Source: Sporohalobacter salinus
Lineage (GTDB): Bacteria; Bacillota; Halanaerobiia; Halobacteroidales; Acetohalobiaceae
Assembly: GCF_016908635.1 (NCBI RefSeq)
Contig: NZ_JAFBEG010000002.1
Span: 115,725 to 179,724, forward strand
Length of the DNA stretch: 64,000 bases
Direction: 5' to 3'
The position numbers were made by a program, and so were the translations under genes. The notes below the pieces were generated by a model. That model had not been told where the DNA came from. It saw only the letters and a program-made list of their open reading frames with translations, and did no database searches. Every line of letters begins with the position of its first letter. Positions within the stretch are counted from its first letter, which is position 1. Positions 1 through 64,000 of the stretch are shown here, one piece after another.

Positions 1-9
1 TTATTAGCA

Positions 10-1125
10 GTGATTCGCGGTCATAAAAAAGGGATTGTAGCTAAGATAGTGCTTATAATCTGTTCTTTGTTGGCTAATATTTTTAAGTTAGTGCTCAAAA
101 TAAGAACTAAACTTTATGAATTAGGGGTCAAAGATAGTACTAAATTGGATTGTACTGTTATTAGTATTGGAAATATAACTGCTGGCGGTACCGGTAAAAC
201 ACCGGTTGCTCAATTTCTGGCTCGAAAATTTAAAGAACGTGGTCGAAAGCCTGCTATTTTAAACCGTGGTTATAAAGCGGAATTTGATGGAGAGATAGGT
301 GTAGTTTCTGATGGTAGGCGAATTAAGATGGATTCTTCTGAAGCTGGCGATGAGGCTTATATGTTAGCAAAAAGTTTACCAGATGTACCAGTGATTATTG
401 GTAGTGAGCGTGCTGTTACAGGAAAGTATGCTTATCAGAAGTTCGATTCTGATATGGTAATTCTTGATGATGGGTTTCAGCACTGGGGTTTAGAACGAAA
501 CCTTGATATAGTAGTAGTCGATGCTACTAATCCTTTTGATAATGGATATTTAATGCCTCGGGGAACGTTACGGGAACCATTGTCTAATTTAGCTAGAGCT
601 GATGTCTTTTTTTTAACTAAGGTAAACCAGATTTCTAAGTCTCAGTTAAAAGGGATTAAATCTAAATTAACTGAATATAATTCTACTGCTTTAGTTTTTG
701 AGACTATTCATTCTCCTACTTATTTGCGGTCCCTAGAAGACAAAAAAAGAGATGGTTCGAATTTAGATTTAACAGGACAGCAGGTAATGTCTTTGTCAGG
801 AATTGGAAATCCAGAATCTTTTGAAGAGACTTTAAGCAGTCTCGGGGCTGAAGTGGTAAACAAAGTTAGATTTGAAGATCATCATCGGTACCAGACAGAA
901 GAAATTCTAGATATCTTCTCCTGTGCAGCCGAAGAAGGAATTGATTTAATAATAACTACGGAAAAAGATGTTGTTAGTATGCCGCCGGAAGTGGAAAATA
1001 GTATTTTAAAACAGGATATAGAGCTTAAAGTATTGGGAATTGAACTAGAGGTGTTGACGGAAGATTTTGAATTGGAGAGTTTGTTATTGAAACTGGAGGG
1101 AAAAAGATGGAAAACAAGAAGGTAG
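10..1125 (+). CDS. lpxK: Tetraacyldisaccharide 4'-kinase (lipid A 4'-kinase)
   Basis: LpxK phosphorylates the 4' position of the lipid A disaccharide at the inner face of the inner membrane. A hydrophobic N-terminus (about residues 9-30) is followed by the P-loop NITAGGTGKTP (about 55-65) and the family motif DDGFQH (about 153-158), both characteristic of LpxK. At 371 residues it is slightly longer than typical. The frame is open to the left edge of the window, and GTG at 10 has no visible Shine-Dalgarno site, so the true start may lie upstream and the gene may be 5'-partial here. It overlaps kdsB by 19 bases and opens the lipid A/KDO operon. Identity is secure; only the start is uncertain. 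Confidence 0.93.
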   Translation: MIRGHKKGIVAKIVLIICSLLANIFKLVLKIRTKLYELGVKDSTKLDCTVISIGNITAGGTGKTPVAQFLARKFKERGRKPAILNRGYKAEFDGEIGVVSDGRRIKMDSSEAGDEAYMLAKSLPDVPVIIGSERAVTGKYAYQKFDSDMVILDDGFQHWGLERNLDIVVVDATNPFDNGYLMPRGTLREPLSNLARADVFFLTKVNQISKSQLKGIKSKLTEYNSTALVFETIHSPTYLRSLEDKKRDGSNLDLTGQQVMSLSGIGNPESFEETLSSLGAEVVNKVRFEDHHRYQTEEILDIFSCAAEEGIDLIITTEKDVVSMPPEVENSILKQDIELKVLGIELEVLTEDFELESLLLKLEGKRWKTRR

Positions 1126-1853
1126 TAGGAATCATTCCGGCCCGCTATGGATCAACGCGCCTGCCGGGAAAGCCGCTATTAGATATCTGTGGAGAGCCTA
1201 TGATCCAACATGTTTATAAGAGAGCAGCGAAAGCTGAGGTTTTTGATAGAATAATTGTAGCAACTGATGATAAAAGGATTAAAAAGGCGGTTGAGGAGTT
1301 TGGTGGTAAAGCAGTAATGACTTCTGTGGAACATACAACAGGTACTGATCGTTTAGCAGAAGCAGCTAAGAAAATAGAAGCTGATATTATTGTTAATATT
1401 CAAGGTGATGAGCCGTTGATTAATCCAGCTATGATTGATGAACTTGTTCATCCTTTATTATCGGATTCAACTTTAGTGATGTCTACACTTAAGAAAGAAA
1501 TTAAGTCTGAAACTGAAGTGGAGAATCCAGATTTAGTTAAAGTAGTTACTGATAAAGATGATTATGCACTCTATTTTTCTCGATCACTTATTCCTTATTC
1601 TCGGAATAAAAAGACTAAAAATAAGTTTTATAAACATATTGGATTATATGCTTATCAGAAGAGTTTTTTATTTGAGTTTGCTCGACTTGAATCTACTCCT
1701 TTAGAACAGGTAGAGTCCTTAGAACAGCTGCGGGCTTTAGAGAATGGTTATCGAATTAAGGTAGTTGAGACAGAGTATACTCCGGTAGGAGTAGATACTA
1801 AAAATGATTTGGAAAAAGTAAGAAAATTAATGGAGGAGATAGAGAATGGTTAA
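1107..1853 (+). CDS. kdsB: CMP-KDO synthetase (3-deoxy-manno-octulosonate cytidylyltransferase)
   Basis: KdsB activates KDO with CTP to give CMP-KDO, the donor for WaaA. The N-terminal nucleotide-binding motif [15 protein letters not shown] (about residues 10-24) and the acidic NIQGDEP motif (about 97-103) are typical of KdsB. Length (248 aa) is normal. ATG 1107 is preceded by CTGGAGGG and starts inside the end of lpxK. The stop overlaps the start of kdsA by 8 bases, so the genes are probably translationally coupled. The neighbouring kdsA, kdsD and kdsC supply the other KDO steps. Confidence 0.96.
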
Positions 1854-2673
1854 AGAAATTGTGCTTAATGAAGAAATTAAGTTCGGCAATCAGCGGCCTT
1901 TTGTTTTATTAGCTGGCCCTTGTGCAATAGAGAGTGAAGAGCGTTCACTAAAGGTAGCTAAAAGAGTTAAAGAGATTACTGAACGGTTAGGGATTCCTTA
2001 TGTATTTAAATCCTCTTATGATAAGGCTAATCGTTCTTCAATTAATTCTTATCGCGGGCCTGGTATAGAGGAAGGACTAAGGATATTAGAGAAGGTAAAG
2101 GATGATTTTAATCTACCAGTTTTATCAGATGTTCATACTGTTGAGGAAGCTGAGTATGCAGCCAATGTGTTGGATATTATGCAGATTCCGGCCTTTCTGT
2201 CTCGCCAGACTGATTTAGTGACGGCAGTGGGAGCTACTGGGACAGTGGTCAATGTCAAGAAGGGACAATTTTTAGCTCCTTGGGATATAGACCAGGTAGT
2301 AGAAAAGATTGAAAGTACTGGGAATGAGAGAATCTTACTGACTGAACGCGGTGCTTCTTTTGGTTATAATAATTTAGTTGTGGATATGCGTTCATTACCG
2401 CGAATGAGAGAAACTGGTTATCCAGTAGTCTTTGATGCAACTCATAGTGTCCAATTGCCAGGCGGTGCTGGTGATAAATCTAGCGGTGAACGAGAGTATG
2501 TGCCACATTTAGCTCGTGCTGCAGCTGGAGTAGGTATTGATGCATTATTTATGGAGGTTCATGATAAACCTGAAGAGGCACTCTGTGATGGCCCTAATAT
2601 GGTTAGATTAGAAGAATTAGAATCTATTTTACGAAAGATTCAAGCAATAGATAAGGTTGTTAAGGAGGAGTAG
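1846..2673 (+). CDS. kdsA: KDO-8-phosphate synthase
   Basis: KdsA condenses phosphoenolpyruvate with arabinose 5-phosphate to KDO-8-phosphate in the cytoplasm. The (beta/alpha)8 aldolase signatures are present: [10 protein letters not shown] (about residues 21-30) and [12 protein letters not shown] (about 54-65), the substrate-binding lysine/asparagine loop. Length (275 aa) is typical. ATG 1846 overlaps kdsB, with GGAGGAGATAGAG upstream. The KANRSS motif separates it from the related DAHP synthases. It sits between kdsB and kdsD in the KDO operon. Confidence 0.97.
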
Positions 2674-2676
2674 GCA

Positions 2677-3654
2677 ATGGAATTGGATACTGGCCAGATT
2701 AAATCGCAGGCTCAACGTGTATTAGATATCGAAAAGAAGGCTATTGAGGATTTAAGTGATTCTATCAACGGAACTTTTGTTGAATTAGTTGAGCTGATTC
2801 TAAACTGTTCTGGACGGGTAGTAATGACTGGAATGGGGAAATCAGGTTTAATAGCTAAAAAGTTAGCTGCAACTTTTTCTAGTACTGGAACTCCATCTTT
2901 TTTTCTGCACCCTGGCGAAGCAGTGCACGGCGATTTGGGCATGGTGACAGCTAAAGATATAGTAATTGCTTTATCCAATAGTGGTGAAACTACGGAAGTA
3001 ATTCAGATCATGCCGGTAATTAAAAGGATTGGGGCTAAAATTGTTGCTTTGACGGGAAATGTTGATTCTACTTTAGCTGATAATGCTGATTACTTTTTGG
3101 ATACTAGTGTTGAACAGGAAGCTTGCCCGTTGGATTTGGCTCCGACAGCCAGTACGACAGCTACTTTGGCTTTAGGAGATGCTTTAGCGATATCCTTACT
3201 GGAGGCTAGAGGGTTTGAACCCGAAGATTTTGCTCTTTACCATCCCGGCGGCAGTTTAGGTAAGCGGTTATTATTAAAAGTGGAAGATGTAATGCATGTT
3301 CGAGAAAGGAATCCCATCGTTACTGAAGATAAACCGTTAAAGGAGACGTTATTTACTATGACTTCAACCCAAATGGGGGCGGCTAATATTGTAGATAAAG
3401 CTGGTAAATTAGTAGGGGTTATTACTGATGGTGATGTTAGACGTAAGCTAGAAAAGTCTCCTGACTTACTCCAATTGCCAGCTAAGGAAGTTATGACTGT
3501 TGATCCGGTAACAATTACAGCTGATAAATTGGCAGTAGAAGCAGTTAAGATTATGCAGGATAAAGAGATTAATGATTTGCCAGTAGTTAATGAAACCAAA
3601 GAGCCGATAGGTATGGTTAACTTCCAGGATTTATTAAAAGCAGGAGTGTTTTAG
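2677..3654 (+). CDS. kdsD: Arabinose-5-phosphate isomerase (SIS + two CBS domains)
   Basis: KdsD converts ribulose 5-phosphate to arabinose 5-phosphate, the substrate of KdsA. The N-terminal SIS domain shows TGMGKSGLIAKKLAATF (about residues 51-67) and the HPGEAVHGDLGM loop (about 78-89). A CBS pair fills the last 120 residues. Length (325 aa) is that of KdsD/GutQ proteins. TAAGGAGGAG lies just upstream and the gap to kdsA is three bases. The KDO-operon context favours KdsD over a GutQ-type isomerase. Confidence 0.96.
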   Translation: MELDTGQIKSQAQRVLDIEKKAIEDLSDSINGTFVELVELILNCSGRVVMTGMGKSGLIAKKLAATFSSTGTPSFFLHPGEAVHGDLGMVTAKDIVIALSNSGETTEVIQIMPVIKRIGAKIVALTGNVDSTLADNADYFLDTSVEQEACPLDLAPTASTTATLALGDALAISLLEARGFEPEDFALYHPGGSLGKRLLLKVEDVMHVRERNPIVTEDKPLKETLFTMTSTQMGAANIVDKAGKLVGVITDGDVRRKLEKSPDLLQLPAKEVMTVDPVTITADKLAVEAVKIMQDKEINDLPVVNETKEPIGMVNFQDLLKAGVF

Positions 3655-3669
3655 TGAAGGGATGTGGAA

Positions 3670-4188
3670 ATGATGTCGCCAGAAGAGATAACTAAAGAAG
3701 AGCTGAAAGCTAAGGCTGAAAGAATAAAATTATTCATAATGGATGTGGATGGAGTCTTAACAGACGGACGAATTATATTAGGAGAAGATGGACAAGAATT
3801 GAAGTCTTTTAATGTGAAGGATGGCGCTGGCATTAAGTTAGCCCAACAATCTGGGATTAGGACGGCTATTGTTACTGGTCGAAGTTCCCAAGCAGTTACT
3901 CGTCGGGCTGATGAGCTTGACATTGAAGAGGTTTATCAGGGGATTTCTGATAAAACAGTTGTTTTTGAGGAATTAATTACTAAATATGATTTAACACCAG
4001 ATGAGGTTTCTTATATTGGGGATGATTTAGCGGATATACTTCTTTTAAAGCAGGTAGGTCTTTCATTAACGGTACCCAATGGAGTAGATGAAGTTAAACA
4101 AGAAGTAGATTATATAACTAATAACCCTGGAGGAGATGGAGCTATAAGAGAAGTTATCGAAATGATTTTAAAGCTAAAAGAGGTCTAG
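3670..4188 (+). CDS. kdsC: KDO-8-phosphate phosphatase (HAD family)
   Basis: KdsC hydrolyses KDO-8-phosphate to KDO. HAD motifs are present in order: DVDGVLTDG (nucleophile and acid aspartates), TGRSS, and GDDLADI near the end. There is no cap domain, as expected for KdsC tetramers. I prefer ATG 3670, because GAAGGGATG (from 3656) is then at good spacing; GTG 3664 is possible but lies too close. About 172 residues, normal for the family. It completes kdsB-A-D-C. Confidence 0.95.
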   Translation: MMSPEEITKEELKAKAERIKLFIMDVDGVLTDGRIILGEDGQELKSFNVKDGAGIKLAQQSGIRTAIVTGRSSQAVTRRADELDIEEVYQGISDKTVVFEELITKYDLTPDEVSYIGDDLADILLLKQVGLSLTVPNGVDEVKQEVDYITNNPGGDGAIREVIEMILKLKEV

Positions 4189-4223
4189 ATTGAGCTGTTG
4201 TAATTGTAAAGGGGTTGAAGCAG

Positions 4224-5102
4224 ATGCAAAATTTTATTCTTTATTTAGCATATAGATTTTTAGGATTGCTAGTTAATATACTACCTGAATTTATTGTTTA
4301 TTGGATTGGAAAACGATTTGGGGATTTAGTTTATTTTATTTTGCCCGAACGTCGTAAGGTAGCCAGGAAGAATTTGAAATTGGCTTTGAATGTTAATGAT
4401 TCAAAAGCAAGAAGGTTAGCTAGGGCTAATTTTCGACATTTAGGCATGGTTTTAATTGAGTTTTTGCGTTTGGATCAGTTAAATAAAGATAATATAGATG
4501 AAGTTATTGAAATAGAGGGATTGGAGTACTTACAGCAGGCTCAAAAGGAAGATAAAGGATTTGTACTCTGTACTGGGCATTTTGGTAATTGGGAAATATT
4601 AGGAGTAGCTTTAGCTTTAAAAGGTTTTTCGGTTAATGCTTTGGCTAGAGATCAGAGTAATGAGTTAATTAATGAACATATTTTAGAGTTGAGGCAGAGT
4701 AAAGGGATCAATATATTTTCGAATAAAGGAATGGTACTTAAAAATGCTTACCAGGTTTTAAAAAAGGGAGAAGGATTATTTGTTTTAAGTGATCAGAAGT
4801 CGCGTCATGCTGATCATTATATAGAGTTATTTGGCTTTAAGGTTCTGGCTCAACTGGGGACGGTAGGGTTAGCAGCAAGAACTAACTCACCTATTATTCC
4901 AATTTATATTGTTCGACATAGAGAGAATAAATATAAGATTATTGTTAAAGAACCGATAGATGTACCGGCAGATATTACTGAAACTGAAAAAAAAGAAGTG
5001 ATGTCTAGTTTATATAAAGAATTAGAAAATCTGATTGAGAAATATCCAGAACAGTGGATGTGGATGCATAAACGCTGGAAGGGATCACCTGATATTGAAT
5101 GA
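4224..5102 (+). CDS. lpxL: Lipid A acyltransferase (LpxL/HtrB family)
   Basis: LpxL-family enzymes add a secondary acyl chain to KDO2-lipid A (or its precursor) at the inner membrane. The HX4(D/E) active-site motif is seen as GHFGNWE, with a hydrophobic N-terminal anchor and a C-terminal QWMWMHKRW motif typical of the family. Start ATG 4224 is about nine bases after AAAGGGG (4208-4214); TTG 4215 is directly adjacent to that site and less likely. Which secondary chain it adds (LpxL or LpxM type) cannot be told from sequence alone. Confidence 0.9.
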   Translation: MQNFILYLAYRFLGLLVNILPEFIVYWIGKRFGDLVYFILPERRKVARKNLKLALNVNDSKARRLARANFRHLGMVLIEFLRLDQLNKDNIDEVIEIEGLEYLQQAQKEDKGFVLCTGHFGNWEILGVALALKGFSVNALARDQSNELINEHILELRQSKGINIFSNKGMVLKNAYQVLKKGEGLFVLSDQKSRHADHYIELFGFKVLAQLGTVGLAARTNSPIIPIYIVRHRENKYKIIVKEPIDVPADITETEKKEVMSSLYKELENLIEKYPEQWMWMHKRWKGSPDIE

Positions 5103-5126
5103 TTTAGTTAAGAGGAGGGAGAATGT

Positions 5127-5732
5127 GTGAAAAAGAAGTGGTTAGGATTAATTCTTATATTAATACTTGTCGGCAGTATTTATTGGGGATTGACTGCTGA
5201 TGATGAGTTAAACCACTCAACACCTCCTCCTGGGCAGCAAGAGGAAGAGAAAGCACCTCAAAAAAAGGCCAGTAAAGCAGAAGTTACGGTTACTAGTGAT
5301 GATCAGACTACTGAATTAAGACTAAAGGCTGAAAAAATGATTCAACCCACTAACGGATCTAAACTACAGTTAAAAGAGGTAGAGATTAAAGTTTTTAAAG
5401 GTCCAGACGATTCCAAACAGCTGCAGGCTACTTTGAAGGCACCGGAAGGATATTACTGGCCGCAAGAAGGTAGAATGAAGTTTTTTAGCCCTGTCAATGT
5501 CAAAAATGATAAAGTTAAGATTAAGTCGGATATCTTAAAGTGGAATCAAAAGCAGAATCGTTGGCTTGGTGAGGGAAATGTAATTATTATTCATTTTTTA
5601 AAGGAAGTTAGGCTTACAGGAGATAGTTTTGTAGCTCAGGTGGATTTAGATAAGTTACATGTTAAAGGAAATGTAAGATTAACTCAGCAAAAGCTGAAGG
5701 CAGGTGAGATTGATGCTGATGAAGAGAAATAA
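5127..5732 (+). CDS. lptC: LPS export protein LptC
   Basis: LptC anchors the periplasmic LPS bridge to the LptB-permease transporter. It has one N-terminal membrane segment (about residues 5-23), a charged, proline-rich linker, and then a beta-jellyroll-like region with alternating beta strands in the second half, as in LptC/YrbK. Length (201 aa) is normal. GTG 5127 follows AGAGGAGGGAGA. The gene ends inside lptA. Assignment rests on architecture and on position directly before lptA and lptB, since LptC sequences are poorly conserved. Confidence 0.85.
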   Translation: MKKKWLGLILILILVGSIYWGLTADDELNHSTPPPGQQEEEKAPQKKASKAEVTVTSDDQTTELRLKAEKMIQPTNGSKLQLKEVEIKVFKGPDDSKQLQATLKAPEGYYWPQEGRMKFFSPVNVKNDKVKIKSDILKWNQKQNRWLGEGNVIIIHFLKEVRLTGDSFVAQVDLDKLHVKGNVRLTQQKLKAGEIDADEEK

Positions 5733-6294
5733 ATTATTAATTATATTATTATTTAGTTTAGTAGTTGTTAGTTTAACATTTTTAGTTGGTGCTAAAGAGA
5801 GTTCGAAGAATGCAATGAATGATATGGAGATTTTAGCTGATGAAATGATTTTAGAAAAGAATAACATGGTAGCTATAGGAAATGTAGAGGTTAATAGTAA
5901 TCAGGGAATAATGACAGGAGATAGGTTTGAAGTAGATAATAATTCTCAGACTGGATTAATGACAGGAGATTCACCGGTTTTAAAGAGCCAAGGTTGGAGA
6001 GTGACTGGAAAGAGGTTTGAAATTGATTTTAATACTGAGGAAGTTTTTGTGCCGCAAAATGCCCATTTGCAATCAGATACTATAGTAGCTGATGCTAATC
6101 AGCTTCGGCTTCTTCAACAGAAGAATTTAGCAATCTTAACAGAAGATGTAGTAGTAATTAATAAAGAACGGCGATTGACAGGTAAGAAGGTAACTATTAA
6201 TTTAAAAACAGAAAAAATGACTTCTGAGGGTAAGACCAAATTAACCTTCCCTCCAAGTGAATTGGAATCGGAGGGGAAAGATAATGACAATTAG
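5713..6294 (+). CDS. lptA: LPS transport periplasmic protein LptA (OstA-like)
   Basis: LptA forms the beta-jellyroll bridge that carries LPS across the periplasm. A signal peptide is visible (hydrophobic stretch LLIILLFSLVVVSLTFLV, then GAKES). Repeated OstA motifs follow: ILADEMILEKNNMVAIGNVEV, GDRFEVDNNSQTGLMTGD and the GKRFEIDF unit. About 193 residues. ATG 5713 is preferred, with AAGGCAGGTGAG upstream; ATG 5719 and GTG 5704 are alternatives. It overlaps lptC at the 5' end and lptB at the 3' end, so lptC-A-B are likely coupled in translation. Confidence 0.9.
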   Translation: MLMKRNKLLIILLFSLVVVSLTFLVGAKESSKNAMNDMEILADEMILEKNNMVAIGNVEVNSNQGIMTGDRFEVDNNSQTGLMTGDSPVLKSQGWRVTGKRFEIDFNTEEVFVPQNAHLQSDTIVADANQLRLLQQKNLAILTEDVVVINKERRLTGKKVTINLKTEKMTSEGKTKLTFPPSELESEGKDNDN

Positions 6295-7000
6295 AGCGGA
6301 AAATTTGGTTAAGACTTATGATGGAGTAAATGTAGTTGATCAAGTTAACTTTACAGTTAACTCTGGCGAGGTTGTAGGAATTTTAGGACCTAATGGTGCT
6401 GGAAAGACAACAACTTTTTATATGGTAGTAGGATTGATTAATCCTAATCAGGGTCGGATTTATTTCAATGGGAATGATGTAACTAATCTTTCTATGCATA
6501 AGAGGGCTAGAGCAGGTATAGGTTATTTAGCCCAAGAGGCATCTATTTTTCGAAAATTAACAGTTGAAGAAAATATTATGGCTATTTTAGAGATGATTGA
6601 TCGCGAAGAAGATGATAAAGAGATTCTTAATTCGTTGTTAGATGAATTTGATATTCAAGATATTCGCCATCAGAAAGGATATACTCTATCGGGGGGAGAA
6701 CGGCGCAGAGCTGAAATCGCTCGTGCTTTAGTAACAGATCCTGATTATATTCTTTTAGATGAACCTTTTGCTGGAGTCGACCCTATAGCTGTAAGTGATA
6801 TTCAAGAAATTATTTCTTATTTAAGAGAGAATGGTTTTGGAGTGTTGGTCACTGACCATAGTGTTCGAGAAACATTAGAGATTACTGATCGAGCTTATAT
6901 TATGCATGAAGGAGAAATTCTTCTATCGGGGACTTCCGAAGAGATTGCGGATAGTGAGATAGCTAGGAAGTTCTATTTAGGTGATAAGTTTCAGATGTGA
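6284..7000 (+). CDS. lptB: LPS export ABC transporter ATPase LptB
   Basis: LptB powers extraction of LPS from the inner membrane. It shows Walker A GPNGAGKTTT (about residues 35-44), ABC signature LSGGERRRAEIARAL, Walker B ILLDEPFAGVDP and the switch histidine in VTDHSVRE. This variant signature with RRR is typical of LptB. About 238 residues. ATG 6284 is preceded by GGAGGGGAAAG; an upstream TTG at 6257 lacks a good site. It overlaps the end of lptA by 11 bases and is followed nine bases later by the permease. Confidence 0.97.
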   Translation: MTIRAENLVKTYDGVNVVDQVNFTVNSGEVVGILGPNGAGKTTTFYMVVGLINPNQGRIYFNGNDVTNLSMHKRARAGIGYLAQEASIFRKLTVEENIMAILEMIDREEDDKEILNSLLDEFDIQDIRHQKGYTLSGGERRRAEIARALVTDPDYILLDEPFAGVDPIAVSDIQEIISYLRENGFGVLVTDHSVRETLEITDRAYIMHEGEILLSGTSEEIADSEIARKFYLGDKFQM

Positions 7001-7009
7001 GGTGGCAGG

Positions 7010-8104
7010 ATGAAGATAATAGATAGATATTTATTAACTGAATTATTATCTCCCCTATTATTTGGAGTATTTGCTTTTACTAGTATTTTTGTGGGGACTG
7101 ATATTCTTTTTGAACTGGCTGATTTGATGATTGACTGGGGAATTTCAGTAGTTACTGCTGGAAAGTTATTTTTACTTAGTTTGCCAGAAGTAGTTGTCTT
7201 GACTTTTCCTATGTCTATGTTATTGGCTACATTGTTATCTTTTGGCCGGTTATCTGGTGATAGTGAAGTAGTAGCTCTAAAGGCAGGGGGAATTAGTTTC
7301 ATTAGGCTAATTATTCCGGTCTTAATTGTGGCATTATTGTTAAGTGGGTTGACAATTTTGGCTAATGAGACTATCGTTCCTAAAAGTAAAGATATCTACC
7401 GAAAGATGATTTGGGATATAAAGCATCAGAAAAAAATGCCTACAACTCAGAAAAATTTAAGAATTGCACCTTTAGAAAGTAAGACAGATAAGATTGATTA
7501 TATATTTTACGCTTATCTTTTTGATGGTTCTGATTTGACTATGAAGGATGTAAGTCTGCAGGATTATCAAAATGGAAAGTTAGTTCAGGTGATTGAAGCT
7601 AAAAAGGCTAAATGGATAGATGAGCAGTGGAAATTTATTGATGGAATTATTTATAATGTAAATTCTAAAGATAATGTACCGACAATGGAGTTTGAGACCT
7701 ATACTGTTAAGAAGATGACTAGAGAACCAAAAGAAATTGCTCGAGCTCAAAAGGAGCCTGAGGAGATGAGTTTGGAGGAATTAAGCAGACATATAAGGCT
7801 TAGGGAAGAAGAAGGAAAAGATGTAGCTTCCTTGAAAGTTTTATATTATCAACGCTATGCAATTCCATTTTCTTGTTTCATATTTACATTAATAGGAGCC
7901 CCATTAGGGCTGCAACCTAATCGTTCTGGAGCTTCTATTGGTTTAGGGTTGAGTATTGTAATTATCTTTATTTATTATGCTTTTATGACTATTGGTTCTA
8001 CTTTAGGACAGACAGGGATTCTGTCGCCTGTAATTGGTGCTTGGCTGCAGAATATTATATTTGGTTTAGTAGGAATTGGTTTGATAATCAAGATGTCGCG
8101 TTGA
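7010..8104 (+). CDS. LPS export permease of the LptF/LptG (YjgP/YjgQ) family
   Basis: This is the membrane component that works with LptB. Three N-terminal membrane segments (about residues 10-120), a periplasmic beta-jellyroll loop (about 140-250), and three C-terminal segments match the YjgP/YjgQ fold. The start is ATG 7010 with GAGGTGG. Only one such gene is seen in the cluster, where proteobacteria have lptF and lptG side by side. It could act as a homodimer, or its partner could be encoded elsewhere. I do not assign F or G. Confidence 0.9.
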   Translation: MKIIDRYLLTELLSPLLFGVFAFTSIFVGTDILFELADLMIDWGISVVTAGKLFLLSLPEVVVLTFPMSMLLATLLSFGRLSGDSEVVALKAGGISFIRLIIPVLIVALLLSGLTILANETIVPKSKDIYRKMIWDIKHQKKMPTTQKNLRIAPLESKTDKIDYIFYAYLFDGSDLTMKDVSLQDYQNGKLVQVIEAKKAKWIDEQWKFIDGIIYNVNSKDNVPTMEFETYTVKKMTREPKEIARAQKEPEEMSLEELSRHIRLREEEGKDVASLKVLYYQRYAIPFSCFIFTLIGAPLGLQPNRSGASIGLGLSIVIIFIYYAFMTIGSTLGQTGILSPVIGAWLQNIIFGLVGIGLIIKMSR

Positions 8105-8135
8105 TTATTGCGGGGCTAACCAGTAAAGGGGGAGA

Positions 8136-9377
8136 ATGATGTATAATAATGCTATCCTAATTGCGGCTGTAATTTTTATTAGTGGTTTAATTGCCTATAT
8201 AGGGGATCAGATTGGAATGAAAGTAGGACGTAAACGATTATCTCTTTTTGGTTTGCGGCCGCGCCATACTTCAATTTTAGTGACAATATTGACAGGAATT
8301 TTGATTGCTACTACTACGATTACTCTTTTATTGGTTACCTCCCGTGGAGTTAGAATGGCTCTTTTTAATATGCAAGCTATGGTTAGGGAATTGAATACTT
8401 TAAATCATAAAGTCGAGGTTAAAGATAATAGATTACAGGATATGAAGCAGCAGATTCAGGCTAAAGGAGAGGAATTAACCTCTTTAAAGAAGCAAAAAGA
8501 GAAGATGAATAAGCAATTAAAGGAAACAAATTCTGAATATGAAGCTACTAAAGAGAAGTTAAAAAAAGCAGAGGGAGAGTTAAAAGATTTAACAAAAGTT
8601 AAAGAAAAGTTAGCTTCTAAAGTTGATAACTTAGGTCAGGAAGTAACTTCTCTAGAAAAGAAGATTAAAGAGTTAACAGATCAGAAGAAAAAGTTAGAAA
8701 AGAAGGTTAATAACCTGTCTTATAGTTTGAAATTTGTCGGGCAGAAGTATCTAGATTCAATGGTAGGAGATATAGTTTATCAGAAAGGCGAAGTGGTCTT
8801 CTCGGAAGTTATTCAGGGAGGACAGTCGGAGCAGAAAATAGTTAATAAACTGGATCAATTTATTGCTGATGCCAATCAAGCAGCTTTAGAGAAAGGGATT
8901 GAAGAACAAGGTAGTAAACGAGTAATTAAGATGTATGAAGAGGATCTATTCCAGACAGCTAAATTGCTACACCAACAGGGAAAGAGAATGGTGGTTCGTC
9001 TAGTTGCTCAGAAGAATACCTTAAAGGATGAAGAATTACTGGCCAAGTTTAAGTTATATGAAGATTATCAAGTATATCAAGAGAATGAGGTAGTAGCCAA
9101 AACAGAAATTGAAGTGACAGATTCCCTAGATAAATTAGAAAGTAGAATTGAGTCTTTTTTAACAGAGATTAATAATCAAGCGATTAAGGATGGTTTAATT
9201 CCTGACACCCAGGGAAAAGTAGGTAGTTTAAAATTCGGTCGTTTCTACTCCCTATTTAATAAGATCCGTCAGTTCGAAAAACCGGTAGTTATTAAAATAG
9301 TAGCAGTAGAGGATATTTGGCGTAGTGATTCTTTGGTTTCTAATATTAAGTTTGTTGTACAGCCTAAAGAGAGGTGA
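8136..9377 (+). CDS. DUF3084-family coiled-coil membrane protein
   Basis: The function is unknown. Two membrane segments lie at the N-terminus (about residues 6-24 and 47-68) with the conserved stretch GRKRLSLFGLRPRHTS between them, which I associate with the DUF3084 family. A long heptad-rich coiled coil (about 85-195) is followed by a mixed alpha/beta C-terminal domain with two similar halves (around KGEVVFSEVIQGG and NEVVAKTEIEV). DUF3084 proteins are known from cyanobacteria and from diderm Firmicute envelope clusters. The position between the Lpt permease and the envelope proteins suggests an envelope-bridging or scaffold role, which is inference. Confidence 0.8.
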   Translation: MMYNNAILIAAVIFISGLIAYIGDQIGMKVGRKRLSLFGLRPRHTSILVTILTGILIATTTITLLLVTSRGVRMALFNMQAMVRELNTLNHKVEVKDNRLQDMKQQIQAKGEELTSLKKQKEKMNKQLKETNSEYEATKEKLKKAEGELKDLTKVKEKLASKVDNLGQEVTSLEKKIKELTDQKKKLEKKVNNLSYSLKFVGQKYLDSMVGDIVYQKGEVVFSEVIQGGQSEQKIVNKLDQFIADANQAALEKGIEEQGSKRVIKMYEEDLFQTAKLLHQQGKRMVVRLVAQKNTLKDEELLAKFKLYEDYQVYQENEVVAKTEIEVTDSLDKLESRIESFLTEINNQAIKDGLIPDTQGKVGSLKFGRFYSLFNKIRQFEKPVVIKIVAVEDIWRSDSLVSNIKFVVQPKER

Positions 9378-9382
9378 GCTAA

Positions 9383-9763
9383 TTGATTTTAGGTGTGGAC
9401 CCTGGTCGTGATAAATGTGGATTGGCTTTAATGGATGAAAATCAGATTATAGAAGTTCAAGAGGTAGTGGCTACTGAGCAAGTAATAGATAGAGTTGAGG
9501 AGTTAGCATCAGAATATAAAGTAGATAACGTAGTTATAGGTGATGGGACTTCTTCATCAGAATTAATTAATAAGTTGGGTTGTAATAACTTTGAAATTCA
9601 TCAAGTTGATGAAACTAATTCTACTTTAGAAGCCAGAAAGCTGTACTGGCAGGAGAATCCGCCTAGTGGCTGGCGTAGATTAGTACCAATTTCTTTTCAA
9701 ACTCCGCCAGAAGCTGTTGATGATTATGTAGCTGTTATTTTGATTCGGAGGTTTTTGAAGTAG
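9383..9763 (+). CDS. RuvC/YqgF-like RNase H-fold protein
   Basis: A small (126 aa) RNase H-fold protein. The opening MILGVDPGRDKCGLAL carries the first catalytic-type aspartate of the RuvC/YqgF superfamily, VVIGDGTSS is the second strand, and the VDETNST region matches the acidic third motif. The PPEAVDDYVAVIL end could supply the last acidic residues. TTG 9383 is preceded by AGAGAGGTGAG. It may be a Holliday-junction or pre-16S-processing nuclease homologue, but the true YqgF is usually encoded elsewhere, so the substrate is unknown. It is probably co-transcribed with the DUF3084 gene, five bases upstream. Confidence 0.75.
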   Translation: MILGVDPGRDKCGLALMDENQIIEVQEVVATEQVIDRVEELASEYKVDNVVIGDGTSSSELINKLGCNNFEIHQVDETNSTLEARKLYWQENPPSGWRRLVPISFQTPPEAVDDYVAVILIRRFLK

Positions 9764-9817
9764 TTTAGTTTTTGAATATAGAAAATTAAATTCTAATTAA
9801 TAAGGAGGGGAGAATTA

Positions 9818-10252
9818 ATGAAGAAGTTAGCTTTATTATTGACAGTAACTATGATCTTAACAATTGCTGTACCTGCTTTAGCTGCCAATCCGTTTACTGA
9901 TGTACCAGCAGGACATTGGGCTTATGATGCTATTTCGCAAGTAGCAGAGATGGGGATTATGAAAGGAACTCCTCAGGGGGAGTTTAATGGAAATAAGAAA
10001 TTAACTCGTTATAGAATGGCAGTTATTACTGCTAGAATTGTAAGTACTCTTGAAAAGAGAAAATCAGAATTGGATAAAGATCAGGAACAGAAACTAAGAA
10101 AGATAGCCAACAGACTAAAGTCTGAGTTTGACCAGGAATTAGAATTAATTAAATCTGATATAAAATCGCTTAAGAAGAAGACTAATGATAATAGAAACTT
10201 AAGCATAACAGCTATAGTTTTATCTATAATTGCTGCAGTAGCATCTAACTAA
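9818..10252 (+). CDS. Short SLH-domain protein with C-terminal membrane segment
   Basis: Signal peptide with likely cleavage after VPALA (residue 22), then a single SLH domain (about 24-66; FTDVPAGHWAYDAI, then LTRYRMAVITARI). A charged helical, probably coiled-coil region follows (about 75-120), then a C-terminal hydrophobic stretch (about 127-143). SLH domains bind pyruvylated or other secondary cell-wall polymers on peptidoglycan, so this protein probably tethers peptidoglycan to a membrane. It shares its SLH domain with the porin at 10862. ATG 9818 follows TAAGGAGGGG. A terminator follows at 10281. Confidence 0.85.
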   Translation: MKKLALLLTVTMILTIAVPALAANPFTDVPAGHWAYDAISQVAEMGIMKGTPQGEFNGNKKLTRYRMAVITARIVSTLEKRKSELDKDQEQKLRKIANRLKSEFDQELELIKSDIKSLKKKTNDNRNLSITAIVLSIIAAVASN

Positions 10253-10280
10253 TAAGTTTATAACTACATAATTTCTTTTA

Positions 10281-10316
10281 TCCTCTGTGGATTTATATCT
10301 GCAGAGGATTTTTTAT
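10281..10316 (+). terminator. Rho-independent terminator after the short SLH gene
   Basis: Stem TCCTCTG (10281-10287) pairs perfectly with CAGAGGA (10302-10308) and is followed by a T-rich run to about 10315. It closes the unit ending with the short SLH gene. Confidence 0.85.
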
Positions 10317-10640
10317 TATCTAAAAAATTTTAATAGGAATTGTTTTGATAATATGCTGGATTATATTTAGAGTGTTATTTTCATTCTGAGTTGGCTTATT
10401 TTTTCAAAAGGATTTGAAAAGGTAGCGAAGAATATTTAAATTAGATACAAATTCAATCCAATTGAATAAATGTAAATTACCAACTTTTTCTTCAAATTTT
10501 TTGCAGGAATATGCCGAAATAAGTAGAATAAATAATATAGAGCAAAACAGATAAAGTAAATAAGTTACATAATCTGTTATTAAGAAAACTATTAATTTTA
10601 GCTAATAAATCTTCATTTTTAAGTTAAGTCAATAGGGAAG

Positions 10641-10800
10641 AAAGGAGGTGAACCCCAGATACCTAGCGACTGATACTTAGAAATGATGTTAATTAAAATA
10701 CTTTAGTTAGGCTATAACCTATATTAGACAGGGTTCTCAGAAAAGAGGAAACACGGTCACTCGTTTTCTTGAGTTCCCCGAGATATAGAATAAGTAGCAT
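10641..10800 (+). other. Structured intergenic region, possible leader or small RNA
   Basis: The 609-base gap between the two SLH genes holds the terminator above, then about 300 AT-rich bases in which I see no gene, then this GC-richer stretch. GGTTCTCAGAAAA (about 10732-10744) can pair with TTTTCTTGAGTTCC (about 10764-10777) with two mismatches and one bulge. CCTAGCGACT (about 10661-10670) can pair with AGTTAGG (about 10704-10710). An AAGGAGGTG sits at 10642-10650. I could not match it to a riboswitch class I know. It may be a 5' leader of the SLH porin or a separate small RNA. Confidence 0.35.
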
Positions 10801-10808
10801 AGCTAAAG

Positions 10809-10817
10809 TGATATAAT
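10809..10817 (+). promoter_or_regulatory. Extended -10 promoter element for the SLH porin
   Basis: TGATATAAT (TG at 10809, TATAAT at 10812-10817) is a consensus extended -10 box, 45 bases before the porin start. I see no convincing -35. If it is used, the 5' UTR is only about 38 bases and the structured region upstream would lie outside that transcript. Confidence 0.5.
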
Positions 10818-10861
10818 CAAACCAAGAATCAAACTACAAAATAATCTAGGGGGAAAAGAAA

Positions 10862-12595
10862 ATGATGAAGAAACTATCTATTATGTTAGCTATAGCAATG
10901 GTCTTTGCACTGACTACTCCAGTAATGGCTAGTCCATTTACTGATGTACCAGCTGATCATTGGGCTTATGATTCAATTGAGAAATTAAGTAAATCAGGAA
11001 TTGTTACTGGTTATGAAGACAATACTTTTAAAGGGGATGAAGAGTTAACTCGATATGAGATGGCAGTTATTGCTGCTAGAATTGCTTCTCAAGTAGAAGA
11101 AGGAGAGGCAACTGATGAAGTAAAGGAAGCAGCAGAGGCTTTAACTGCTGAATTTGGTGATGAACTAGCAGCATTGGACAGTAGAGTTACTGCTTTAGAA
11201 GATAAAGGACTTAATGTTAAGATCAGTGGAGAATCTACTACAGTCTTTACTGATACTAATATAACTGGAAATCCCGATTTTGGAACTACTGGTGTTGAAG
11301 ATGGACAGTATTGGGATGACTGGGATGACACTTTAGATGATGATGCTCCAGCTCAGGAAGAGTTAAAGCAGGAGTTTGACTTTGATATTCAAACAATGAT
11401 TGATGGGAATACTAATGTTACTTTGACATTAAATACAATTACTGATAGCTTTGGTGATTTCACTAACTGGGAAGGATTAGATCAAAATACTAGCCCAGCT
11501 ACAGATGAAGATTCTAAAACAATCAGTTTAGATGAAGCACTATTAGCAGTTAATAATCCTAAATACGGATTGAAAATAGGTGACTTCGGTGACTATCACT
11601 TAACTGATTACTTCTATGATGAAGAAGATGTAGAAGGTATAGAAGCAACAGCTAATCTGTTTGATACAAAGCTGATGGCCTTTAAAGGACAAGATGATGA
11701 TGTAGATCCACAAAGTGATGCTCAAGATATTTTAGCATTGAAAGCAAATAAAGATATTGCTGGAATTGATATGACAGGTAAATACTTTGAAGCTGATGAT
11801 GAAGGAATCTATGGTGTAAATGCTGCAACTGAGTTAATGCCAGCTGTAAATACTAATGTTGAATATCTTGCCTTTGATAATGATCTTGAAGATAACTATT
11901 TAGTAGATGGTGAAGTATCTACTAAGATGGGAGACATCAATACTACTGTTGGCTATAAGAAGGTAGGCGAAAACTTCAGCGTATATAATTCAGTATTCAA
12001 GGCTGATGAGGATGTTTATGATACTGGTGAAGATTATGAGCCAGGTATTAAAGGAATTAGAGTTGCTGGAGATATGGATTTAATGCCAGGACTTAATGTC
12101 TTTGCTAGTGTAGAAGATGAAGAGAATGAATTAAATAACAATGAAATTTTAACTACTAAAGTAGGAGCTGAGTATGCTGTAGATAAGACTACTACTCTAT
12201 CTGGTAGTTATGAACTAGCTGATGCTGATAATGGCGATACAACAACTCTTAATGCTGGCTTAGAAGGTAGTTATCTTAAAGATAAGTTAGCTACTGTAGT
12301 GGATTATGAGTTAGAGGATATTGATAATGGCGAAGAAACAAATACTTTAGATATTAGAAATGAGTATGCTATTACTGATGCTACTGCATTAACTGGTGAT
12401 GTTCAGTATGAAACTGTAGAAGGTACTGGTACTGATACAGAAAGAACTTATTATGCAGTAGGTGCTGACCATAAGTTAACTGAAAGTACTTCTCTTGGAG
12501 TTAACTATCGGGTAATAGACTTTGATAATAATGCTACTCCAGCTGATGATTATAAAGCAGAGTCTATTAATGGAGAACTTAACGTTAAATTCTAA
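10862..12595 (+). CDS. SLH-domain outer-membrane porin (OmpM-like)
   Basis: Signal peptide (cleavage near VMA, residue 24), one SLH domain (about 26-70; FTDVPADHWAYDSI, LTRYEMAVIAARI), a short helical linker (about 78-112), then about 460 residues of alternating beta-strand pattern rich in Asp and Glu, ending in LNVKF. SLH plus barrel with a terminal Phe is the architecture of the OmpM-type porins that tether the outer membrane to peptidoglycan in diderm Firmicutes. The strong acidity fits a halophile. ATG 10862 (or 10865) follows TAGGGGGAAAAG. Probably highly expressed: it has its own promoter element and a strong terminator. Confidence 0.9.
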   Translation: MMKKLSIMLAIAMVFALTTPVMASPFTDVPADHWAYDSIEKLSKSGIVTGYEDNTFKGDEELTRYEMAVIAARIASQVEEGEATDEVKEAAEALTAEFGDELAALDSRVTALEDKGLNVKISGESTTVFTDTNITGNPDFGTTGVEDGQYWDDWDDTLDDDAPAQEELKQEFDFDIQTMIDGNTNVTLTLNTITDSFGDFTNWEGLDQNTSPATDEDSKTISLDEALLAVNNPKYGLKIGDFGDYHLTDYFYDEEDVEGIEATANLFDTKLMAFKGQDDDVDPQSDAQDILALKANKDIAGIDMTGKYFEADDEGIYGVNAATELMPAVNTNVEYLAFDNDLEDNYLVDGEVSTKMGDINTTVGYKKVGENFSVYNSVFKADEDVYDTGEDYEPGIKGIRVAGDMDLMPGLNVFASVEDEENELNNNEILTTKVGAEYAVDKTTTLSGSYELADADNGDTTTLNAGLEGSYLKDKLATVVDYELEDIDNGEETNTLDIRNEYAITDATALTGDVQYETVEGTGTDTERTYYAVGADHKLTESTSLGVNYRVIDFDNNATPADDYKAESINGELNVKF

Positions 12596-12625
12596 GTTGA
12601 CTATTAATAACTTGATTGACTATTG

Positions 12626-12653
12626 GCCTCCGGATAATCCCGGAGGCTTTTTT
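12626..12653 (+). terminator. Rho-independent terminator after the SLH porin
   Basis: GCCTCCGG (12626-12633) pairs perfectly with CCGGAGGC (12640-12647) around a six-base loop, followed by six T. A strong terminator. Confidence 0.92.
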
Positions 12654-12778
12654 ATTTTCAGTTATTCTATTTTTCATGAAGGGATTTGTTTTTTAGTATA
12701 GAATGTAGTCTATAATACATATCTTTATAATAAGCCAAAGAAAGGAGGGGGGAAGGTCATTTTAGATGATCGATAGTT

Positions 12779-13867
12779 ATGAAAAGATATTATATTTTAA
12801 TAATTCTTAGTGTATTATTGGTTTTGGCTTCAACCTGGACTCAAGCGTCTAAGAAAGATACTTTATCCCTCTTTCAGGCTAATTTAAAAGAGCAGATAAT
12901 AGATTCAGAACACCAAAGCTTTGGTTTGAAGGATAATATTGATCTAAAGAAATGGCTAAAGGACTTAACCCAGCAGGGGAATTTGATTGCAGCCAATAAA
13001 AATAAGAAAAAATCATCAGCGAGTGGTAATTTAGAGGAAGAAAAAAAGTTAGTTAGCGGTATTGAGTTTTATAGTGATCAAGGAGAAATAAATAATAAAT
13101 CTGATTTCTTTTCTAAAGAAGAAATTGTAATAAAAGAGAAAGCTGGTATGAAGTTAGCTATCTTACCTGGAGTTTTAATGAATAGTAATTATCAGGTTGA
13201 GCAGGGTAAGGTGGATTCAGGGATAACTTCTGATTTTAAATTAAAGCAGCAGTTAGGTTTTGATGTAGACTATGAAGTGAGCCGAAAATTCAATATTAAT
13301 ACAGGTTATTATTTAACAGGAGAGAAGAAAAAAGATAGTCCCAACTTAACTGAGAATGAGGATTGGCAGTTTGATTTTGTTGGGGATGAGGCTTTGACTG
13401 ATAATATTAAGAAGATAGGAATTAATTATGATACTTCAGAGCGAACCTCTGTTTTTGCTAATTATTTAAAAGAAGGTTCTTCTGATGATAAATCCACTAC
13501 TGTGGTAGGAGTTAAATATAATAATAATTCAGACCAGATTACTTTTCAGTATCAAATAGAAGATTCTGATGAAAAGAAAGTAAATTCTACTGGAGTTGAA
13601 TTTGGGATTAATGAATTTGCTAAATTAAAAGCTATCTATACTATGATAGATGATAATTCAGATAATGATTCGACTGAGGTTAGCGAAGAAAATTCCGAGT
13701 TTGAATCAAAACTATTGGATTTAGGGCTAGATTTACGTGTAAGTGATGATACTAGCGTAAAGCTTGGTTATCAAGTAAACGATAAGGAAGAAGATGGCGG
13801 ATCAGAAGAGATATGGAAGAAGTTAAAGCCAAGCAAAGCCAATATAGAGTTAGAAGTTAAATTTTAG
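12779..13867 (+). CDS. Secreted beta-rich protein, probable outer-membrane barrel
   Basis: I do not recognise a named family. It has a signal peptide (about residues 1-24, ending TWTQA), a polar region (about 25-125), then about 230 residues of alternating beta-strand pattern with Asp/Asn-rich turns, ending ANIELEVKF. The terminal Phe and this pattern suggest a small outer-membrane barrel, like the end of the neighbouring porin. ATG 12779 is the only good start, because a stop lies just upstream in frame. The strong AAAGGAGGGGGG (about 12740-12750) is unusually far, with a small hairpin (TCAT/ATGA) between. It is 23 bases upstream of the next gene and likely co-transcribed with it. Confidence 0.7.
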   Translation: MKRYYILIILSVLLVLASTWTQASKKDTLSLFQANLKEQIIDSEHQSFGLKDNIDLKKWLKDLTQQGNLIAANKNKKKSSASGNLEEEKKLVSGIEFYSDQGEINNKSDFFSKEEIVIKEKAGMKLAILPGVLMNSNYQVEQGKVDSGITSDFKLKQQLGFDVDYEVSRKFNINTGYYLTGEKKKDSPNLTENEDWQFDFVGDEALTDNIKKIGINYDTSERTSVFANYLKEGSSDDKSTTVVGVKYNNNSDQITFQYQIEDSDEKKVNSTGVEFGINEFAKLKAIYTMIDDNSDNDSTEVSEENSEFESKLLDLGLDLRVSDDTSVKLGYQVNDKEEDGGSEEIWKKLKPSKANIELEVKF

Positions 13868-13890
13868 ACATTAAATAGGGGGTAAATAGA

Positions 13891-14883
13891 ATGAAGAAGC
13901 CAATATCTATAGGATTAATAATCCTATTATTAATGCCATTAGTAAGTTTAAATTTACAGGCTAAAGAAAAAGATTTACAGCCTAGTTTTTCTTTAAGTAA
14001 ATTAACTAAGGTGGAAAAAAAGTTATACGGTCATAAAACAGCTAAATCTTTATTAGTTAGAATTAAAGATTTAGAAAAGCAATTATACGGAAGAAAGATG
14101 TCTGGTTCTTTAATAGAACGAGCTAATCGTATTTTTAATTTAGTATTAGCTAGTCAACCTCATCGACCTTCTCTTTGTTTTACAATTGGAGCTTTAGAAT
14201 GGACTCTTCAGCAGAAGGTAGCACAGGGGCCTATTACAGAGCGGCTAGTTGATTTGGAAAAGCTATTATTGGGAAAAGAAAAATCTGGTTCGATTTCAAG
14301 TCGGATGGGTAACTTAATTAATTATTGTCTACCTGATGGCAAGATTAAAGTAAAGGAAATAAAAGTTCCTGCTCATTCTTTAGTTAAGATAGAGTTTTTA
14401 GAGAAGGTAAGTTCAAAGAATATAAGTGAAGGAAAAGAGATTAAGTATAGAGTGGTAAAGGATTTATTAGTAGATGGTAAATTAGTTCTGCCTGCAGGAA
14501 GTACGGGAACAGCTACTGTAGAGTCGGTAGAGGAAGCTGATAACTTCGGCCAAGATGGTAAAATTAAATTAAGTTTTAATAAAATTAGTCTATTGGATAA
14601 TACTAAAGTCGGTCTTGCTTTGTCCAAAAAAGCTGCCGAGAAGAATAAATCTATGCAGCTAGCTTTAGGAGCTAGTATCTTAGGAACAGCTGTTTTAGGC
14701 CCGGCGGGTTTGGTGACTGGTTACTTTGTTAAAGGTGAAGAAAAGGTGATTAAACCGCATGATCCTTTCTTTGTTGAAACAAAGGCACATACAGTTGTTT
14801 TTGGACTGCCAATTAAACCGAGCATGAAGCAGAATCTAAAGGATAAGAAGGATAAAGATAAAAAGGAGAAATTCAAGAAGTAG
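13891..14883 (+). CDS. Secreted repeat protein of unknown function
   Basis: I do not recognise the family. A signal peptide (about residues 1-24) is followed by three or four copies of a unit of about 20 residues reading roughly LxxLEKxLYGxxxSGSLxxR (about residues 35-56, 57-76 and 118-137, with a weaker one near 98-115). The middle part (about 150-250) is a beta-rich domain containing LVLPAGSTGTATVESV. Around residue 255 is a short Ala/Gly-rich hydrophobic stretch (LALGASILGTAVLGPAGLV). The tail is highly basic and lysine-rich. GGGGGTAAATAG precedes ATG 13891. It sits between the barrel protein and lptD, so an envelope role is likely. Confidence 0.65.
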   Translation: MKKPISIGLIILLLMPLVSLNLQAKEKDLQPSFSLSKLTKVEKKLYGHKTAKSLLVRIKDLEKQLYGRKMSGSLIERANRIFNLVLASQPHRPSLCFTIGALEWTLQQKVAQGPITERLVDLEKLLLGKEKSGSISSRMGNLINYCLPDGKIKVKEIKVPAHSLVKIEFLEKVSSKNISEGKEIKYRVVKDLLVDGKLVLPAGSTGTATVESVEEADNFGQDGKIKLSFNKISLLDNTKVGLALSKKAAEKNKSMQLALGASILGTAVLGPAGLVTGYFVKGEEKVIKPHDPFFVETKAHTVVFGLPIKPSMKQNLKDKKDKDKKEKFKK

Positions 14884-14924
14884 AAAATAATAATTTGTTG
14901 ATAAATTAATAATAAAGCTGACTG

Positions 14925-14962
14925 TTAAGATATCTGATTTATTATCAGGTATCTTAATTTGT
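14925..14962 (+). terminator. Terminator-like hairpin
   Basis: TTAAGATATCTGAT (14925-14938) pairs with ATCAGGTATCTTAA (14944-14957), 14 pairs with one G-T wobble, followed by the short run AATTTG. Likely ends the 12779-14883 unit, although the T-run is weak. Confidence 0.65.
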
Positions 14963-15043
14963 GTTAATAAAAGGAAAATTTACTTACAGGAGATTCATAA
15001 AAGTTATAGAAATTATAGATAGTTAACAAGTTTATTATGAGGA

Positions 15044-15059
15044 CCTAATATTGATTAGG
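15044..15059 (+). promoter_or_regulatory. Hairpin touching the lptD ribosome-binding site
   Basis: CCTAAT (15044-15049) and ATTAGG (15054-15059) form a perfect six-pair stem with a four-base loop. The 3' arm contains the first bases of the Shine-Dalgarno sequence AGGAGAGG (15057-15064) of lptD, so folding could reduce its translation. Confidence 0.4.
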
Positions 15060-15072
15060 AGAGGTGTGATTA

Positions 15073-17163
15073 GTGGCTAAAAAGGTAGTAATTTGGACAG
15101 CAATATTGATAATAATTTTCACAGCACCTATTTCAGCTCAAGAGAATCCTCCCTTTAGTATAGAAGCTGACAGTTTGACTATGGATCAGACAGCAAGAAC
15201 TTTTAGGGCTAAAGGAAAGGTTAAGGTTGATTTTGGTAAAAAAATTCTTTTAGCTGATAGAGTAAATATTGATTTGAATACCAAGGATATTTTAGCAAAA
15301 GGAAATGTAGTTTTTCGAGAACCAAATAGAGAAATAAAAGGACCAAAATTATTATATAATTATCAAAAGGAACGTGGTAAATTTATTGATGCTGATGGCA
15401 AGATAGATAATAATAGAATCAGAGGTGATGAGCTTAAGATGGCGAATGGGAATTTTAAGATTGATAATGCTGAATTGACTGCCTGTAAAGCTCCTGAGGA
15501 ACATTATAGATTTGAAGCTGAGAAGATTACTATTTATCCTGATGATATATTAATAGCTGAGGATGTAGAGGTTTGGATTTTTGATCGTCATGTTTTTAGC
15601 TATCCTGTTTATAAATATTCTTTAAAATATAATGTAGAGTTGACTCCGATACCTATCATTGGTTATACTGGTAGTGAAGGTTATTATGTTGAATTGGATT
15701 ATGAACACTTTATTAGCCGAAATTTAGAAGGGGATATTCATACTAAATGGACTACTAGAGATGCTAATGAATTAAGGTTAGATTATGAATATAATATAAC
15801 TGATGATACAGAGTTAAATCCTATCCTTGATTATGATGAAGAAGAAGGATGGTATAGTAAATTTATATTCGATGGAGATTTTGATTATGGTTTTAATCTG
15901 GATTTTGATGCCAAGTATGATAGACCTGAGGAAGTTGATGAGGGAGAGATCATTGGAGATATTCAACTGCGTCAGCAGAAGGATAATTTTTATTGGGAGT
16001 TAGAACGAGATTATCATAAAGAATGGAATTATTTTCCTCAATTAACTTTGGGAACTTTTGATTCAGCAGTAGGTAAGTTTGGTTTGATTAGTAATATTAA
16101 GTATCGAATTGGTGATGTTTATTTTGATGATCAATATGATACAGGTCCTTTTAGTACTGATGATGAAGATGATGAGGACGATGATGGAGACGATAAGGTT
16201 TATAATGACATTGATGAAACTAAAAAAATAAAGCGTCAGGATTTGAAATGGACAATCTGGAGTGAAGATTATGAATTAGGGATTAATACTACTTTAGATA
16301 CAGATACTGTGCTGCGTAAAGCTTGGTATGAGACTGACCAGGAGTATAGTTCTTATCAAACAGGTTTCAATCTTAAACATGAATTAGAGATAATAACTGA
16401 TATTGAAGCTGGCTTTGATTATATTAAGGAAAGCGGTTCAATACCTAAGGAATTTGAAGCTTATAGAGATGAAATAAATAATGAAGGTGACTACCTAGGC
16501 TATTCGGGTTGGCGGCAATACTATGATTTTATTTTGGACGGGCATTGGGTTATGCTTGGTGAGGATGGAAAGTTTAAGTGGGAAGCAGATGCTCATCGGG
16601 CTATCTATGAATCTAAAGATCCTTATGATTATTATGGATATGAAACTAAGTACCGTCATTCTTTAACTGATTCTCTTATGGGAATTATCGATTATGAACA
16701 TCGCCAGCTGCCTGATAGTGCTTCAAATGCTGATAAGAATTTAGATATTGAAAGAGAAGAAATGAATGATTATGATGATGAGTTTACTGATTATGATAAT
16801 GTAGGTGAAGAGTATGATCCTAATTTACGGGATAAGATAAATATAGGCCTGGATTATGAGATTAATTCTCGTCAGAATAATTATTTTCATGCCAAAGGAG
16901 TAATGGAGTATGATCTTTTGAGTAATGAATATACTACCGCTACTTTAGATCTTAATTATGAAAGTGAAAAAAAGAATTCGGCTTACTGGAATATAGACGG
17001 TAAAGTGAAATATGATTTGATTGATAATATGTATCCAAAGCGGACTTTAGAAATCGGCCGAGTCTATGATTGTATGGAATTTAGTTTAAATTTAACTTGG
17101 ATAGATGAAGATGATGAGGAGTTAGAAAAAGAAATTAAGTTTGAGTATGGGATCAAATATTGA
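15073..17163 (+). CDS. lptD: LPS-assembly outer-membrane protein LptD
   Basis: LptD is the outer-membrane barrel that inserts LPS into the outer leaflet. A signal peptide ends near PISAQ (residue 24). An OstA/LptA-like jellyroll follows (about 28-170; FSIEADSLTMDQ, AKGKVKVDFGKKILLADRV). From about 175 a long, very acidic beta-strand-rich region matches the barrel. The C-terminus is KFEYGIKY rather than a Phe. 696 aa. GTG 15073 has AGGAGAGGTG upstream. LptD paired with waaA and the upstream lptCAB is consistent. The barrel cysteines that proteobacterial LptD uses for disulfides are not evident. Confidence 0.87.
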   Translation: MAKKVVIWTAILIIIFTAPISAQENPPFSIEADSLTMDQTARTFRAKGKVKVDFGKKILLADRVNIDLNTKDILAKGNVVFREPNREIKGPKLLYNYQKERGKFIDADGKIDNNRIRGDELKMANGNFKIDNAELTACKAPEEHYRFEAEKITIYPDDILIAEDVEVWIFDRHVFSYPVYKYSLKYNVELTPIPIIGYTGSEGYYVELDYEHFISRNLEGDIHTKWTTRDANELRLDYEYNITDDTELNPILDYDEEEGWYSKFIFDGDFDYGFNLDFDAKYDRPEEVDEGEIIGDIQLRQQKDNFYWELERDYHKEWNYFPQLTLGTFDSAVGKFGLISNIKYRIGDVYFDDQYDTGPFSTDDEDDEDDDGDDKVYNDIDETKKIKRQDLKWTIWSEDYELGINTTLDTDTVLRKAWYETDQEYSSYQTGFNLKHELEIITDIEAGFDYIKESGSIPKEFEAYRDEINNEGDYLGYSGWRQYYDFILDGHWVMLGEDGKFKWEADAHRAIYESKDPYDYYGYETKYRHSLTDSLMGIIDYEHRQLPDSASNADKNLDIEREEMNDYDDEFTDYDNVGEEYDPNLRDKINIGLDYEINSRQNNYFHAKGVMEYDLLSNEYTTATLDLNYESEKKNSAYWNIDGKVKYDLIDNMYPKRTLEIGRVYDCMEFSLNLTWIDEDDEELEKEIKFEYGIKY

Positions 17164-17217
17164 TTGTTAATATAACAAGTATGTTGTAATTATCTTGAAA
17201 TAAATGAGGGATGACTA

Positions 17218-18519
17218 ATGATTTGGTATTTAATATACAATCTCTTATTAATATTGATATTGTTGTTATTCACGCCGGTTTTGCTCTATAAGACTCTAAT
17301 TAAAGGACGTTACCGCGAAGGATTTGGAGAGCGGTTAGGTTTTTTGCCGTCTAAAATTAGGCGATGGCAGAAGGAGGATATAATTTGGATTCATGCTGCT
17401 TCTGTTGGTGAAACAGTAGCTGCTAGTTCACTGGTTTCCGAATTAAGCGCTGAGTATCCAGAGTGTAAAATTCTTTTTTCGACAATTACAGATACTGGGC
17501 GGAATATGGCTCGAAAGAGTATTGATCAGGCAGATGCCATTATTTATTTTCCTCTAGACTTTCCGTGGATTGTAAATAGAGTTCTAGAAAAGATAAAACC
17601 AGAGTTAATTATTATGATTGAAACGGAGTTGTGGCCTAACTTTCTCAAAACGGCTAAAAAGTTTGATTGCAAGACGATGGTAGCTAGCGGCCGAATCAGT
17701 GATAGTAGTTTGAAGAGTTATAAATACTTCAAGCCATTGTTAAAGAGGGTTTTAGATAATATAGATATCTTTAGCATGCAGTCTGCTCAGGATGTAGATC
17801 ATATTTTGGAGTTAGGAGCAAAAGAAGAACGAGTTTATAATAACGGGAATATTAAGTTTGATCAAGATTATGCAGAAGGTAATTTAGAATTAAGAAATGA
17901 ATTATATGATAAATTCAAATTAAGTCCTAAGCAGCCGATTGTAGTGATGGGAAGTACTCATGATGATGAAGAAAAGCAGCTTATTGCAGTTTATAAGCAT
18001 TTAAAGGATGAATTTCCTGAGTTGGTGATGATTCTTGCTCCCCGCTATATTAAGCGGAAAGAGGAAATAGAAACTCTCTATCAACAAGAAGGAATAAATG
18101 TAGTGCGGCGGACAGAAATTGAACAACGAGAGCAAGAATCAGTAATTTTACTTGATACTATTGGTGAATTGGCTCAGATTTATAGTATAGCTGATCTTGT
18201 TTTTATTGGCGGTAGCTTAATTAAACGAGGCGGTCATAATATCTTAGAGCCGGCTGCTCACGGTAAGCTAGTCTTTTTTGGCCCGCATATGTTTAACTTT
18301 AAGGATAATACTAGAATGGTACTAGAGCACGGAGTAGGAATTCAGGTTAAGGATGCTGATGAATTAGCTGAAGAGATGCTCTATTATCTCCAGAACCAAG
18401 AAAAATTAGAAGTTAAGGATAGACAAGCCCGTCAGATGATAGAAAGCAATAAAGGGGCAGCTAAGCGAAATATTGAATTAGCAGCTAAATTAATAGGAGT
18501 CGAAAGCTATGAAGGATAA
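17218..18519 (+). CDS. waaA: KDO transferase
   Basis: WaaA (KdtA) adds KDO from CMP-KDO to lipid A precursors at the inner membrane. It has an N-terminal membrane anchor (about residues 3-24), the GT30 motif GFGERLGF (about 37-44), HAASVGE (about 60-66; catalytic Glu region), METELWPN (about 137-144) and the nucleotide-binding stretch FIGGSLIKRGGHNILEPAA near 320-340. Length 433 aa is normal. ATG 17218 follows GAGGGATG. It overlaps the next gene by 11 bases, opening the LPS core operon. Confidence 0.96.
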   Translation: MIWYLIYNLLLILILLLFTPVLLYKTLIKGRYREGFGERLGFLPSKIRRWQKEDIIWIHAASVGETVAASSLVSELSAEYPECKILFSTITDTGRNMARKSIDQADAIIYFPLDFPWIVNRVLEKIKPELIIMIETELWPNFLKTAKKFDCKTMVASGRISDSSLKSYKYFKPLLKRVLDNIDIFSMQSAQDVDHILELGAKEERVYNNGNIKFDQDYAEGNLELRNELYDKFKLSPKQPIVVMGSTHDDEEKQLIAVYKHLKDEFPELVMILAPRYIKRKEEIETLYQQEGINVVRRTEIEQREQESVILLDTIGELAQIYSIADLVFIGGSLIKRGGHNILEPAAHGKLVFFGPHMFNFKDNTRMVLEHGVGIQVKDADELAEEMLYYLQNQEKLEVKDRQARQMIESNKGAAKRNIELAAKLIGVESYEG

Positions 18520-19585
18520 AATAGAGCAATTGGAAAGTATTTTAATTATTAGATTAAGTGCTATCGGTGATGTAATCCATGCCCTGCCGGTAGCTAAAGC
18601 TTTGCGAGAGAGTTATCCTAATGCGGAGATTAGCTGGATTGTAGAAAGCAAAGCTAAGGATTTAGTAATGGATAACCCTAATTTAGATGATGTAATTTTA
18701 CTACCCAAGGAAGAATGGAAGGCTGAATTCAAACAAAGTAAATGGACAACATTAAAGCAAGTTAAAGATTTTTTTGTTGAATTAAAAAAGAAGTATGATT
18801 TTGATTTAGCTTTAGATGTTCACGGTTTGTTCAAAAGTGGCTTAACAGCTTATTTAAGTGGCGCTGATAGATTGATAGGGCCTGGTGACTGTCGAGAGGG
18901 AAGTTGGTTGTTTTATGATGAGCGAGTTAAGTTACCTAATAATATACATCAGATAGATAGAAATTTAACTGTGGCTAAATCTATTGGAGCTGAGAGTAAA
19001 GAGATTTCTTTTGATATAGCAGTTTCTAAAGAGGAATTAGAACGAGTTGATGGATTATTTAGCAGTCTATCCATAAGTAATGATAAAAAATTAATAGCCA
19101 TCAACCCCTTTACTAGTTGGACTTCTAAAGACTGGTTTAAAAATAGATTTGCTGTTTTAGCTGATCGATTGGTTAAAGAGCGGGACTGTCAAGTGGTATT
19201 TACCGGAGGGCCAGCTGATAAAGAGGAAGTGGATGAAATTATAGAAATGATGGACAAGCCTGCCAATAATTTAGCTGGAAAGACTAGTCTTAAAGAATTA
19301 GCGGAAGTATATAAGCGAAGCAACTTATTTATTGGCGGAGATACAGGGCCGATGCATTTAGCTGTGGCTATGAATACAAAGGTGATTGCCTTAATGGGAC
19401 CGACAACACCTGTTACGCATGGTCCCTATGGTAAGCAGCATATAGTAATCCAATCGGATCTGGAATGTATAGGATGTTGGGATAGAGTCTGCAGTAAAAA
19501 TAATGAATGTATGAAAGAGATAACTGTAGATCAAGTATTTACAGCAGCATCAGAAGCATTAGGGAGTGTCAGAAATGGAAGTTGA
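18509..19585 (+). CDS. GT9 glycosyltransferase, heptosyltransferase I-like
   Basis: A GT-B fold, GT9-family enzyme for inner-core sugar transfer. It opens with IIRLSAIGDVIHALPVAKAL, the typical WaaC-like start, and contains NPFTSWTSKDWF (about residues 188-199), FIGGDTGPMHLAVAM and a cysteine group (CIGCWDRVCSKNNECM) near the end. The first motif is closer to heptosyltransferase I (WaaC), but no heptose-synthesis genes lie in this window, so the donor is uncertain. ATG 18509 lies within the end of waaA. Confidence 0.88.
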   Translation: MKDKIEQLESILIIRLSAIGDVIHALPVAKALRESYPNAEISWIVESKAKDLVMDNPNLDDVILLPKEEWKAEFKQSKWTTLKQVKDFFVELKKKYDFDLALDVHGLFKSGLTAYLSGADRLIGPGDCREGSWLFYDERVKLPNNIHQIDRNLTVAKSIGAESKEISFDIAVSKEELERVDGLFSSLSISNDKKLIAINPFTSWTSKDWFKNRFAVLADRLVKERDCQVVFTGGPADKEEVDEIIEMMDKPANNLAGKTSLKELAEVYKRSNLFIGGDTGPMHLAVAMNTKVIALMGPTTPVTHGPYGKQHIVIQSDLECIGCWDRVCSKNNECMKEITVDQVFTAASEALGSVRNGS

Positions 19586-20594
19586 GCTAAAAGAGACAAA
19601 AAGGATCGTGGTTATTGATTTACTATATATGGGGGATTTATTGTTTGCTACTTCTTTTTTTAGAAACCTAAGAAAAAAGTATCCCAAGGCCAAAATCGAT
19701 TTGATAGTCAATGCTAATTTTTATGATATTATTGCTAATAATCCCCACTTTGATGAAGTATATGCTTATGATAAGAATTGGACTATTCCGGAAAGTATTA
19801 GCTTTGCTTGGGAGTTGCGTCAGAATGATTATGATTTAGGGTTGAATATTCATGGTAACTGGCGGACAGCGATCTTACTAAAAATTATCAATCCTGATTA
19901 TAGTGTGGGTTACGGTACTAAAGGAAGAGGAATCTGGCTTGATCGAGTTTTGACTCCAAGTCAGAATAAACATATGGTAGAGGTTTATCTCGATTTCTTG
20001 CGAGAATTAGATTTTAATAAAATAGATGAGCAAGGATTGGAATTAGAGGTTGATTCAAAAGCCCAAGAAGATATGGAAGATTTTTTGGCTTCGCAAGGAA
20101 TTAAAGAAGGTGACTCCTTAGTTGGTTTGAATACTGGCGGCAGTTGGCCGACAAAACAGTGGACCCAAGAAGGCTTTGCTCAATTAGCTGATAAGCTTCA
20201 ACAAGATTATGATAGTAGAGTAATCTTCTTTGGTGGTCCTGGTGATGTTAAGAGAGTAGAGAAAATAACTGCTCAAATGGAGACAGAGCCTATTATTGCT
20301 GCTGGGAAGACAAGCTTAAAAGAGTTAGTAGCTTTAGCTAATTGTTGTGATCTCTTTATCAGTGGTGATACCGGACCGGTTCATGTGGCAGCGGCTGTAG
20401 GTACTCAAACGATTGCTATTTTTGGGCCTTCTAATGAGGTTAAATATCGGCCTTATGGGACTCAACATAAGGTTGTAAAGACTGACTTAGCTTGTCGTTC
20501 TTGTGGAGAACATCATTGTCCTAAGGAACATCATAATTGTATGAGAAAAATTACTGTTGAGGAAATCCTAGATAGAGTAGAGGAGGAGATTTAG
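19575..20594 (+). CDS. GT9 glycosyltransferase, heptosyltransferase II-like
   Basis: A second GT9 enzyme, probably the next inner-core transferase. VVIDLLYMGDLLFATSFFRNL opens the protein, and LNTGGSWPTKQW, FISGDTGPVHVAAAVG and the cysteine-rich CRSCGEHHCPKEHHNCM follow. I prefer ATG 19575, which has AGGGAG eight bases upstream, over GTG 19566. It overlaps the gene before and abuts the gene after (TAGTGG), so the core genes are translationally coupled. Confidence 0.88.
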   Translation: MEVELKETKRIVVIDLLYMGDLLFATSFFRNLRKKYPKAKIDLIVNANFYDIIANNPHFDEVYAYDKNWTIPESISFAWELRQNDYDLGLNIHGNWRTAILLKIINPDYSVGYGTKGRGIWLDRVLTPSQNKHMVEVYLDFLRELDFNKIDEQGLELEVDSKAQEDMEDFLASQGIKEGDSLVGLNTGGSWPTKQWTQEGFAQLADKLQQDYDSRVIFFGGPGDVKRVEKITAQMETEPIIAAGKTSLKELVALANCCDLFISGDTGPVHVAAAVGTQTIAIFGPSNEVKYRPYGTQHKVVKTDLACRSCGEHHCPKEHHNCMRKITVEEILDRVEEEI

Positions 20595-21373
20595 TGGCTA
20601 CCCTTGGTGCCTTGGTTTTAACCTACAATGAAGAAAATAATATTACTGATTGTTTAGACAGTATCGACTGGATTGAGGAGATAGTTGTTGTTGATTCTTA
20701 CAGCGAGGATAGAAGTGTTGAGTTAGCTCGGAAGTATACTTCTAAAGTCTATCAACGTGAGTTTGATGACTTTGCTTCACAGCGTAACTTTGGTTTAGAT
20801 CAATTAGAATCGGAGTGGGTTTTAGTCGTTGATGCTGATGAACGGGTAACTCCTGAATTGAAAGGGGAAATTTTAGAGAAATTAGCTTATCCTCAGGCTG
20901 AAGGATATCGGGTGCCGCGAAGGAATTATTTTTTAGGTAAGTGGATTAAGTATTGTGGTTGGTATCCTGATTATACTTTACGTCTCTTTAAGACGGAAGA
21001 TAATAGCTATAGCGGTTTAGTCCATGAAGGGATTGAAATTGATGGTAGAGTAATTGAGTTGGATAATGATTTAATTCATTATACTTATCGTAATCTAGAG
21101 CATTATCTTGATAAGATAAATCACTATACAACTTTGGATGCGGAGAAAAAGTATCAAGCTGGGGTAAAAAAGGGTTTGGCTTATATATTGTTTCGACCTG
21201 TGGTGGAGTTTATTAAGAAGTTTTTTTTGAAGAAGGGATTTTTGTTAGGTAGGCAAGGAATAATCTTATCTATTTTATCTGCTTATTATCAATTTTTAAA
21301 ATATATTAAGTTGTGGGAAAAGAATGAAGTCAAGTCAGGGAGAGAGAGTAATGAAGAAAATATTATTTCTTAA
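20594..21373 (+). CDS. GT2 glycosyltransferase, WaaE/KdtX-like
   Basis: A GT-A fold, family 2 transferase. The N-terminus LGALVLTYNEENNITDCL is the nucleotide-binding start, VVVDSYSED and VLVVDADERVT are the DXD-type motifs, and the C-terminal region has a basic amphipathic or membrane-associated segment (FIKKFFLKKGF). Its layout is that of WaaE/KdtX, which add glucose or a related sugar to the inner-core heptose. Length 259 aa is typical. GTG 20594 follows GAGGAGGAG. Donor and acceptor are inferred only. Confidence 0.85.
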   Translation: MATLGALVLTYNEENNITDCLDSIDWIEEIVVVDSYSEDRSVELARKYTSKVYQREFDDFASQRNFGLDQLESEWVLVVDADERVTPELKGEILEKLAYPQAEGYRVPRRNYFLGKWIKYCGWYPDYTLRLFKTEDNSYSGLVHEGIEIDGRVIELDNDLIHYTYRNLEHYLDKINHYTTLDAEKKYQAGVKKGLAYILFRPVVEFIKKFFLKKGFLLGRQGIILSILSAYYQFLKYIKLWEKNEVKSGRESNEENIIS

Positions 21374-22448
21374 TAGCTGTGTTGAATGGGGCGGCGGTGA
21401 AAAGTGGACTTTTGAAACAGCACATGAATTGGATAAACGCGGCTATGAAGTAATTGTTGGCAGTGTTGCAGAAAGTGAATTATATCAGAAGGCAGAAAAG
21501 GCGGGATTAACTACGAAAGTTGTTCCGGTCAAAGGAAGTTTGTCTGTCCTTAATCTGTCTAAGCTTTTTTCTTTTATTAAATATTTGAAGCGGGAGAAAA
21601 TAGATATTATCTTTTTAAATTTATCTCAGGATTTGAAGTTTGGTGCAATTTGTGGTAAATTAGCCGGAGTAGATAAGATTATCTATCGTCGTGGAAGTGC
21701 AATTCCAATTAAGGATAGATTTTATACTAAGTTTTTGTTAGAGGATTGTGTAACTGATATTATTGCTAATTCTAAGTCTACTAAGGAAACTATTTTGAAA
21801 AATACTGCTCAGTGGTTGAGTGAAGATAAAATTGAGATTGTCTATAACGGTCTTAAAATAGATAAGATTGAAAGCAATAGATCTGGGACTGATATTAAGA
21901 AAGAATTTGGAATTGCTGATGATGAAATTCTAATTGGGAATGTAGGTCGATTAAGTAAACAGAAGGGACATAAATATTTAGTTGAAGCTGTTAAGATAAT
22001 CAGTGAAAAAATTGATAATTTTAAAGTCTTAGTCGTAGGTAAAGGGGAGCTAGAAGCCGAAATAAAAAAACAGGTTAAATCTTTGGGAGTAGAAGATTAT
22101 ATTATCTTTACTGGTTTTAGAAGTGATGTTTATAATATTATACGGCAGGTGGACTTTTTACTTCATACAGCTCTCTGGGAAGGCTTTGGATTTGTTATTG
22201 CTGAGGCAATGGCAGTAGAAAAGCCGGTGGTTAGTACCGATGTAAGCAATATAGATGAAATTATGATAGATGGTAAGACAGGCTATCTAGCTGAAAGCAA
22301 GAATCCGGCTGACATAGCTGATAAGACAATTAAAATGATTAATACTGACAGGAAGGAAAAAATGGGCAGGATAGGTAAAGAAATAATAGAAGATAAATTT
22401 GCATTTAATAGTATGATTAATCAAATTGAGGAGTTATATTTAAATTAG
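21351..22448 (+). CDS. GT4 glycosyltransferase (LPS core)
   Basis: A GT-B family 4 transferase. The N-terminal motif LFLNSCVEWGGGEKW is the acceptor side. GNVGRLSKQKGHKYLVEA and the EX7E-like HTALWEGFGFVIAEAMA motif define the donor side. ATG 21351 with GGGAGAGAGAG is preferred to ATG 21324. The protein is a clear paralogue of the one at 29028 (shared WGG-EKW start and IIYRR motif). It ends the first core operon; a structured repeat follows. Confidence 0.87.
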   Translation: MKKILFLNSCVEWGGGEKWTFETAHELDKRGYEVIVGSVAESELYQKAEKAGLTTKVVPVKGSLSVLNLSKLFSFIKYLKREKIDIIFLNLSQDLKFGAICGKLAGVDKIIYRRGSAIPIKDRFYTKFLLEDCVTDIIANSKSTKETILKNTAQWLSEDKIEIVYNGLKIDKIESNRSGTDIKKEFGIADDEILIGNVGRLSKQKGHKYLVEAVKIISEKIDNFKVLVVGKGELEAEIKKQVKSLGVEDYIIFTGFRSDVYNIIRQVDFLLHTALWEGFGFVIAEAMAVEKPVVSTDVSNIDEIMIDGKTGYLAESKNPADIADKTIKMINTDRKEKMGRIGKEIIEDKFAFNSMINQIEELYLN

Positions 22449-22454
22449 ATTTAG

Positions 22455-22637
22455 AGTCAATATATTTCGACCATTTATCGTTCGTTCATGATATTACAGA
22501 GAAAGGCAATATATCTCCTACGCTTGCCATTTGTTCGACGTCCTGTCTCACTCATTCTCAAAAACTTGACTCTCCACCGTCCATGGTTTCGAGTCAGTTT
22601 TAAGAGTCGCTCTGGAGATATATTGACTATCTGTAAT
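22455..22637. repeat. Structured intergenic element A (nested inverted repeats)
   Basis: A noncoding region of about 180 bases. Outer arms AGTCAATATAT (22455-22465) and ATATATTGACT (22618-22628) are a perfect inverted repeat. The same right arm also pairs with an inner copy: CAATATATCTCC (22507-22518) with GGAGATATATTG (22614-22625), continued by ATTACAGA (22493-22500) with TCTGTAAT (22630-22637). Inside lies a third hairpin, AAAACTTGACTC / GAGTCAGTTTT (about 22560-22571 and 22591-22601). The ends resemble element B at 34519. It lacks a T-run and I see no open frame in it, so it looks like a small non-autonomous repeat rather than a terminator. Confidence 0.6.
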
Positions 22638-22703
22638 GGATTAAAATGTATTGAATCTAAATAGATGATATATGTTAATCTGGATTTATTAAAGGGTGAG
22701 AGT

Positions 22704-23516
22704 ATGGAGTTGGATTATACTAAGGAAAAGGATGAAGATGGTACTAGATTAATCTGGATAGCTGAGGGATGGGATAATAATGAGTTTAGAAGCTATCTAG
22801 ATAGCTTTGATAGAAATTTTAAAAAAGGAAATGCAATTTATGATAAGCGTAATTTGTTAACAAAGGTTGAATTTAATAAAGAGTTAGGAATTAAAAAAGA
22901 TATTGCAGTTAAAAAGTTTAAGTTGACTCGGACTTATGATAAGTTCCGTTTCTGTTTTCTTGACTCTAAAGCAGTTCGATCACTAAGAATTGCTTTGGCT
23001 TTACAAGATATCGGAGTCAAGACTCCTAAGCCAGTAGCAGTGGTAGAGAAGAGAGGTAGATTTAATAAACTGCTTTATAGCTACTTTATTACTGAATATG
23101 TTGATTATGATTATAACTTATTAGATATAGCTAAAGATTATGATCATTCTTTACGGAATAAGCTTAAAGATTGGCTGCCTCAGATTGCGCAGGATGTAAA
23201 GAAAATGCATGAAGTAGGAATTGTACATAATGACCTTCATGCTGGTAATATTTTGGTTAAGATTACAGAGGATAATCCGCAATTTTATTATATTGATTTA
23301 AATCGTGGTCGGATCAAGAGCAATTTAAGCAGAAAGCAGAAGGTGCAGGATTTAGCTAGATTTAAGTTTACTAGTGAAGAGCAGGAAATATTTATGGAGT
23401 ATTATGCGCCTAATAATTATCGACAATTATTAGATTTAATGATTAAGCAGCGCAAAAGAAGACAGAAGTTTCGGGAGTGTAAGGAAAAATTAAGGAGATT
23501 TGTTAGTGGAAAATAA
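22704..23516 (+). CDS. LPS core kinase of the Kdo/WaaP family
   Basis: A protein-kinase-fold enzyme of the kind that phosphorylates LPS core heptose or KDO. The catalytic loop VHNDLHAGNILV is intact (Asp and Asn present), followed by YYIDLNRGR in place of the DFG motif. The N-terminal lobe carries RLIWIAEGWDNNEFRS. ATG 22704 follows AAAGGGTGAGAG; an ATG at 22665 has no good site. About 270 residues. It sits next to a second, divergent kinase of the same family, within the core region. Confidence 0.8.
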   Translation: MELDYTKEKDEDGTRLIWIAEGWDNNEFRSYLDSFDRNFKKGNAIYDKRNLLTKVEFNKELGIKKDIAVKKFKLTRTYDKFRFCFLDSKAVRSLRIALALQDIGVKTPKPVAVVEKRGRFNKLLYSYFITEYVDYDYNLLDIAKDYDHSLRNKLKDWLPQIAQDVKKMHEVGIVHNDLHAGNILVKITEDNPQFYYIDLNRGRIKSNLSRKQKVQDLARFKFTSEEQEIFMEYYAPNNYRQLLDLMIKQRKRRQKFRECKEKLRRFVSGK

Positions 23517-23546
23517 AGTTATTTTCAAAGGAGTAGGATTGAAATT

Positions 23547-24404
23547 ATGAAATTAAATAAAAAAAGATATGATGAGAAAACTACAGTTTATCATTATAAT
23601 AAATTAGAACAAGATTTAGTTAAAAAATCAGTTGAATGTTTAAAAACTAATAAAGTTAATATTAATAATTTAAACTTAGTTAAAAGTGCGAACGGAAGAA
23701 AAGTATTTAAATTAGAATTTAGAAATAAAAATTACTATATAAAAAAATATTTTTATCGAAAAATAAGTAAGAGAATTAAGAATTTATTCAGAGTATCAGA
23801 GGCAGTTAGGGCTTCAAAAATTTCAAATCGATTATTGAAAGTAGGAATTCCAGTAGTACGACCAATTTTAGCTATTACTTATAAACGTAATTTATGGACT
23901 CAGGATAGTATTTTTGTAACTGAAGGGTTTAATGGGATTACTTTACAACAATATATAGCTTATGGTGATTATAATCGAAAGATGAAATGTAATATAATAA
24001 AGAGAGTTGCTAGATTATGGGCTAAATTTTATAGCGAAAATTTTTTAAATGGGGACCCTAATTTAGCTAGTATTTTGATTAAGTTTGGACAAACTGATTT
24101 TAAGATAAAACTAGTAGATGTAGATAACATTAGATATTATCCTTCCCTTTCTTGGAAAGCAATTCTTGAAAATTTAGCTGATTTTAACGCTCATACATAC
24201 TCTGGTTTGGATAAAATGGGGGGGAGGAAATTAAGTTATAAAGATAGAGAATTATTTTTGAGAGAGTTTAGTAAGACATATGGACGAAAAATAGATGTTC
24301 AAAAAACTGGAGATTATATAAATCGTAAGACTGTTGATGAGTTAATTGAGTGGGATAAAATAAATCTTATAGATACTAATAATGAATTGCGTCCTTTTAT
24401 GTAA
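23547..24404 (+). CDS. Divergent Kdo/WaaP-family kinase-like protein
   Basis: It has the same fold as its neighbour, with an N-lobe NYYIKKYFYRKISKRIKNLF that would hold the ATP lysine. The catalytic loop reads NGDPNLASILI: the Asp is kept, but His is Asn and the loop Asn is Ser. LVDVDN takes the place of the DFG Asp. It may therefore be a low-activity kinase or a pseudokinase. ATG 23547 follows AAAGGAGTAGG. Codon use is visibly more AT-rich (AGA arginine, TTA leucine) than in the waa genes upstream. Confidence 0.68.
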   Translation: MKLNKKRYDEKTTVYHYNKLEQDLVKKSVECLKTNKVNINNLNLVKSANGRKVFKLEFRNKNYYIKKYFYRKISKRIKNLFRVSEAVRASKISNRLLKVGIPVVRPILAITYKRNLWTQDSIFVTEGFNGITLQQYIAYGDYNRKMKCNIIKRVARLWAKFYSENFLNGDPNLASILIKFGQTDFKIKLVDVDNIRYYPSLSWKAILENLADFNAHTYSGLDKMGGRKLSYKDRELFLREFSKTYGRKIDVQKTGDYINRKTVDELIEWDKINLIDTNNELRPFM

Positions 24405-24441
24405 TAGTAGGTCAAAGTAATATTTAAGAGGGGGAACTAAT

Positions 24442-25584
24442 TTGAATATTGTATATGTTTATGGTAGGGATTGGCCAAGTGAAAAGGCAGGGATTAACTT
24501 TGCTACTTATACCTCTCATGGATTAGTTAAAGCAGATTCAGAAAATCAAGTTGATTTATTAGTTGCTAAAAATACTGAAAAAGATTATAGTCAAGTTTTA
24601 CAGGATTATTTCTTCATTGAACCTTTTCCTAGCTTTAAAGTTCATATGATAGAAAATGAGACTTGTTTTAGTGAAACAACTAAATTTTATATTAAGGCCT
24701 TTAGAAGACTTATGATTTTAGCTAAACAAAAGCAAATTGATGCAATTATAACAAGAACAGTTAAGTTCTTACCTTATCTGTATTTGATAAAGAAACTATA
24801 TGATGTTAAAGTTTTCTATGAAGCCCATAGTTTTTATTTGGATCCAGAATTAAAAGATGAATATGATCGAAAAAAAGAATATTTATATCAAAAATTTACT
24901 TTACCTAGACTTGATGGTATTATCTGTCATCAAAATATACTGAAAAAGCTATACCAAAAATATATTCCAGAACAGAGATATTATGTAGCTCGAACAGGAA
25001 TTAAAGAAGTAAAGAAGATAGATAAGCTGTGGGAGAATGAGTATATTGGTTATATTGGTTCATTATATGAAAGTAAGGGAATCAAGGAGCTTTTCTATGC
25101 TTTGAAAAAAGTTGAAGATAAAAATTTAAAGTTATTAATCGTAGGTGGTCGCGATCATAGGTTAAATAAATATTATAAGTTAGCAGATAAATTAGGAATT
25201 GAAGATAGAGTAGAAATCACAGGATGGGTTAGTCGTAAAGAAGTAGAATATCATTTAAAGAGAATGAAAATGGGAATTGTGCCTATCCAAGATACATTTC
25301 ATAATAGATATCTTACTTCTCCAATGAAAATTTTTGATTACTTTTCTTATGGTATTCCAGTAATTGGTAGTGATTTGCCACCGGTGAGAGAAATTATAAC
25401 TGATAAAGGTGGTTTGTTTTATGAGAATGGTAATGCTGATGAACTAGCAGATGCAATTAATTATCTTAATTCATCACCAAAGTTATTTTATGAATATTCT
25501 GATTACATTTTAGATAGAGCTGAAAAATTACTCTGGGAACAAAGAGGAAAGAAAATTATGGAATTTATAAATGATTGTAAGTAG
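24442..25584 (+). CDS. GT4 glycosyltransferase
   Basis: A GT-B transferase of family 4. The N-terminus VYVYGRDWPSEKAGINFAT differs from classical GGAE starts. The C-terminal half has YIGSLYESKGIKELFYAL, GVVPIQD-like FHNRYLTSPMKIFDYF, and the GIPVIGSDLP motif that contacts the nucleotide sugar. 380 aa. TTG 24442 follows AGAGGGGG at good spacing. Donor unknown. It lies with the kinases and two other transferases in a core/outer-core group. Confidence 0.83.
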   Translation: MNIVYVYGRDWPSEKAGINFATYTSHGLVKADSENQVDLLVAKNTEKDYSQVLQDYFFIEPFPSFKVHMIENETCFSETTKFYIKAFRRLMILAKQKQIDAIITRTVKFLPYLYLIKKLYDVKVFYEAHSFYLDPELKDEYDRKKEYLYQKFTLPRLDGIICHQNILKKLYQKYIPEQRYYVARTGIKEVKKIDKLWENEYIGYIGSLYESKGIKELFYALKKVEDKNLKLLIVGGRDHRLNKYYKLADKLGIEDRVEITGWVSRKEVEYHLKRMKMGIVPIQDTFHNRYLTSPMKIFDYFSYGIPVIGSDLPPVREIITDKGGLFYENGNADELADAINYLNSSPKLFYEYSDYILDRAEKLLWEQRGKKIMEFINDCK

Positions 25585-25604
25585 AAGGTGAGGAATTAGC
25601 AATT

Positions 25605-26780
25605 ATGAAAATAGCTTTAGTTCATAAAAAATATACAACTCACGGTGGTACAGAAAGGTATATGGTTGGGCTATCTAATTTTTTAGTTCAAAATGGACAT
25701 CAAGTGCATGTTTTTACTGGGAGTTGGAATGAAAAAGTAGCTGATGATAGAATAACTTTTCATAAGGTTCCTTGTTGGGGGAAACATTTAGGAATAGATA
25801 AATATATTTTTGCTAGAAGTGTTTATAAGAAGGTTCAAAAATATAATTTCGATATTGTTCAAACCTTTTCTAGGGTTGGATTTGGAGATGTAATTAGAAT
25901 AGGTGGTGGCTGTCATGAAAATTATGTTCAAAGGTTAATGGGGAGTATAGATGATTCATTATATAAATTGAAAAAGAGGTTAGAGTATAAACTTTCTTTT
26001 GATGATTATTTTACTAGATATTATGAAGCTAAAGATTTTAAGCCTAATAACTATAAAAAAATTGTAGCTGTATCCCAAATGGTCAAAGATGAGGTAATAG
26101 CTAAATATCAAGTTCCGGCAGAAGATATAATTGTAAATCATAATGGAGTTAACATTAAAAAGTTTCATCCTGAAAATCAGACAGAGTATAGATTAAAAAT
26201 AAGAAAGGAGCATGGTTTGGATAAAGATGATTTAGTATTATTATTTGTAGGAACAGGATTTAGAAGAAAAGGTTTAGAATATATATTAAAAGCAATGACT
26301 AAAATAAATGGAGTTAAGTTATTAGTAGTAGGTAAAGGTAAAATTAATCGTTTTAAGCGTAAAGCTAGAGAACTGAATATTTTATCAAATGTGATTTTTG
26401 CAGGTCCTGTTTCTAATGTAGAAGCTTATTATGCAGCGGGGGATATATTTGTTTTTCCTTCTATTTATGACCCCTGTGCTAATGTTTCTCTGGAAGCTAT
26501 GGCTTCAGGCCTACCTTTAATAACTACTCAAACTAATGGAGCTTCAGGTATAATAAATCATGGAGAGAATGGTTTTATACTTGATAATTCAGAGAATGTT
26601 GAGCAATTGATAAGTTATATAAAGAGGTTAACAGACCAAGATTTGAGAGCTGGAATGTCGAAAGCAGCGAGAGAAAAAATGTTGGACTATACCAAAGAGG
26701 CTAATCATCAAAAAATGTTAGAAGTTTATCGGCAAATTGCAAACAAACAAAGGAGCGAATCAAGAATTGAAATTAAATAA
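25605..26780 (+). CDS. GT4 glycosyltransferase, WaaG-like
   Basis: A GT-B family 4 transferase whose layout resembles LPS core glucosyltransferase WaaG. It has IALVHKKYTTHGGTERYM at the start, VNHNGVNIKKFHP in the middle, LLFVGTGFRRKGLEYIL, and VFPSIYDPCANVSLEAMASG containing the EX7E-type motif. The PSIYDPCANVSLEAMA stretch is characteristic of WaaG-like enzymes. ATG 25605 has GGTGAGGA upstream. The sugar donor is not determinable here. Confidence 0.85.
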   Translation: MKIALVHKKYTTHGGTERYMVGLSNFLVQNGHQVHVFTGSWNEKVADDRITFHKVPCWGKHLGIDKYIFARSVYKKVQKYNFDIVQTFSRVGFGDVIRIGGGCHENYVQRLMGSIDDSLYKLKKRLEYKLSFDDYFTRYYEAKDFKPNNYKKIVAVSQMVKDEVIAKYQVPAEDIIVNHNGVNIKKFHPENQTEYRLKIRKEHGLDKDDLVLLFVGTGFRRKGLEYILKAMTKINGVKLLVVGKGKINRFKRKARELNILSNVIFAGPVSNVEAYYAAGDIFVFPSIYDPCANVSLEAMASGLPLITTQTNGASGIINHGENGFILDNSENVEQLISYIKRLTDQDLRAGMSKAAREKMLDYTKEANHQKMLEVYRQIANKQRSESRIEIK

Positions 26781-27975
26781 ATTAGATTCTATTCTAAATA
26801 TGGTTATGATTGTAGGATTTGTCGTATATGCTCTGGGTGCTACAAATTCTTTAGGAGTTATGAATACTGGTTTAGGTATAGCTTTTTTAGCCTGGATAAT
26901 TAAAAAGATCAAGAATTTTAATTTTAAAGTAAAAAGTACTCCTTATGATAAGTATATTATCTTTTTTTTATTAGCAGTGTTATTTTCCTTTATTGATAGT
27001 TGGAATTTAGCTAGAAGTATTGATCGGTTTCAAAGGTATATAATTCCTATTATTTTGTTCTATATGTTAGTTGATTTAGAACCAGATTTAAAAATGATTA
27101 AGAGGTTATTAGGGAGTTTATTTATCGGTATGTTGGGATCAATTTGTTATGGGTTATGGCAATATCATTTAGGAATAAGAAGGATTTCTTCAACTTTGTT
27201 TGTAATGGAGTTTGCTGATTTATTATCTTTTACTGCAATATATACTATTATTTACGGAATTTGGGGTAAAATTAAAACAAGAAGTAAATTATTTTGGTTA
27301 CTGATAAGTATAATATTAGTAATTAGTTTAATCTTTACCCGTACTAGAGGAGTTTGGGTTGCATTTATAATAAGTTTAGGAATTATATTAATTCTTAAAG
27401 AAAGAAGATATTTCATTTATTTTCTAATCGGAATGATTTTATTTTTTGCGATAGCACCTTATTTTATACCTAAGACTTATGTTAATCGATTTGTAAGTAT
27501 CTTTAATCTACAGACTAATAAAAGTAATGTAACTAGAATTAATTTATGGAAAGGTGCTTTGGCAATATATAGAAATCATTTTATTAATGGAATTGGATTA
27601 GATAATTTTGAGACTGCAATTAGAATGGATCGTTATTTATATAAACCAGTTCTTTCCAAAGCTAGCGCTCATAATAATTTTCTACAGTTAGCAGCAGAGA
27701 CAGGAAGTTTTGGTGTGATTTCATTTGTATTGTTATTTGGAGTTATTTTAAAGCAATTATATACTTATTATCGATTGGAAAAAAATAATAATTTTAAATT
27801 ATTATTTTTATCTACTATAGGTTTGGTAGTAAGTTATTTAGTTCATGGTTTAACAGAATATAATCTTAACGATAGATTTGTAGGTAGAGTAGTTTGGTTT
27901 ATGTTAGCTATAAGTTTGCTATTAGGAAAAAGAACAGACAAAGAAAGGATAGATTGTGAGTATGCAGATAACTAA
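26767..27975 (+). CDS. O-antigen ligase/polymerase family membrane protein
   Basis: A polytopic membrane protein with roughly ten or more hydrophobic segments. A large periplasmic loop carries RGVWVAF and the signature KASAHNNFLQLAAETGSFG, typical of the Wzy_C / WaaL ligase superfamily. TTG 26767 follows AAAGGAG, overlapping the upstream gene by 14 bases; a TTG at 26737 is also in frame. Placement among core transferases favours an O-antigen ligase (WaaL), while the similar protein at 50578 inside the repeat-unit cluster would be the polymerase. The split of roles is inference. Confidence 0.8.
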   Translation: MKLNKLDSILNMVMIVGFVVYALGATNSLGVMNTGLGIAFLAWIIKKIKNFNFKVKSTPYDKYIIFFLLAVLFSFIDSWNLARSIDRFQRYIIPIILFYMLVDLEPDLKMIKRLLGSLFIGMLGSICYGLWQYHLGIRRISSTLFVMEFADLLSFTAIYTIIYGIWGKIKTRSKLFWLLISIILVISLIFTRTRGVWVAFIISLGIILILKERRYFIYFLIGMILFFAIAPYFIPKTYVNRFVSIFNLQTNKSNVTRINLWKGALAIYRNHFINGIGLDNFETAIRMDRYLYKPVLSKASAHNNFLQLAAETGSFGVISFVLLFGVILKQLYTYYRLEKNNNFKLLFLSTIGLVVSYLVHGLTEYNLNDRFVGRVVWFMLAISLLLGKRTDKERIDCEYADN

Positions 27976-28924
27976 AGAAACGTCCAAAATAAAGTTGGTT
28001 TATATTGCTGGAATAGGTCATTCGGGTTCTACTTTACTTGATTTGATATTAGGTGCTCATGATAAAATTGAAAGTGTAGGAGAAATTAAGAATTTAAAGA
28101 GGTTTATTGTAAATGATAAGAAGTGTTCTTGTGGACAGAGGATTGATAAATGTTGTTACTGGGGGAAGATATTAAAGGAATATCAAGCGAAGTTAAAGGA
28201 AAAAGGAATAAAGGATAATATTTATGATTTTAGAACTTATGATAAAAAAATTTTTTTGACTGAAAAATTAAGAGCTTTTTTTGATGGATATGAACATATT
28301 TTTACTAAGAAAGAGATTAGAGAATATGGATATAAAAATTATTATTTATTTCAAAGTATAATTGAAACAACTGGTAGAGATATAATTTTAGATTCTTCTA
28401 AAAATCCGTATAGATTAGCATTACTTAGTTTAAGTGACTTATTTGATATAAAAGTTATTTATTTGTTTAGAGATGGACGAGCTAATCTAGAATCAAAAAA
28501 GAGAAAAGCTAATGATAATCAAAGAGAAGAGGCTAGCTATCCAGGTTCTGTTAGTCAAACTTTAAAGTTTATTAAATTGAGCTTATACGTGAGAAATATA
28601 TTGAAGCATTATATAGATAGCAATGATATTTATGGATTAAGGTATAAAGATTTTACTCAAAATTGCAAACGAGAAATAAAAGGTTTATGTTCTTTTTTAG
28701 ATATTGAATATCAAAAGGAAATTTTAGATAATAATAGTTCGACTTACTTTGGTAGTAGGGAAAGGCATAACATTGGTGGTAATAGATTGAGATTTAAACA
28801 AATAGATCAGATTAGATATATAAATAAATGGAAGAATAATTTGACTTTTAATGAAAAGATGTGTTTTAAATTATTAGGGGGGAGTATTATAAATAAAACT
28901 TTTGATAAGTTTCAAAAAAAATAA
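27956..28924 (+). CDS. Sulfotransferase-family protein
   Basis: A PAPS-dependent sulfotransferase fold. The 5'-phosphosulfate loop is GIGHSGSTLLD (about residues 18-28) and the 3'-phosphate motif is VIYLFRDGRAN. A cysteine group, CSCGQRIDKCCYW, may bind metal, and it is shared with the sulfotransferase at 53019. HNIGGNRLRF also recurs there. Start GTG 27956 (or ATG 27962) follows AAAGGA. Target sugar unknown. It is the first of three sulfotransferase-like genes in this window and suggests sulfated core or O-antigen. Confidence 0.8.
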   Translation: MSMQITKETSKIKLVYIAGIGHSGSTLLDLILGAHDKIESVGEIKNLKRFIVNDKKCSCGQRIDKCCYWGKILKEYQAKLKEKGIKDNIYDFRTYDKKIFLTEKLRAFFDGYEHIFTKKEIREYGYKNYYLFQSIIETTGRDIILDSSKNPYRLALLSLSDLFDIKVIYLFRDGRANLESKKRKANDNQREEASYPGSVSQTLKFIKLSLYVRNILKHYIDSNDIYGLRYKDFTQNCKREIKGLCSFLDIEYQKEILDNNSSTYFGSRERHNIGGNRLRFKQIDQIRYINKWKNNLTFNEKMCFKLLGGSIINKTFDKFQKK

Positions 28925-29027
28925 TATTAATAATAAATACTAATGAGATAAAGTTATAAATTAGTAAGTGTTAATAGTTTATTATATTAAGAATTCAGAT
29001 AAGCGTATAAATTAAGGAGGACAAGGA

Positions 29028-30140
29028 ATGTCTAAGAGAATATTGTTTATGAATACCGGTACTGGCTGGGGAGGGGTAGAAAAGTGGCATTATGATACGG
29101 CTTTAGCTCTACAAAAAAGAGGTTATAAAATTTTTGTATTAGGTATTAAAGATGAAATGTTTTATAATAAATGTAAAGAGGCTGGTCTTACAGTTGCTAA
29201 TATAGAGCATATTGGAGATGTTACTTTTATTAATCCTTTTAGATTGTATTGGCTAGTAAAGTACCTTAAAAAGAATAGTATAGATGCTATCTTTTTTTGT
29301 CAATCTTCTCATTTTAAATATGGTTCTTTAGCGGCTAAACTAGCTGGTGTGGAGAGTATTATTTATCGTAGAGCTTTAGCTAAACCAATTAAGAATAAAT
29401 TTTATAATCGTTGGTTATTAAAATATTGTGTAACTGATTTTATGTCTATTTCTGAAGTTACTAGGGATGAAAATCTAAAGAAGATACCGAATGATTATCT
29501 AGCACAAGAAAAAATAAAGTTAATTTATAAAGGAGTAAAGAAAGATAAATTTATTAATCCTAAAATAATTTCTAATCTTAGAGAAGAATTTGGGATTGAA
29601 GATGATGAATTAATAATTGGAAATGTTGGCAGATTATGTAGACAAAAAGCACAACAATATTTAATTGAGGCATTACCTATTGTTTTGAAGGAAATTGATA
29701 GAATTAGAGTATTATTAGTAGGAGGAAGTAATGACAGAGAGAAGTTATATAGAAAAAAAGTAAAAGAATTAGGATTAGAGGATAAAGTTATTTTTACTGG
29801 TTTTAGAGAGGATATCCCTTCGATTTTAAAACAGTTAGATTTCATGGTTCATACTGCCATTTACGAAGGTGGGGCTCCCTGGGTAATATTAGAAGCAATG
29901 ATGGCTGGGGTGCCGATAGTAACAACTGACGCTACTACTATTCCAGAATTTGTAACTGATGGTGTAAATGGGTATTTAGCTAAAAATAAAGATCCTGATG
30001 ATATAGCAAAGAATATATTAAAGATGATAAATAATTCTGAGCGTGATAAATTGGGACAAAAAAGTGCTGAAATTGCTAGGGAAAAATTCTCTTTTGAGAA
30101 GATGGTTGATGAGATTGAAGAGAAAATTTTGAATAAATAG
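29028..30140 (+). CDS. GT4 glycosyltransferase
   Basis: A GT-B family 4 enzyme, paralogous to the protein at 21351. The starts LFMNTGTGWGGVEKW and LFLNSCVEWGGGEKW align, and both have IIYRR and GNVGRL-QKA/G. The donor-site motif is HTAIYEGGAPWVILEAMMAG. ATG 29028 follows TTAAGGAGGACA. The 103 bases upstream are AT-rich with no clear promoter. It is followed 12 bases later by the epimerase, suggesting they share a transcript. Confidence 0.85.
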   Translation: MSKRILFMNTGTGWGGVEKWHYDTALALQKRGYKIFVLGIKDEMFYNKCKEAGLTVANIEHIGDVTFINPFRLYWLVKYLKKNSIDAIFFCQSSHFKYGSLAAKLAGVESIIYRRALAKPIKNKFYNRWLLKYCVTDFMSISEVTRDENLKKIPNDYLAQEKIKLIYKGVKKDKFINPKIISNLREEFGIEDDELIIGNVGRLCRQKAQQYLIEALPIVLKEIDRIRVLLVGGSNDREKLYRKKVKELGLEDKVIFTGFREDIPSILKQLDFMVHTAIYEGGAPWVILEAMMAGVPIVTTDATTIPEFVTDGVNGYLAKNKDPDDIAKNILKMINNSERDKLGQKSAEIAREKFSFEKMVDEIEEKILNK

Positions 30141-30152
30141 GAGTGAATAAAC

Positions 30153-31097
30153 ATGGCTCATTTAGTAACAGGAGCAGCAGGGTTTATTGGTTCAAATTTA
30201 GCTGAGGAATTATTAGCTAAAGGAGAAAAGGTAATTGGGGTTGATTGTTTTACCGATTATTATGCTCGAGAATTAAAAGAAAAGAACTTAGAGAATATAA
30301 TTGAAGATGATAATTTTAAATTTATTGAAGCAGATCTGCTGGATTTGGATTTAGTTGAATTATTATCTAAAGTAGATTATGTCTATCATCAGGCAGCTCA
30401 GGCAGGAGTTAGATCTAGTTGGGGACAGACATTTGATATCTATACTGATTGTAATATTCGTGCTACACAGCAGTTATTAGAGGCGGCTAAGGAAGCTGAA
30501 ATCAAGAAATTTGTTTATGCTTCCTCATCGTCAGTCTATGGGGATACTGATAATTTACCAATGCAGGAAACTAATAGATTACAGCCGGTATCGCCTTATG
30601 GCGTATCTAAGTTAGCCGGAGAGAACTTATGTTATCTTTATTGGAAGAATTTTGAGGTTCCGACAGTATCTTTACGTTACTTTACTGTCTTTGGAGAAAG
30701 GCAACGGCCAGATATGGCTTTTCATATTTTTATTAAAGAAATATTAACTGACGGTAAGATCACTATCTTCGGTGATGGAAAACAATCGCGGAATTTTACC
30801 TATGTTGGTGATGTTGTTGAAGCTAATATTTTGGCTGCAGCAAGTGATGTAGAGGGAGAGATATTTAATGTCGGTGGTGCTGGCGAACGAATAACTCTAA
30901 ATCGAACTATTGAAATGATGGAAGATATTATCGGCAAAGAAGTAGAGAAAGAGTATGATACTGTAGCTAAGGGAGATGTTAAACATACAGAGGCAGATGA
31001 GACAAAAATCAGACAGATGTTAGATTATAAACCTAAAGTAGGTTTGAAAGAAGGACTAAGACGAGAAGTAGAATGGTTAAAAAAGATTTATCTTTAA
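30153..31097 (+). CDS. NAD-dependent nucleotide-sugar epimerase
   Basis: An extended short-chain dehydrogenase of the GalE/UDP-glucuronate epimerase type. It has the Rossmann motif VTGAAGFIGSNLAEEL at the start, YASSSSVYGD, and the catalytic YxxxK as YGVSKLAGE (about residues 149-157). 314 aa, full length. With UDP-glucose dehydrogenase next door it could be a UDP-GlcA 4-epimerase, but the substrate is inferred. A diverged, N-terminally truncated second copy lies at 54522. Confidence 0.87.
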   Translation: MAHLVTGAAGFIGSNLAEELLAKGEKVIGVDCFTDYYARELKEKNLENIIEDDNFKFIEADLLDLDLVELLSKVDYVYHQAAQAGVRSSWGQTFDIYTDCNIRATQQLLEAAKEAEIKKFVYASSSSVYGDTDNLPMQETNRLQPVSPYGVSKLAGENLCYLYWKNFEVPTVSLRYFTVFGERQRPDMAFHIFIKEILTDGKITIFGDGKQSRNFTYVGDVVEANILAAASDVEGEIFNVGGAGERITLNRTIEMMEDIIGKEVEKEYDTVAKGDVKHTEADETKIRQMLDYKPKVGLKEGLRREVEWLKKIYL

Positions 31098-31145
31098 ATT
31101 AGGCAGGAGTTTGTTATATATTTCACGAACAATAATTATTGGTTT

Positions 31146-31168
31146 ATCCTAATAAGGATTAATTTTTT
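31146..31168 (+). terminator. Weak terminator-like hairpin
   Basis: ATCCT (31146-31150) pairs with AGGAT (31155-31159) around AATA, then TAATTTTTT. The stem is short; it may partly end the 29028-31097 unit. Confidence 0.4.
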
Positions 31169-31198
31169 CATAAAAATAGAAAGGAAGTGAATGTAGAA

Positions 31199-32515
31199 GT
31201 GAAGTTATCTGTATTTGGAACAGGCTATGTAGGATTAGTTTCGGGAGCATGTTTTGCTGAGTTAGGACATGAGGTTATCTGTGTTGACATTGACGAAGAA
31301 AAGATTGAAGGACTTAGAAATGGGGTTATGCCCATTTATGAAGATGGATTAAAAGAGATTGTTGATCGGAATTATGCTAACGGCAATTTGAAGTTTACGA
31401 CTTCATTGGCAGAAGGGGTTGAAGAGAGTGATATCCTCTTTATTGCTGTAGGTACTCCTTCGGATGATAATGGTGGAGCAGATTTATCAGCGGTAGAAGC
31501 GGTAGTAGAAAGTATTTCTGAGAATATAAATGATTATAAAATTGTAGTTAATAAGAGTACAGTACCAGTGGGAACTGGTGACTGGGTAGAAGAGATGATT
31601 GAAGAAAATAAAGAGGCTGAATATGATTTTGATGTTGTTTCCTGTCCAGAATTTTTGCGAGAAGGAACAGCAGTTCAAGATACAATGAATCCTGATCGCA
31701 TAGTGATTGGAACTGATAGTGAAGAAGCAGCAGAAACAATGGATGAATTACACCAAGGTTTTGAAGCACCAATTCTGCATACAGACCGCTATAGTGCGGA
31801 GATAATTAAGTATGCAGCTAATGCCTTCTTAGCTACGAAGATTAGCTTTATTAATGAAATAGCTAATATTTGTGAACGGGCTGGTGGTAATGTACAGGAA
31901 GTGGCTAAAGGTATTGGCTCAGATCATCGAATTAGTGATAAGTTCTTACGAGCAGGTGTTGGTTTTGGTGGTGCCTGTTTTCCTAAGGATACAAAGGCAA
32001 TTGTTTCTACGGCTACTGAATATGGTTATGACTTCAAGATTGTTGATTCGACAGTCGAAGTTAATGAGGCTCAAAAGGAAACGATGGTAAATAAATTAAA
32101 GCAAGAGATATCTGATTTAACTGGGAAAAGTATTGCAGTATTGGGATTAGCTTTTAAGCCTAATACTGATGATATGCGAGAAGCTCCATCCCGGACGGTG
32201 GTTAAGCAACTTTTAGATGCTGGCGCTGAAGTTAAGGCTTATGATCCGGTTGCTATGGAAGAAGCTAAGAATATCTTTGGAGATAGCATTGAATATTGTG
32301 AAAATGAATATGATACAATTAAGAATTCGGAAGCAGTAATTTTAGTTACTGAATGGGATGAATTTCAGGAATTGAACTTAGATAAAGTTAAAGAGTTATT
32401 AACTAATCCTATTTTCATTGATGGTCGGAACTGTTATGAATTAGAAGAAATGAAAGAGAAAGGATTTACCTATTATAGTGTGGGGAGAGAAGCAATTAAT
32501 AATAATAAAGAATAA
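31199..32515 (+). CDS. ugd: UDP-glucose 6-dehydrogenase
   Basis: Ugd oxidises UDP-glucose to UDP-glucuronate in two steps using NAD. The N-terminal Rossmann motif is VFGTGYVGLVSGACFAELGH. The catalytic cysteine lies in GVGFGGACFPKDTKAI, and the C-terminal UDP-binding domain includes LGLAFKPNTDDMREAPS. About 438 residues, normal. GTG 31199 is preferred, with AAGGAAGTG about ten bases upstream; GTG 31187 lies too close to it. It supplies UDP-GlcA for surface glycans and probably for the adjacent epimerase. Confidence 0.95.
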   Translation: MKLSVFGTGYVGLVSGACFAELGHEVICVDIDEEKIEGLRNGVMPIYEDGLKEIVDRNYANGNLKFTTSLAEGVEESDILFIAVGTPSDDNGGADLSAVEAVVESISENINDYKIVVNKSTVPVGTGDWVEEMIEENKEAEYDFDVVSCPEFLREGTAVQDTMNPDRIVIGTDSEEAAETMDELHQGFEAPILHTDRYSAEIIKYAANAFLATKISFINEIANICERAGGNVQEVAKGIGSDHRISDKFLRAGVGFGGACFPKDTKAIVSTATEYGYDFKIVDSTVEVNEAQKETMVNKLKQEISDLTGKSIAVLGLAFKPNTDDMREAPSRTVVKQLLDAGAEVKAYDPVAMEEAKNIFGDSIEYCENEYDTIKNSEAVILVTEWDEFQELNLDKVKELLTNPIFIDGRNCYELEEMKEKGFTYYSVGREAINNNKE

Positions 32516-32549
32516 ATAATAAAATTAATTTAGATTAATCTTTAAGAAT

Positions 32550-32603
32550 AAGCATGGATTAATTCTTATATTTGATATAGGGATTATCTATGCTTTTTTC
32601 TTT
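32550..32603 (+). terminator. Rho-independent terminator after ugd
   Basis: AAGCATGGAT (32550-32559) pairs with ATCTATGCTT (32586-32595), ten pairs with one G-T wobble, around a 26-base AT-rich loop, then TTTTCTTT. The rest of the 348-base gap up to 32863 holds an AT-rich stretch and the promoter at 32799. Confidence 0.7.
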
Positions 32604-32798
32604 ATGATATAGTAATTATGAGAAAATAATTAAACTGCTTGGAAGTAATGTATTTTATTTCTTTTTTTTGGTTTAATATTCGAGTAGGTATTTTATACTT
32701 TTTAAAGGAGTTACTAGGAATTTATTGAAATAATCAATTAGGTAGAGGATATAGGAGTAAATATACATTCATGAATAGAAGCGGCCCATTGACTTTGT

Positions 32799-32827
32799 TT
32801 GACATCAATGGAATAATATAGTATATT
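32799..32827 (+). promoter_or_regulatory. Sigma-A-type promoter for the initiating sugar transferase
   Basis: TTGACA (32799-32804), a 17-base spacer, and TATATT (32822-32827): a near-consensus vegetative promoter, about 37 bases before the start at 32864. It begins a new unit after the ugd terminator. Confidence 0.75.
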
Positions 32828-32863
32828 TAATATTGGTTATTTGTTGAAAGGAGGAATAGATTA

Positions 32864-33532
32864 GTGGCTAAATCCGAATCTGAAGTTATTGGATCTCAAA
32901 ATAATAGAGTTGTGGCTGATTCGAAAGCTAAGAAAAAAAGTTTAAGCTATCAACTTTATCTAACTAATAAAAGATCAATTGATATAGTAGGTTCTATAGT
33001 AGGCTTAATATTATCATTGCCGATAATGGTTTTAACAGCTATTGCTATAAAGTTAGAAAGTTCAGGACCGATTATATTTAAACAGACTAGAATGGGACTG
33101 TATGGTGAGGAGTTTACAATCTATAAGTTTAGGTCAATGGTGGCTAATGCCGAGAAGAAGACTGGTCCTGTCTGGGCTAAAGAGAATGATTCACGAATAA
33201 CGAGAGTTGGAGAGTTTATTCGTAGAACTAGAATAGATGAATTACCTCAGTTTGTTAATATTTTAAAAGGAGATATGTCCTTAGTAGGTCCTCGGCCGGA
33301 ACGAGCTGTTTTTGTAGAAGAGTTTACTAAGGAATATCCGCAGTTTAAAGATAGATTATATGTAAGACCAGGAGTAACTGGATTGGCTCAGGTAACGGGC
33401 GGCTATGAACTAAGTCCACATCAGAAAGCAAGGTTAGACTTGTTATACATAGAGAAACAGGGACTATTATTGGATATTAAGATTTTGTTTAAAACAATAT
33501 TGGTAATTATTTTTGGTGAAGGAGCAAGATAG
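32864..33532 (+). CDS. Undecaprenyl-phosphate sugar-1-phosphate transferase (initiating enzyme)
   Basis: A bacterial sugar transferase of the WcaJ/PglC type that starts repeat-unit synthesis by moving sugar-1-phosphate to undecaprenyl phosphate. After a charged N-terminal extension comes one membrane segment (about residues 41-63), then KFRSMVANAE, RRTRIDELPQFVNIL and the catalytic MSLVGPRPE, and VRPGVTGLAQVTG. 222 aa: the short, monotopic form without the extra N-terminal membrane domain. GTG 32864 has AAAGGAGG upstream. Its sugar specificity is unknown; a bacillosamine- or legionaminate-related or hexose-1-phosphate is possible. Confidence 0.9.
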   Translation: MAKSESEVIGSQNNRVVADSKAKKKSLSYQLYLTNKRSIDIVGSIVGLILSLPIMVLTAIAIKLESSGPIIFKQTRMGLYGEEFTIYKFRSMVANAEKKTGPVWAKENDSRITRVGEFIRRTRIDELPQFVNILKGDMSLVGPRPERAVFVEEFTKEYPQFKDRLYVRPGVTGLAQVTGGYELSPHQKARLDLLYIEKQGLLLDIKILFKTILVIIFGEGAR

Positions 33533-33635
33533 GTTGCTTTATAAGCAGGAAAATTAATATTAATTGGGAAATGTATATATTGAGTTAGTTAAGTTAGAAA
33601 ATAAATTGTTATATCTGTGAGGAGGAAATTAATTC

Positions 33636-34517
33636 ATGGATCATTTGGATAGACTAGAAAATAAAAGCATTCATATTATTAGAGAAGCCTATAGTGAGTT
33701 TAACAATTTATCTATGTTATGGTCGATTGGCAAGGATAGTACTGTATTATTATGGTTAGCTAGAAAGGCTTTCTTTGGACATGTGCCGCTTCCTCTAGTC
33801 CATATAGACACTGATTATAAGATTCCAGAGATGATTGAACATAGAGATAGATTAGCTAAAGAGTGGGAGTTAGATATGATATATGGGCAGAATGAAGCTG
33901 CTTTAAAGAATAAGGAAACCTTTCCTGATGGAAATGCTACTCGTCTAGAATGTTGTAGGAATTTAAAGACTGAGGCATTAAAAAAGACATTAAATGGTAC
34001 TTGGCCTAGATATAGAATGAATCATAATACTGGGAAATATGAATTAGAAGAGAGTCCAGAGCCGTATACGGGAGTTATAGTCGGAGTTAGAGCTGACGAA
34101 GAAGGTACTCGTTCTAAAGAGAGATACTTTTCTCCGCGGGATACTAATAACGATTGGGATCTTGGAGACCAACCACCGGAATTTTGGAATCAATATAAGA
34201 CAGACTTTGCCCCAGGAACTCATGTAAGGATTCATCCTTTGTTAGATTGGAAAGAAGTAGATATCTGGCGTTATATTGAGCGGGAAAATATTCCGATGGT
34301 GTCACTTTATTTTGATCAAGGAGATGGCACTAGATATCGGTCATTAGGCTGTAATCCTTGTACTGATCCAGTAAAGTCAACAGCTAGTACTCCCCAAGAG
34401 ATAATTGATGAATTAGAGAGCGGTAAATTTTCTAATATTGCTGAGCGAGCTGGTCGTAAACAGGATGAAGAAGATGGCGGAGGTCTTGAAGAATTACGCA
34501 AGGAAGGCTACATGTAA
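33636..34517 (+). CDS. cysD: Sulfate adenylyltransferase subunit 2
   Basis: CysD makes adenosine 5'-phosphosulfate (APS) from sulfate and ATP, driven by the CysN GTPase. The PP-loop [13 protein letters not shown] (about residues 28-40) is intact, and the [19 protein letters not shown] segment and [10 protein letters not shown] near the end match CysD. 293 aa, normal. ATG 33636 follows GTGAGGAGG. CysN is normally the next gene, but here it starts 2.4 kb away, beyond an accessory island. With sulfotransferases nearby the APS probably feeds sulfation rather than sulfur assimilation, which is inference. Confidence 0.94.
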
Positions 34518-34518
34518 G

Positions 34519-34664
34519 GTTGATATATTTCAGACGCTGCCAAAATCAGCCCTTATCAATTAGCAATAAATTATATTTAGAACTATTATTTAAAACTTCT
34601 ACTTTATATGTTAATAAGTCGCTTATTTGGGGCTGCTTTAAGTTACTTTTTGAAATATATCAAC
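34519..34664. repeat. Structured intergenic element B
   Basis: A 146-base noncoding element with perfect 14-base terminal inverted repeats: GTTGATATATTTCA (34519-34532) and TGAAATATATCAAC (34651-34664). Inner pairing continues less perfectly, with AGCCC (about 34548-34552) opposite GGGCT (about 34630-34634). Its ends resemble those of element A (GTCAATATATTTC at 22456). It begins two bases after the cysD stop and is a candidate small mobile repeat. The rest of the gap to 34813 is AT-rich with a promoter at 34759. Confidence 0.65.
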
Positions 34665-34758
34665 AACTTGAAGCATTATATGTGAATAGTTAACTAGAAA
34701 AATATGTATTAAGAGGTATGTATATGAGTTTAAAGTGAGTGTTAATAATTAAATAGTG

Positions 34759-34767
34759 TGATATAAT
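34759..34767 (+). promoter_or_regulatory. Extended -10 promoter of the first MNT/HEPN pair
   Basis: TGATATAAT (TG 34759-34760, TATAAT 34762-34767), identical to the extended -10 before the SLH porin. A short hairpin (CCTC 34780-34783 / GAGG 34791-34794) lies just before the Shine-Dalgarno GAGGTGAG and could be an autoregulatory site. Confidence 0.5.
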
Positions 34768-34813
34768 AGTAAAAAGAGTCCTCTTATTATGAGGGCGAGG
34801 TGAGATTTAAAAT

Positions 34814-35248
34814 ATGAGAAAAAAGAACAAAGTTAATTACTTGGCAGAGGAGTTAATTGATTATTTCCGGGAAGATGATAGGATCATGACAGTATATTTA
34901 TTTGGATCTTACGGGACGGAATATGAAACTAAATTAAGCGATATTGATTTAGCGATACTTTTTAATGATGATTCTATTTCTATGATGGAAGAGATGGGAA
35001 TTGCAGCGGAAATTGAGTTTAAACTGGACTTTGATGAAGTAGACCTTGTTAATTTAAATAAAGCTAGTGTAATACTCCAGCATGAAATAATTTCAAAGGG
35101 AGTAAAAATATTTGAACGAGAAGAGTTATATACAGCAGAATTTGTTGAAAAAACTTTAAAATATTATTTTGATTTTGGTTTAGTATATAAAAAATTTAAA
35201 GATGATTATCAAGAAGGATTGAGAGAGGAGTATTGTAGTAGTGATTAA
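34814..35248 (+). CDS. mntA: MNT-type nucleotidyltransferase antitoxin
   Basis: A minimal nucleotidyltransferase. In HepT/MntA systems this protein AMPylates the toxin's conserved Tyr to silence it. The GSX10DXD signature is intact: GSYGTEYETKLSDIDLAI (about residues 32-49), and the third acidic position lies in DEVDLVNL. 144 aa. ATG 34814 follows GAGGTGAG. It overlaps the downstream HEPN gene by eight bases, the usual layout. Confidence in the pair is high because both partners keep their motifs. Confidence 0.88.
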   Translation: MRKKNKVNYLAEELIDYFREDDRIMTVYLFGSYGTEYETKLSDIDLAILFNDDSISMMEEMGIAAEIEFKLDFDEVDLVNLNKASVILQHEIISKGVKIFEREELYTAEFVEKTLKYYFDFGLVYKKFKDDYQEGLREEYCSSD

Positions 35249-35660
35249 TGAAAGTAGAATTCAAGAAAAGATTTATTATATAAAACAGAATTTAGGCAAA
35301 TTGCGGGAATTAAGAAATTTGAGTAGAGAAGAATTTTTGAATGATTACAGAAACTATGATACAGCTAAGTATAATTTGCAGTCTGCTATTGAGGCAGTAA
35401 TTGATATAAGCAATCATATTATTTCTCGCAATAACTATAGAGTACCTAACAGTAATGCTGATACATTTCGAGTGCTTAATGAGGAAGGGATATTGCCTAA
35501 TGATAAATTGACTTCATATATTTCGATGGCTAAATTTAGAAACAAAGTAGTACATCTTTATGAAAAAATTGATGAAGAAGAAATTTATAAGATACTCAAA
35601 GGAAATTTAGTTGACTTTGAGGAGTTTATTGAGATAATTGTACAGGGGTTTTTGTCTTAA
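35241..35660 (+). CDS. hepT: HEPN toxin, HepT/DUF86 family
   Basis: An all-helical HEPN ribonuclease toxin. The catalytic and modification motif RX4HXY appears intact as RNKVVHLY (about residues 108-115). Arg and His are the RNase residues, and Tyr is the site AMPylated by MntA in characterised homologues. 139 aa, normal for DUF86. GTG 35241 lies inside the end of mntA, with GAGAGGAG upstream. It is the toxin half of an apparently functional type VII-like toxin-antitoxin locus between cysD and cysN. Confidence 0.88.
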   Translation: MINESRIQEKIYYIKQNLGKLRELRNLSREEFLNDYRNYDTAKYNLQSAIEAVIDISNHIISRNNYRVPNSNADTFRVLNEEGILPNDKLTSYISMAKFRNKVVHLYEKIDEEEIYKILKGNLVDFEEFIEIIVQGFLS

Positions 35661-35685
35661 TGTGTAAGTGTGATAAAACAAGCAT

Positions 35686-35768
35686 AGACACAGACTAAAG
35701 ATAAAGAAATAAAAAAATTAAATTTTAAAAGTCTCGTGTATGGTCTAGTGCAAGTCTTGTGTCAAAAG
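35686..35768. repeat. Inverted repeat array, copy 1
   Basis: The left arm has GACACAGACT (35687-35696). The right arm has three spaced copies of AGTCTnGTGT: AGTCTCGTGT (35730-35739), GGTCTAGTGC (35742-35751) and AGTCTTGTGT (35753-35762), then CAAAAG. Unit spacing is 12 then 11 bases, the same as at 36842 and 63209. It follows hepT and directly precedes the GxxExxY remnant. Confidence 0.65.
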
Positions 35769-35776
35769 TTTTGTGA

Positions 35777-35917
35777 TTTATTGAATTGAAATCTGTTTCA
35801 AAGTTAAATAAGAGACATGAAGTTCAATTAATAAATTATTTGAAGGCGACGGGAATGAAGGTTGGATTGTTAGTTAATTTCGGAAAAGAGTTGGAATTTA
35901 AGAGGAAGATATTTTAG
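35777..35917 (+). pseudogene. C-terminal remnant of a GxxExxY (PDDEXK-like) protein gene
   Basis: In one frame, about 46 codons followed by TAG read like the C-terminal end of GxxExxY proteins: IELKSVSKLNKRHEVQ, then LINYLKATGMKVGLLVNFG, then KELEFKRKIF. An in-frame stop (TGA 35774-35776) precedes it and there is no start codon with a ribosome site, so the catalytic N-terminal part is missing. The repeat array ends nine bases upstream, and a further repeat begins 19 bases downstream (35936). The frame is too short for a normal gene call and is easy to miss. Family assignment is from recalled sequence pattern. Confidence 0.7.
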
Positions 35918-35935
35918 AATAAAGAGATGTATATA

Positions 35936-35970
35936 GACACAGACTAACGCAGGCGGGACGCAGACAAAAA
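35936..35970. repeat. Repeat arm, copy 2 (ACACAGACT type)
   Basis: GACACAGACT (35936-35945) followed by degenerate units CGCAGGC and GACGCAGAC. It has the orientation of the left arms at 35687 and 36723 and lies just after the GxxExxY remnant. With the array at 35730-35762 it brackets that remnant as an inverted pair. The remaining gap to 36029 is AT-rich and shows nothing else. Confidence 0.55.
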
Positions 35971-36029
35971 CAAAAATTAAGTTTAAAATAGTTTTATACT
36001 ATAATAAGCTATTTATTGGATGTGAGATT

Positions 36030-36377
36030 ATGATGGAAGATTATCCCCTGTTATTTATTGATGAAGAAGATGAACAAAGAGAGTTGGAAAGGCGGTATAA
36101 GAAGGCCTTAGCTGCTGCTGAAGAAGCGGCTCGTTTATTAAAAGAAGATTATGGAGCTAAGAAAGTATGGATTTTTGGTTCTTTAACTGATCAGGACCGT
36201 TTCAATAAATGGTCGGATATTGATTTAGCAGTACAGGGAGTTTCTCCTGATAGATTTTATTCAGCTGTGGGAGCGGTAACAGGATTGATTAGTGATTTTA
36301 AAGTAGATCTTATAGATATAGATAACTGTAAGGATTCATTGGCTAAAGCTGTAGAGAGTGAGGGGCAAGAGATATGA
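36030..36377 (+). CDS. MNT-type nucleotidyltransferase, second locus
   Basis: A 115-residue minimal nucleotidyltransferase with intact GSLTDQDRFNKWSDIDLAV (about residues 51-69) and the later VDLIDID acidic strand. It is not closely similar to the MNT at 34814, so it is a separate acquisition rather than a tandem duplicate. A helical N-terminal extension (EERRYKKAL-like) precedes the fold. ATG 36030 has GTGAGAT upstream. The stop overlaps the start of a HEPN-type partner (ATGA), which is broken. Confidence 0.83.
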   Translation: MMEDYPLLFIDEEDEQRELERRYKKALAAAEEAARLLKEDYGAKKVWIFGSLTDQDRFNKWSDIDLAVQGVSPDRFYSAVGAVTGLISDFKVDLIDIDNCKDSLAKAVESEGQEI

Positions 36378-36710
36378 ATAAACGTTATCTTACTTTGATA
36401 GGGCGAATTGAAGATGAAGTTGCGGATTTAGAACGAATTGTCAATAGGAGATTCCTGGCATCGTGATTTATTAAAACAGATGGGGGCTAGGATTAAGCAG
36501 GTTAGGCCTTCAGTATTATCTAAAGAGACTATTAATGAATTAGATGAATATAGAGGTTTGCGTCATGTGGTAAGGAATGTATATACTTTTAATCTATCTT
36601 TAGAGAGGTTAGAACCTTTAGTTATAAATCTGAGAAGTGTATTTGAACAGGTAAAGAAAGAACTAAAAAAGTTTATTGAATTTATGGAAAAAGAGGATAA
36701 AAATAAATAA
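36374..36710 (+). pseudogene. Broken HEPN-like toxin partner of the second MNT gene
   Basis: ATG 36374 overlaps the MNT stop. The frame starts MNKRYLTLIGRIEDEVADLE, runs 30 codons and stops at 36464-36466. The rest of the family's sequence continues in another frame from about 36444 (GDSWHRDLLKQM ... LDEYRGLRHVVRNVY ... ELKKFIEFME) to TAA at 36708. Intact relatives, as I recall them, have about 40-50 more residues between ERIVNR and GDSWHRDLL, so an internal deletion caused the frameshift. At the RX4HXY site it reads RHVVRNVY, with Asn where the canonical His would be. Confidence 0.75.
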
Positions 36711-36721
36711 TAATAAGAGTT

Positions 36722-36878
36722 AGACACAGACTATCACAGACAGAACACAGACTAAAGACACAAAATAAATTAAAGTAGAGTATAGATTGGGTTAAATAAG
36801 TGAGAGTAAAAATATTATGTTTATTATTTATTTTATGAATTAGTCTGGTGTACAGTCTCGTGTAAGTCTTGTGTCAAA
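36722..36878. repeat. Inverted repeat array, copy 3
   Basis: The left arm has GACACAGACT (36723-36732), CACAGACAG (36735-36743), ACACAGACT (36745-36753) and GACACAAAA (36757-36765). The right arm has AGTCTGGTGT (36842-36851), AGTCTCGTGT (36854-36863), AGTCTTGTGT (36865-36874), then CAAAAG. The arms are reverse-complement-like and enclose about 75 AT-rich bases with no gene. The right arm ends about 30 bases before the cysN start, close to its ribosome-binding site. Confidence 0.7.
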
Positions 36879-36907
36879 AGAATATTAAAGATAGAGGAGA
36901 GTCGTTA

Positions 36908-38725
36908 ATGGCTACGGAATTAGTTGAACAGAAGGAAGATTTAAATATAGTTATTGCTGGTCATGTTGATCATGGTAAGAGTACGATTATCGGTAGGTTA
37001 TTGGCTGATACGGATTCTTTACCTGAAGGTAAGCTTGAACAGGTTAAGGAGACTTGTCGTAGGAATTCTAAGCCTTTTGAGTATGCTTTCTTGCTTGATG
37101 CTTTGAAGGATGAACAGTCGCAAGGAATTACTATTGATTCGGCCCGGTGTTTCTTTGAAACGGAAAAGCGGGAGTATATTATTCTCGATGCGCCGGGACA
37201 TATTGAGTTTTTGAAAAATATGGTCACAGGTGCTGCTAGAGCTGAAGCTGCTCTGTTGGTGATTGATGCTGACGAAGGAATCCAGGAGAATTCTAAGCGG
37301 CACGGTTATATGTTATCGATGTTGGGTATTGATCAGATTGTTGTGCTAGTTAATAAAATGGATTTAGTTGATTATGATCAGGAAATTTATGATGAAATTG
37401 TGGAGGACTATACAGAATTTTTGCGTAAGATAGATATAGAACCTGAGACTTTTGTACCTGTTAGCGGTATGGAAGGAGATAATATTGCTAGTTTATCTGA
37501 TAATACACCGTGGTATGAAGAGGAGACGGTATTAGAAGTATTAGATGATTTTGAAGCTGAGGAATTACCGATGGACAAACCTTTTAGAATGCCGGTCCAG
37601 GATGTATATAAGTTTACTAAAGGTGGGGATAACCGCCGAATTGTAGCAGGAACTATAACATCTGGACAGGTCAAAGTTGGAGATGAAGTTGTTTTCTATC
37701 CTTCGGGAAAGAAGAGTACTGTTAAGTCAATTGAAGGTTTTAACAAACCAACGACAGTAAGTGCCCGTGTAGGAGAATCTACTGGCTTTACTCTAGAAGA
37801 ACAGATATATATTACTCGTGGTGAGATAGCTACTATTGATGATGAACCACAGCCGGAAGCTACATCACGAATTAGAGCTAATATATTTTGGCTAGGTAGA
37901 GAATCAATGACTAAGAATAAAGAGTATTATTTGAAATTAGGTACAGCCAAAGTAAGAGCTAGGATAGAAGAGATTAAACGGGTAATTGATGCTTCAGACT
38001 TAAGTCAAAATGAAGCTAAGAATGAGATAGAAAGACATGATGTAGCGGAATGTGTGTTAAAGTTAGATAAAGCAATTGCCTTTGATTTAGCCAATGAAAT
38101 AGCTGAAACTAGTCGCTTTGTAATTGTAGATGAACATGAAATAGCTGGTGGGGGAATAGTACAAAAAGCCTTAGAAGATAAACAAAGTTGGGTTCGAGAA
38201 AAGGTGATGCTTAGGAACTATAAATGGGAGAAGAGCCATATTACCAATGATGAACGAGCAGAGAAATATAATCAAAAGTCAACTTTAGTCTTAATTACTG
38301 GCGAAGAGGATGTAGGTAAGAAGCCGACAGCTAAAGCATTAGAAAAGAGATTATTTAATGATGGTAAGATAGTTTACTTCTTGGGAATTGGTAATGTCTT
38401 ATATGGTATAGATGCTGATATAAAAGGAACAGAAGAAAATAATCATCGAGAGGAACATTTAAGAAGACTGGCAGAAGTGTCTAATATTATGCTGGATGCA
38501 GGAGCTATTTTAGCTGTGACAGCGGTAGAATTAACTCAAAATGATCTAGAGTTAATCAAAACTACTGTGAATCCAGATAAAATAGAGACAGTTTGGTTAG
38601 GAGAGAATATAACTACGGATATTAATTATGACTTGCATATACCTGAGTTTGAAGGTGAGAAAGAAGCAGCAAGAAAGATTAAAGGTTTGTTGCAGGAACG
38701 AGGGGCTATATTTAAGCCATGGTAA
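36908..38725 (+). CDS. cysN: Sulfate adenylyltransferase subunit 1 fused to a degenerate APS-kinase-like domain
   Basis: The N-terminal elongation-factor-like GTPase activates Cys[10 protein letters not shown] (about residues 18-26), the DAPGH switch and NKMDL are intact, followed by two beta-barrel domains. From about residue 455 a CysC-like domain follows, as in NodQ-type CysNC fusions, but its P-loop reads [11 protein letters not shown] instead of GxSGSGKST. The usual DGDNVR motif reads GIGNVLYG, and the tail is shorter than in CysC. ATG 36908 follows AGAGGAGAG; an upstream TTG 36869 falls in the repeat arm. ATP sulfurylase activity looks intact; APS kinase activity is doubtful. Confidence 0.9.
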
Positions 38726-38768
38726 AATAATAATTTTTAATATTATATTGGAGACTAGGTGAAATCAT

Positions 38769-40187
38769 ATGAAGAATTTGCTAATAGTTGGAGCTGGAGG
38801 TGCGGGCGAACACGTTCTTAATGAAATATTAAAAGGTAATGGTAATTTTAATTATAATATTATTGGTTTTTTAGATGCTGATGAAAGTAAGCATGGAGAC
38901 GCAATTAATGGTTATAAAGTATTAGGTCATCATTATAATATTAAGTTTTTCATTAATCAATATAAAGTAGATGAAGTTATTGTAGCAACTACTGCTATAG
39001 ACCATGAAAATTTAGAAGAAATATATAATAAAGTAAAAGAAGCAGATATAGATATTAAAGTATTACCAGCTTTTGAGGAATTATTAATAGATGAGCCTTT
39101 TACCAACCAATTACGCGAAGTTAAAGTAGAAGATTTATTAGGGAGAGAAGCTGTTAATATAAATAGTGAAGATATAAAACAATATATAAATAATAAGATA
39201 GTACTTGTAACAGGAGCTGCAGGTTCAATTGGCAGTGAATTATGTAGGCAAATAGCAAAGTATAAACCACAAGAATTAATTATGTTGGATGTTAATGAAA
39301 ATGATTTATATTTATTAGAATTATATTTAAAAAGGCATTATAATGATATAAATATTAATTTAGAGATTTGTAATATAAGAGAAGAAAAGAAATTAAATTA
39401 TTTATTTAATTTATATAAACCGGATGTAATATTTCATGCAGCAGCTCATAAGCATGTTCCTTTAATGGAAAAAAACATTGAAGAAGCGATTAAAAATAAT
39501 GTTATTGGTACTAGGAATCTTATAGAAAATTCTAATAAATATGATGTAGAAAAATTTGTTTTAATATCTACAGATAAAGCAGTTAATCCCACAAATGTTA
39601 TGGGAGCAACTAAAAGGTTAGCAGAACTTCTTGTAGAGAACTTAAATAATAGGTCAAGCACAGAATTTATGGCAGTAAGATTTGGTAATGTGCTGGGAAG
39701 TAATGGTAGTGTAATACCGATATTTAAATCTTTATTAGAAGAAGGTAGAGATTTAACTGTAACTCATGAAGAAGTAACTAGATATTTCATGACCATTCCT
39801 GAAGCAGCCCAACTTGTTCTTGAAGCAGGATACATAGGAACAGGCGGGGAAGTTTTTGTATTAGACATGGGCCAACCTGTGAAAATAATGGATTTAGCTA
39901 AACGAATGATAGAATTATCTGGTTTAGAATTAGGAAAAGATGTAGATATTAAGATAACTGGTTTAAGACCTGGAGAAAAATTATATGAAGAACTATTATA
40001 TGATATAGATTCTTGTCAAAAAACACAGAATGAAAAGATATATATAGCAGAAATAAAAGAGGAAGATATAGATATTAAAAAAGGTTTAGCTAAATTAGAA
40101 CAAGCATTAAAAACCTTTGATAGAGAAAAGATGAAATCTAAATTAAAAAAATTAGTACCAACTTATAAAGAAGCAGACTACAAATAG
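38769..40187 (+). CDS. UDP-GlcNAc 4,6-dehydratase-like enzyme, soluble form (LegB-like)
   Basis: A CapD/FlaA1/PglF-family dehydratase that would make UDP-4-keto-6-deoxy-GlcNAc, the first step to bacillosamine and legionaminic acid. An N-terminal Rossmann-like sensor domain (LLIVGAGGAGEHVL) is followed by the catalytic domain: VTGAAGSIGSELCRQI (about residues 146-161), HAAAHKHVPLME and the STDKAVNPTNVMGATKR active-site stretch. The four-helix membrane domain of PglF/WbpM is absent (472 aa). Codon use is markedly AT-rich. Position before a LegC-type aminotransferase supports the LegB role. Confidence 0.85.
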   Translation: MKNLLIVGAGGAGEHVLNEILKGNGNFNYNIIGFLDADESKHGDAINGYKVLGHHYNIKFFINQYKVDEVIVATTAIDHENLEEIYNKVKEADIDIKVLPAFEELLIDEPFTNQLREVKVEDLLGREAVNINSEDIKQYINNKIVLVTGAAGSIGSELCRQIAKYKPQELIMLDVNENDLYLLELYLKRHYNDININLEICNIREEKKLNYLFNLYKPDVIFHAAAHKHVPLMEKNIEEAIKNNVIGTRNLIENSNKYDVEKFVLISTDKAVNPTNVMGATKRLAELLVENLNNRSSTEFMAVRFGNVLGSNGSVIPIFKSLLEEGRDLTVTHEEVTRYFMTIPEAAQLVLEAGYIGTGGEVFVLDMGQPVKIMDLAKRMIELSGLELGKDVDIKITGLRPGEKLYEELLYDIDSCQKTQNEKIYIAEIKEEDIDIKKGLAKLEQALKTFDREKMKSKLKKLVPTYKEADYK

Positions 40188-40200
40188 TGAGGGGATTTTA

Positions 40201-41370
40201 ATGAGCTTAGACATACCGTTATCAGTGCCTAATTTATCTAAAGATATCCTTGAAAATGTAGAAGAGTGTATAGAAACTGGTTGGGTATCTACGGGAGGAA
40301 AATTTATAATAGAGTTTGAAGAAAAGACTGCTCAATATGTTGGTGTAGATGAAACAGTAGGAGTTCAAAGTGGTACAGCAGGACTTCATGTTGGATATAG
40401 ATTATTAGGAGTAGAAGCAGGGGATGAAGTAATTGTACCAACTGTTACATTTATAGCAACTGTTAATCCTATTAAATATTTAGGTGCACATCCTGTTTTT
40501 ATTGATTGTGATGATAGTTTAAATATGGATTTAGATAAATTAGAAGAGTTTTTGGAAAACAACTGTGAAATGACTGAAAAAGGATTAAGAAATAAGGAAA
40601 GCGGTAGGATTATAAAGGCGCTATGTGTAGTGCATGTTTTTGGAAATCCAATTAATATGGAGAAAGTAATGGAAATAGCTAAAAAATATGATTTAAAAGT
40701 AGTTGAAGATGCTGCTGAATCTTTAGGCTCTTTTTATACCGAGGGAAAATATGAAGGAGAGCATACAGGAACAATAGGGGATTTAGGAGTGTTTTCTTTT
40801 AATGCTAATAAGATATTGACTACAGGTGGCGGAGGAATGATTATTGCTAATGATAATGAATTATTAGAAAGGGCAAGATTTCTTTTAGCTCAAGCTAAAA
40901 CTGATCCTCTTTACTATAAACATGATAAAATAGGATATAATTATCGACTAACAAATATAGCAGCAGCTTTTGGTACAGAACAAATAGATAGGATAGAAAA
41001 TTTTATAGAAACTAAAAAAGAGAATTATAATTTATATAAACAAGAGATAGAAAGTATAGAAGGTTTAGAGTTATTAGATTTTAATGAAGGAACAAGACCT
41101 AATTACTGGTTTTATTCTGTAATTGTTGGTGAAGATAAATATGGTATTGATAGAGATGAGTTATTAGCAAAGCTAAATAAAATAGGAATACAAACTCGAC
41201 CTCTATGGGGATTAATGAATGATCAAAAACCATTTAAAGATTGTGTTGCTTATAAAATAGAAAAAGCTAGATATTATGTAAATAATTTAATAAATATACC
41301 TTGTAGTACAAACTTAACAAAGAAACAAGTGTTAGAAGTAGTAGAAAAATTAAAAGAATTTAAAAGATAG
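40201..41370 (+). CDS. legC: LegC-type PLP-dependent aminotransferase
   Basis: A DegT/DnrJ/EryC1 aminotransferase that converts the 4-keto sugar to UDP-4-amino-4,6-dideoxy-GlcNAc. It has VSTGGKFIIEFEE near the start, the substrate loop VQSGTAGLHVGY, VVEDAAESLGS, and the PLP lysine in FNANKILTTGGGG. 389 aa, typical of the LegC branch. ATG 40201 follows GAGGGG. The order dehydratase, aminotransferase, acetyltransferase, synthase, epimerase matches legionaminate clusters, so I use the legC name with moderate confidence. Confidence 0.88.
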   Translation: MSLDIPLSVPNLSKDILENVEECIETGWVSTGGKFIIEFEEKTAQYVGVDETVGVQSGTAGLHVGYRLLGVEAGDEVIVPTVTFIATVNPIKYLGAHPVFIDCDDSLNMDLDKLEEFLENNCEMTEKGLRNKESGRIIKALCVVHVFGNPINMEKVMEIAKKYDLKVVEDAAESLGSFYTEGKYEGEHTGTIGDLGVFSFNANKILTTGGGGMIIANDNELLERARFLLAQAKTDPLYYKHDKIGYNYRLTNIAAAFGTEQIDRIENFIETKKENYNLYKQEIESIEGLELLDFNEGTRPNYWFYSVIVGEDKYGIDRDELLAKLNKIGIQTRPLWGLMNDQKPFKDCVAYKIEKARYYVNNLINIPCSTNLTKKQVLEVVEKLKEFKR

Positions 41371-41381
41371 TGGCGGTAAAA

Positions 41382-42017
41382 ATGAAAAAAATTGTAATTA
41401 TAGGTGCTGGAGGACATGCAAAAGTTATAACGGATATTATTTTGAAGCGAAAAGAAAAATTAGAAGAAAATATAAAAATAGAAGGTTTTTTGGACGATAA
41501 ATATGATAAAAATGAAGAATCGGAAATATTAGGGATTCCTATAATAGGCAGTTTAGAAAGGATAAGAGAGCTATCAGATGATAATGTTTATTTTATAATA
41601 GCAATAGGAAATAACAAAATTAGAGAAAAAATTGCTAATGAATATGATAAAGTTGAATATTTTACTGTGATTCATCCAGAAGCTGTAATTGCGAATGGTG
41701 TAGAAATAGAGCAAGGTAGTGTAGTTATGGCAAATACAGTAATAAATAGTTGTTCTATAGTAGGAAGACATTGCATTATAAATACTGGAAGTATCATAGA
41801 ACATGATATTCTTATAGATGATTTTGTTCATATATCTCCAAATGTAGCACTTGCTGGAGAAGTGAAAGTAGGAAAAGGAAGTTGGATAGGAATGGGAAGT
41901 AATATAATTCAAGGTAAAAGTGTAGGTTCAGATACTATAATAGGAGCAGGGAGTGTAGTAGTAAAGGATATAGGAGATAATAAAAAAGCTTTTGGGGTAC
42001 CATGTAAGGAGAGGTAA
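41382..42017 (+). CDS. Sugar O/N-acetyltransferase, PglD/NeuD-like
   Basis: A left-handed beta-helix acyltransferase that would N-acetylate the 4-amino group (LegH/PglD step). An N-terminal Rossmann-like domain IVIIGAGGHAKVITDI leads into hexapeptide repeats (AVIANGVEIEQGSVVMANTV, NTGSIIEHDI, HISPNVALAGEVKVG, GSWIGMGSNIIQG). The catalytic His lies in IEHD. About 211 residues. ATG 41382 with GGCGGT is preferred; GTG 41370 overlaps the legC stop. The stop overlaps the next start. Confidence 0.88.
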   Translation: MKKIVIIGAGGHAKVITDIILKRKEKLEENIKIEGFLDDKYDKNEESEILGIPIIGSLERIRELSDDNVYFIIAIGNNKIREKIANEYDKVEYFTVIHPEAVIANGVEIEQGSVVMANTVINSCSIVGRHCIINTGSIIEHDILIDDFVHISPNVALAGEVKVGKGSWIGMGSNIIQGKSVGSDTIIGAGSVVVKDIGDNKKAFGVPCKER

Positions 42018-43015
42018 TGATGAAGACATTTATTATTGCTGAAGCAGGAGTAAATCATAATGGCGATATTAATTTAGCAAAGAAATTAATAGAAAAAGCT
42101 GCTTGGGCAGGGGCAGATGCAGTTAAATTTCAAAGTTTTAAAGCTGAGAAATTAGTATCAAAAAAAGCAGAAAAAGCTGATTATCAAAAAGAAACAACAG
42201 GTAAAGAAGAAAATCAACTTGAAATGATAAAAAAGCTAGAATTAGACTATAAAAAACACCAAGAATTAATTGATTATTGTCAAGCAAAAGAAATATTGTT
42301 TATGTCTTCAGCTTTTGATTTAGAAAGGATAGAATTGCTTAATAAATTAGGTATGAAAATATGGAAGATTCCATCTGGAGAAATAACTAATTTACCTTAT
42401 TTAAAGAAAATTGGAAGTCTTAATCAAAGAGTTGTAATGTCAACTGGTATGGCTAATTTATCAGAGATAGAAGCTGCTCTTGATGTATTAACTAAAGCGG
42501 GAGCAGAAGATATAACAGTATTGCATTGTAATACTGAATATCCAACTCCAATGGAAGATGTTAACCTTAATGCAATGCAGACTATAAAAGATGCTTTTAA
42601 AGTACCAGTAGGTTATTCAGATCATACATTAGGTATAGAAGTTCCAGTAGCAGCAGTAGCTATGGGAGCTAAAGTTATAGAAAAACACTTTACTCTTGAT
42701 AATAAGATGGAAGGTCCAGACCATAGAGCTAGTTTAGAGCCGAAAGAATTAAAATCAATGATTGAAGCTATTAGAAATATAGAAAAAGCTATGGGAAGTG
42801 GAATAAAGAAGCCATCTAAATCAGAGTTAAAGAATAAAGCTGTAGCTAGAAAGAGTATAGTTGCTGGTGAAGATATAAAAGCAGGAGAAGTCTTTAACAA
42901 AGAAAATTTAACTATTAAGAGACCTGGGATTGGGATAAGCCCTATGAGATGGGAAGAAATATTAGGAAAGATAGCTAAGAAAGATTTTAAAAAGGATGAG
43001 TTGATTAAATTATGA
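42017..43015 (+). CDS. legI: N,N'-diacetyllegionaminate synthase (NeuB/LegI family)
   Basis: LegI condenses 2,4-diacetamido-2,4,6-trideoxymannose with phosphoenolpyruvate to give N,N'-diacetyllegionaminic acid. It has IIAEAGVNHNGDINLAKKL at the start, the GADAVKFQSFKAEKLVS barrel motif, VLHCNTEYPTP and the EKHFTLDNKMEGPDHRAS signature. A C-terminal SAF antifreeze-like domain starts near residue 275 (RKSIVAGEDIKAGEV). 332 aa, normal. NeuB (sialic) versus LegI cannot be told by motif alone; the dehydratase and aminotransferase upstream favour legionaminate. Confidence 0.9.
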   Translation: MMKTFIIAEAGVNHNGDINLAKKLIEKAAWAGADAVKFQSFKAEKLVSKKAEKADYQKETTGKEENQLEMIKKLELDYKKHQELIDYCQAKEILFMSSAFDLERIELLNKLGMKIWKIPSGEITNLPYLKKIGSLNQRVVMSTGMANLSEIEAALDVLTKAGAEDITVLHCNTEYPTPMEDVNLNAMQTIKDAFKVPVGYSDHTLGIEVPVAAVAMGAKVIEKHFTLDNKMEGPDHRASLEPKELKSMIEAIRNIEKAMGSGIKKPSKSELKNKAVARKSIVAGEDIKAGEVFNKENLTIKRPGIGISPMRWEEILGKIAKKDFKKDELIKL

Positions 43016-44184
43016 CTTCCCCAAAAGTGTGTGTTGTAACAGGGACAAGAGCAGAATATGGTATATTAAGACCATTGATGGGAAAATTAGAAGATTCTAA
43101 GGAACTAGACTTACAATTAATAGTGACAGGAATGCATTTATCTCCTGAATTCGGTCTTACTTATAAAGAAATAGAAGAAGATGGATTTAAAATTGATGAA
43201 AAAATAGAAGTTTTAATGAGCTCGGATACTCATATAGGAGTATCCAAATCGATGGGAATGACTTTGATAAGTTTTTCGGAAGCTTATGAAAGATTGCAAC
43301 CTGATATGATAGTAATATTAGGAGATAGATATGAGACATTTTCAGCTATGACAGCGGCGACAGTTGCTAATATACCTGTAGCTCATTTACATGGGGGAGA
43401 AATTACCGAAGGAGCATTTGATGACTCTTTTCGTCATAGTATGACTAAAATGTCTTATTTACATTTTACTTCTACAGAAGAGTATAGAAAAAGGGTTATA
43501 CAATTAGGAGAATCTCCTCAAAGAGTATTTAATGTAGGAGCTATGGGAGTTGAGAATGCATTAAATTTAGATCTTTTATCTAAACAAGAGGTAGAAGATA
43601 AATTAGAAATAGATTTAGGAGAAGAATATATAGTTATAGTTTTTCATCCTGTAACTCTAGAAAATAATGCAGCTAAAAGTCAGATTAGAGAATTGTTGTC
43701 GGCATTAGATGAAAATGATGATTTAGTTAAAATGTTCATAAAAGGTAATTCAGATACAGAAGGAAGAATTATAAATCAAGAAATAGATGAATATGTTCAA
43801 CAGAACAATAACTCGTATGCTTTTACTTCTTTACCAATAGAATATTATTTGAGTTTGATAAAGAATAGCAAAGCTTTAGTTGGAAATTCTTCTAGTGGTA
43901 TAATAGAAGCACCGAGCTTTAAGATTGCTACAATAAATATAGGTGACAGACAAAAGGGTAGAGTAAAAGCTGAATCTGTAATAGATTGTTCTCCTAAGAA
44001 AAAAGATATCAGAGAAGCTTTAGGATTAATTAATTCTAAAGAGTTTCAAACAAAATTAAAATATATTGATAATCCTTATGGAAAGGGAAATGCATCTAAA
44101 AAAGTAATTAAAACAATTGAAGAATTTTTGTTAGATAAAAAAATAGATCTGAAGAAAAAATTCTATGATATAGAGTTGGAGTGA
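43012..44184 (+). CDS. legG: Hydrolysing UDP-sugar 2-epimerase (LegG/NeuC family)
   Basis: LegG releases UDP and epimerises UDP-diacetylbacillosamine to the trideoxymannose substrate of LegI. VCVVTGTRAEYGILRPLM opens the protein, VILGDRYETFSAMTAA and VAHLHGGEITEGAFDDSFRH are the NeuC/LegG signatures, and LVGNSSSGIIEAPSF is the nucleotide-binding C-terminal motif. 390 aa. ATG 43012 overlaps the legI stop (ATGA). Substrate choice between UDP-GlcNAc and UDP-diacetylbacillosamine is inferred from the cluster. Confidence 0.9.
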   Translation: MTSPKVCVVTGTRAEYGILRPLMGKLEDSKELDLQLIVTGMHLSPEFGLTYKEIEEDGFKIDEKIEVLMSSDTHIGVSKSMGMTLISFSEAYERLQPDMIVILGDRYETFSAMTAATVANIPVAHLHGGEITEGAFDDSFRHSMTKMSYLHFTSTEEYRKRVIQLGESPQRVFNVGAMGVENALNLDLLSKQEVEDKLEIDLGEEYIVIVFHPVTLENNAAKSQIRELLSALDENDDLVKMFIKGNSDTEGRIINQEIDEYVQQNNNSYAFTSLPIEYYLSLIKNSKALVGNSSSGIIEAPSFKIATINIGDRQKGRVKAESVIDCSPKKKDIREALGLINSKEFQTKLKYIDNPYGKGNASKKVIKTIEEFLLDKKIDLKKKFYDIELE

Positions 44185-44188
44185 TGAA

Positions 44189-45172
44189 ATGGAATTTTTA
44201 GTTATTGGTTTAGGGTCTATGGGAAAAAGAAGAATAAGGCTTCTAAAAAATAATTTTAAAAATATAAAGATAGTTGGAGTAGATAAGAAAGAAGATAGAA
44301 GAAATGAAAGTGAAAAAAAGTATAATATTTCTACTTATAAAACAATAGAAAAAGCAGTAAAAAATAATAATCTAACAGCAGGAATAGTGTGTACTTCTCC
44401 GTTATCTCATGCAAATATTATAAAGATTTGTTTTTCCCATGAACTTCATGTATTTACAGAAATTAATTTAGTAAAAGATGAGTATGAAGATATAATAGAA
44501 GCTTCTAAAAATAAAGGATTAGAGTTGTTTTTATCTTCTACAATGATATATAGAAAAGAGTTAGATTATATCTATAAGAAAGTAGAAAATGAAGAACAAA
44601 AAGTAAATTATAGATATCATGTAGGGCAATATTTGCCTGATTGGCATCCTTGGGAAGATTATAATGACTTTTTTGTTGAAAATAAAAGGACTAATGGTTG
44701 TCGGGAATTATTTGCTATTGAATTACCTTGGATAATAAGAACTTTTGGGGAAATCGAAGAGATAAAATGTTTTAAAGATAAAATATCAGAATTAAACATT
44801 GAATATCCAGATATTTATTCTGTTTTATTAAAACATAAAGATGGTCATATAGGTAATATTAATATGGATATAGTTTCAAGAAAAGCAATAAGAAATTTAG
44901 AAGTGTATTCAGAAAATATGCATTTGTTTTGGGATGGAACTCCTACAGGTCTTGAAGAATACAATTTTGAATCAGAAGAAATGAAAAATATAGATACGTA
45001 TAAAAATATTGATCAAAATAATAATTATGCCTCAAATATAATAGAAAATGTTTATTTAGATGAATTGAAAATATTTATAGATAAAATAAAAGGGCAAAAT
45101 AATGAAAAATATACTTTTGAAGATGACTTATATACTTTATCTATAATTGACCAAATTGAAGGGAATATATAA
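44189..45172 (+). CDS. Gfo/Idh/MocA-family oxidoreductase
   Basis: A NAD(P)-dependent sugar oxidoreductase. The Rossmann motif is LVIGLGSMGKRRIRLL, followed by VCTSPLSHANI and a probable substrate region YLPDWHPWEDYNDFF. 327 aa. It is a tandem paralogue of the next gene, which has YLPDWRPNQDYREVY at the same place. Both lie inside the legionaminate cluster between legG and the CMP transferase. They may make a variant of the nonulosonate or a partner sugar; the reaction is unknown. Confidence 0.8.
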   Translation: MEFLVIGLGSMGKRRIRLLKNNFKNIKIVGVDKKEDRRNESEKKYNISTYKTIEKAVKNNNLTAGIVCTSPLSHANIIKICFSHELHVFTEINLVKDEYEDIIEASKNKGLELFLSSTMIYRKELDYIYKKVENEEQKVNYRYHVGQYLPDWHPWEDYNDFFVENKRTNGCRELFAIELPWIIRTFGEIEEIKCFKDKISELNIEYPDIYSVLLKHKDGHIGNINMDIVSRKAIRNLEVYSENMHLFWDGTPTGLEEYNFESEEMKNIDTYKNIDQNNNYASNIIENVYLDELKIFIDKIKGQNNEKYTFEDDLYTLSIIDQIEGNI

Positions 45173-45173
45173 T

Positions 45174-46124
45174 ATGAAAGTATGTTTTTTTGGGTTAGGG
45201 TCTATAGGAAAGAAACATCTTAAGAATTTATGTAAAATAGCTAAAGAAAAGGACATTAATTTAGATGTACATGCTTTTAGAACAAGAAAGAATAGTTTAG
45301 AATTAAAAGGGTTAGATAAAGAGATATATAGTAAAAAATTGCTAGAAGAGGATTATGATATAATATTTGTTACTAATCCAACTTTTAAGCATTTTGAGAC
45401 AATAAAGATGATGGAAAATAAAACTAAAAATATGTTTATAGAAAAACCTATTTTTGACAACATAAATTATGATATTACAGATATTAAATTTGAAAATGGG
45501 ATATATTATGTAGCAGCTCCATTACGATATACCGGCATAGTGGATAAGTTAAAGGAAATTATAAAAGATAAGAATGTATATTCGATAAGGTCTATATGTT
45601 CTAGTTATTTACCTGATTGGAGACCAAATCAGGATTATAGAGAAGTGTATAGTGCTAAAAAGGAATTAGGTGGAGGAGTATCAATAGATTTGATTCATGA
45701 ATGGGATTACTTAACTTATCTTTTTGGGTTTCCTAAAAGAGTAGTTAATTTCCAAGGTAAATATTCTCATTTAGAGATAGATAGTGAAGATTTATCCATC
45801 TATATTGCAGAGTATGAAGATAAGTTATTAGAACTTCATTTGGATTATTTTGGTATAAGATCTAAAAGAGAAGTAGAAATTTATACGAAAGAAGGTACAA
45901 TAATAGGAGATTTTATAAAAGAAGAAATAAGTTTTACAAGTGATGAAAAAGATAAAATAAATTTTTTAGCTAATGAGGATATGTATATTGCAGAAATGAG
46001 ACATTTTATTGAAATGGTATTGGATAATAAAAACAATCCTAATTCACCAGAACATGCCTATAATGTTTTAAAATTAATAAAGGAGTCTGAAAAAAATGAA
46101 AGTATTAATAACAATCTGTGGTAG
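45174..46124 (+). CDS. Gfo/Idh/MocA-family oxidoreductase, tandem paralogue
   Basis: Rossmann motif VCFFGLGSIGKKHLKNL, then FVTNPTFKHFET, FIEKPIF and YLPDWRPNQDYREVYSAKKELGG, typical of Gfo/Idh/MocA enzymes; the EKP lysine is a usual catalytic residue. The upstream paralogue has EINLVKD at that place, so this copy may be the more conventional enzyme. ATG 45174 is preferred over TTG 45147 and starts one base after the upstream stop. 316 residues. It overlaps the CMP transferase gene by 29 bases. Confidence 0.8.
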   Translation: MKVCFFGLGSIGKKHLKNLCKIAKEKDINLDVHAFRTRKNSLELKGLDKEIYSKKLLEEDYDIIFVTNPTFKHFETIKMMENKTKNMFIEKPIFDNINYDITDIKFENGIYYVAAPLRYTGIVDKLKEIIKDKNVYSIRSICSSYLPDWRPNQDYREVYSAKKELGGGVSIDLIHEWDYLTYLFGFPKRVVNFQGKYSHLEIDSEDLSIYIAEYEDKLLELHLDYFGIRSKREVEIYTKEGTIIGDFIKEEISFTSDEKDKINFLANEDMYIAEMRHFIEMVLDNKNNPNSPEHAYNVLKLIKESEKNESINNNLW

Positions 46125-46854
46125 AGATGGATCTAAAGGAGTTAAAAACAAAAACTTTAGAGAGTTCTTGGGATATCCATTAATTGATTATACAATAGCA
46201 GCAGCCAAATTATTTAAAGAAAGAAATGACGATTTAGAAGTAGATATTTGTGTAAATAGTGATAGCGAAAAATTGTTACATATAGGGACAAAATTTAGTG
46301 AAGTAGATGCTATTAAAAGGCCAGTTGAATTAGCTCAAGATAGTTCTCCTAAATTACCAGTTATTAAACATTCAACAAAAGAAATGGAAAGCAAATATGG
46401 TTTGAACTATGATTATGTTATAGATTTAGATATAACTTCTCCTTTAAGAAAGGTAGAAGATATAGAAAATGCTTTACAAAAAGCAAAAGATAAAAAAGAA
46501 GTAGATGTAGTATATTCGGTAGTAGAAGCAAGGAGAAATCCATATTTTAATATGGTAGAAAGAAAAGAAGGGAAAATAAAGCAAATAAAAGAAACCGATT
46601 ATGTAAGAAGACAAGATGCACCGGAAGTATATGATATGAATGCTTCAATTTATTGTTATAGAAGAGATAGTTTGTTAAACGAATTAAAAGTTTCTCCATT
46701 TGATGGGAAAAATGATATTATGGTTATGCAGGATACTGCCGTTTTAGATATAGATAGTGAAGAAGATTTTGAATTATTAGAGATATTAGGTAATTATTTT
46801 TTCAAGGAGGATTTTAAAGAAATTAAGAGGAAAGTAGTATTAGATAATAATTAA
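46096..46854 (+). CDS. legF: CMP-legionaminate synthetase (NeuA/LegF/PtmB-like cytidylyltransferase)
   Basis: This activates the nonulosonate with CTP. The N-terminus ITICGRDGSKGVKNKNFREF is the cytidylyltransferase signature with the GSKGVKNKN loop of the LegF/PtmB branch, and DLDITSPLRKVEDIENAL carries the metal-binding aspartates. Residues near 170-185 (YVRRQDAPEVYDMNASIY) match the acceptor-binding region. 252 aa. ATG 46096 follows AAGGAGTC within the end of the preceding gene. It completes the pathway; the legF name is by cluster logic. Confidence 0.88.
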   Translation: MKVLITICGRDGSKGVKNKNFREFLGYPLIDYTIAAAKLFKERNDDLEVDICVNSDSEKLLHIGTKFSEVDAIKRPVELAQDSSPKLPVIKHSTKEMESKYGLNYDYVIDLDITSPLRKVEDIENALQKAKDKKEVDVVYSVVEARRNPYFNMVERKEGKIKQIKETDYVRRQDAPEVYDMNASIYCYRRDSLLNELKVSPFDGKNDIMVMQDTAVLDIDSEEDFELLEILGNYFFKEDFKEIKRKVVLDNN

Positions 46855-46905
46855 ATTAATGACTGATTATTTAGGTTTGTTGTGTTGGATGGAAGGAGAT
46901 TATAT

Positions 46906-48165
46906 ATGGCAAAGAAAATTTTGTTAGTAGAGCAACATCGTAATAGAGGATTTGAAAGCAATTTAATAATTGGGGCTTATTTAAAGAAAATAGGGTATAG
47001 GGTGCAATTTTCATTTACAGGATCGCAGTTAGTAAAGAATATAGTAGACTTCAAACCGGATTTAGTTTATTATCCTTGGGTAACTAAATATGTATATAGT
47101 ATATTAAAAAAAAGGAATCCAGAAGTTCCTATAGTTAATAGTTTCAAAGAGCAGAATGGGATTCTCGCTGGTTCTAATTTGAATGATAGACTTAGAAAGA
47201 ATTTCAAGTATTCAGATTATGTTTTAGTTTGGGGCAATATGATTAAGAATAAAATGGAATCAGAAGGATTAGATACTTCTAAAGTTAGTATAACAGGAGT
47301 GCCAAGATTTGATCTTTATTTTAATGAAAAACTTCAAAAGGCTTTAGTACCTAGCAAATCAGAAATAGCTGCTAAATTTAAATTACCTTTAAATAAAAAG
47401 TGGTGCTTGATAGCTTTAGATTTTCCGATATTATTTCAAAGTCCAAAACGGGTTAATGAATTAATAAATAGAAGAGTTTATACTAAAGAATATATTAATC
47501 AAACCCAAAAAGCATATTCAAAACTAGGAAAATGGCTTCGGAAATATTTAAGTAGACATAGTAACGTTTTATTTATAATTAGGCCTCATCCAGGTTCTAA
47601 TTTAAAACAAATAAAAGCAGACCAAGATATTGAAGATTATGATAATGTTAGATATATTTCTAATGGAACAATAAATAAGTGGATTATTAACTGTGATAAA
47701 TATATTACTAGATTTAGCACTTCGATAACAGAAGCATGGATGGCTAAAAAGTCTACTTTACTTTTGATGAAAGATCTATTGCCTGATGATTATAAAAATC
47801 ATGTTCATATTAAAGAATCTAAATTTATTGCTAATGACTATATACAATTTGAAAAGTCTTTATTAAAAGATAAGCAATATGCAAATCATAATAAATTTTT
47901 AAAAAATTATATTTATAAACTTGATGGTAAGTCATGTTATCGTACTGCTAAAGCAATAAATAAGATAGCTAATAGAGTCGTGGTTAATGAATATTACACT
48001 TCTTATTTTTTGGAGGATAATATAGAAAAAATTAAAGCTAATATAAAAGTTTTATTAAATGAAACTGGTTTAAATAAATATAATCCGTTTGAGCGTCCAA
48101 ATGAAGAGCATATTTCTTCTAAAAAGATAACTTCTAAATTAAAAACAATTGAAGAATGTATTTAA
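46906..48165 (+). CDS. Surface carbohydrate biosynthesis protein, putative glycosyltransferase
   Basis: A protein of about 419 residues with a GT-B-like layout. LLVEQHRNRGFESNLIIGAY at the start, VSITGVPRFDLYF in the middle, FIIRPHPGSNLKQIKADQD, and ITRFSTSITEAWMAKKST near residues 268-283 resemble proteins annotated as surface carbohydrate biosynthesis and the polysialyl- or glycerophosphotransferase-like superfamily. Adjacent to the CMP-legionaminate gene, it could be the transferase that uses this donor, which is inference. ATG 46906 follows GGAAGGAG. Confidence 0.6.
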   Translation: MAKKILLVEQHRNRGFESNLIIGAYLKKIGYRVQFSFTGSQLVKNIVDFKPDLVYYPWVTKYVYSILKKRNPEVPIVNSFKEQNGILAGSNLNDRLRKNFKYSDYVLVWGNMIKNKMESEGLDTSKVSITGVPRFDLYFNEKLQKALVPSKSEIAAKFKLPLNKKWCLIALDFPILFQSPKRVNELINRRVYTKEYINQTQKAYSKLGKWLRKYLSRHSNVLFIIRPHPGSNLKQIKADQDIEDYDNVRYISNGTINKWIINCDKYITRFSTSITEAWMAKKSTLLLMKDLLPDDYKNHVHIKESKFIANDYIQFEKSLLKDKQYANHNKFLKNYIYKLDGKSCYRTAKAINKIANRVVVNEYYTSYFLEDNIEKIKANIKVLLNETGLNKYNPFERPNEEHISSKKITSKLKTIEECI

Positions 48166-48181
48166 GCTGGAGAGGATATAA

Positions 48182-49684
48182 GTGAATGATTTTAGTAAGC
48201 AGATTGATATCATTACCAAGCAGGGAAGCCTTAGTTTTGTTAATAAAATTATAAATTTTGGTTTGAAATTTATATTGCAAGTAATATTAGCAAGATTATT
48301 AGGAGTTAAAACTTATGGTATTTATATTTTAAGTGTTAGTTTGATAAGTATTTTATCTATGTTTGTTTCATATGGGATGAGCACTACCTTAACAAAATTG
48401 GTTAATAAATATAGAAATCAAGATGAAATAAAGAGTTTATTGTTATTAGCTTTAATTATACCTATTTTATTTTCATGTTTAGTTTTATTTATTTTTATTT
48501 TATTTAAAGGTAAAATTATAAATTATTTTAATCCAAGAATATCTGAATTAATGTCCATAATATTATTGATAACTTTATTTCACAGTATATTAATGAATTT
48601 ATCCAAAGGTGTAATTAGAGGATTTAAAAAAACAGCTCTAAGTAATTTTTTTAATTCTGTTTTTTATCCAGGAGTTAAATTAATATTGTTTTTAATTTTA
48701 TTTTTTATAATTGAGGTTAGTGGTCTTAAAGCTATTTTTTATTCTCATTTAATTTCAGTATTAATTACAATTATTTTGGTTAGTAAATATATTTTGAGTT
48801 TTATTCAAAATAATCGCTTATCATACTTTGGGGATTTATTAGAGGTTACAAAAAATGTTTTTAAAATTTCTCATTATTTTCTATTTATTGGTCTTGGTGG
48901 TCAAGTAAGAATGAAAACTGATAGATTAATGTTGGGTGGAATTATAAGTGAAAGTGCTGTTGGTATATATAATCCAGCTTCTAGATTAGCGTATTTCGTA
49001 TTTTCTTTATCAAACCCCCTAATTCAAGTTTATATGCCTATAGTTGCTGAGGCGTATGAAAAAAATAATTTGGAAATGATAGAGAGATTATCTAGTTCTT
49101 TAGTAAGATGGATAACATACATTTTAGCTTTTGTTTCTTTACCATTATTATTTCATGGAAAATATATACTGGGATTAGCTTTTGGAAATGAATTCATTTC
49201 TGGTTATCCTATATTAGTAGTTTTGATAATTGGAAATTTAGTTTCAGGAATTTTAGTGGTTTCAGGGCATATTCTGACTATGACAAATAAGCAAGATGTA
49301 GGTTTTATAAATAATATTTTTATAGTTTTATTAAATATTATTTTAAATTTTATATTAATAAAAAAAGTAGGAACAATAGGAGCAGCTATAGCAACTTCGT
49401 TAGTAATGTTTATTTTTAGTTTTGTTCAATATTTGCAAGTGAAGAGATGTTTTAAAATTAGTTTGTTTGATTTTCAGTTTTTTAAAGTAATAATAGGTGT
49501 GATTGGAATGAGTTTTGTTTATTATATAAGTAAAATTGGATTGAAATATGAATTATTAGAAATTGGAATAGGAGGAATAATTTCATTTTTAACAATGTTA
49601 ATATATATAATGAAAGTTGATGTTAGAGAAGAGGATAACTTTATTTTTGATAAATTAATGAAAATGTTGGGGGGAGAAGTATGA
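48182..49684 (+). CDS. wzx: Repeat-unit flippase (Wzx, MOP superfamily)
   Basis: A polytopic membrane protein with about 12-14 hydrophobic segments over 500 residues. ARLLGVKTYGIYILSVSL near the N-terminus and RMKTDRLMLGGIISESAVG in the middle match the polysaccharide biosynthesis/MATE-like flippase family. It would flip undecaprenyl-linked repeat units to the periplasmic face. GTG 48182 follows GGAGAGG. It ends four bases into the next gene (ATGA overlap). Confidence 0.88.
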   Translation: MNDFSKQIDIITKQGSLSFVNKIINFGLKFILQVILARLLGVKTYGIYILSVSLISILSMFVSYGMSTTLTKLVNKYRNQDEIKSLLLLALIIPILFSCLVLFIFILFKGKIINYFNPRISELMSIILLITLFHSILMNLSKGVIRGFKKTALSNFFNSVFYPGVKLILFLILFFIIEVSGLKAIFYSHLISVLITIILVSKYILSFIQNNRLSYFGDLLEVTKNVFKISHYFLFIGLGGQVRMKTDRLMLGGIISESAVGIYNPASRLAYFVFSLSNPLIQVYMPIVAEAYEKNNLEMIERLSSSLVRWITYILAFVSLPLLFHGKYILGLAFGNEFISGYPILVVLIIGNLVSGILVVSGHILTMTNKQDVGFINNIFIVLLNIILNFILIKKVGTIGAAIATSLVMFIFSFVQYLQVKRCFKISLFDFQFFKVIIGVIGMSFVYYISKIGLKYELLEIGIGGIISFLTMLIYIMKVDVREEDNFIFDKLMKMLGGEV

Positions 49685-50550
49685 ATAAAAAAAATATTAA
49701 ACAGCCTCATTTAATGGTGATTGGAGCTCAAAAAGCAGCTACTACTTGGTTACAACATGTATTAGATTATAATGATCAGTTTTGGCTTCCGTCTGATTTT
49801 CAAGAAGTTCATTTTTTTGATCGTCATTATGATAGAGGAATTGATTATTATTTGAATTTATATAAAAATGCTCCTGATGATAAAATCACTTGTGATGTTA
49901 CTCCAGATTATTTAGATCATCCGTTGGTACCGGATAGAATTTTAGAAACTTCATTTTTTTTAGATCGTTCTGTAAAATTTATTTTGATCTGTAGAGAACC
50001 AGTTGCAAGATACTTTTCTGCATTTCAAATGTCATTGAGGCAAGGGGAAAGTTGGGATTTATCAGAGGCTATAATAGACTCTTCAGATTTATTTAATAAA
50101 GGACTTTATTATAAGCATATGAAAAATTATTTTAAATATTTTAAGAGAGATGATTTTTTATTATTATTATTTGACAATATAAAAGATAACAAAGAATTAA
50201 TTTTTAAAAGAATTTCTACTTTTTTAAACATGGAAAATAATATAGTAGACCCTTATAAAGGAAAAAGGGTAAATGCTGGAGGAATGCGTAAAATTCGATT
50301 TTTAAGCCAAGTTTGGAAGGCGGGAGGAAAGATATTGAGGTTTTTAGGTTGGACTTCTTTATTGCATAATATTAAAAGTTCAAATATAATTCAAAGACTT
50401 TATAAAATGAATAGTTCTAATTATAATATATCTCAAGAAGAAAAAAATGCACTAAAAAATTTGAAAAAAGATTATAAAAAAGATGTATTATTATTTTCTA
50501 GATTAATTGATAATTCAGATTTAATCAAAAGGTGGGGATATGATGAATAG
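49681..50550 (+). CDS. Sulfotransferase-domain protein
   Basis: The 5'-phosphosulfate loop is IGAQKAATTWLQHVL (about residues 13-27) and the 3'-phosphate motif is ILICREPVARYFSAFQMSLR, as in heparan-sulfate-type sulfotransferases. HFFDRHYDRGIDYYLNLY also fits that family. 289 aa. It differs from the two CSCG-containing sulfotransferases in this window and so probably modifies another position or sugar. The start overlaps wzx. Lies within the O-antigen assembly genes. Confidence 0.85.
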   Translation: MNKKNIKQPHLMVIGAQKAATTWLQHVLDYNDQFWLPSDFQEVHFFDRHYDRGIDYYLNLYKNAPDDKITCDVTPDYLDHPLVPDRILETSFFLDRSVKFILICREPVARYFSAFQMSLRQGESWDLSEAIIDSSDLFNKGLYYKHMKNYFKYFKRDDFLLLLFDNIKDNKELIFKRISTFLNMENNIVDPYKGKRVNAGGMRKIRFLSQVWKAGGKILRFLGWTSLLHNIKSSNIIQRLYKMNSSNYNISQEEKNALKNLKKDYKKDVLLFSRLIDNSDLIKRWGYDE

Positions 50551-50577
50551 AAAATTAATTTAAATGGGGTGGTATAT

Positions 50578-51858
50578 ATGGTAAGAAGCGAAAGAATTAA
50601 TTTTGCGAAACTAAAATCTTTCTTTGGAGCTATAGTTGTTAGTAGTATATTTTTACCTATAAAATCTGAGTTTTGGGGATTCGTTATTAGACCATTTGAT
50701 ATTTTGATGATTATAGTAATATCTATTTATTTTTATAAATTTATTTTAAAGAAAAAGATTAGAATTTCAAAAGAATTTATATTAATATTAATAGTGTATG
50801 TTTTGTTTACAATGTATATATTTATTGATAATCTTTTTTTAACTTCTTTAACTTTAGCATTTAAATCTCTTTTACAAGGAATTGAATTTTTATTTTTATT
50901 AATTTTTATTACTTCTATTTGTAGTGAATCTTATTCGAAACATTTTTTTAAAAACTTAAGTTCTATCTTTTATTTACTTGCAGTTAGCACTGCATTTTGG
51001 CATATTAAAAATGGATATTTCATTCGATATAAGAGATTGGCTGACCTTAAAGGGACTTTTGCGTTTTCATGTATATTAATATTTCCAAATTTATTGTTAA
51101 TTAAGAGGCAAAATGTTTTTCGAATATTAGTATTTTTAAGCTCTTTCATATTTATGTTGTTATCAATTGAAAGAAAAGGATGGATAGGATTTTTAATTTC
51201 TGTTTTGGCAATGTTATGGGTGTTCAATAAATTTGTTCCTTTATTAAAAAAGATTAAAAAAATGAAAATTAATAAAACTTGGCTCTATATCATAATTTGT
51301 ACAATGATAATCTGTAGTCTAATAGTTTTAACTTTGAGTTTTTTGCCTGAGATAAAAGGTCGAATTTATTCTATTTTGGAAGCAATATTGTTATTATTTG
51401 ACAGAAAAGTTTCAGTAAAAAGAGTATCTCAAAAAGAAACAAGGGTTTTTATTATAAAATATGGTTTGAAATTAGTTTCAATTAATCCTTTTTTTGGTGT
51501 GGGCGAAGGTAATTTTGAAAGTAGTTTGAAGAAAATATTAGATTCTAGGTTTGTACATTCTACTCATAATTACTATCTAAAATATTTAATTGAAAATGGA
51601 ATATTGGGATTTGGTTTTTATATTGGATTATATATTATTTTATGGTTGAAATTAAAAACTATTATTCAAAAATTATTATTTTCTAATTCAATGAATAAGA
51701 AAGAATATTTATTTGAGTTGTTTTTAGCAGTTGGATTTCTTATGTATGGAATTTGGATGAATTTTGTTAGAGGGGGAGGAGTTCAGAATTATTTATTTTT
51801 AATTTTTCCAGCTAGTATTATATTTGGGTTATCAAATAGATTAAATACTGGGAAATAA
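50578..51858 (+). CDS. O-antigen polymerase-like membrane protein (Wzy)
   Basis: About ten hydrophobic segments over 426 residues. The Wzy_C/ligase signature occurs late in the protein as PFFGVGEGNFES and HSTHNYYLKYLIENGILGFG, with ERKGWIGF earlier. It lies between a sulfotransferase and a GT4 gene in the repeat-unit cluster, so a polymerase is more likely than a ligase. ATG 50578 is chosen; GTG 50569 is possible. Very AT-rich sequence. Confidence 0.8.
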   Translation: MVRSERINFAKLKSFFGAIVVSSIFLPIKSEFWGFVIRPFDILMIIVISIYFYKFILKKKIRISKEFILILIVYVLFTMYIFIDNLFLTSLTLAFKSLLQGIEFLFLLIFITSICSESYSKHFFKNLSSIFYLLAVSTAFWHIKNGYFIRYKRLADLKGTFAFSCILIFPNLLLIKRQNVFRILVFLSSFIFMLLSIERKGWIGFLISVLAMLWVFNKFVPLLKKIKKMKINKTWLYIIICTMIICSLIVLTLSFLPEIKGRIYSILEAILLLFDRKVSVKRVSQKETRVFIIKYGLKLVSINPFFGVGEGNFESSLKKILDSRFVHSTHNYYLKYLIENGILGFGFYIGLYIILWLKLKTIIQKLLFSNSMNKKEYLFELFLAVGFLMYGIWMNFVRGGGVQNYLFLIFPASIIFGLSNRLNTGK

Positions 51859-51884
51859 TATCATAAATAAAGTGAGGGATAATT

Positions 51885-52988
51885 TTGAAGGTGATATATT
51901 TAGTTAATAATGTTTCTCCTGCAAGCATTCCAATAGAGGTTGCTAATAAGTTAAGTGATAATTTTGAAGTTATTGTTGTATCATTGTATGATAATAAAGA
52001 AGAAGCTATAAATAAAATAAAAGAAAATAACTTAGTAATTAATGTAATAGGGGTAGGAATGAAAAATAAATTTGATCTTATTAAATATATTAATTTATAT
52101 AATATTATAAAACAATTAAAGCCTGATATTATTCATACTCATCATACTTTATCTGGATTTTTAGGAAGAATCTTTAGTAAAATTATGGGTAATATAAATA
52201 TAATAACTACAATTCACAATGATATGAGGTTTTTTAATATTTATCAGAAATTATTACGAGTGTCTAATTTGAATTTTGCTGATTGTATAATTTGTAATTC
52301 TAAAAATACTAAAAATTCTTTTGCTAAATGGCAAAATAAGTTAATTGATAATAAAAAAAAGAAAATAATTTATAATGGAGTTAACATAAATAAAATTATG
52401 TCATATAAATATAATAATATTAAAGATAAGTATGATTTAAGTAAGAAGTCATTTTTAATTGGGAATATTGCAATGTTAGAAAAGCAAAAAGATCAGGAAA
52501 CATTAATTAGAGCTTTTAATATTTTTAAAAGTGAAATTGAAAATGCTAAATTAATAATAGTTGGTGCTGGTTCTTTGAAAGAAAAATTGAACTCTGTAGT
52601 TTCAAAGTTAGGATTAAATGAGGATGTAATATTTACTGGATTAGTTTCACGAGATGAAGTTTATAAGATTATTAATTCAATAGATTTATTTGTTATGTCT
52701 TCTATTTATGAAGGCTTTTGTAATGCTATGGTTGAAGCCATGGTAGCTGAGAATGCTATTATTGCTACCAATATTCCTCCATTACCTGAAGTTCTTGGAA
52801 AGGAAAATGGAATTTTTTTTGAAAAGAAGAGTTATAAAAATTTAGCCAGTAATATGTTAAGATTGTATAAAGATGAGGAATTAAGAAATAATCTAGCTGT
52901 TAAAGCTAAGGAGTATGCTATTAATAATTATTCTTTAGATGAATGCGTTAAAAATTATGAAAAAATTTATCTCAAATTATTGGATTGA
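51885..52988 (+). CDS. GT4 glycosyltransferase
   Basis: A GT-B family 4 transferase: IHTHHTLSGFLGRI in the N-terminal domain, IIYNGVNINKIMSY at the hinge, GNIAMLEKQKDQETLIRAF, and the donor-binding MSSIYEGFCNAMVEAMVAENAIIATN. 367 aa, full length. TTG 51885 follows GTGAGGGA. It is probably one of the repeat-unit transferases. Highly AT-rich, with long A/T runs. Confidence 0.85.
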   Translation: MKVIYLVNNVSPASIPIEVANKLSDNFEVIVVSLYDNKEEAINKIKENNLVINVIGVGMKNKFDLIKYINLYNIIKQLKPDIIHTHHTLSGFLGRIFSKIMGNINIITTIHNDMRFFNIYQKLLRVSNLNFADCIICNSKNTKNSFAKWQNKLIDNKKKKIIYNGVNINKIMSYKYNNIKDKYDLSKKSFLIGNIAMLEKQKDQETLIRAFNIFKSEIENAKLIIVGAGSLKEKLNSVVSKLGLNEDVIFTGLVSRDEVYKIINSIDLFVMSSIYEGFCNAMVEAMVAENAIIATNIPPLPEVLGKENGIFFEKKSYKNLASNMLRLYKDEELRNNLAVKAKEYAINNYSLDECVKNYEKIYLKLLD

Positions 52989-53018
52989 ATAAAAGATTAT
53001 ATATGTTGGAGGGATATA

Positions 53019-53849
53019 GTGAAGAAAAAAACAATAATTTATATAGCAGGATATGGCAGGAGTGGTTCAACATTATTAGAACGCGTATTAAGTAGTAATA
53101 AAAAATTATTTGGTTTAGGAGAATTAACTAATTTTTTAGATCTAATTGAAGAAAAAAAATCTTATTGTTCTTGTGGAGAAGAGTTGAAAAAATGTAGTTT
53201 TTGGTCTAATATAATAGATAAAATTATAAGACAGAGAAATTATAATAATAATTTTAATCAAAATATATTTAGTTTTATATTTGAAGAAATTCCTAATGAT
53301 GTAGAATATGTGATAGATTCTTCTAAAACAGCTCGAACAAATTATTTTAGACCGATTAAACTTTTAAAAACTACTGATTTTGATGTAAAAATAATTCATT
53401 TAGTAAGAGATGGTAGAGGATGTATGTGGTCTAATCTTAAGGGTTCTAATAGGAAAATGGAAAAAGGATTAGATCCTAAACTTCCATTTGCAGCTTTTAG
53501 AACAATTATAGGCTGGCCTCTTGCTAATATTTCAGCTCATTTATTTCAGTTGTTTTCTACAGAAGAGAATTATTATAGAGTGAGATATGAAGATTTTGTA
53601 GAAACTCCAGGAAAGGTTCTTGAAAAAATAGGTAAATTTTTAAATGTTAATTTTGATCAGCAAATAAAAATGCTTAAAAAGCAAAAAGATATACCTGTGG
53701 GACATCAGTTATCTGGGAATAGATTAAGATCCAAAAGGAAAATTATTCTTAATAAGGATGTTAGTTGGAGAAATAATCTTACTCTTAGACATAAATTACT
53801 TTTTTGGTGTTTAAATTGGCCCCTTGCATTATTATATAATTATAAATAA
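53019..53849 (+). CDS. Sulfotransferase-family protein
   Basis: 5'-phosphosulfate loop AGYGRSGSTLLERVL (about residues 10-24), the cysteine group CSCGEELKKCSFW (about 48-60), VIDSSKTAR, the 3'-phosphate motif HLVRDGRGCMWS, and HQLSGNRLR near the end. The same features in the same order occur in the protein at 27956, so the two are paralogues of one subfamily. 276 aa. GTG 53019 follows GGAGGGA. Target unknown. Confidence 0.82.
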   Translation: MKKKTIIYIAGYGRSGSTLLERVLSSNKKLFGLGELTNFLDLIEEKKSYCSCGEELKKCSFWSNIIDKIIRQRNYNNNFNQNIFSFIFEEIPNDVEYVIDSSKTARTNYFRPIKLLKTTDFDVKIIHLVRDGRGCMWSNLKGSNRKMEKGLDPKLPFAAFRTIIGWPLANISAHLFQLFSTEENYYRVRYEDFVETPGKVLEKIGKFLNVNFDQQIKMLKKQKDIPVGHQLSGNRLRSKRKIILNKDVSWRNNLTLRHKLLFWCLNWPLALLYNYK

Positions 53850-53882
53850 TATTTTAATTAGATAGTGAGGAGATATAATCGT

Positions 53883-54443
53883 ATGATATTATCTAAAATA
53901 ATTAAGGGAGTAAGTTCTTATATAAAGCTATTTTTCTTAAAAATAATATATTTTAAAAACTTGAAGCTAAATAAATTTTGGCCTATATTTTTGGGCAAGG
54001 GGACTGATATAAATTTAAGTAATAAAGGAAGTCAATTAATTATTGAAGGGAATCTAGTTTGTAGAAATAATGTGAATTTAAAAGTTACTAATGGAAGGTT
54101 AAAAATAGGTAATAATGTTTTTTTTAATAATAATACTTCAGTAACTTGTAGAAAAAAGATTGTAATTGGTGATGATTGTTTATTTGGAGAAAGTGTTAAG
54201 GTATATGATCATGATCATAACTTTAGAAAGTCTAAATTAATAAGAACTCAAGGATTTACAGAAAAAGAAGTAGAAATTGGAAATAATGTATGGATAGGTT
54301 CTAATTCTGTTATTTTAAAAGGAGTAAATATTGGGGATAATGTAGTGATTGCCTCTGGAACAATTATTAATAAAGATATCCCCGATAATTGTATTGCGTA
54401 TAATCAAAAGAGTTTAAATATAAAATATATAGAATATAAGTAA
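53883..54443 (+). CDS. Hexapeptide-repeat acetyltransferase
   Basis: A left-handed beta-helix O-acetyltransferase of the Maa/WbbJ type. Hexapeptide strands run from about residue 45 to the end, with the catalytic region VYDHDHNFR (histidines) and EIGNNVWIGSNSVILKGVNIG, followed by ASGTIINKDIPDN. A hydrophobic, basic N-terminal segment (about 1-30) may attach it to the membrane. ATG 53883 follows GTGAGGAG. It probably acetylates a repeat-unit sugar. Confidence 0.85.
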   Translation: MILSKIIKGVSSYIKLFFLKIIYFKNLKLNKFWPIFLGKGTDINLSNKGSQLIIEGNLVCRNNVNLKVTNGRLKIGNNVFFNNNTSVTCRKKIVIGDDCLFGESVKVYDHDHNFRKSKLIRTQGFTEKEVEIGNNVWIGSNSVILKGVNIGDNVVIASGTIINKDIPDNCIAYNQKSLNIKYIEYK

Positions 54444-54459
54444 TCTTATTGTAAAGTGA

Positions 54460-54522
54460 ACTTGTTAAACAGATATGAAAATTGAGCTTAGAAAATCATA
54501 GTTTTTATCTCATTTAACAAGT
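54460..54522. repeat. Perfect terminal inverted repeat at the edge of the epimerase fragment
   Basis: ACTTGTTAAA (54460-54469) and TTTAACAAGT (54513-54522) are perfect inverted repeats. Pairing continues inward with AGATA (54471-54475) and TATCT (54506-54510), then A/T pairs. The last base of the right arm is the first base of the homology to the epimerase, so the element sits exactly on the truncation point. Confidence 0.6.
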
Positions 54523-55013
54523 CTAAATTAGCTGGAGAGAACTTATGTTATTTATATTGGAAGAATTTTGGAGTGTCGACTATATCATTAAGATATTTCA
54601 CTGTTTTTGGAGAGAGACATCGGCCAGATATGGCTTTTCATATCTTTATTAAAGAAATTTTAACAGATGGTAAGATTACTATCTTTGGTGATGGGAAGCA
54701 ATCTCGTAACTTTACTTATGTAGGTGATGTTGTACAGGCTAATATTTTAGCTGCCAAAAGTGAAGTTGAAGGTGAAATATTTAACGTTGGTGGAGCAGGA
54801 GAAAGAGTTACGTTAAATAAGACCATTGAAATTATAGAAGATATAATAGGAAAAGAAGTAGAAAAGGAATTTCAATCAGTAGCTAAAGGTGATGTAAAGC
54901 ATACCGAAGCAGATGAAACAAAAATTAGAGAAATGTTAGACTATAAACCACAAGTAGATTTACGAGAAGGATTGGAAAGAGAAGTAGAATGGCTAAAACA
55001 GATTTATAAGTAG
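54522..55013 (+). pseudogene. 5'-truncated second copy of the nucleotide-sugar epimerase
   Basis: From the TCT codon at 54522 the frame reads SKLAGENLCYLYWKNF and continues to the C-terminus in step with the full epimerase at 30153-31097. About 20 differences in 146 aligned residues, counted by eye from the GTG at 54573. The first half, including the Rossmann motif and the catalytic Tyr, is absent. The only in-frame start is GTG 54573, with poor ribosome-site spacing. An inverted repeat abuts the break. The remaining protein could not bind NAD, so it is very probably non-functional. Confidence 0.85.
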
Positions 55014-55023
55014 GAGGTTAACT

Positions 55024-56016
55024 GTGAGTAAGATTAAAGTTTTACATATAATTACTAGATTGGCCAATGGAGGAGCAGATGAAAACACTCTCTATACTAT
55101 TAATGGCTTAGATCAGGATAAATATGATATAGTTCATACTCATATTGCTAAGGCAGGGGTATTAGGTAGAATAGCTGCTAAAATGGCTGGAGTTCCTAAT
55201 ATTGTTCATGGAGTTCATGGCATTACTTTTCCTGATACTATAAATCCTATTATGAAAACACTATACAAAAATATAGAAAAATTTTGTGGTAGTTTTACAG
55301 ATAAATTTATTACTGTAGGAGAAGATATGAAACAAAAATATATAAATGCTAGAATTGGAGAACCAGAAGATTATCTTACTATTCATAGTGGAATGGAATT
55401 AGATGATTTTTATAGTGCAGCTAATAATACTTCTGATAAAATAAAACAGTTAAAAACAGAATTAGGAATTACTGAGGATGAGATTGTTGTAGGAAAGGTA
55501 TCCAAATTACAGCGTAGAAAAGGATATAGATTTTATCTGAGAGTTGCTCAGAATATTATTAAAGAATATCCCAATGTGAAATTTTTAATTGTAGGTAGTG
55601 GGCCATTAACTTCAGAATTGAAGGATAAAGTTAAGAAAATGGGCTTAGAAGATAATGTGGTATTTACAGGTTACCGGACAGATATAGCAGATGTATTTTC
55701 AATATTTGATATTAAGGTGTTAACTTCATTATGGGAAGGACTACCTCGTGTATTAGTTCAAGCTGCGGCAGTAGGAAAACCACTTATTTCTTTTAATGTT
55801 GATGGTGCTTGGGAAATAATTGATGAAGGTAAGAATGGATATATAGTTCCTATGAAGGATACAGAAGCGATGACCGAAAAATTGAAAGTCTTAATTGAAA
55901 ATAAAAGATTGAGGGAAAAAATGGGGAAATATTCTCAGCAGAAAGTTGGCGATGCTTGGAGCATAGAGAATATGGTTGAAAAAACAGATCAAATTTATCA
56001 AGATTTAATAGACTAA
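55024..56016 (+). CDS. GT4 glycosyltransferase with an internal deletion
   Basis: A family 4 transferase: VLHIITRLANGGADENTLY at the start, IVHTHIAKAGVLGRIAAKMAG, KVSKLQRRKGYRFYL and LTSLWEGLPRVLVQAAAVG. It is 330 residues, where relatives with this start are usually about 390. In those, some 60-70 residues separate the NxLDxxKYD and the IVHTH strand; here LDQDKYDIVHTH is continuous. The reading frame is kept, so it may be expressed, but part of the acceptor-side Rossmann domain is gone. GTG 55024 follows TAGGAGGT. Confidence 0.78.
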   Translation: MSKIKVLHIITRLANGGADENTLYTINGLDQDKYDIVHTHIAKAGVLGRIAAKMAGVPNIVHGVHGITFPDTINPIMKTLYKNIEKFCGSFTDKFITVGEDMKQKYINARIGEPEDYLTIHSGMELDDFYSAANNTSDKIKQLKTELGITEDEIVVGKVSKLQRRKGYRFYLRVAQNIIKEYPNVKFLIVGSGPLTSELKDKVKKMGLEDNVVFTGYRTDIADVFSIFDIKVLTSLWEGLPRVLVQAAAVGKPLISFNVDGAWEIIDEGKNGYIVPMKDTEAMTEKLKVLIENKRLREKMGKYSQQKVGDAWSIENMVEKTDQIYQDLID

Positions 56017-56081
56017 TGGGTGGTGGACTACTTAATAGATTTTAAGAGTTATTTATAATCAAAATAAAGATTAATCAAAAG

Positions 56082-56102
56082 TCCCGACGTATTTAGTCGG
56101 GA
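56082..56102 (+). terminator. Hairpin, probable terminator of the O-antigen unit
   Basis: TCCCGAC (56082-56088) pairs perfectly with GTCGGGA (56096-56102). The following sequence (TGTACTTATTTAG) is only moderately T-rich. The rest of the 327-base gap is AT-rich and holds the promoter described at 56275. Confidence 0.55.
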
Positions 56103-56270
56103 TGTACTTATTTAGATTGTTTATTATACTGCTTTCAAATTTACTTTCCTATATTACTTATCAATTCAATACTTTCTTCTAAGCTTGATATATTTATTTT
56201 AATGATAATTTTAATAATGATTCTCCTGATTAAATTAGGGCAATAATGCCTATCTTAGAAATTAATAACA

Positions 56271-56330
56271 TTTCTTGAAAAAGATATAAATATATTATAA
56301 AATTAATATTGGAATTACATTTTCAAGAAA
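56271..56330 (+). promoter_or_regulatory. Promoter embedded in an 11-base inverted repeat, before the export operon
   Basis: A promoter is visible: TTGAAA (56275-56280), a 17-base spacer, and TAAAAT (56298-56303). TTTCTTGAAAA (56271-56281) overlaps the -35 and is a perfect inverted repeat of TTTTCAAGAAA (56320-56330), which ends just before the Shine-Dalgarno AGGTGGG. It may be an operator, since the 5' UTR contains only the right arm. Confidence 0.5.
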
Positions 56331-56343
56331 AGGTGGGAATAGT

Positions 56344-57219
56344 ATGAATAAGATTAGGATTACTATGATTATATTAATTTTAGCTATAATTATAAGTTTT
56401 CAAGTAGGAGTAGCAGCCGAATATAAATTAAATACTGGAGATAGACTTTATATTTCTGTTTGGGGTCATTCTGATTTACAACAAGAAGTAGTAGTTGGCC
56501 CTGATGGGCAGATTAGCTTTCCTTTAGTTGGTAAAATTGATGCCGAAGGTTTAACAGTTAATAGGCTGGTTAAAAAACTTACTCAGAAGTTACAGAAATA
56601 TATTAAAACAAATGAATCTAGAGTTAATGTAGTAATAAGAAATTATAAGAAAATTAAAGTTATGGTTTTAGGAGAAGTAAAAAAACCTGGAGCTTATCAA
56701 ATAGTAAATGATAATAGAGTACTGGATCTTATTTCTATGGCTGGAGGAACAACAAAGATAGCAGATTTGAAGCATGTACGTTTGACTAGAGGAAATAAAT
56801 CTTTATCTATTGATTTAAAAGCATTATTGAAAGGTAAGGTTCAGGGGCAAAATTACAAGCTGCAATCAGGAGATACCTTATATGTGTCAAAAGGGATAAT
56901 TAAAGTTAATGTATTAGGAGCAGTAGGACAACCAGGGCGCTACGAAATCGAGACCGGAACAGGATTAAGAGAGATATTAGCTCAGGCTGGTGATATAACT
57001 CCGGAGGCATCTAATAAGGTCAAATATATTTCCGGAAAGAAAAAGAGGATTTTAAATTTAGAAAGGTTATTAAAAGAGGGAGAAGAAAATTTAGTTCTTC
57101 ATGATGGCGATACTATTTATGTATTAGCGAGTAAATACAACCCACATAAGCTATCCTTCTGGAAAGATTTCTTTTTCTTTGTCGGAGGGTTTAATGAGGT
57201 CAAGGATTTATTTGATTAA
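56344..57219 (+). CDS. Polysaccharide export protein (Wza-like, SLBB domains)
   Basis: A signal peptide (about residues 1-25) leads to YKLNTGDRLYISVWGHSDLQ, the Poly_export domain start, then VGPDGQISFPLVGKI. Two SLBB units follow (about 110-165, VMVLGEVKKPGAYQI; about 188-250, VNVLGAVGQPGRYEI). 291 aa, shorter than Wza, with no lipoprotein cysteine and no clear amphipathic barrel helix. It would form the periplasmic part of the export channel. Opens the export/control operon wza-wzz-kinase-phosphatase. Confidence 0.88.
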   Translation: MNKIRITMIILILAIIISFQVGVAAEYKLNTGDRLYISVWGHSDLQQEVVVGPDGQISFPLVGKIDAEGLTVNRLVKKLTQKLQKYIKTNESRVNVVIRNYKKIKVMVLGEVKKPGAYQIVNDNRVLDLISMAGGTTKIADLKHVRLTRGNKSLSIDLKALLKGKVQGQNYKLQSGDTLYVSKGIIKVNVLGAVGQPGRYEIETGTGLREILAQAGDITPEASNKVKYISGKKKRILNLERLLKEGEENLVLHDGDTIYVLASKYNPHKLSFWKDFFFFVGGFNEVKDLFD

Positions 57220-57230
57220 GGAGGTTGATG

Positions 57231-58691
57231 ATGGAAGATTTAGAAGAAGAAGTTGTAGAAATTGATTTAAGGGAATATTTTAATATTATCTTACGTCATA
57301 AATTAATTTTAATTATCTTAGTAGTTATAGCTATAGTAGGTAGTTTTTTTATTACTTCTCAATTAACCAGAATTTATCAGACTTCCACTTTATTAATGGT
57401 CAAACAGGATAAGGGTGTAGATAATTTATTTAGTCAAAAGTTACCTATAGCAGATTTAGGGAATCAAATTGATAAAGTAGCTACTTATATTCAAATTTTA
57501 CCGACGCGAAGTATTTTACAGAAAGTGATTAATGAACTTAATTTGACTAGTCCAAAAACAGATAAACTAATAACGCCTGAAAAATTAAAAAGAAAGATTA
57601 ATATATCTAGAAAGGGAGAGACAAATTTAATTACCGTTACTGTTAATTATTCTGATCCGAGAATGGCCAAAAAAATTGCTAATACATTAGTGGAAAAATT
57701 TAGAGTAGAAAATCGTAAAATAAATCAGACTCAATTAGAGGGAGCCGGGCAATTTATAACTAGTCAATTAAAGCAGGTTAAGAGTAAATTAAAGGGGATG
57801 GAAGATAAGCTTTTACAGTATAAAGAAGATAAAAATGTAGTACTTCCTGAAAAGCAGGGTGAGATGATTCTAGAAAGATTAACAGAATTACAGACTGCTC
57901 AGGCTAAAGCTGAAATAAATTTAAAGCAGAGCAAAGCTAGTTTAAAGGAAGTCAAAAAACAGTTAACCAGTCAGAATAAAAGAGTTGTTTCTGCCAAAAC
58001 AATTACTGATAATCCTTTAGTCCAACAATACCGTTCGGAATTGTCTAAACTTGAAGTAAAGTTAGCTGGTTTAAAAGAATCATATAAAGATGCTCATCCT
58101 AAAGTAATCGAAATTAAGACTAGAATTAAAAAGCTTAAGCAGAAATTACATAAGGCAGTAAAAGAAGTAGTTAGTTCTAAGACTAAAACAATTAATCCTC
58201 TTTATAGTGAGTTGAATCAAAAGTTATCTACTTTACAGACTAAAGCTATTGTTTTGAAGTCTCAATTAAAGAATTATCAACAACAGATAGAAAAGGTTAA
58301 TAATAAATTAACTACTATACCAGAAAAAGAACTTAAATTGGCTCGTTTAAAAAGAGAAAGAAAAGTAACAAAGACTGTTTATACTATGTTAAGAGAAAGA
58401 AAAGAAGAAGTCCAGATTCAAAAAGCAATGAAGACTTCTAATATTGTAGTGATTGATCCTGCGATTGTGAGAGAAGATCCAATTAAACCAAATGTTAAAT
58501 TAAATATAGTAATTGCTGTGATTTTAGCATTATTTACTGGGCTAGGAATTATATTTTTAATAGAGTATTTAGATACTACGGTGAAAACTGAAAGAGAAGT
58601 AAACCAAATCACCAATTTACCCGTGTTGGGAGTAATACCAGATATAGAAAGTATTGATCATGATCAGGGATATGGGAGAGGAGGTAAGTAA
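57231..58691 (+). CDS. Chain-length determinant / polysaccharide co-polymerase (Wzz type, GNVR domain)
   Basis: A membrane segment near residues 26-44, a long coiled-coil periplasmic region (about 160-385), and a second membrane segment near 430-450. The conserved PIKPNVKLNIVIAVILALFTGLGI stretch with its Pro-rich entry is typical of Wzz/CpsC proteins. It lacks a kinase domain; the kinase is the next gene, as in Gram-positive CpsC/CpsD pairs. ATG 57231 (or 57228) follows AAGGAGG. Ends on the first base of the kinase gene. Confidence 0.88.
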   Translation: MEDLEEEVVEIDLREYFNIILRHKLILIILVVIAIVGSFFITSQLTRIYQTSTLLMVKQDKGVDNLFSQKLPIADLGNQIDKVATYIQILPTRSILQKVINELNLTSPKTDKLITPEKLKRKINISRKGETNLITVTVNYSDPRMAKKIANTLVEKFRVENRKINQTQLEGAGQFITSQLKQVKSKLKGMEDKLLQYKEDKNVVLPEKQGEMILERLTELQTAQAKAEINLKQSKASLKEVKKQLTSQNKRVVSAKTITDNPLVQQYRSELSKLEVKLAGLKESYKDAHPKVIEIKTRIKKLKQKLHKAVKEVVSSKTKTINPLYSELNQKLSTLQTKAIVLKSQLKNYQQQIEKVNNKLTTIPEKELKLARLKRERKVTKTVYTMLRERKEEVQIQKAMKTSNIVVIDPAIVREDPIKPNVKLNIVIAVILALFTGLGIIFLIEYLDTTVKTEREVNQITNLPVLGVIPDIESIDHDQGYGRGGK

Positions 58692-59398
58692 TGAGTAGAA
58701 GAGATTCTAAGAAAGAATTTGAAGAATTAATAGTAAATCGGGAACCTAAATCACCTGTTTCCGAAGCTTATCGTGAATTGCGGACTAATCTTAGTTATCT
58801 AAACCCAGATGATCCTTTAACTAAGATTGCTATTACTAGTAGCGGTACCCAGGAAGGCAAGTCATTAACCCTAGCTAATTTAGCAATTACTCTTGCTAAT
58901 AATGAACAAGATGTAATTATTATTGATGCTGATTTAAGGAAACCAAGACAGCATGAAATTTATAATTTGCCTAAGCATAAAGGACTAAGTGATATTTTAA
59001 TAGGAGAAATTTCTTTTTTGGAAGGAGTACAGAAAACAGAGATTAATAGAGTAAAATTAATTAGCACTGGTTTTATTCCTCCTAATCCATCTGAATTAAT
59101 AAGTTCTAATAAGATGGAAGAAGTGATTAATAAAGCAGAAGAAAAAGCAGATTTTGTATTAGTGGATACACCTCCAGTCCTGCCTGTAACTGATGCTGCT
59201 ATCTTAGCTAATAAGTTAGACGGTACTTTATTAGTAGTTGCTTCTCATGAAACTGAAGAAGAGATGTTAGATAGGACTAAAGAGAAACTAGAAAAAGCCA
59301 ATGTTAATATTATTGGTGTTGTGTTAAATAAGTATCCAATTGAGACTGAAACAGATTATTATTATTCTGTGGCTAGTCAAAAAACTTTAAATGGGTGA
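58691..59398 (+). CDS. Bacterial tyrosine kinase (CpsD/CapB type)
   Basis: A BY-kinase controlling polysaccharide polymerisation and export. Walker A reads SSGTQEGKSLTLANLA (about residues 50-65), Walker A' VIIIDADLRKP, and Walker B ADFVLVDTPP. A C-terminal tyrosine cluster (DYYYSVAS) would be the autophosphorylation site. The N-terminal PVSEAYRELRTNL is the usual start. 235 aa. Partners are the Wzz-like protein upstream and the PHP phosphatase downstream. Confidence 0.93.
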   Translation: MSRRDSKKEFEELIVNREPKSPVSEAYRELRTNLSYLNPDDPLTKIAITSSGTQEGKSLTLANLAITLANNEQDVIIIDADLRKPRQHEIYNLPKHKGLSDILIGEISFLEGVQKTEINRVKLISTGFIPPNPSELISSNKMEEVINKAEEKADFVLVDTPPVLPVTDAAILANKLDGTLLVVASHETEEEMLDRTKEKLEKANVNIIGVVLNKYPIETETDYYYSVASQKTLNG

Positions 59399-59402
59399 TA
59401 AG

Positions 59403-60170
59403 ATGATAGATGTACATACTCACATTTTACCTGGAGTTGATGATGGTTTAAAGAGTAAAAGAGAAGTATTAAAAGTGGCAACTAAGGCATTTAATCAGGG
59501 AATAAAAAAGATAGTAGCTACGCCTCACTATTTACCTGGAAAAGATAACTTATCCTTTTCGGAAATAAAAGATAAAGTTTTTCATTTACAGAAGTTTTTA
59601 GAGGAAAAAGGATTTAATTTAGTTTTGCTGCCTGGAGTTGAAGTTTATATTACACCAAATGTAATTAAGCAGGTTCAACAGGGAATAATCAAAGGACTTA
59701 ATAATAGTCGATATATTTTAGTAGAATTACCTTTATATCGAATTCCTGATTATACTGATGATATCTTTTTTGATCTACAAGTACTTGGTTATACCCCTAT
59801 AATTGCTCATCCAGAGCGTTATAAACGGGTTAGACAAGATCCTAATTTGCTTTATCATTGGATTAATGAGGGGATGTTAGCTCAATTAGATGCCGGAAGT
59901 TTATTAGGAAGGTTTGGATCACAGGTAAAAAAAACAGCAGAAATTTTAGTAAGACATAATATGGTGCAATTAATTGGATCTGATCTTCATTCTACTAATC
60001 AAAGAGATGAATGTTTACCTGAAGCTATGAATTATTTGAAGAAATTGATTGGAGAGCAAGTTAATGAATATATTAGGAACGCTCAATTAGTAATTAATAA
60101 TCAAGAATTAAGAGTGAGTCAACCAAAATATTATAAAAAACGAAAGGGCTTTTTGGGAGGACTAATATGA
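59403..60170 (+). CDS. Tyrosine-protein phosphatase, PHP family (CpsB/YwqE type)
   Basis: A metal-dependent phosphatase that dephosphorylates the BY-kinase. It has IDVHTHILPGVDDG at the start, VATPHYLPG, LLPGVEVYIT, IIAHPERYKRV and LIGSDLHSTNQRD, with metal-binding His/Asp in each. About 255 residues. ATG 59403 gives the usual family start; ATG 59391 inside the kinase end is possible. The CpsB-CpsD pairing is typical of Firmicutes. Confidence 0.92.
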   Translation: MIDVHTHILPGVDDGLKSKREVLKVATKAFNQGIKKIVATPHYLPGKDNLSFSEIKDKVFHLQKFLEEKGFNLVLLPGVEVYITPNVIKQVQQGIIKGLNNSRYILVELPLYRIPDYTDDIFFDLQVLGYTPIIAHPERYKRVRQDPNLLYHWINEGMLAQLDAGSLLGRFGSQVKKTAEILVRHNMVQLIGSDLHSTNQRDECLPEAMNYLKKLIGEQVNEYIRNAQLVINNQELRVSQPKYYKKRKGFLGGLI

Positions 60171-60385
60171 CCTTAGAATATATTAGATTTATGACGTGCA
60201 TAGTTAATATAGGGGTCTTTATTTTTTATGGTGGTTTGTTATTTCTTGGAAATAAATATAATGTAAAGCTAGAATTGTCTTATAAGTTATTTATTATCTG
60301 GTTAGGTAGTCTAAGTCTAGGAGTATTAATAGGAATAGATTTTTGGTTACAGGGGCTGAAAAGGACTTTTGAATTTTTGCTATGA
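60167..60385 (+). CDS. Small membrane protein, unknown function
   Basis: 72 residues with two predicted membrane segments (about 7-27 and 39-57) and few charges between. ATG 60167 overlaps the phosphatase stop (ATGA), with GGGAGGA upstream, and the gene overlaps the next start by four bases, so it is coupled to its neighbours. I know no family. It may assist assembly or localisation of the export machinery. Confidence 0.6.
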   Translation: MTLEYIRFMTCIVNIGVFIFYGGLLFLGNKYNVKLELSYKLFIIWLGSLSLGVLIGIDFWLQGLKRTFEFLL

Positions 60386-61938
60386 TTAATCCGTATTTAA
60401 AAAGTTTAGATCCAGGAGTGATATTATTGTTTAAAAAGATAATGTCAATATTAATTTTTATATTTATGTTGACGTCTTTATTTCTGCCTTACACCTGTAA
60501 AGCAAAGAATAGTAATTTAAGAAATATTCCTCTACATAAAAAGAGGATTTATGATCAAATTAGTTTTCTTGAGGTTAGAGGTTGTATAGATCCTATTCTT
60601 ACTGGGACTAAGCCCATAACCTATGGTGATTTAAGAGAGGTTATCCAAGAAGTAGATTTAAAGAAGGTAACTGGAATAGAAAAAGAGGTAGTTAAATTAT
60701 TATTGGCTGAACTAGATGGAGGAACTCCTTTAATTCAGCTAGGAGATAAAGCAGTTAATTTAGAGGGAGATTTTATTGTTAGATATCCATCTGATTTGGT
60801 TTTAGTTAATAGAACTAAGAGATTAGATGAAATTAGCGATGAGCCTCATTTTATACTTAATTCTAAAATGTGGTTTCAGCCTTATCCCTTTCTTTTTGGA
60901 GAAACAGGAGTTAGATTTCATCGAAGTAGTTCTCAAGGAGAAGAATATATTACTCCGGCTTATGCTAAGTTAGATTTGGGTCCTGTAAATTTTGAGGTAG
61001 GAGAGGATACAATCCAATGGGGACCAGGATATTTTGGCTCTTTATCATTATCTGGTAATTCTCGGTTACCTATTGCTCTTGGTTCTAATGAGTGGTTTCT
61101 TGATAATCCTGAGATGGATATATTTCGAATTAGGGGAAAAGTAAATAATTTTAAAGTTACTTACTTTACAGCAAGGGATAGTGAGGAATGGGAACATTTT
61201 TCTTCGTCGCGACCAGACGAGCCATTTATTTCTGGACTTCGAACTGATATTAGGTTAACTAAATATTTAACTGTTGGTGCTGGGGATATAGCAATTTCTT
61301 ATGATTCCTTTGAAACGGGGGTATTAATTGAAGATCCTTTAGCTTACTTTACAGATTTGGTTGAAAGTCCTCAAAAAGAAGAAAACATAAACTTAATGGG
61401 AAGTTGCGATTTTACTTTAACTGTTCCAGACTTAGGAAAATTTTATGGTGAATATATCTGGGATTCTACTCTTGAACAGGATGATTTAGCTGATTATAAT
61501 GCAACTAACTCAGGTGCTAAGACTGGTATATTAGTAGGGGCTTATTTTCCCATTAAAACCGATAATGCACTATATGAAATTAGAGTAGAACATACAGATA
61601 TAGATGATACAGTTTATACTTTTCCTCTGGATTCAAATTTAGAGTATAGATATAAAGATAGATGGCTAGGACATTGGGCTGGTCCGGATTCAAGATCGAC
61701 AGTTGTTGAAGTTTCGACTCATAGAATTGATGAGTGGGAAGGGGCTGTAAGACTTACAAATGTTCATAGTGATAGAGATTTTGCTTTAGGACAAGACATT
61801 TGGATTACAACTATGGAAGTAGCTAAGAACATAAATGAAGATTTTAAAGTTACTGGTTATTTACAGTATAGAAATAAAGATATAGAGCAGATAGCAGGGA
61901 AAACTGGCTTTGGATTAGAATTGCAGTATGATTTTTAA
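60382..61938 (+). CDS. Capsule-assembly outer-membrane protein (Wzi-like)
   Basis: A signal-type hydrophobic segment (about residues 21-36), then a helical region, then an 18-strand-like beta barrel with GEDTIQWGPGYFGSLSLSG (the Wzi signature region) and a C-terminal LELQYDF. 518 aa, in the range of Wzi. It would attach or anchor surface polysaccharide at the outer membrane. ATG 60382 overlaps the small membrane gene; ATG 60442 would give a cleaner signal peptide, but I see no good ribosome site for either. Confidence 0.83.
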   Translation: MINPYLKSLDPGVILLFKKIMSILIFIFMLTSLFLPYTCKAKNSNLRNIPLHKKRIYDQISFLEVRGCIDPILTGTKPITYGDLREVIQEVDLKKVTGIEKEVVKLLLAELDGGTPLIQLGDKAVNLEGDFIVRYPSDLVLVNRTKRLDEISDEPHFILNSKMWFQPYPFLFGETGVRFHRSSSQGEEYITPAYAKLDLGPVNFEVGEDTIQWGPGYFGSLSLSGNSRLPIALGSNEWFLDNPEMDIFRIRGKVNNFKVTYFTARDSEEWEHFSSSRPDEPFISGLRTDIRLTKYLTVGAGDIAISYDSFETGVLIEDPLAYFTDLVESPQKEENINLMGSCDFTLTVPDLGKFYGEYIWDSTLEQDDLADYNATNSGAKTGILVGAYFPIKTDNALYEIRVEHTDIDDTVYTFPLDSNLEYRYKDRWLGHWAGPDSRSTVVEVSTHRIDEWEGAVRLTNVHSDRDFALGQDIWITTMEVAKNINEDFKVTGYLQYRNKDIEQIAGKTGFGLELQYDF

Positions 61939-62058
61939 GTTTATCTTTATTGAAGAGTGTCGAATGAAATAATTAGCCTGGATATTATAGGAGGAAAAAT
62001 AACAAGGTCTATCGAATAAGTACTTTAGCGAGTTAGTTAATAAAGGAGGAATAATATA

Positions 62059-63135
62059 TTGATTACCCCATTAATTATGGCTGGAGGAATTGGCAGTAGA
62101 TTCTGGCCTTTGAGTAGAAAGGATACGCCTAAACAGTTTTTGAAATTAGTAGATCAAGATCAAAGCATGATTCAGGCTACTGTAGATAGAATTAGTGATT
62201 TAACTTCTCGCGAAAATATCTTCGTTGCTACTAATCAGAATTATCTGGCTGATATTAAAGAACATTTACCAGAGATTCCTGAGAATAACATTACAGTAGA
62301 ACCTATGGGCAAGAATACAGCAGCCTGTATTGGACTAGCTTCATTATATATTGAAAGAAAAGATCCACAGGCAGTAATGGTTGTGCTGCCTTCAGATCAT
62401 TTGATAGAAGATCAAAGTAGTTACTTAGAAATATTAAACACAGCAGTAGAAGTAGCTAATAGAGGGGATAACTTAGTAACCATTGGAATTGAACCAACAA
62501 ATCCTGAAACAGGTTATGGATATATCGCCTATGATCAAGATGAAACAGAAATTAAAATTGATAATGCTTTTGCAGTAGAAGAATTTACTGAGAAGCCAGA
62601 TTATAAGACGGCCGAGAGTTTTTTAAAGCAGGGTAATTATCTTTGGAATAGTGGTATGTTTGTCTGGCGAGTGGATACTATTCGCAAGATGTTTAAGAAG
62701 TATATGCCCAAGTTACATAAGGGATTAGAAAGAATGAAAGAAGCAATTGGTACTTACAAGGAAGAAGAGGTATTAATTGAAGAATTCAAGAAATTAGATA
62801 GTATTTCTATAGATTATGGGATTATGGAAGAAGCTGATAATATCTATGTTATTCCTGGGAACTTCGGTTGGGATGACGTAGGAAGTTGGTCATCTTTAGA
62901 ACGTTTTAAAGAAGTAGATTTAGATGGTAACTTGGTTGAAGGAAATCATGTTGGTGTTGAAACCAAAAACTCTATTATTCACGGTAATGGTAAATTAATT
63001 ACTACCGTAGGTTTAGAGAATGTAATAATTGTTGAGACCGATGATGCAATTATGGTTTGTGATAAAGATAAGGCTCAGGATGTAAAAGAATTACGGAATA
63101 AATTGAAGTCCGAGGGTTTTGAAGATTGTTTATAA
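62059..63135 (+). CDS. manC: Mannose-1-phosphate guanylyltransferase
   Basis: Makes GDP-mannose from mannose-1-phosphate and GTP. LIMAGGIGSRFWPLSRKDTP (about residues 5-24) is the nucleotidyltransferase signature, VLPSDHLIED the metal site, EKPDYKTAESFL the sugar-binding region and GNFGWDDVGSWSSL the ManC motif. 358 aa: the single-domain form without the isomerase tail. TTG 62059 follows AAAGGAGG. Supplies GDP-mannose (or derived sugars) to the surface glycan. Confidence 0.95.
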   Translation: MITPLIMAGGIGSRFWPLSRKDTPKQFLKLVDQDQSMIQATVDRISDLTSRENIFVATNQNYLADIKEHLPEIPENNITVEPMGKNTAACIGLASLYIERKDPQAVMVVLPSDHLIEDQSSYLEILNTAVEVANRGDNLVTIGIEPTNPETGYGYIAYDQDETEIKIDNAFAVEEFTEKPDYKTAESFLKQGNYLWNSGMFVWRVDTIRKMFKKYMPKLHKGLERMKEAIGTYKEEEVLIEEFKKLDSISIDYGIMEEADNIYVIPGNFGWDDVGSWSSLERFKEVDLDGNLVEGNHVGVETKNSIIHGNGKLITTVGLENVIIVETDDAIMVCDKDKAQDVKELRNKLKSEGFEDCL

Positions 63136-63208
63136 GATGTTAAGCAAACGATAAATAGTTAAAGTATAGAAGAATAATTTTATTCACAGCGAAGTTTTTA
63201 AAAGAAAT

Positions 63209-63245
63209 AGTCTGGTTTATAGTCTTGTGTAGGTCTTGTGTCAAT
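63209..63245. repeat. Repeat array, copy 4 (AGTCTnGTGT arm)
   Basis: AGTCTGGTTT (63209-63218), AGTCTTGTGT (63221-63230), GGTCTTGTGT (63232-63241), then CAATAA. Same unit and same 12/11-base spacing as the right arms near 35730 and 36842. No matching left arm is evident upstream. It ends about 25 bases before the galE start. Confidence 0.6.
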
Positions 63246-63269
63246 AATTTAGTGATGAGAGGTGTTAAA

Positions 63270-64000
63270 ATGAAAGTATTAGTTACTGGGGGAGCTGGAT
63301 TTATTGGTTCCCACATTGTTGATGAATTGATTAAAGAGGGAGCAGATGTTATAGTTGTTGATAATCTATCTACTGGTTGTTTAGATAACGTGAATTCAAA
63401 GGCTAAATTCTATGAAATAGATATTAGAGATGAAGAATTAAAAGGTGTCTTTGCAGAGCAAGATATAGATTATGTAATTCATCAGGCAGCACAGATTGAT
63501 ATTCAAAAATCGATACAGGAGCCTACTTTTGATGCTCAGAATAATATTGAGGGGACTATCAATCTTTTGGAAGCCTGTCGAGAATATAAAGTCAAGAAGA
63601 TAATTTATGCATCTTCGGCAGCTGTTTACGGGAGTCCTGAGTATTTAGGTATTGACGAAGAACATCCGGTAAAGCCAATTTCTTTGTATGGTATTTCTAA
63701 ACATACTCCAGAACATTATATAAAGACTTATAAGCAGTTATATGATTTAGATTATACTATTTTAAGATATGCTAATGTCTATGGCCCGCGTCAGGACCCA
63801 AAAGGAGAAGGTGGAGTTATTTCTATCTTTGTTGATGCTATGTTAGAGGGAAAGAAACCGACTATCTTTGGTGATGGTCAACAGACTAGGGACTTTATCT
63901 ATGTCAAAGATATTGCTCAGGCTAATTTAGCTGCCTTGAAGAGAGCAGATAATAAAGTTTTAAATATAAGCTGTCATACTCAGACTTCAATTAATGAGTT
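63270..64000 (+). CDS. galE: UDP-glucose 4-epimerase-like enzyme, 3'-partial
   Basis: Opens with MKVLVTGGAGFIGSHIVDEL, the GalE-type Rossmann motif, then HQAAQIDIQKS, YASSAAVYG, YGISKHTPEHY (catalytic YxxxK) and RYANVYGPRQD. The frame is open at the right edge of the window, so about 70-75 residues of the C-terminus are missing. ATG 63270 has GATGAGAGGTG upstream. Substrate is probably UDP-glucose/galactose or the N-acetyl forms. It is a different branch from the epimerase at 30153. Confidence 0.85.
   Translation, partial: MKVLVTGGAGFIGSHIVDELIKEGADVIVVDNLSTGCLDNVNSKAKFYEIDIRDEELKGVFAEQDIDYVIHQAAQIDIQKSIQEPTFDAQNNIEGTINLLEACREYKVKKIIYASSAAVYGSPEYLGIDEEHPVKPISLYGISKHTPEHYIKTYKQLYDLDYTILRYANVYGPRQDPKGEGGVISIFVDAMLEGKKPTIFGDGQQTRDFIYVKDIAQANLAALKRADNKVLNISCHTQTSINE

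Follow-up and report, generated by a model that had tools for sequence, protein, structure and literature searches.

Why does the legionaminate-type gene block of Sporohalobacter salinus include two tandem genes for Gfo/Idh/MocA-fold proteins (GIMs), here called GIM1 and GIM2? Nonulosonic acids shape host and phage recognition of bacteria, and NeuB/NeuC-type genes often serve to guess which isomer is produced; should the pair set the isomer, such guesses would be wrong for a large group within the Bacillota. The pair also offers a way to test which enzymes carry out the C8 inversion of legionaminic acid, and how an oxidoreductase can function without its known catalytic residues. The block was analyzed within a window of 64,000 nucleotides, and its features are given in Table 1.

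A legionaminate-type gene block

The gene order in the original prediction (dehydratase, LegC, LegH, LegI, LegG, two Gfo/Idh/MocA genes, LegF) is confirmed by coordinates and profile scores. The eight open reading frames lie on the plus strand, no more than 13 bases apart or overlapping by as many as 29, the largest overlap being that of LegF with the end of GIM2; the family scores of the block rule out chance. GIM2 has a listed TTG start at 45147 that is probably not in use, the ATG at 45174 being in agreement with homologues. LegF does not reach the PseF equivalog cut-off and is named from PF02348 and its context. The N-acetylation by LegH and the substrates of all proteins of the block are predicted from family membership, and the protein encoded downstream of LegF is a candidate nonulosonate transferase.

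Table 1. Features of the nonulosonate gene block and its downstream neighbor; positions are those of the window.
Feature	Position	Strand	Evidence
PglF/WbpM-type nucleotide-sugar 4,6-dehydratase, N-terminal Rossmann-like domain	38769..40187	+	PF02719 (Polysacc_synt_2) 401 bits
LegC aminotransferase	40201..41370	+	TIGR04181 478 bits, cut-off 420
LegH/NeuD-type sugar N-acetyltransferase	41370..42017	+	NeuD TIGR03570 223 bits, cut-off 160.8
LegI/NeuB nonulosonate synthase	42017..43015	+	TIGR03569 525 bits, cut-off 399.65; PF03102
LegG/NeuC hydrolysing 2-epimerase	43012..44184	+	TIGR03568 508 bits, cut-off 235.9
GIM1, Gfo/Idh/MocA-fold protein, NAD-type D32, without catalytic Lys/Asp/His	44189..45172	+	PF01408 44 bits; 84-row conservation; model pLDDT 94.8
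GIM1 residues 90-94, TEINL, replacing family EKP	44456..44470	+	E91, N93, L94 in 84/84 rows
GIM2, canonical Gfo/Idh/MocA oxidoreductase, R36 after second beta strand (NADP type)	45174..46124	+	PF01408; 80-row conservation; model pLDDT 94.1
GIM2 EKP motif, residues 90-92	45441..45449	+	80/80 rows
GIM2 DLIHEWDY, residues 172-179 (catalytic Asp/His positions)	45687..45710	+	D172, I174, H175, E176, D178, Y179 in 80/80 rows
LegF-type CMP-nonulosonate synthetase	46096..46854	+	PF02348 (CTP_transf_3) 54.7 bits; TIGR03584 97 bits, below cut-off 205.7
Surface-carbohydrate glycosyltransferase-like protein	46882..48165	+	NF046086 142.7 bits (cut-off 200), TIGR04396 102 bits (cut-off 125); related, under both

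The gene set for CMP-legionaminic acid is full: 4,6-dehydratase, LegC, acetyltransferase, LegG, LegI, and LegF (the last by PF02348 and context only). A legionaminic-type pathway, as had been predicted, is borne out by three features: the dehydratase signature T-x9-M-x3-K at residues 268-282, similar to the Met-type signature described for CapE/SpsM-type dehydratases (PMC7439481); a LegC score above its own cut-off; and a LegG that is closer to the protein of an Escherichia coli O161-type cluster (51% identity) than to O24-type NeuC (43%). The corresponding LegI identities, 56 and 54%, do not discriminate and alone are not decisive, but Neu5Ac as the main product was rejected since the dehydratase and LegC precede the synthase. 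The genome encodes no close PtmE or LegB (best matches 32%, in the nucleotidyltransferase part only, and 36%), and for this reason the UDP-linked route is likely, in keeping with the predicted start from a UDP-linked sugar; the GDP-linked (Campylobacter) variant was rejected on the same ground. The Bacillus subtilis sps system resembles the window in its UDP-linked route and its Met-type dehydratase SpsM (PMC7439481); it differs in having no oxidoreductase pair, "oxidoreductase" and "MocA" being absent from the main text of that paper. LPS is a possible carrier because LpxC is encoded in the genome.

Conservation and residue patterns of the pair

The comparison set consists of 82 distinct loci besides the window, those closest to the window's GIM1 (the best 80 of 580 related stretches plus two); being nearest neighbors, they under-count rarer partner types. 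Among these best 80 of 580 plus two, GIM2 is present in 78 loci, directly downstream in 75, and was not detected in 4. A CMP-synthetase lies at most 2.5 kb downstream of GIM1 in 75 of the 82, PtmE-like matches occur in 59, and LegI or LegG in 74, the remaining 8 of which may include truncated loci. The pair is found in many Bacillota and a few other phyla, and no description of it was found in the open-access papers searched. The oxidoreductases had been taken for additions particular to this genome; this did not hold, for they form a conserved pair, one member of which is without the catalytic residues of the family, and comparison with other systems suggests that they act jointly as an epimerase. 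The accompanying suggestion that they yield a modified nonulosonate fared better: modification of the sugar is supported in part, with a single paired job, epimerization, suggested by the comparison.

GIM1 has the fold and the GxGxxG motif of the Gfo/Idh/MocA family. In all 84 of 84 rows the position of the catalytic Lys carries Leu or Ile, and opposite the catalytic Asp and His the alignment shows different residues or a gap. A decaying gene was rejected as an explanation because 52 columns are invariant among 57 aligned rows (the structure alignments have 57 and 56 rows; the 84-row and 80-row counts for GIM1 and GIM2 include one place twice, as L007 and L011). The dehydrogenase PmdC has this fold too, and its EIP aligns with the EIN of GIM1, so the catalytic Lys is not universal among dehydrogenases of this fold. 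An oxidase role for GIM1 is nevertheless only putative, since most members of the family rely on the Lys, Asp, and His that it has lost.

GIM2, by contrast, retains GxGxxG and EKP together with the triad's Asp and His. The two proteins form separate groups at 100/100 each in the tree, which rejects a recent tandem duplication; 9 of 11 single GIMs fall into one group with GIM2 (96/93), and a second tree has a weakly supported deepest split (60/73). A YLPDWxP stretch is common, with small variations, to GIM1, GIM2, and the GIMs of other nonulosonate clusters. The residue that usually indicates cofactor choice is acidic in GIM1 (D in 83 and E in 1 of 84 rows) and basic in GIM2 (R in 79 and K in 1 of 80), and by the rule of thumb that reads the cofactor from this single residue, GIM1 would be NAD-linked and GIM2 NADP-linked.

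Proposed epimerization by GIM1 and GIM2 and its alternatives

E. coli O61 (elg), the O antigen of which contains 8eLeg5Ac7Ac (PMC3628348), has dehydratase, LegC, NeuC, NeuB, acetyltransferase, GIM (with YLPDWRP and EKP), and CMP-synthetase in one block, as in the window; the alignment used the CS18F copy, whose DNA is more than 99% identical. The O61 order is GIM-CTP-SDR, with GIM and CMP-synthetase adjacent as in the window, but with one GIM and a short-chain dehydrogenase (SDR) in place of two GIMs. O61 also has an extra nucleotidyltransferase gene, a dehydratase only 28% identical to that of the window, and a GIM with just 30% identity to GIM2 and 23% to GIM1. GIM and SDR are both absent from an E. 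coli O161-type cluster. In Acinetobacter baumannii, lgaABCDEF/elaABC likewise combines a legionaminate set with added genes, and ElaA is a putative oxidoreductase (PMC9676051); going by this description rather than by Ela sequences, ElaABC may be another GIM-CTP-SDR module. GIMs are also present in the group III clusters of Aeromonas (PMC7874193). Joint formation of an 8-epimer is known from A. baumannii prophages, where EpaA and EpaB, which carry oxidoreductase and cytidylyltransferase domains, have been demonstrated to produce 8-epipseudaminic acid together (PMC12053666). These differ from the window pair in fold (aldo-keto reductase and SDR) and substrate (pseudaminic acid), and the EpaA/EpaB-type fusion of CTP_transf_3 with an aldo-keto reductase is absent from the block, where LegF has PF02348 only.

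In 11 of 12 loci that lack GIM1, the GIM or its CMP-synthetase has an SDR for a neighbor, whereas only one of the 82 GIM1 loci (best 80 of 580 plus two) has an SDR within 3 kb, namely L098, which contains GIM1, GIM2, and SDR; the loci are akin to one another, so the Fisher value overstates their independence. Left out of the 12-locus count were G108 (NeuB-like 35%, with SDR), G074 (SDR not seen), and G357 and G350 (GIM beside SDR, synthase not seen). All five SDR partners tested belong to PF13561, the family of EpaB and AciE, which has no member within the window block, and exactly one member of the GIM/SDR pair is acidic at the cofactor position in 11 of 11 readable pairs (read by eye). By our reading GIM1 fills the place of the SDR in the window block, and we count this exchange of partners in favor of joint epimerization.

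We propose, with roughly even confidence, that GIM1 and GIM2 are an oxidation-reduction pair that inverts one stereocenter of the sugar, likely C8, and that LegF activates the 8-epilegionaminate-type product. The block as a whole would lead by the UDP-linked route to a CMP-activated sugar of the 5,7-di-N-acetyl-legionaminate type. GIM1 with NAD+ would oxidize one secondary hydroxyl of the nonulosonate to a ketone, which GIM2 with NADPH would reduce from the opposite face; inversion, most likely at C8, would give 8-epilegionaminic acid or a close relative, and LegF would then activate the epimer, which would enter a surface polysaccharide of the Wzx/Wzy type that is probably sulfated. Several observations count against this proposal: the lost triad of GIM1, the low identity of the O61 GIM to both proteins, the SDR within 3 kb of the pair in L098, the viral loci L135 and L136, in which neither SDR nor aminotransferase was seen, and the second, apparently acidic GIM of L134.

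GIM2 could instead be the sole enzyme, oxidizing and reducing the same center with its bound cofactor, while GIM1 is a non-catalytic subunit that shapes or regulates a mixed oligomer. This would explain why GIM1 has lost the catalytic Lys, Asp, and His, the adjacency of the two genes in 75 of 82 loci (best 80 of 580 plus two) suits a complex, and a redox-neutral cycle in this fold is known from RgNanOx, which acts at C4 through a keto intermediate to convert 2,7-anhydro-Neu5Ac to Neu5Ac (PMC7535918). We consider it unlikely, however, in view of the opposite cofactor-position residues, which suggest two working enzymes, the precedent of PmdC for a dehydrogenase without the Lys, and the four loci of the same set that have GIM1 without a detected GIM2, once beside an aminotransferase (L058). 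RgNanOx also lends weight to a pair acting at another center (C4 or C7) to give 4-epilegionaminic acid or another isomer, and 4- and 7-epimers of legionaminic acid occur in nature (PMC5595891). We judge this improbable as well: the sole chemically anchored relative found, E. coli O61, has the 8-epimer, and the motifs do not match: RgNanOx and YjhC, both catabolic single enzymes, have HxxH (PMC7535918), GIM2 has DLIH (DxxH), and GIM1 has neither. Fold searches (VIA Z scores) place RgNanOx and YjhC at 28.5 and 29.5 for GIM1 and at 27.7 and 28.2 for GIM2, tied with many members of the fold. The best matches also include GenD2, WlbA, and GnnA, similarly tied and singling out no substrate, and these would suit a pair placed here by chance that serves another polysaccharide sugar, for example through oxidation of a UDP-sugar at C3 in the manner of WlbA or GnnA; this is very improbable given LegI or LegG in 74 of the 82 GIM1 loci (best 80 of 580 plus two) and the YLPDWxP stretch shared with GIMs of other nonulosonate clusters.

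Aminotransferases near GIM1 and other GIMs

More tentatively, GIM1 might found a distinct class of NAD-dependent nonulosonate oxidases without the triad, whose ketone is passed to exchangeable partners: with GIM2 the outcome would be epimerization, with a class III aminotransferase an amino-nonulosonate. A large set of Bacillota, which judging from record titles includes many gut bacteria, would then, along with some phages, make nonulosonates other than plain legionaminic acid, and gene-based predictions of legionaminic acid would be wrong for them.

Aminotransferases near GIM1 or other GIMs were counted in favor of ketone formation. In L058, GIM1 adjoins a class III aminotransferase and GIM2 was not detected. 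Two viral GIMs branch beside the GIM1 clade, L133 with support 100/99 and L134 with 100/98, and a class III aminotransferase adjoins the GIM in L133 and is 4 kb off in L134. A Halorussus GIM has a class III aminotransferase within 1 kb, and the aminotransferase-linked GIMs are acidic at the cofactor position in 4 of 4 counted (read by eye). In the viral loci L135 and L136, NeuB and a CMP-synthetase accompany a GIM of the acidic type, with no SDR or aminotransferase seen. The phage collection gave no match to the GIM of E. coli CS18F. L134 has a second GIM, apparently acidic too; the GIMs of this locus have long branches and an unsure place in the tree.

The nonulosonate block and its surroundings

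The eight genes of the block lie on a single strand with overlaps of at most 29 bases and gaps of at most 13 bases. The original prediction of a legionaminate-type block with two oxidoreductases is upheld and its pathway reading is sound; family searches over all eight genes bore out the gene names (the dehydratase matches Polysacc_synt_2, LegC passes the cut-off set for it, the acetyltransferase is of the NeuD type, NeuB and NeuC are called as equivalogs, one gene encodes a cytidylyltransferase, and the Gfo/Idh/MocA NAD-binding domain is present in two further proteins, GIM1 and GIM2). The surrounding polysaccharide locus encodes a sugar transferase, a flippase, an O-antigen-ligase-domain protein, glycosyltransferases, and two sulfotransferases. 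Since sulfotransferases and sulfate-activation genes share this locus, the nonulosonate-bearing polysaccharide probably carries sulfate. An LpxC gene 5.7 kb ahead of the window start makes LPS or a related glycan a possible destination of the nonulosonate.

Features of the locus (window coordinates)
Feature	Position	Remark
Epimerase	30153-31097	
PAPS-reductase-domain protein	33636	sulfate-activation gene
Polbeta nucleotidyltransferase/HepT-like pair and second nucleotidyltransferase	34814-35660 and 36030-36377	pair of toxin-antitoxin type; near sulfate genes
CysN + APS-kinase-like domain fusion	36869-38725	APS-kinase-like part 39.5 bits; nucleotide-binding loop GEEDVGKKP, looks degenerate by eye; CysN counted as a sulfate-activation gene
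Nonulosonate block	38769-46854	
GIM1	44189-45172 (+)	
GIM2	45174-46124 (+)	
Sulfotransferases	49681-50550 and 53019-53849	same locus as sulfate-activation genes
Epimerase fragment	54573-55013	146 aa; by eye much like the C-terminal half of the epimerase, read as its partial duplication

Apart from the CysN fusion, S. salinus has another gene, at a different place in its genome, that matches APS kinase strongly (229 bits).

The 44-46 kb segment, with GIM1 and GIM2, has a G+C of 25% and the 48-54 kb segment one of about 24%, versus 32-40% over the initial 22 kb of the window. Among 59 genomes of the class, GIM1 occurs in two, S. salinus itself and G305 (48%); a third match, in G310, is just 25% identical. 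The closest relatives among the matches listed are from Clostridium, Romboutsia, and Fusobacteriaceae assemblies (56-59%). Acquisition by horizontal transfer is likely.

Conservation, residues, and nucleotide route

Species genomes of bacteria and archaea, scanned with GIM1, gave at least 580 related stretches among at least 594 matching; the best 80, with G305 and Subdoligranulum, make up 82 distinct GIM1 loci, and all counts out of 82 refer to this set (best 80 of at least 580, plus two). GIM2 is present in 78/82 and directly downstream in 75/82, a CMP-synthetase in 75/82, LegI or LegG in 74/82, and LegG is immediately upstream of GIM1 in 52/82; the usual order is LegI-LegG-GIM1-GIM2-LegF. 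Judged by record title, Clostridia predominate among the hosts, with a few Bacilli, Fusobacteriota, and Bacteroidota, and one methanogen assembly (Methanocorpusculaceae) with a GIM1-GIM2 module, L098.

Both proteins are confidently predicted to have the Gfo/Idh/MocA fold (pLDDT 94.8 for GIM1, 94.1 for GIM2) and match solved fold members with tied scores, so the first Foldseek rows (GenD2 with NAD for GIM1, an NADP-bound pneumococcal oxidoreductase for GIM2) carry no weight. GIM2 has invariant EKP and D-x-I-H-E-x-D-Y motifs over 80 rows (one locus counted twice), of which 79 have Arg at residue 36 and one has Lys. Across 84 GIM1 rows, again with one locus entered twice, there is no variation in GLGSMG, E91, N93, YxYHxGQYLPxWHPW, or R172-E173; 83 rows have Asp at residue 32 and one has Glu, and the Lys position of the family is always Leu or Ile; other residues or a gap align with the family's Asp and His. 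PmdC, a dehydrogenase of the same fold lacking the Lys, has EIP aligned to the EIN of GIM1.

The dehydratase in the window has T-x9-M-x3-K, a triad described for SpsM/CapE-type enzymes (PMC7439481, in part), and no close PtmE or LegB was found in the S. salinus genome; together these make UDP-GlcNAc the most likely starting point of the module. The same partial source gives the B. subtilis legionaminate route as UDP-linked and suggests that PglF may rescue this route in an SpsM mutant (PMC7439481). PtmE-like matches occur in 59/82 GIM1 loci and LegB-like matches in 28/82 (26 LegB matches at 55% or above); two other loci of the 82, a set in which contig ends truncate many loci, have a PglF-type gene with neither match.

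Partner exchange and cofactor residues

Twelve loci without GIM1 were read, each with a related GIM and nonulosonate or CMP-synthetase genes: E. coli CS18F and O61 (modules about 99% identical, one event within the count), Ensifer, Sulfitobacter, Rhizobium, a sphingomonad, Legionella adelaidensis, G186, G086, G403, G285, and Halorussus. No synthase gene was seen in the Legionella and Sulfitobacter loci, at record starts, or in G285, at a contig end, where the CMP-synthetase-like gene was named by eye. An SDR adjoins the GIM or its CMP-synthetase in 11 of the 12 (in the sphingomonad the SDR is followed by a second, distant GIM); the twelfth, Halorussus, has a class III aminotransferase less than 1 kb from the GIM. 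When the 82 GIM1 loci were searched with a profile of these SDRs, two had a match, L098 less than 3 kb away and L061 at a distance of 6.4 kb. With the SDR usual where GIM1 is missing and nearly absent around it, GIM1 appears to take the SDR's place.

In one GIM1 locus, L058 (10001-13033), the gene adjacent to GIM1 on the downstream side encodes a class III aminotransferase, a CMP-synthetase follows as well, and GIM2 was not detected; this locus gave the sole class III aminotransferase match among the 82 and is possibly an amino-nonulosonate cluster. In a tree including viral sequences, the two closest relatives of the GIM1 clade are the GIMs of viral loci L133 and L134, whose clusters have a class III aminotransferase, adjacent to the GIM and 4 kb off, respectively. 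As GIM1-type enzymes pair with a reductase or a transaminase, they would most simply be ketone makers.

An acidic residue after the second strand usually indicates NAD, and a basic or neutral one NADP. Read by eye, the GIM has a non-acidic residue here and the SDR an acidic one in E. coli, Ensifer, Sulfitobacter, Rhizobium, G186, G086, G403, G108, L137, and L138, with the reverse in G285, so that all 11 readable pairs have one member of each kind; the sphingomonad and Legionella pairs were unreadable. Among GIMs linked to an aminotransferase, four have an acidic residue (those of Halorussus and L133, the first one of L134, and GIM1 of L058), and the second GIM of L134 apparently does too. The residue is also acidic in the GIMs of L135 and L136, where no partner was seen. 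By the usual rule GIM1 of the window fits NAD and GIM2 NADP; NAD-linked oxidation with NADPH-linked reduction would drive the inversion in one direction.

Known 8-epimer systems and related loci

The O161-type cluster, whose antigen contains plain legionaminic acid, was read and has no GIM and no SDR. The sole chemical anchor found for the altered carbon is E. coli O61, whose cluster genes were read here; its O antigen contains 8eLeg5Ac7Ac (structure as cited in part of PMC3628348). Other 8-epimer systems, from partial sources, are EpaA-EpaB, giving the 8-epimer of pseudaminic acid (PMC12053666), and AciE, proposed to decide C8 of acinetaminic acid (PMC5595891). In A. baumannii the 8-epimer module elaABC occupies the position of the CMP-synthetase gene lgaG in legionaminate loci (PMC9676051, in part), from which we infer that the 8-epimer has its own CMP-synthetase; alternatively, CMP-Leg5Ac7Ac has been proposed as the substrate (part of PMC5595891). 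GIM1-GIM2 is best seen as a widespread two-protein variant of known 8-epimer modules. No description of the pair was found in the open-access literature searched, and its mechanism is offered as a comparison-based hypothesis.

Six of eight loci found in a viral collection (L133-L138) carry related GIMs, partnered by an SDR in L137 and L138 and by a class III aminotransferase in L133 and L134; L135 and L136 have a GIM with CMP-synthetase and NeuB. Endolysin, portal, or terminase genes lie close by in L133, L137, and L138. They may be modules for nonulosonate modification carried by phages, much as EpaA-EpaB sit in prophages. Two further loci, L115 and L116, have neighboring GIM and SDR genes near NAL/DHDPS-type aldolase-like proteins (by eye), with no nonulosonate synthase seen; the pairing may be used catabolically there.
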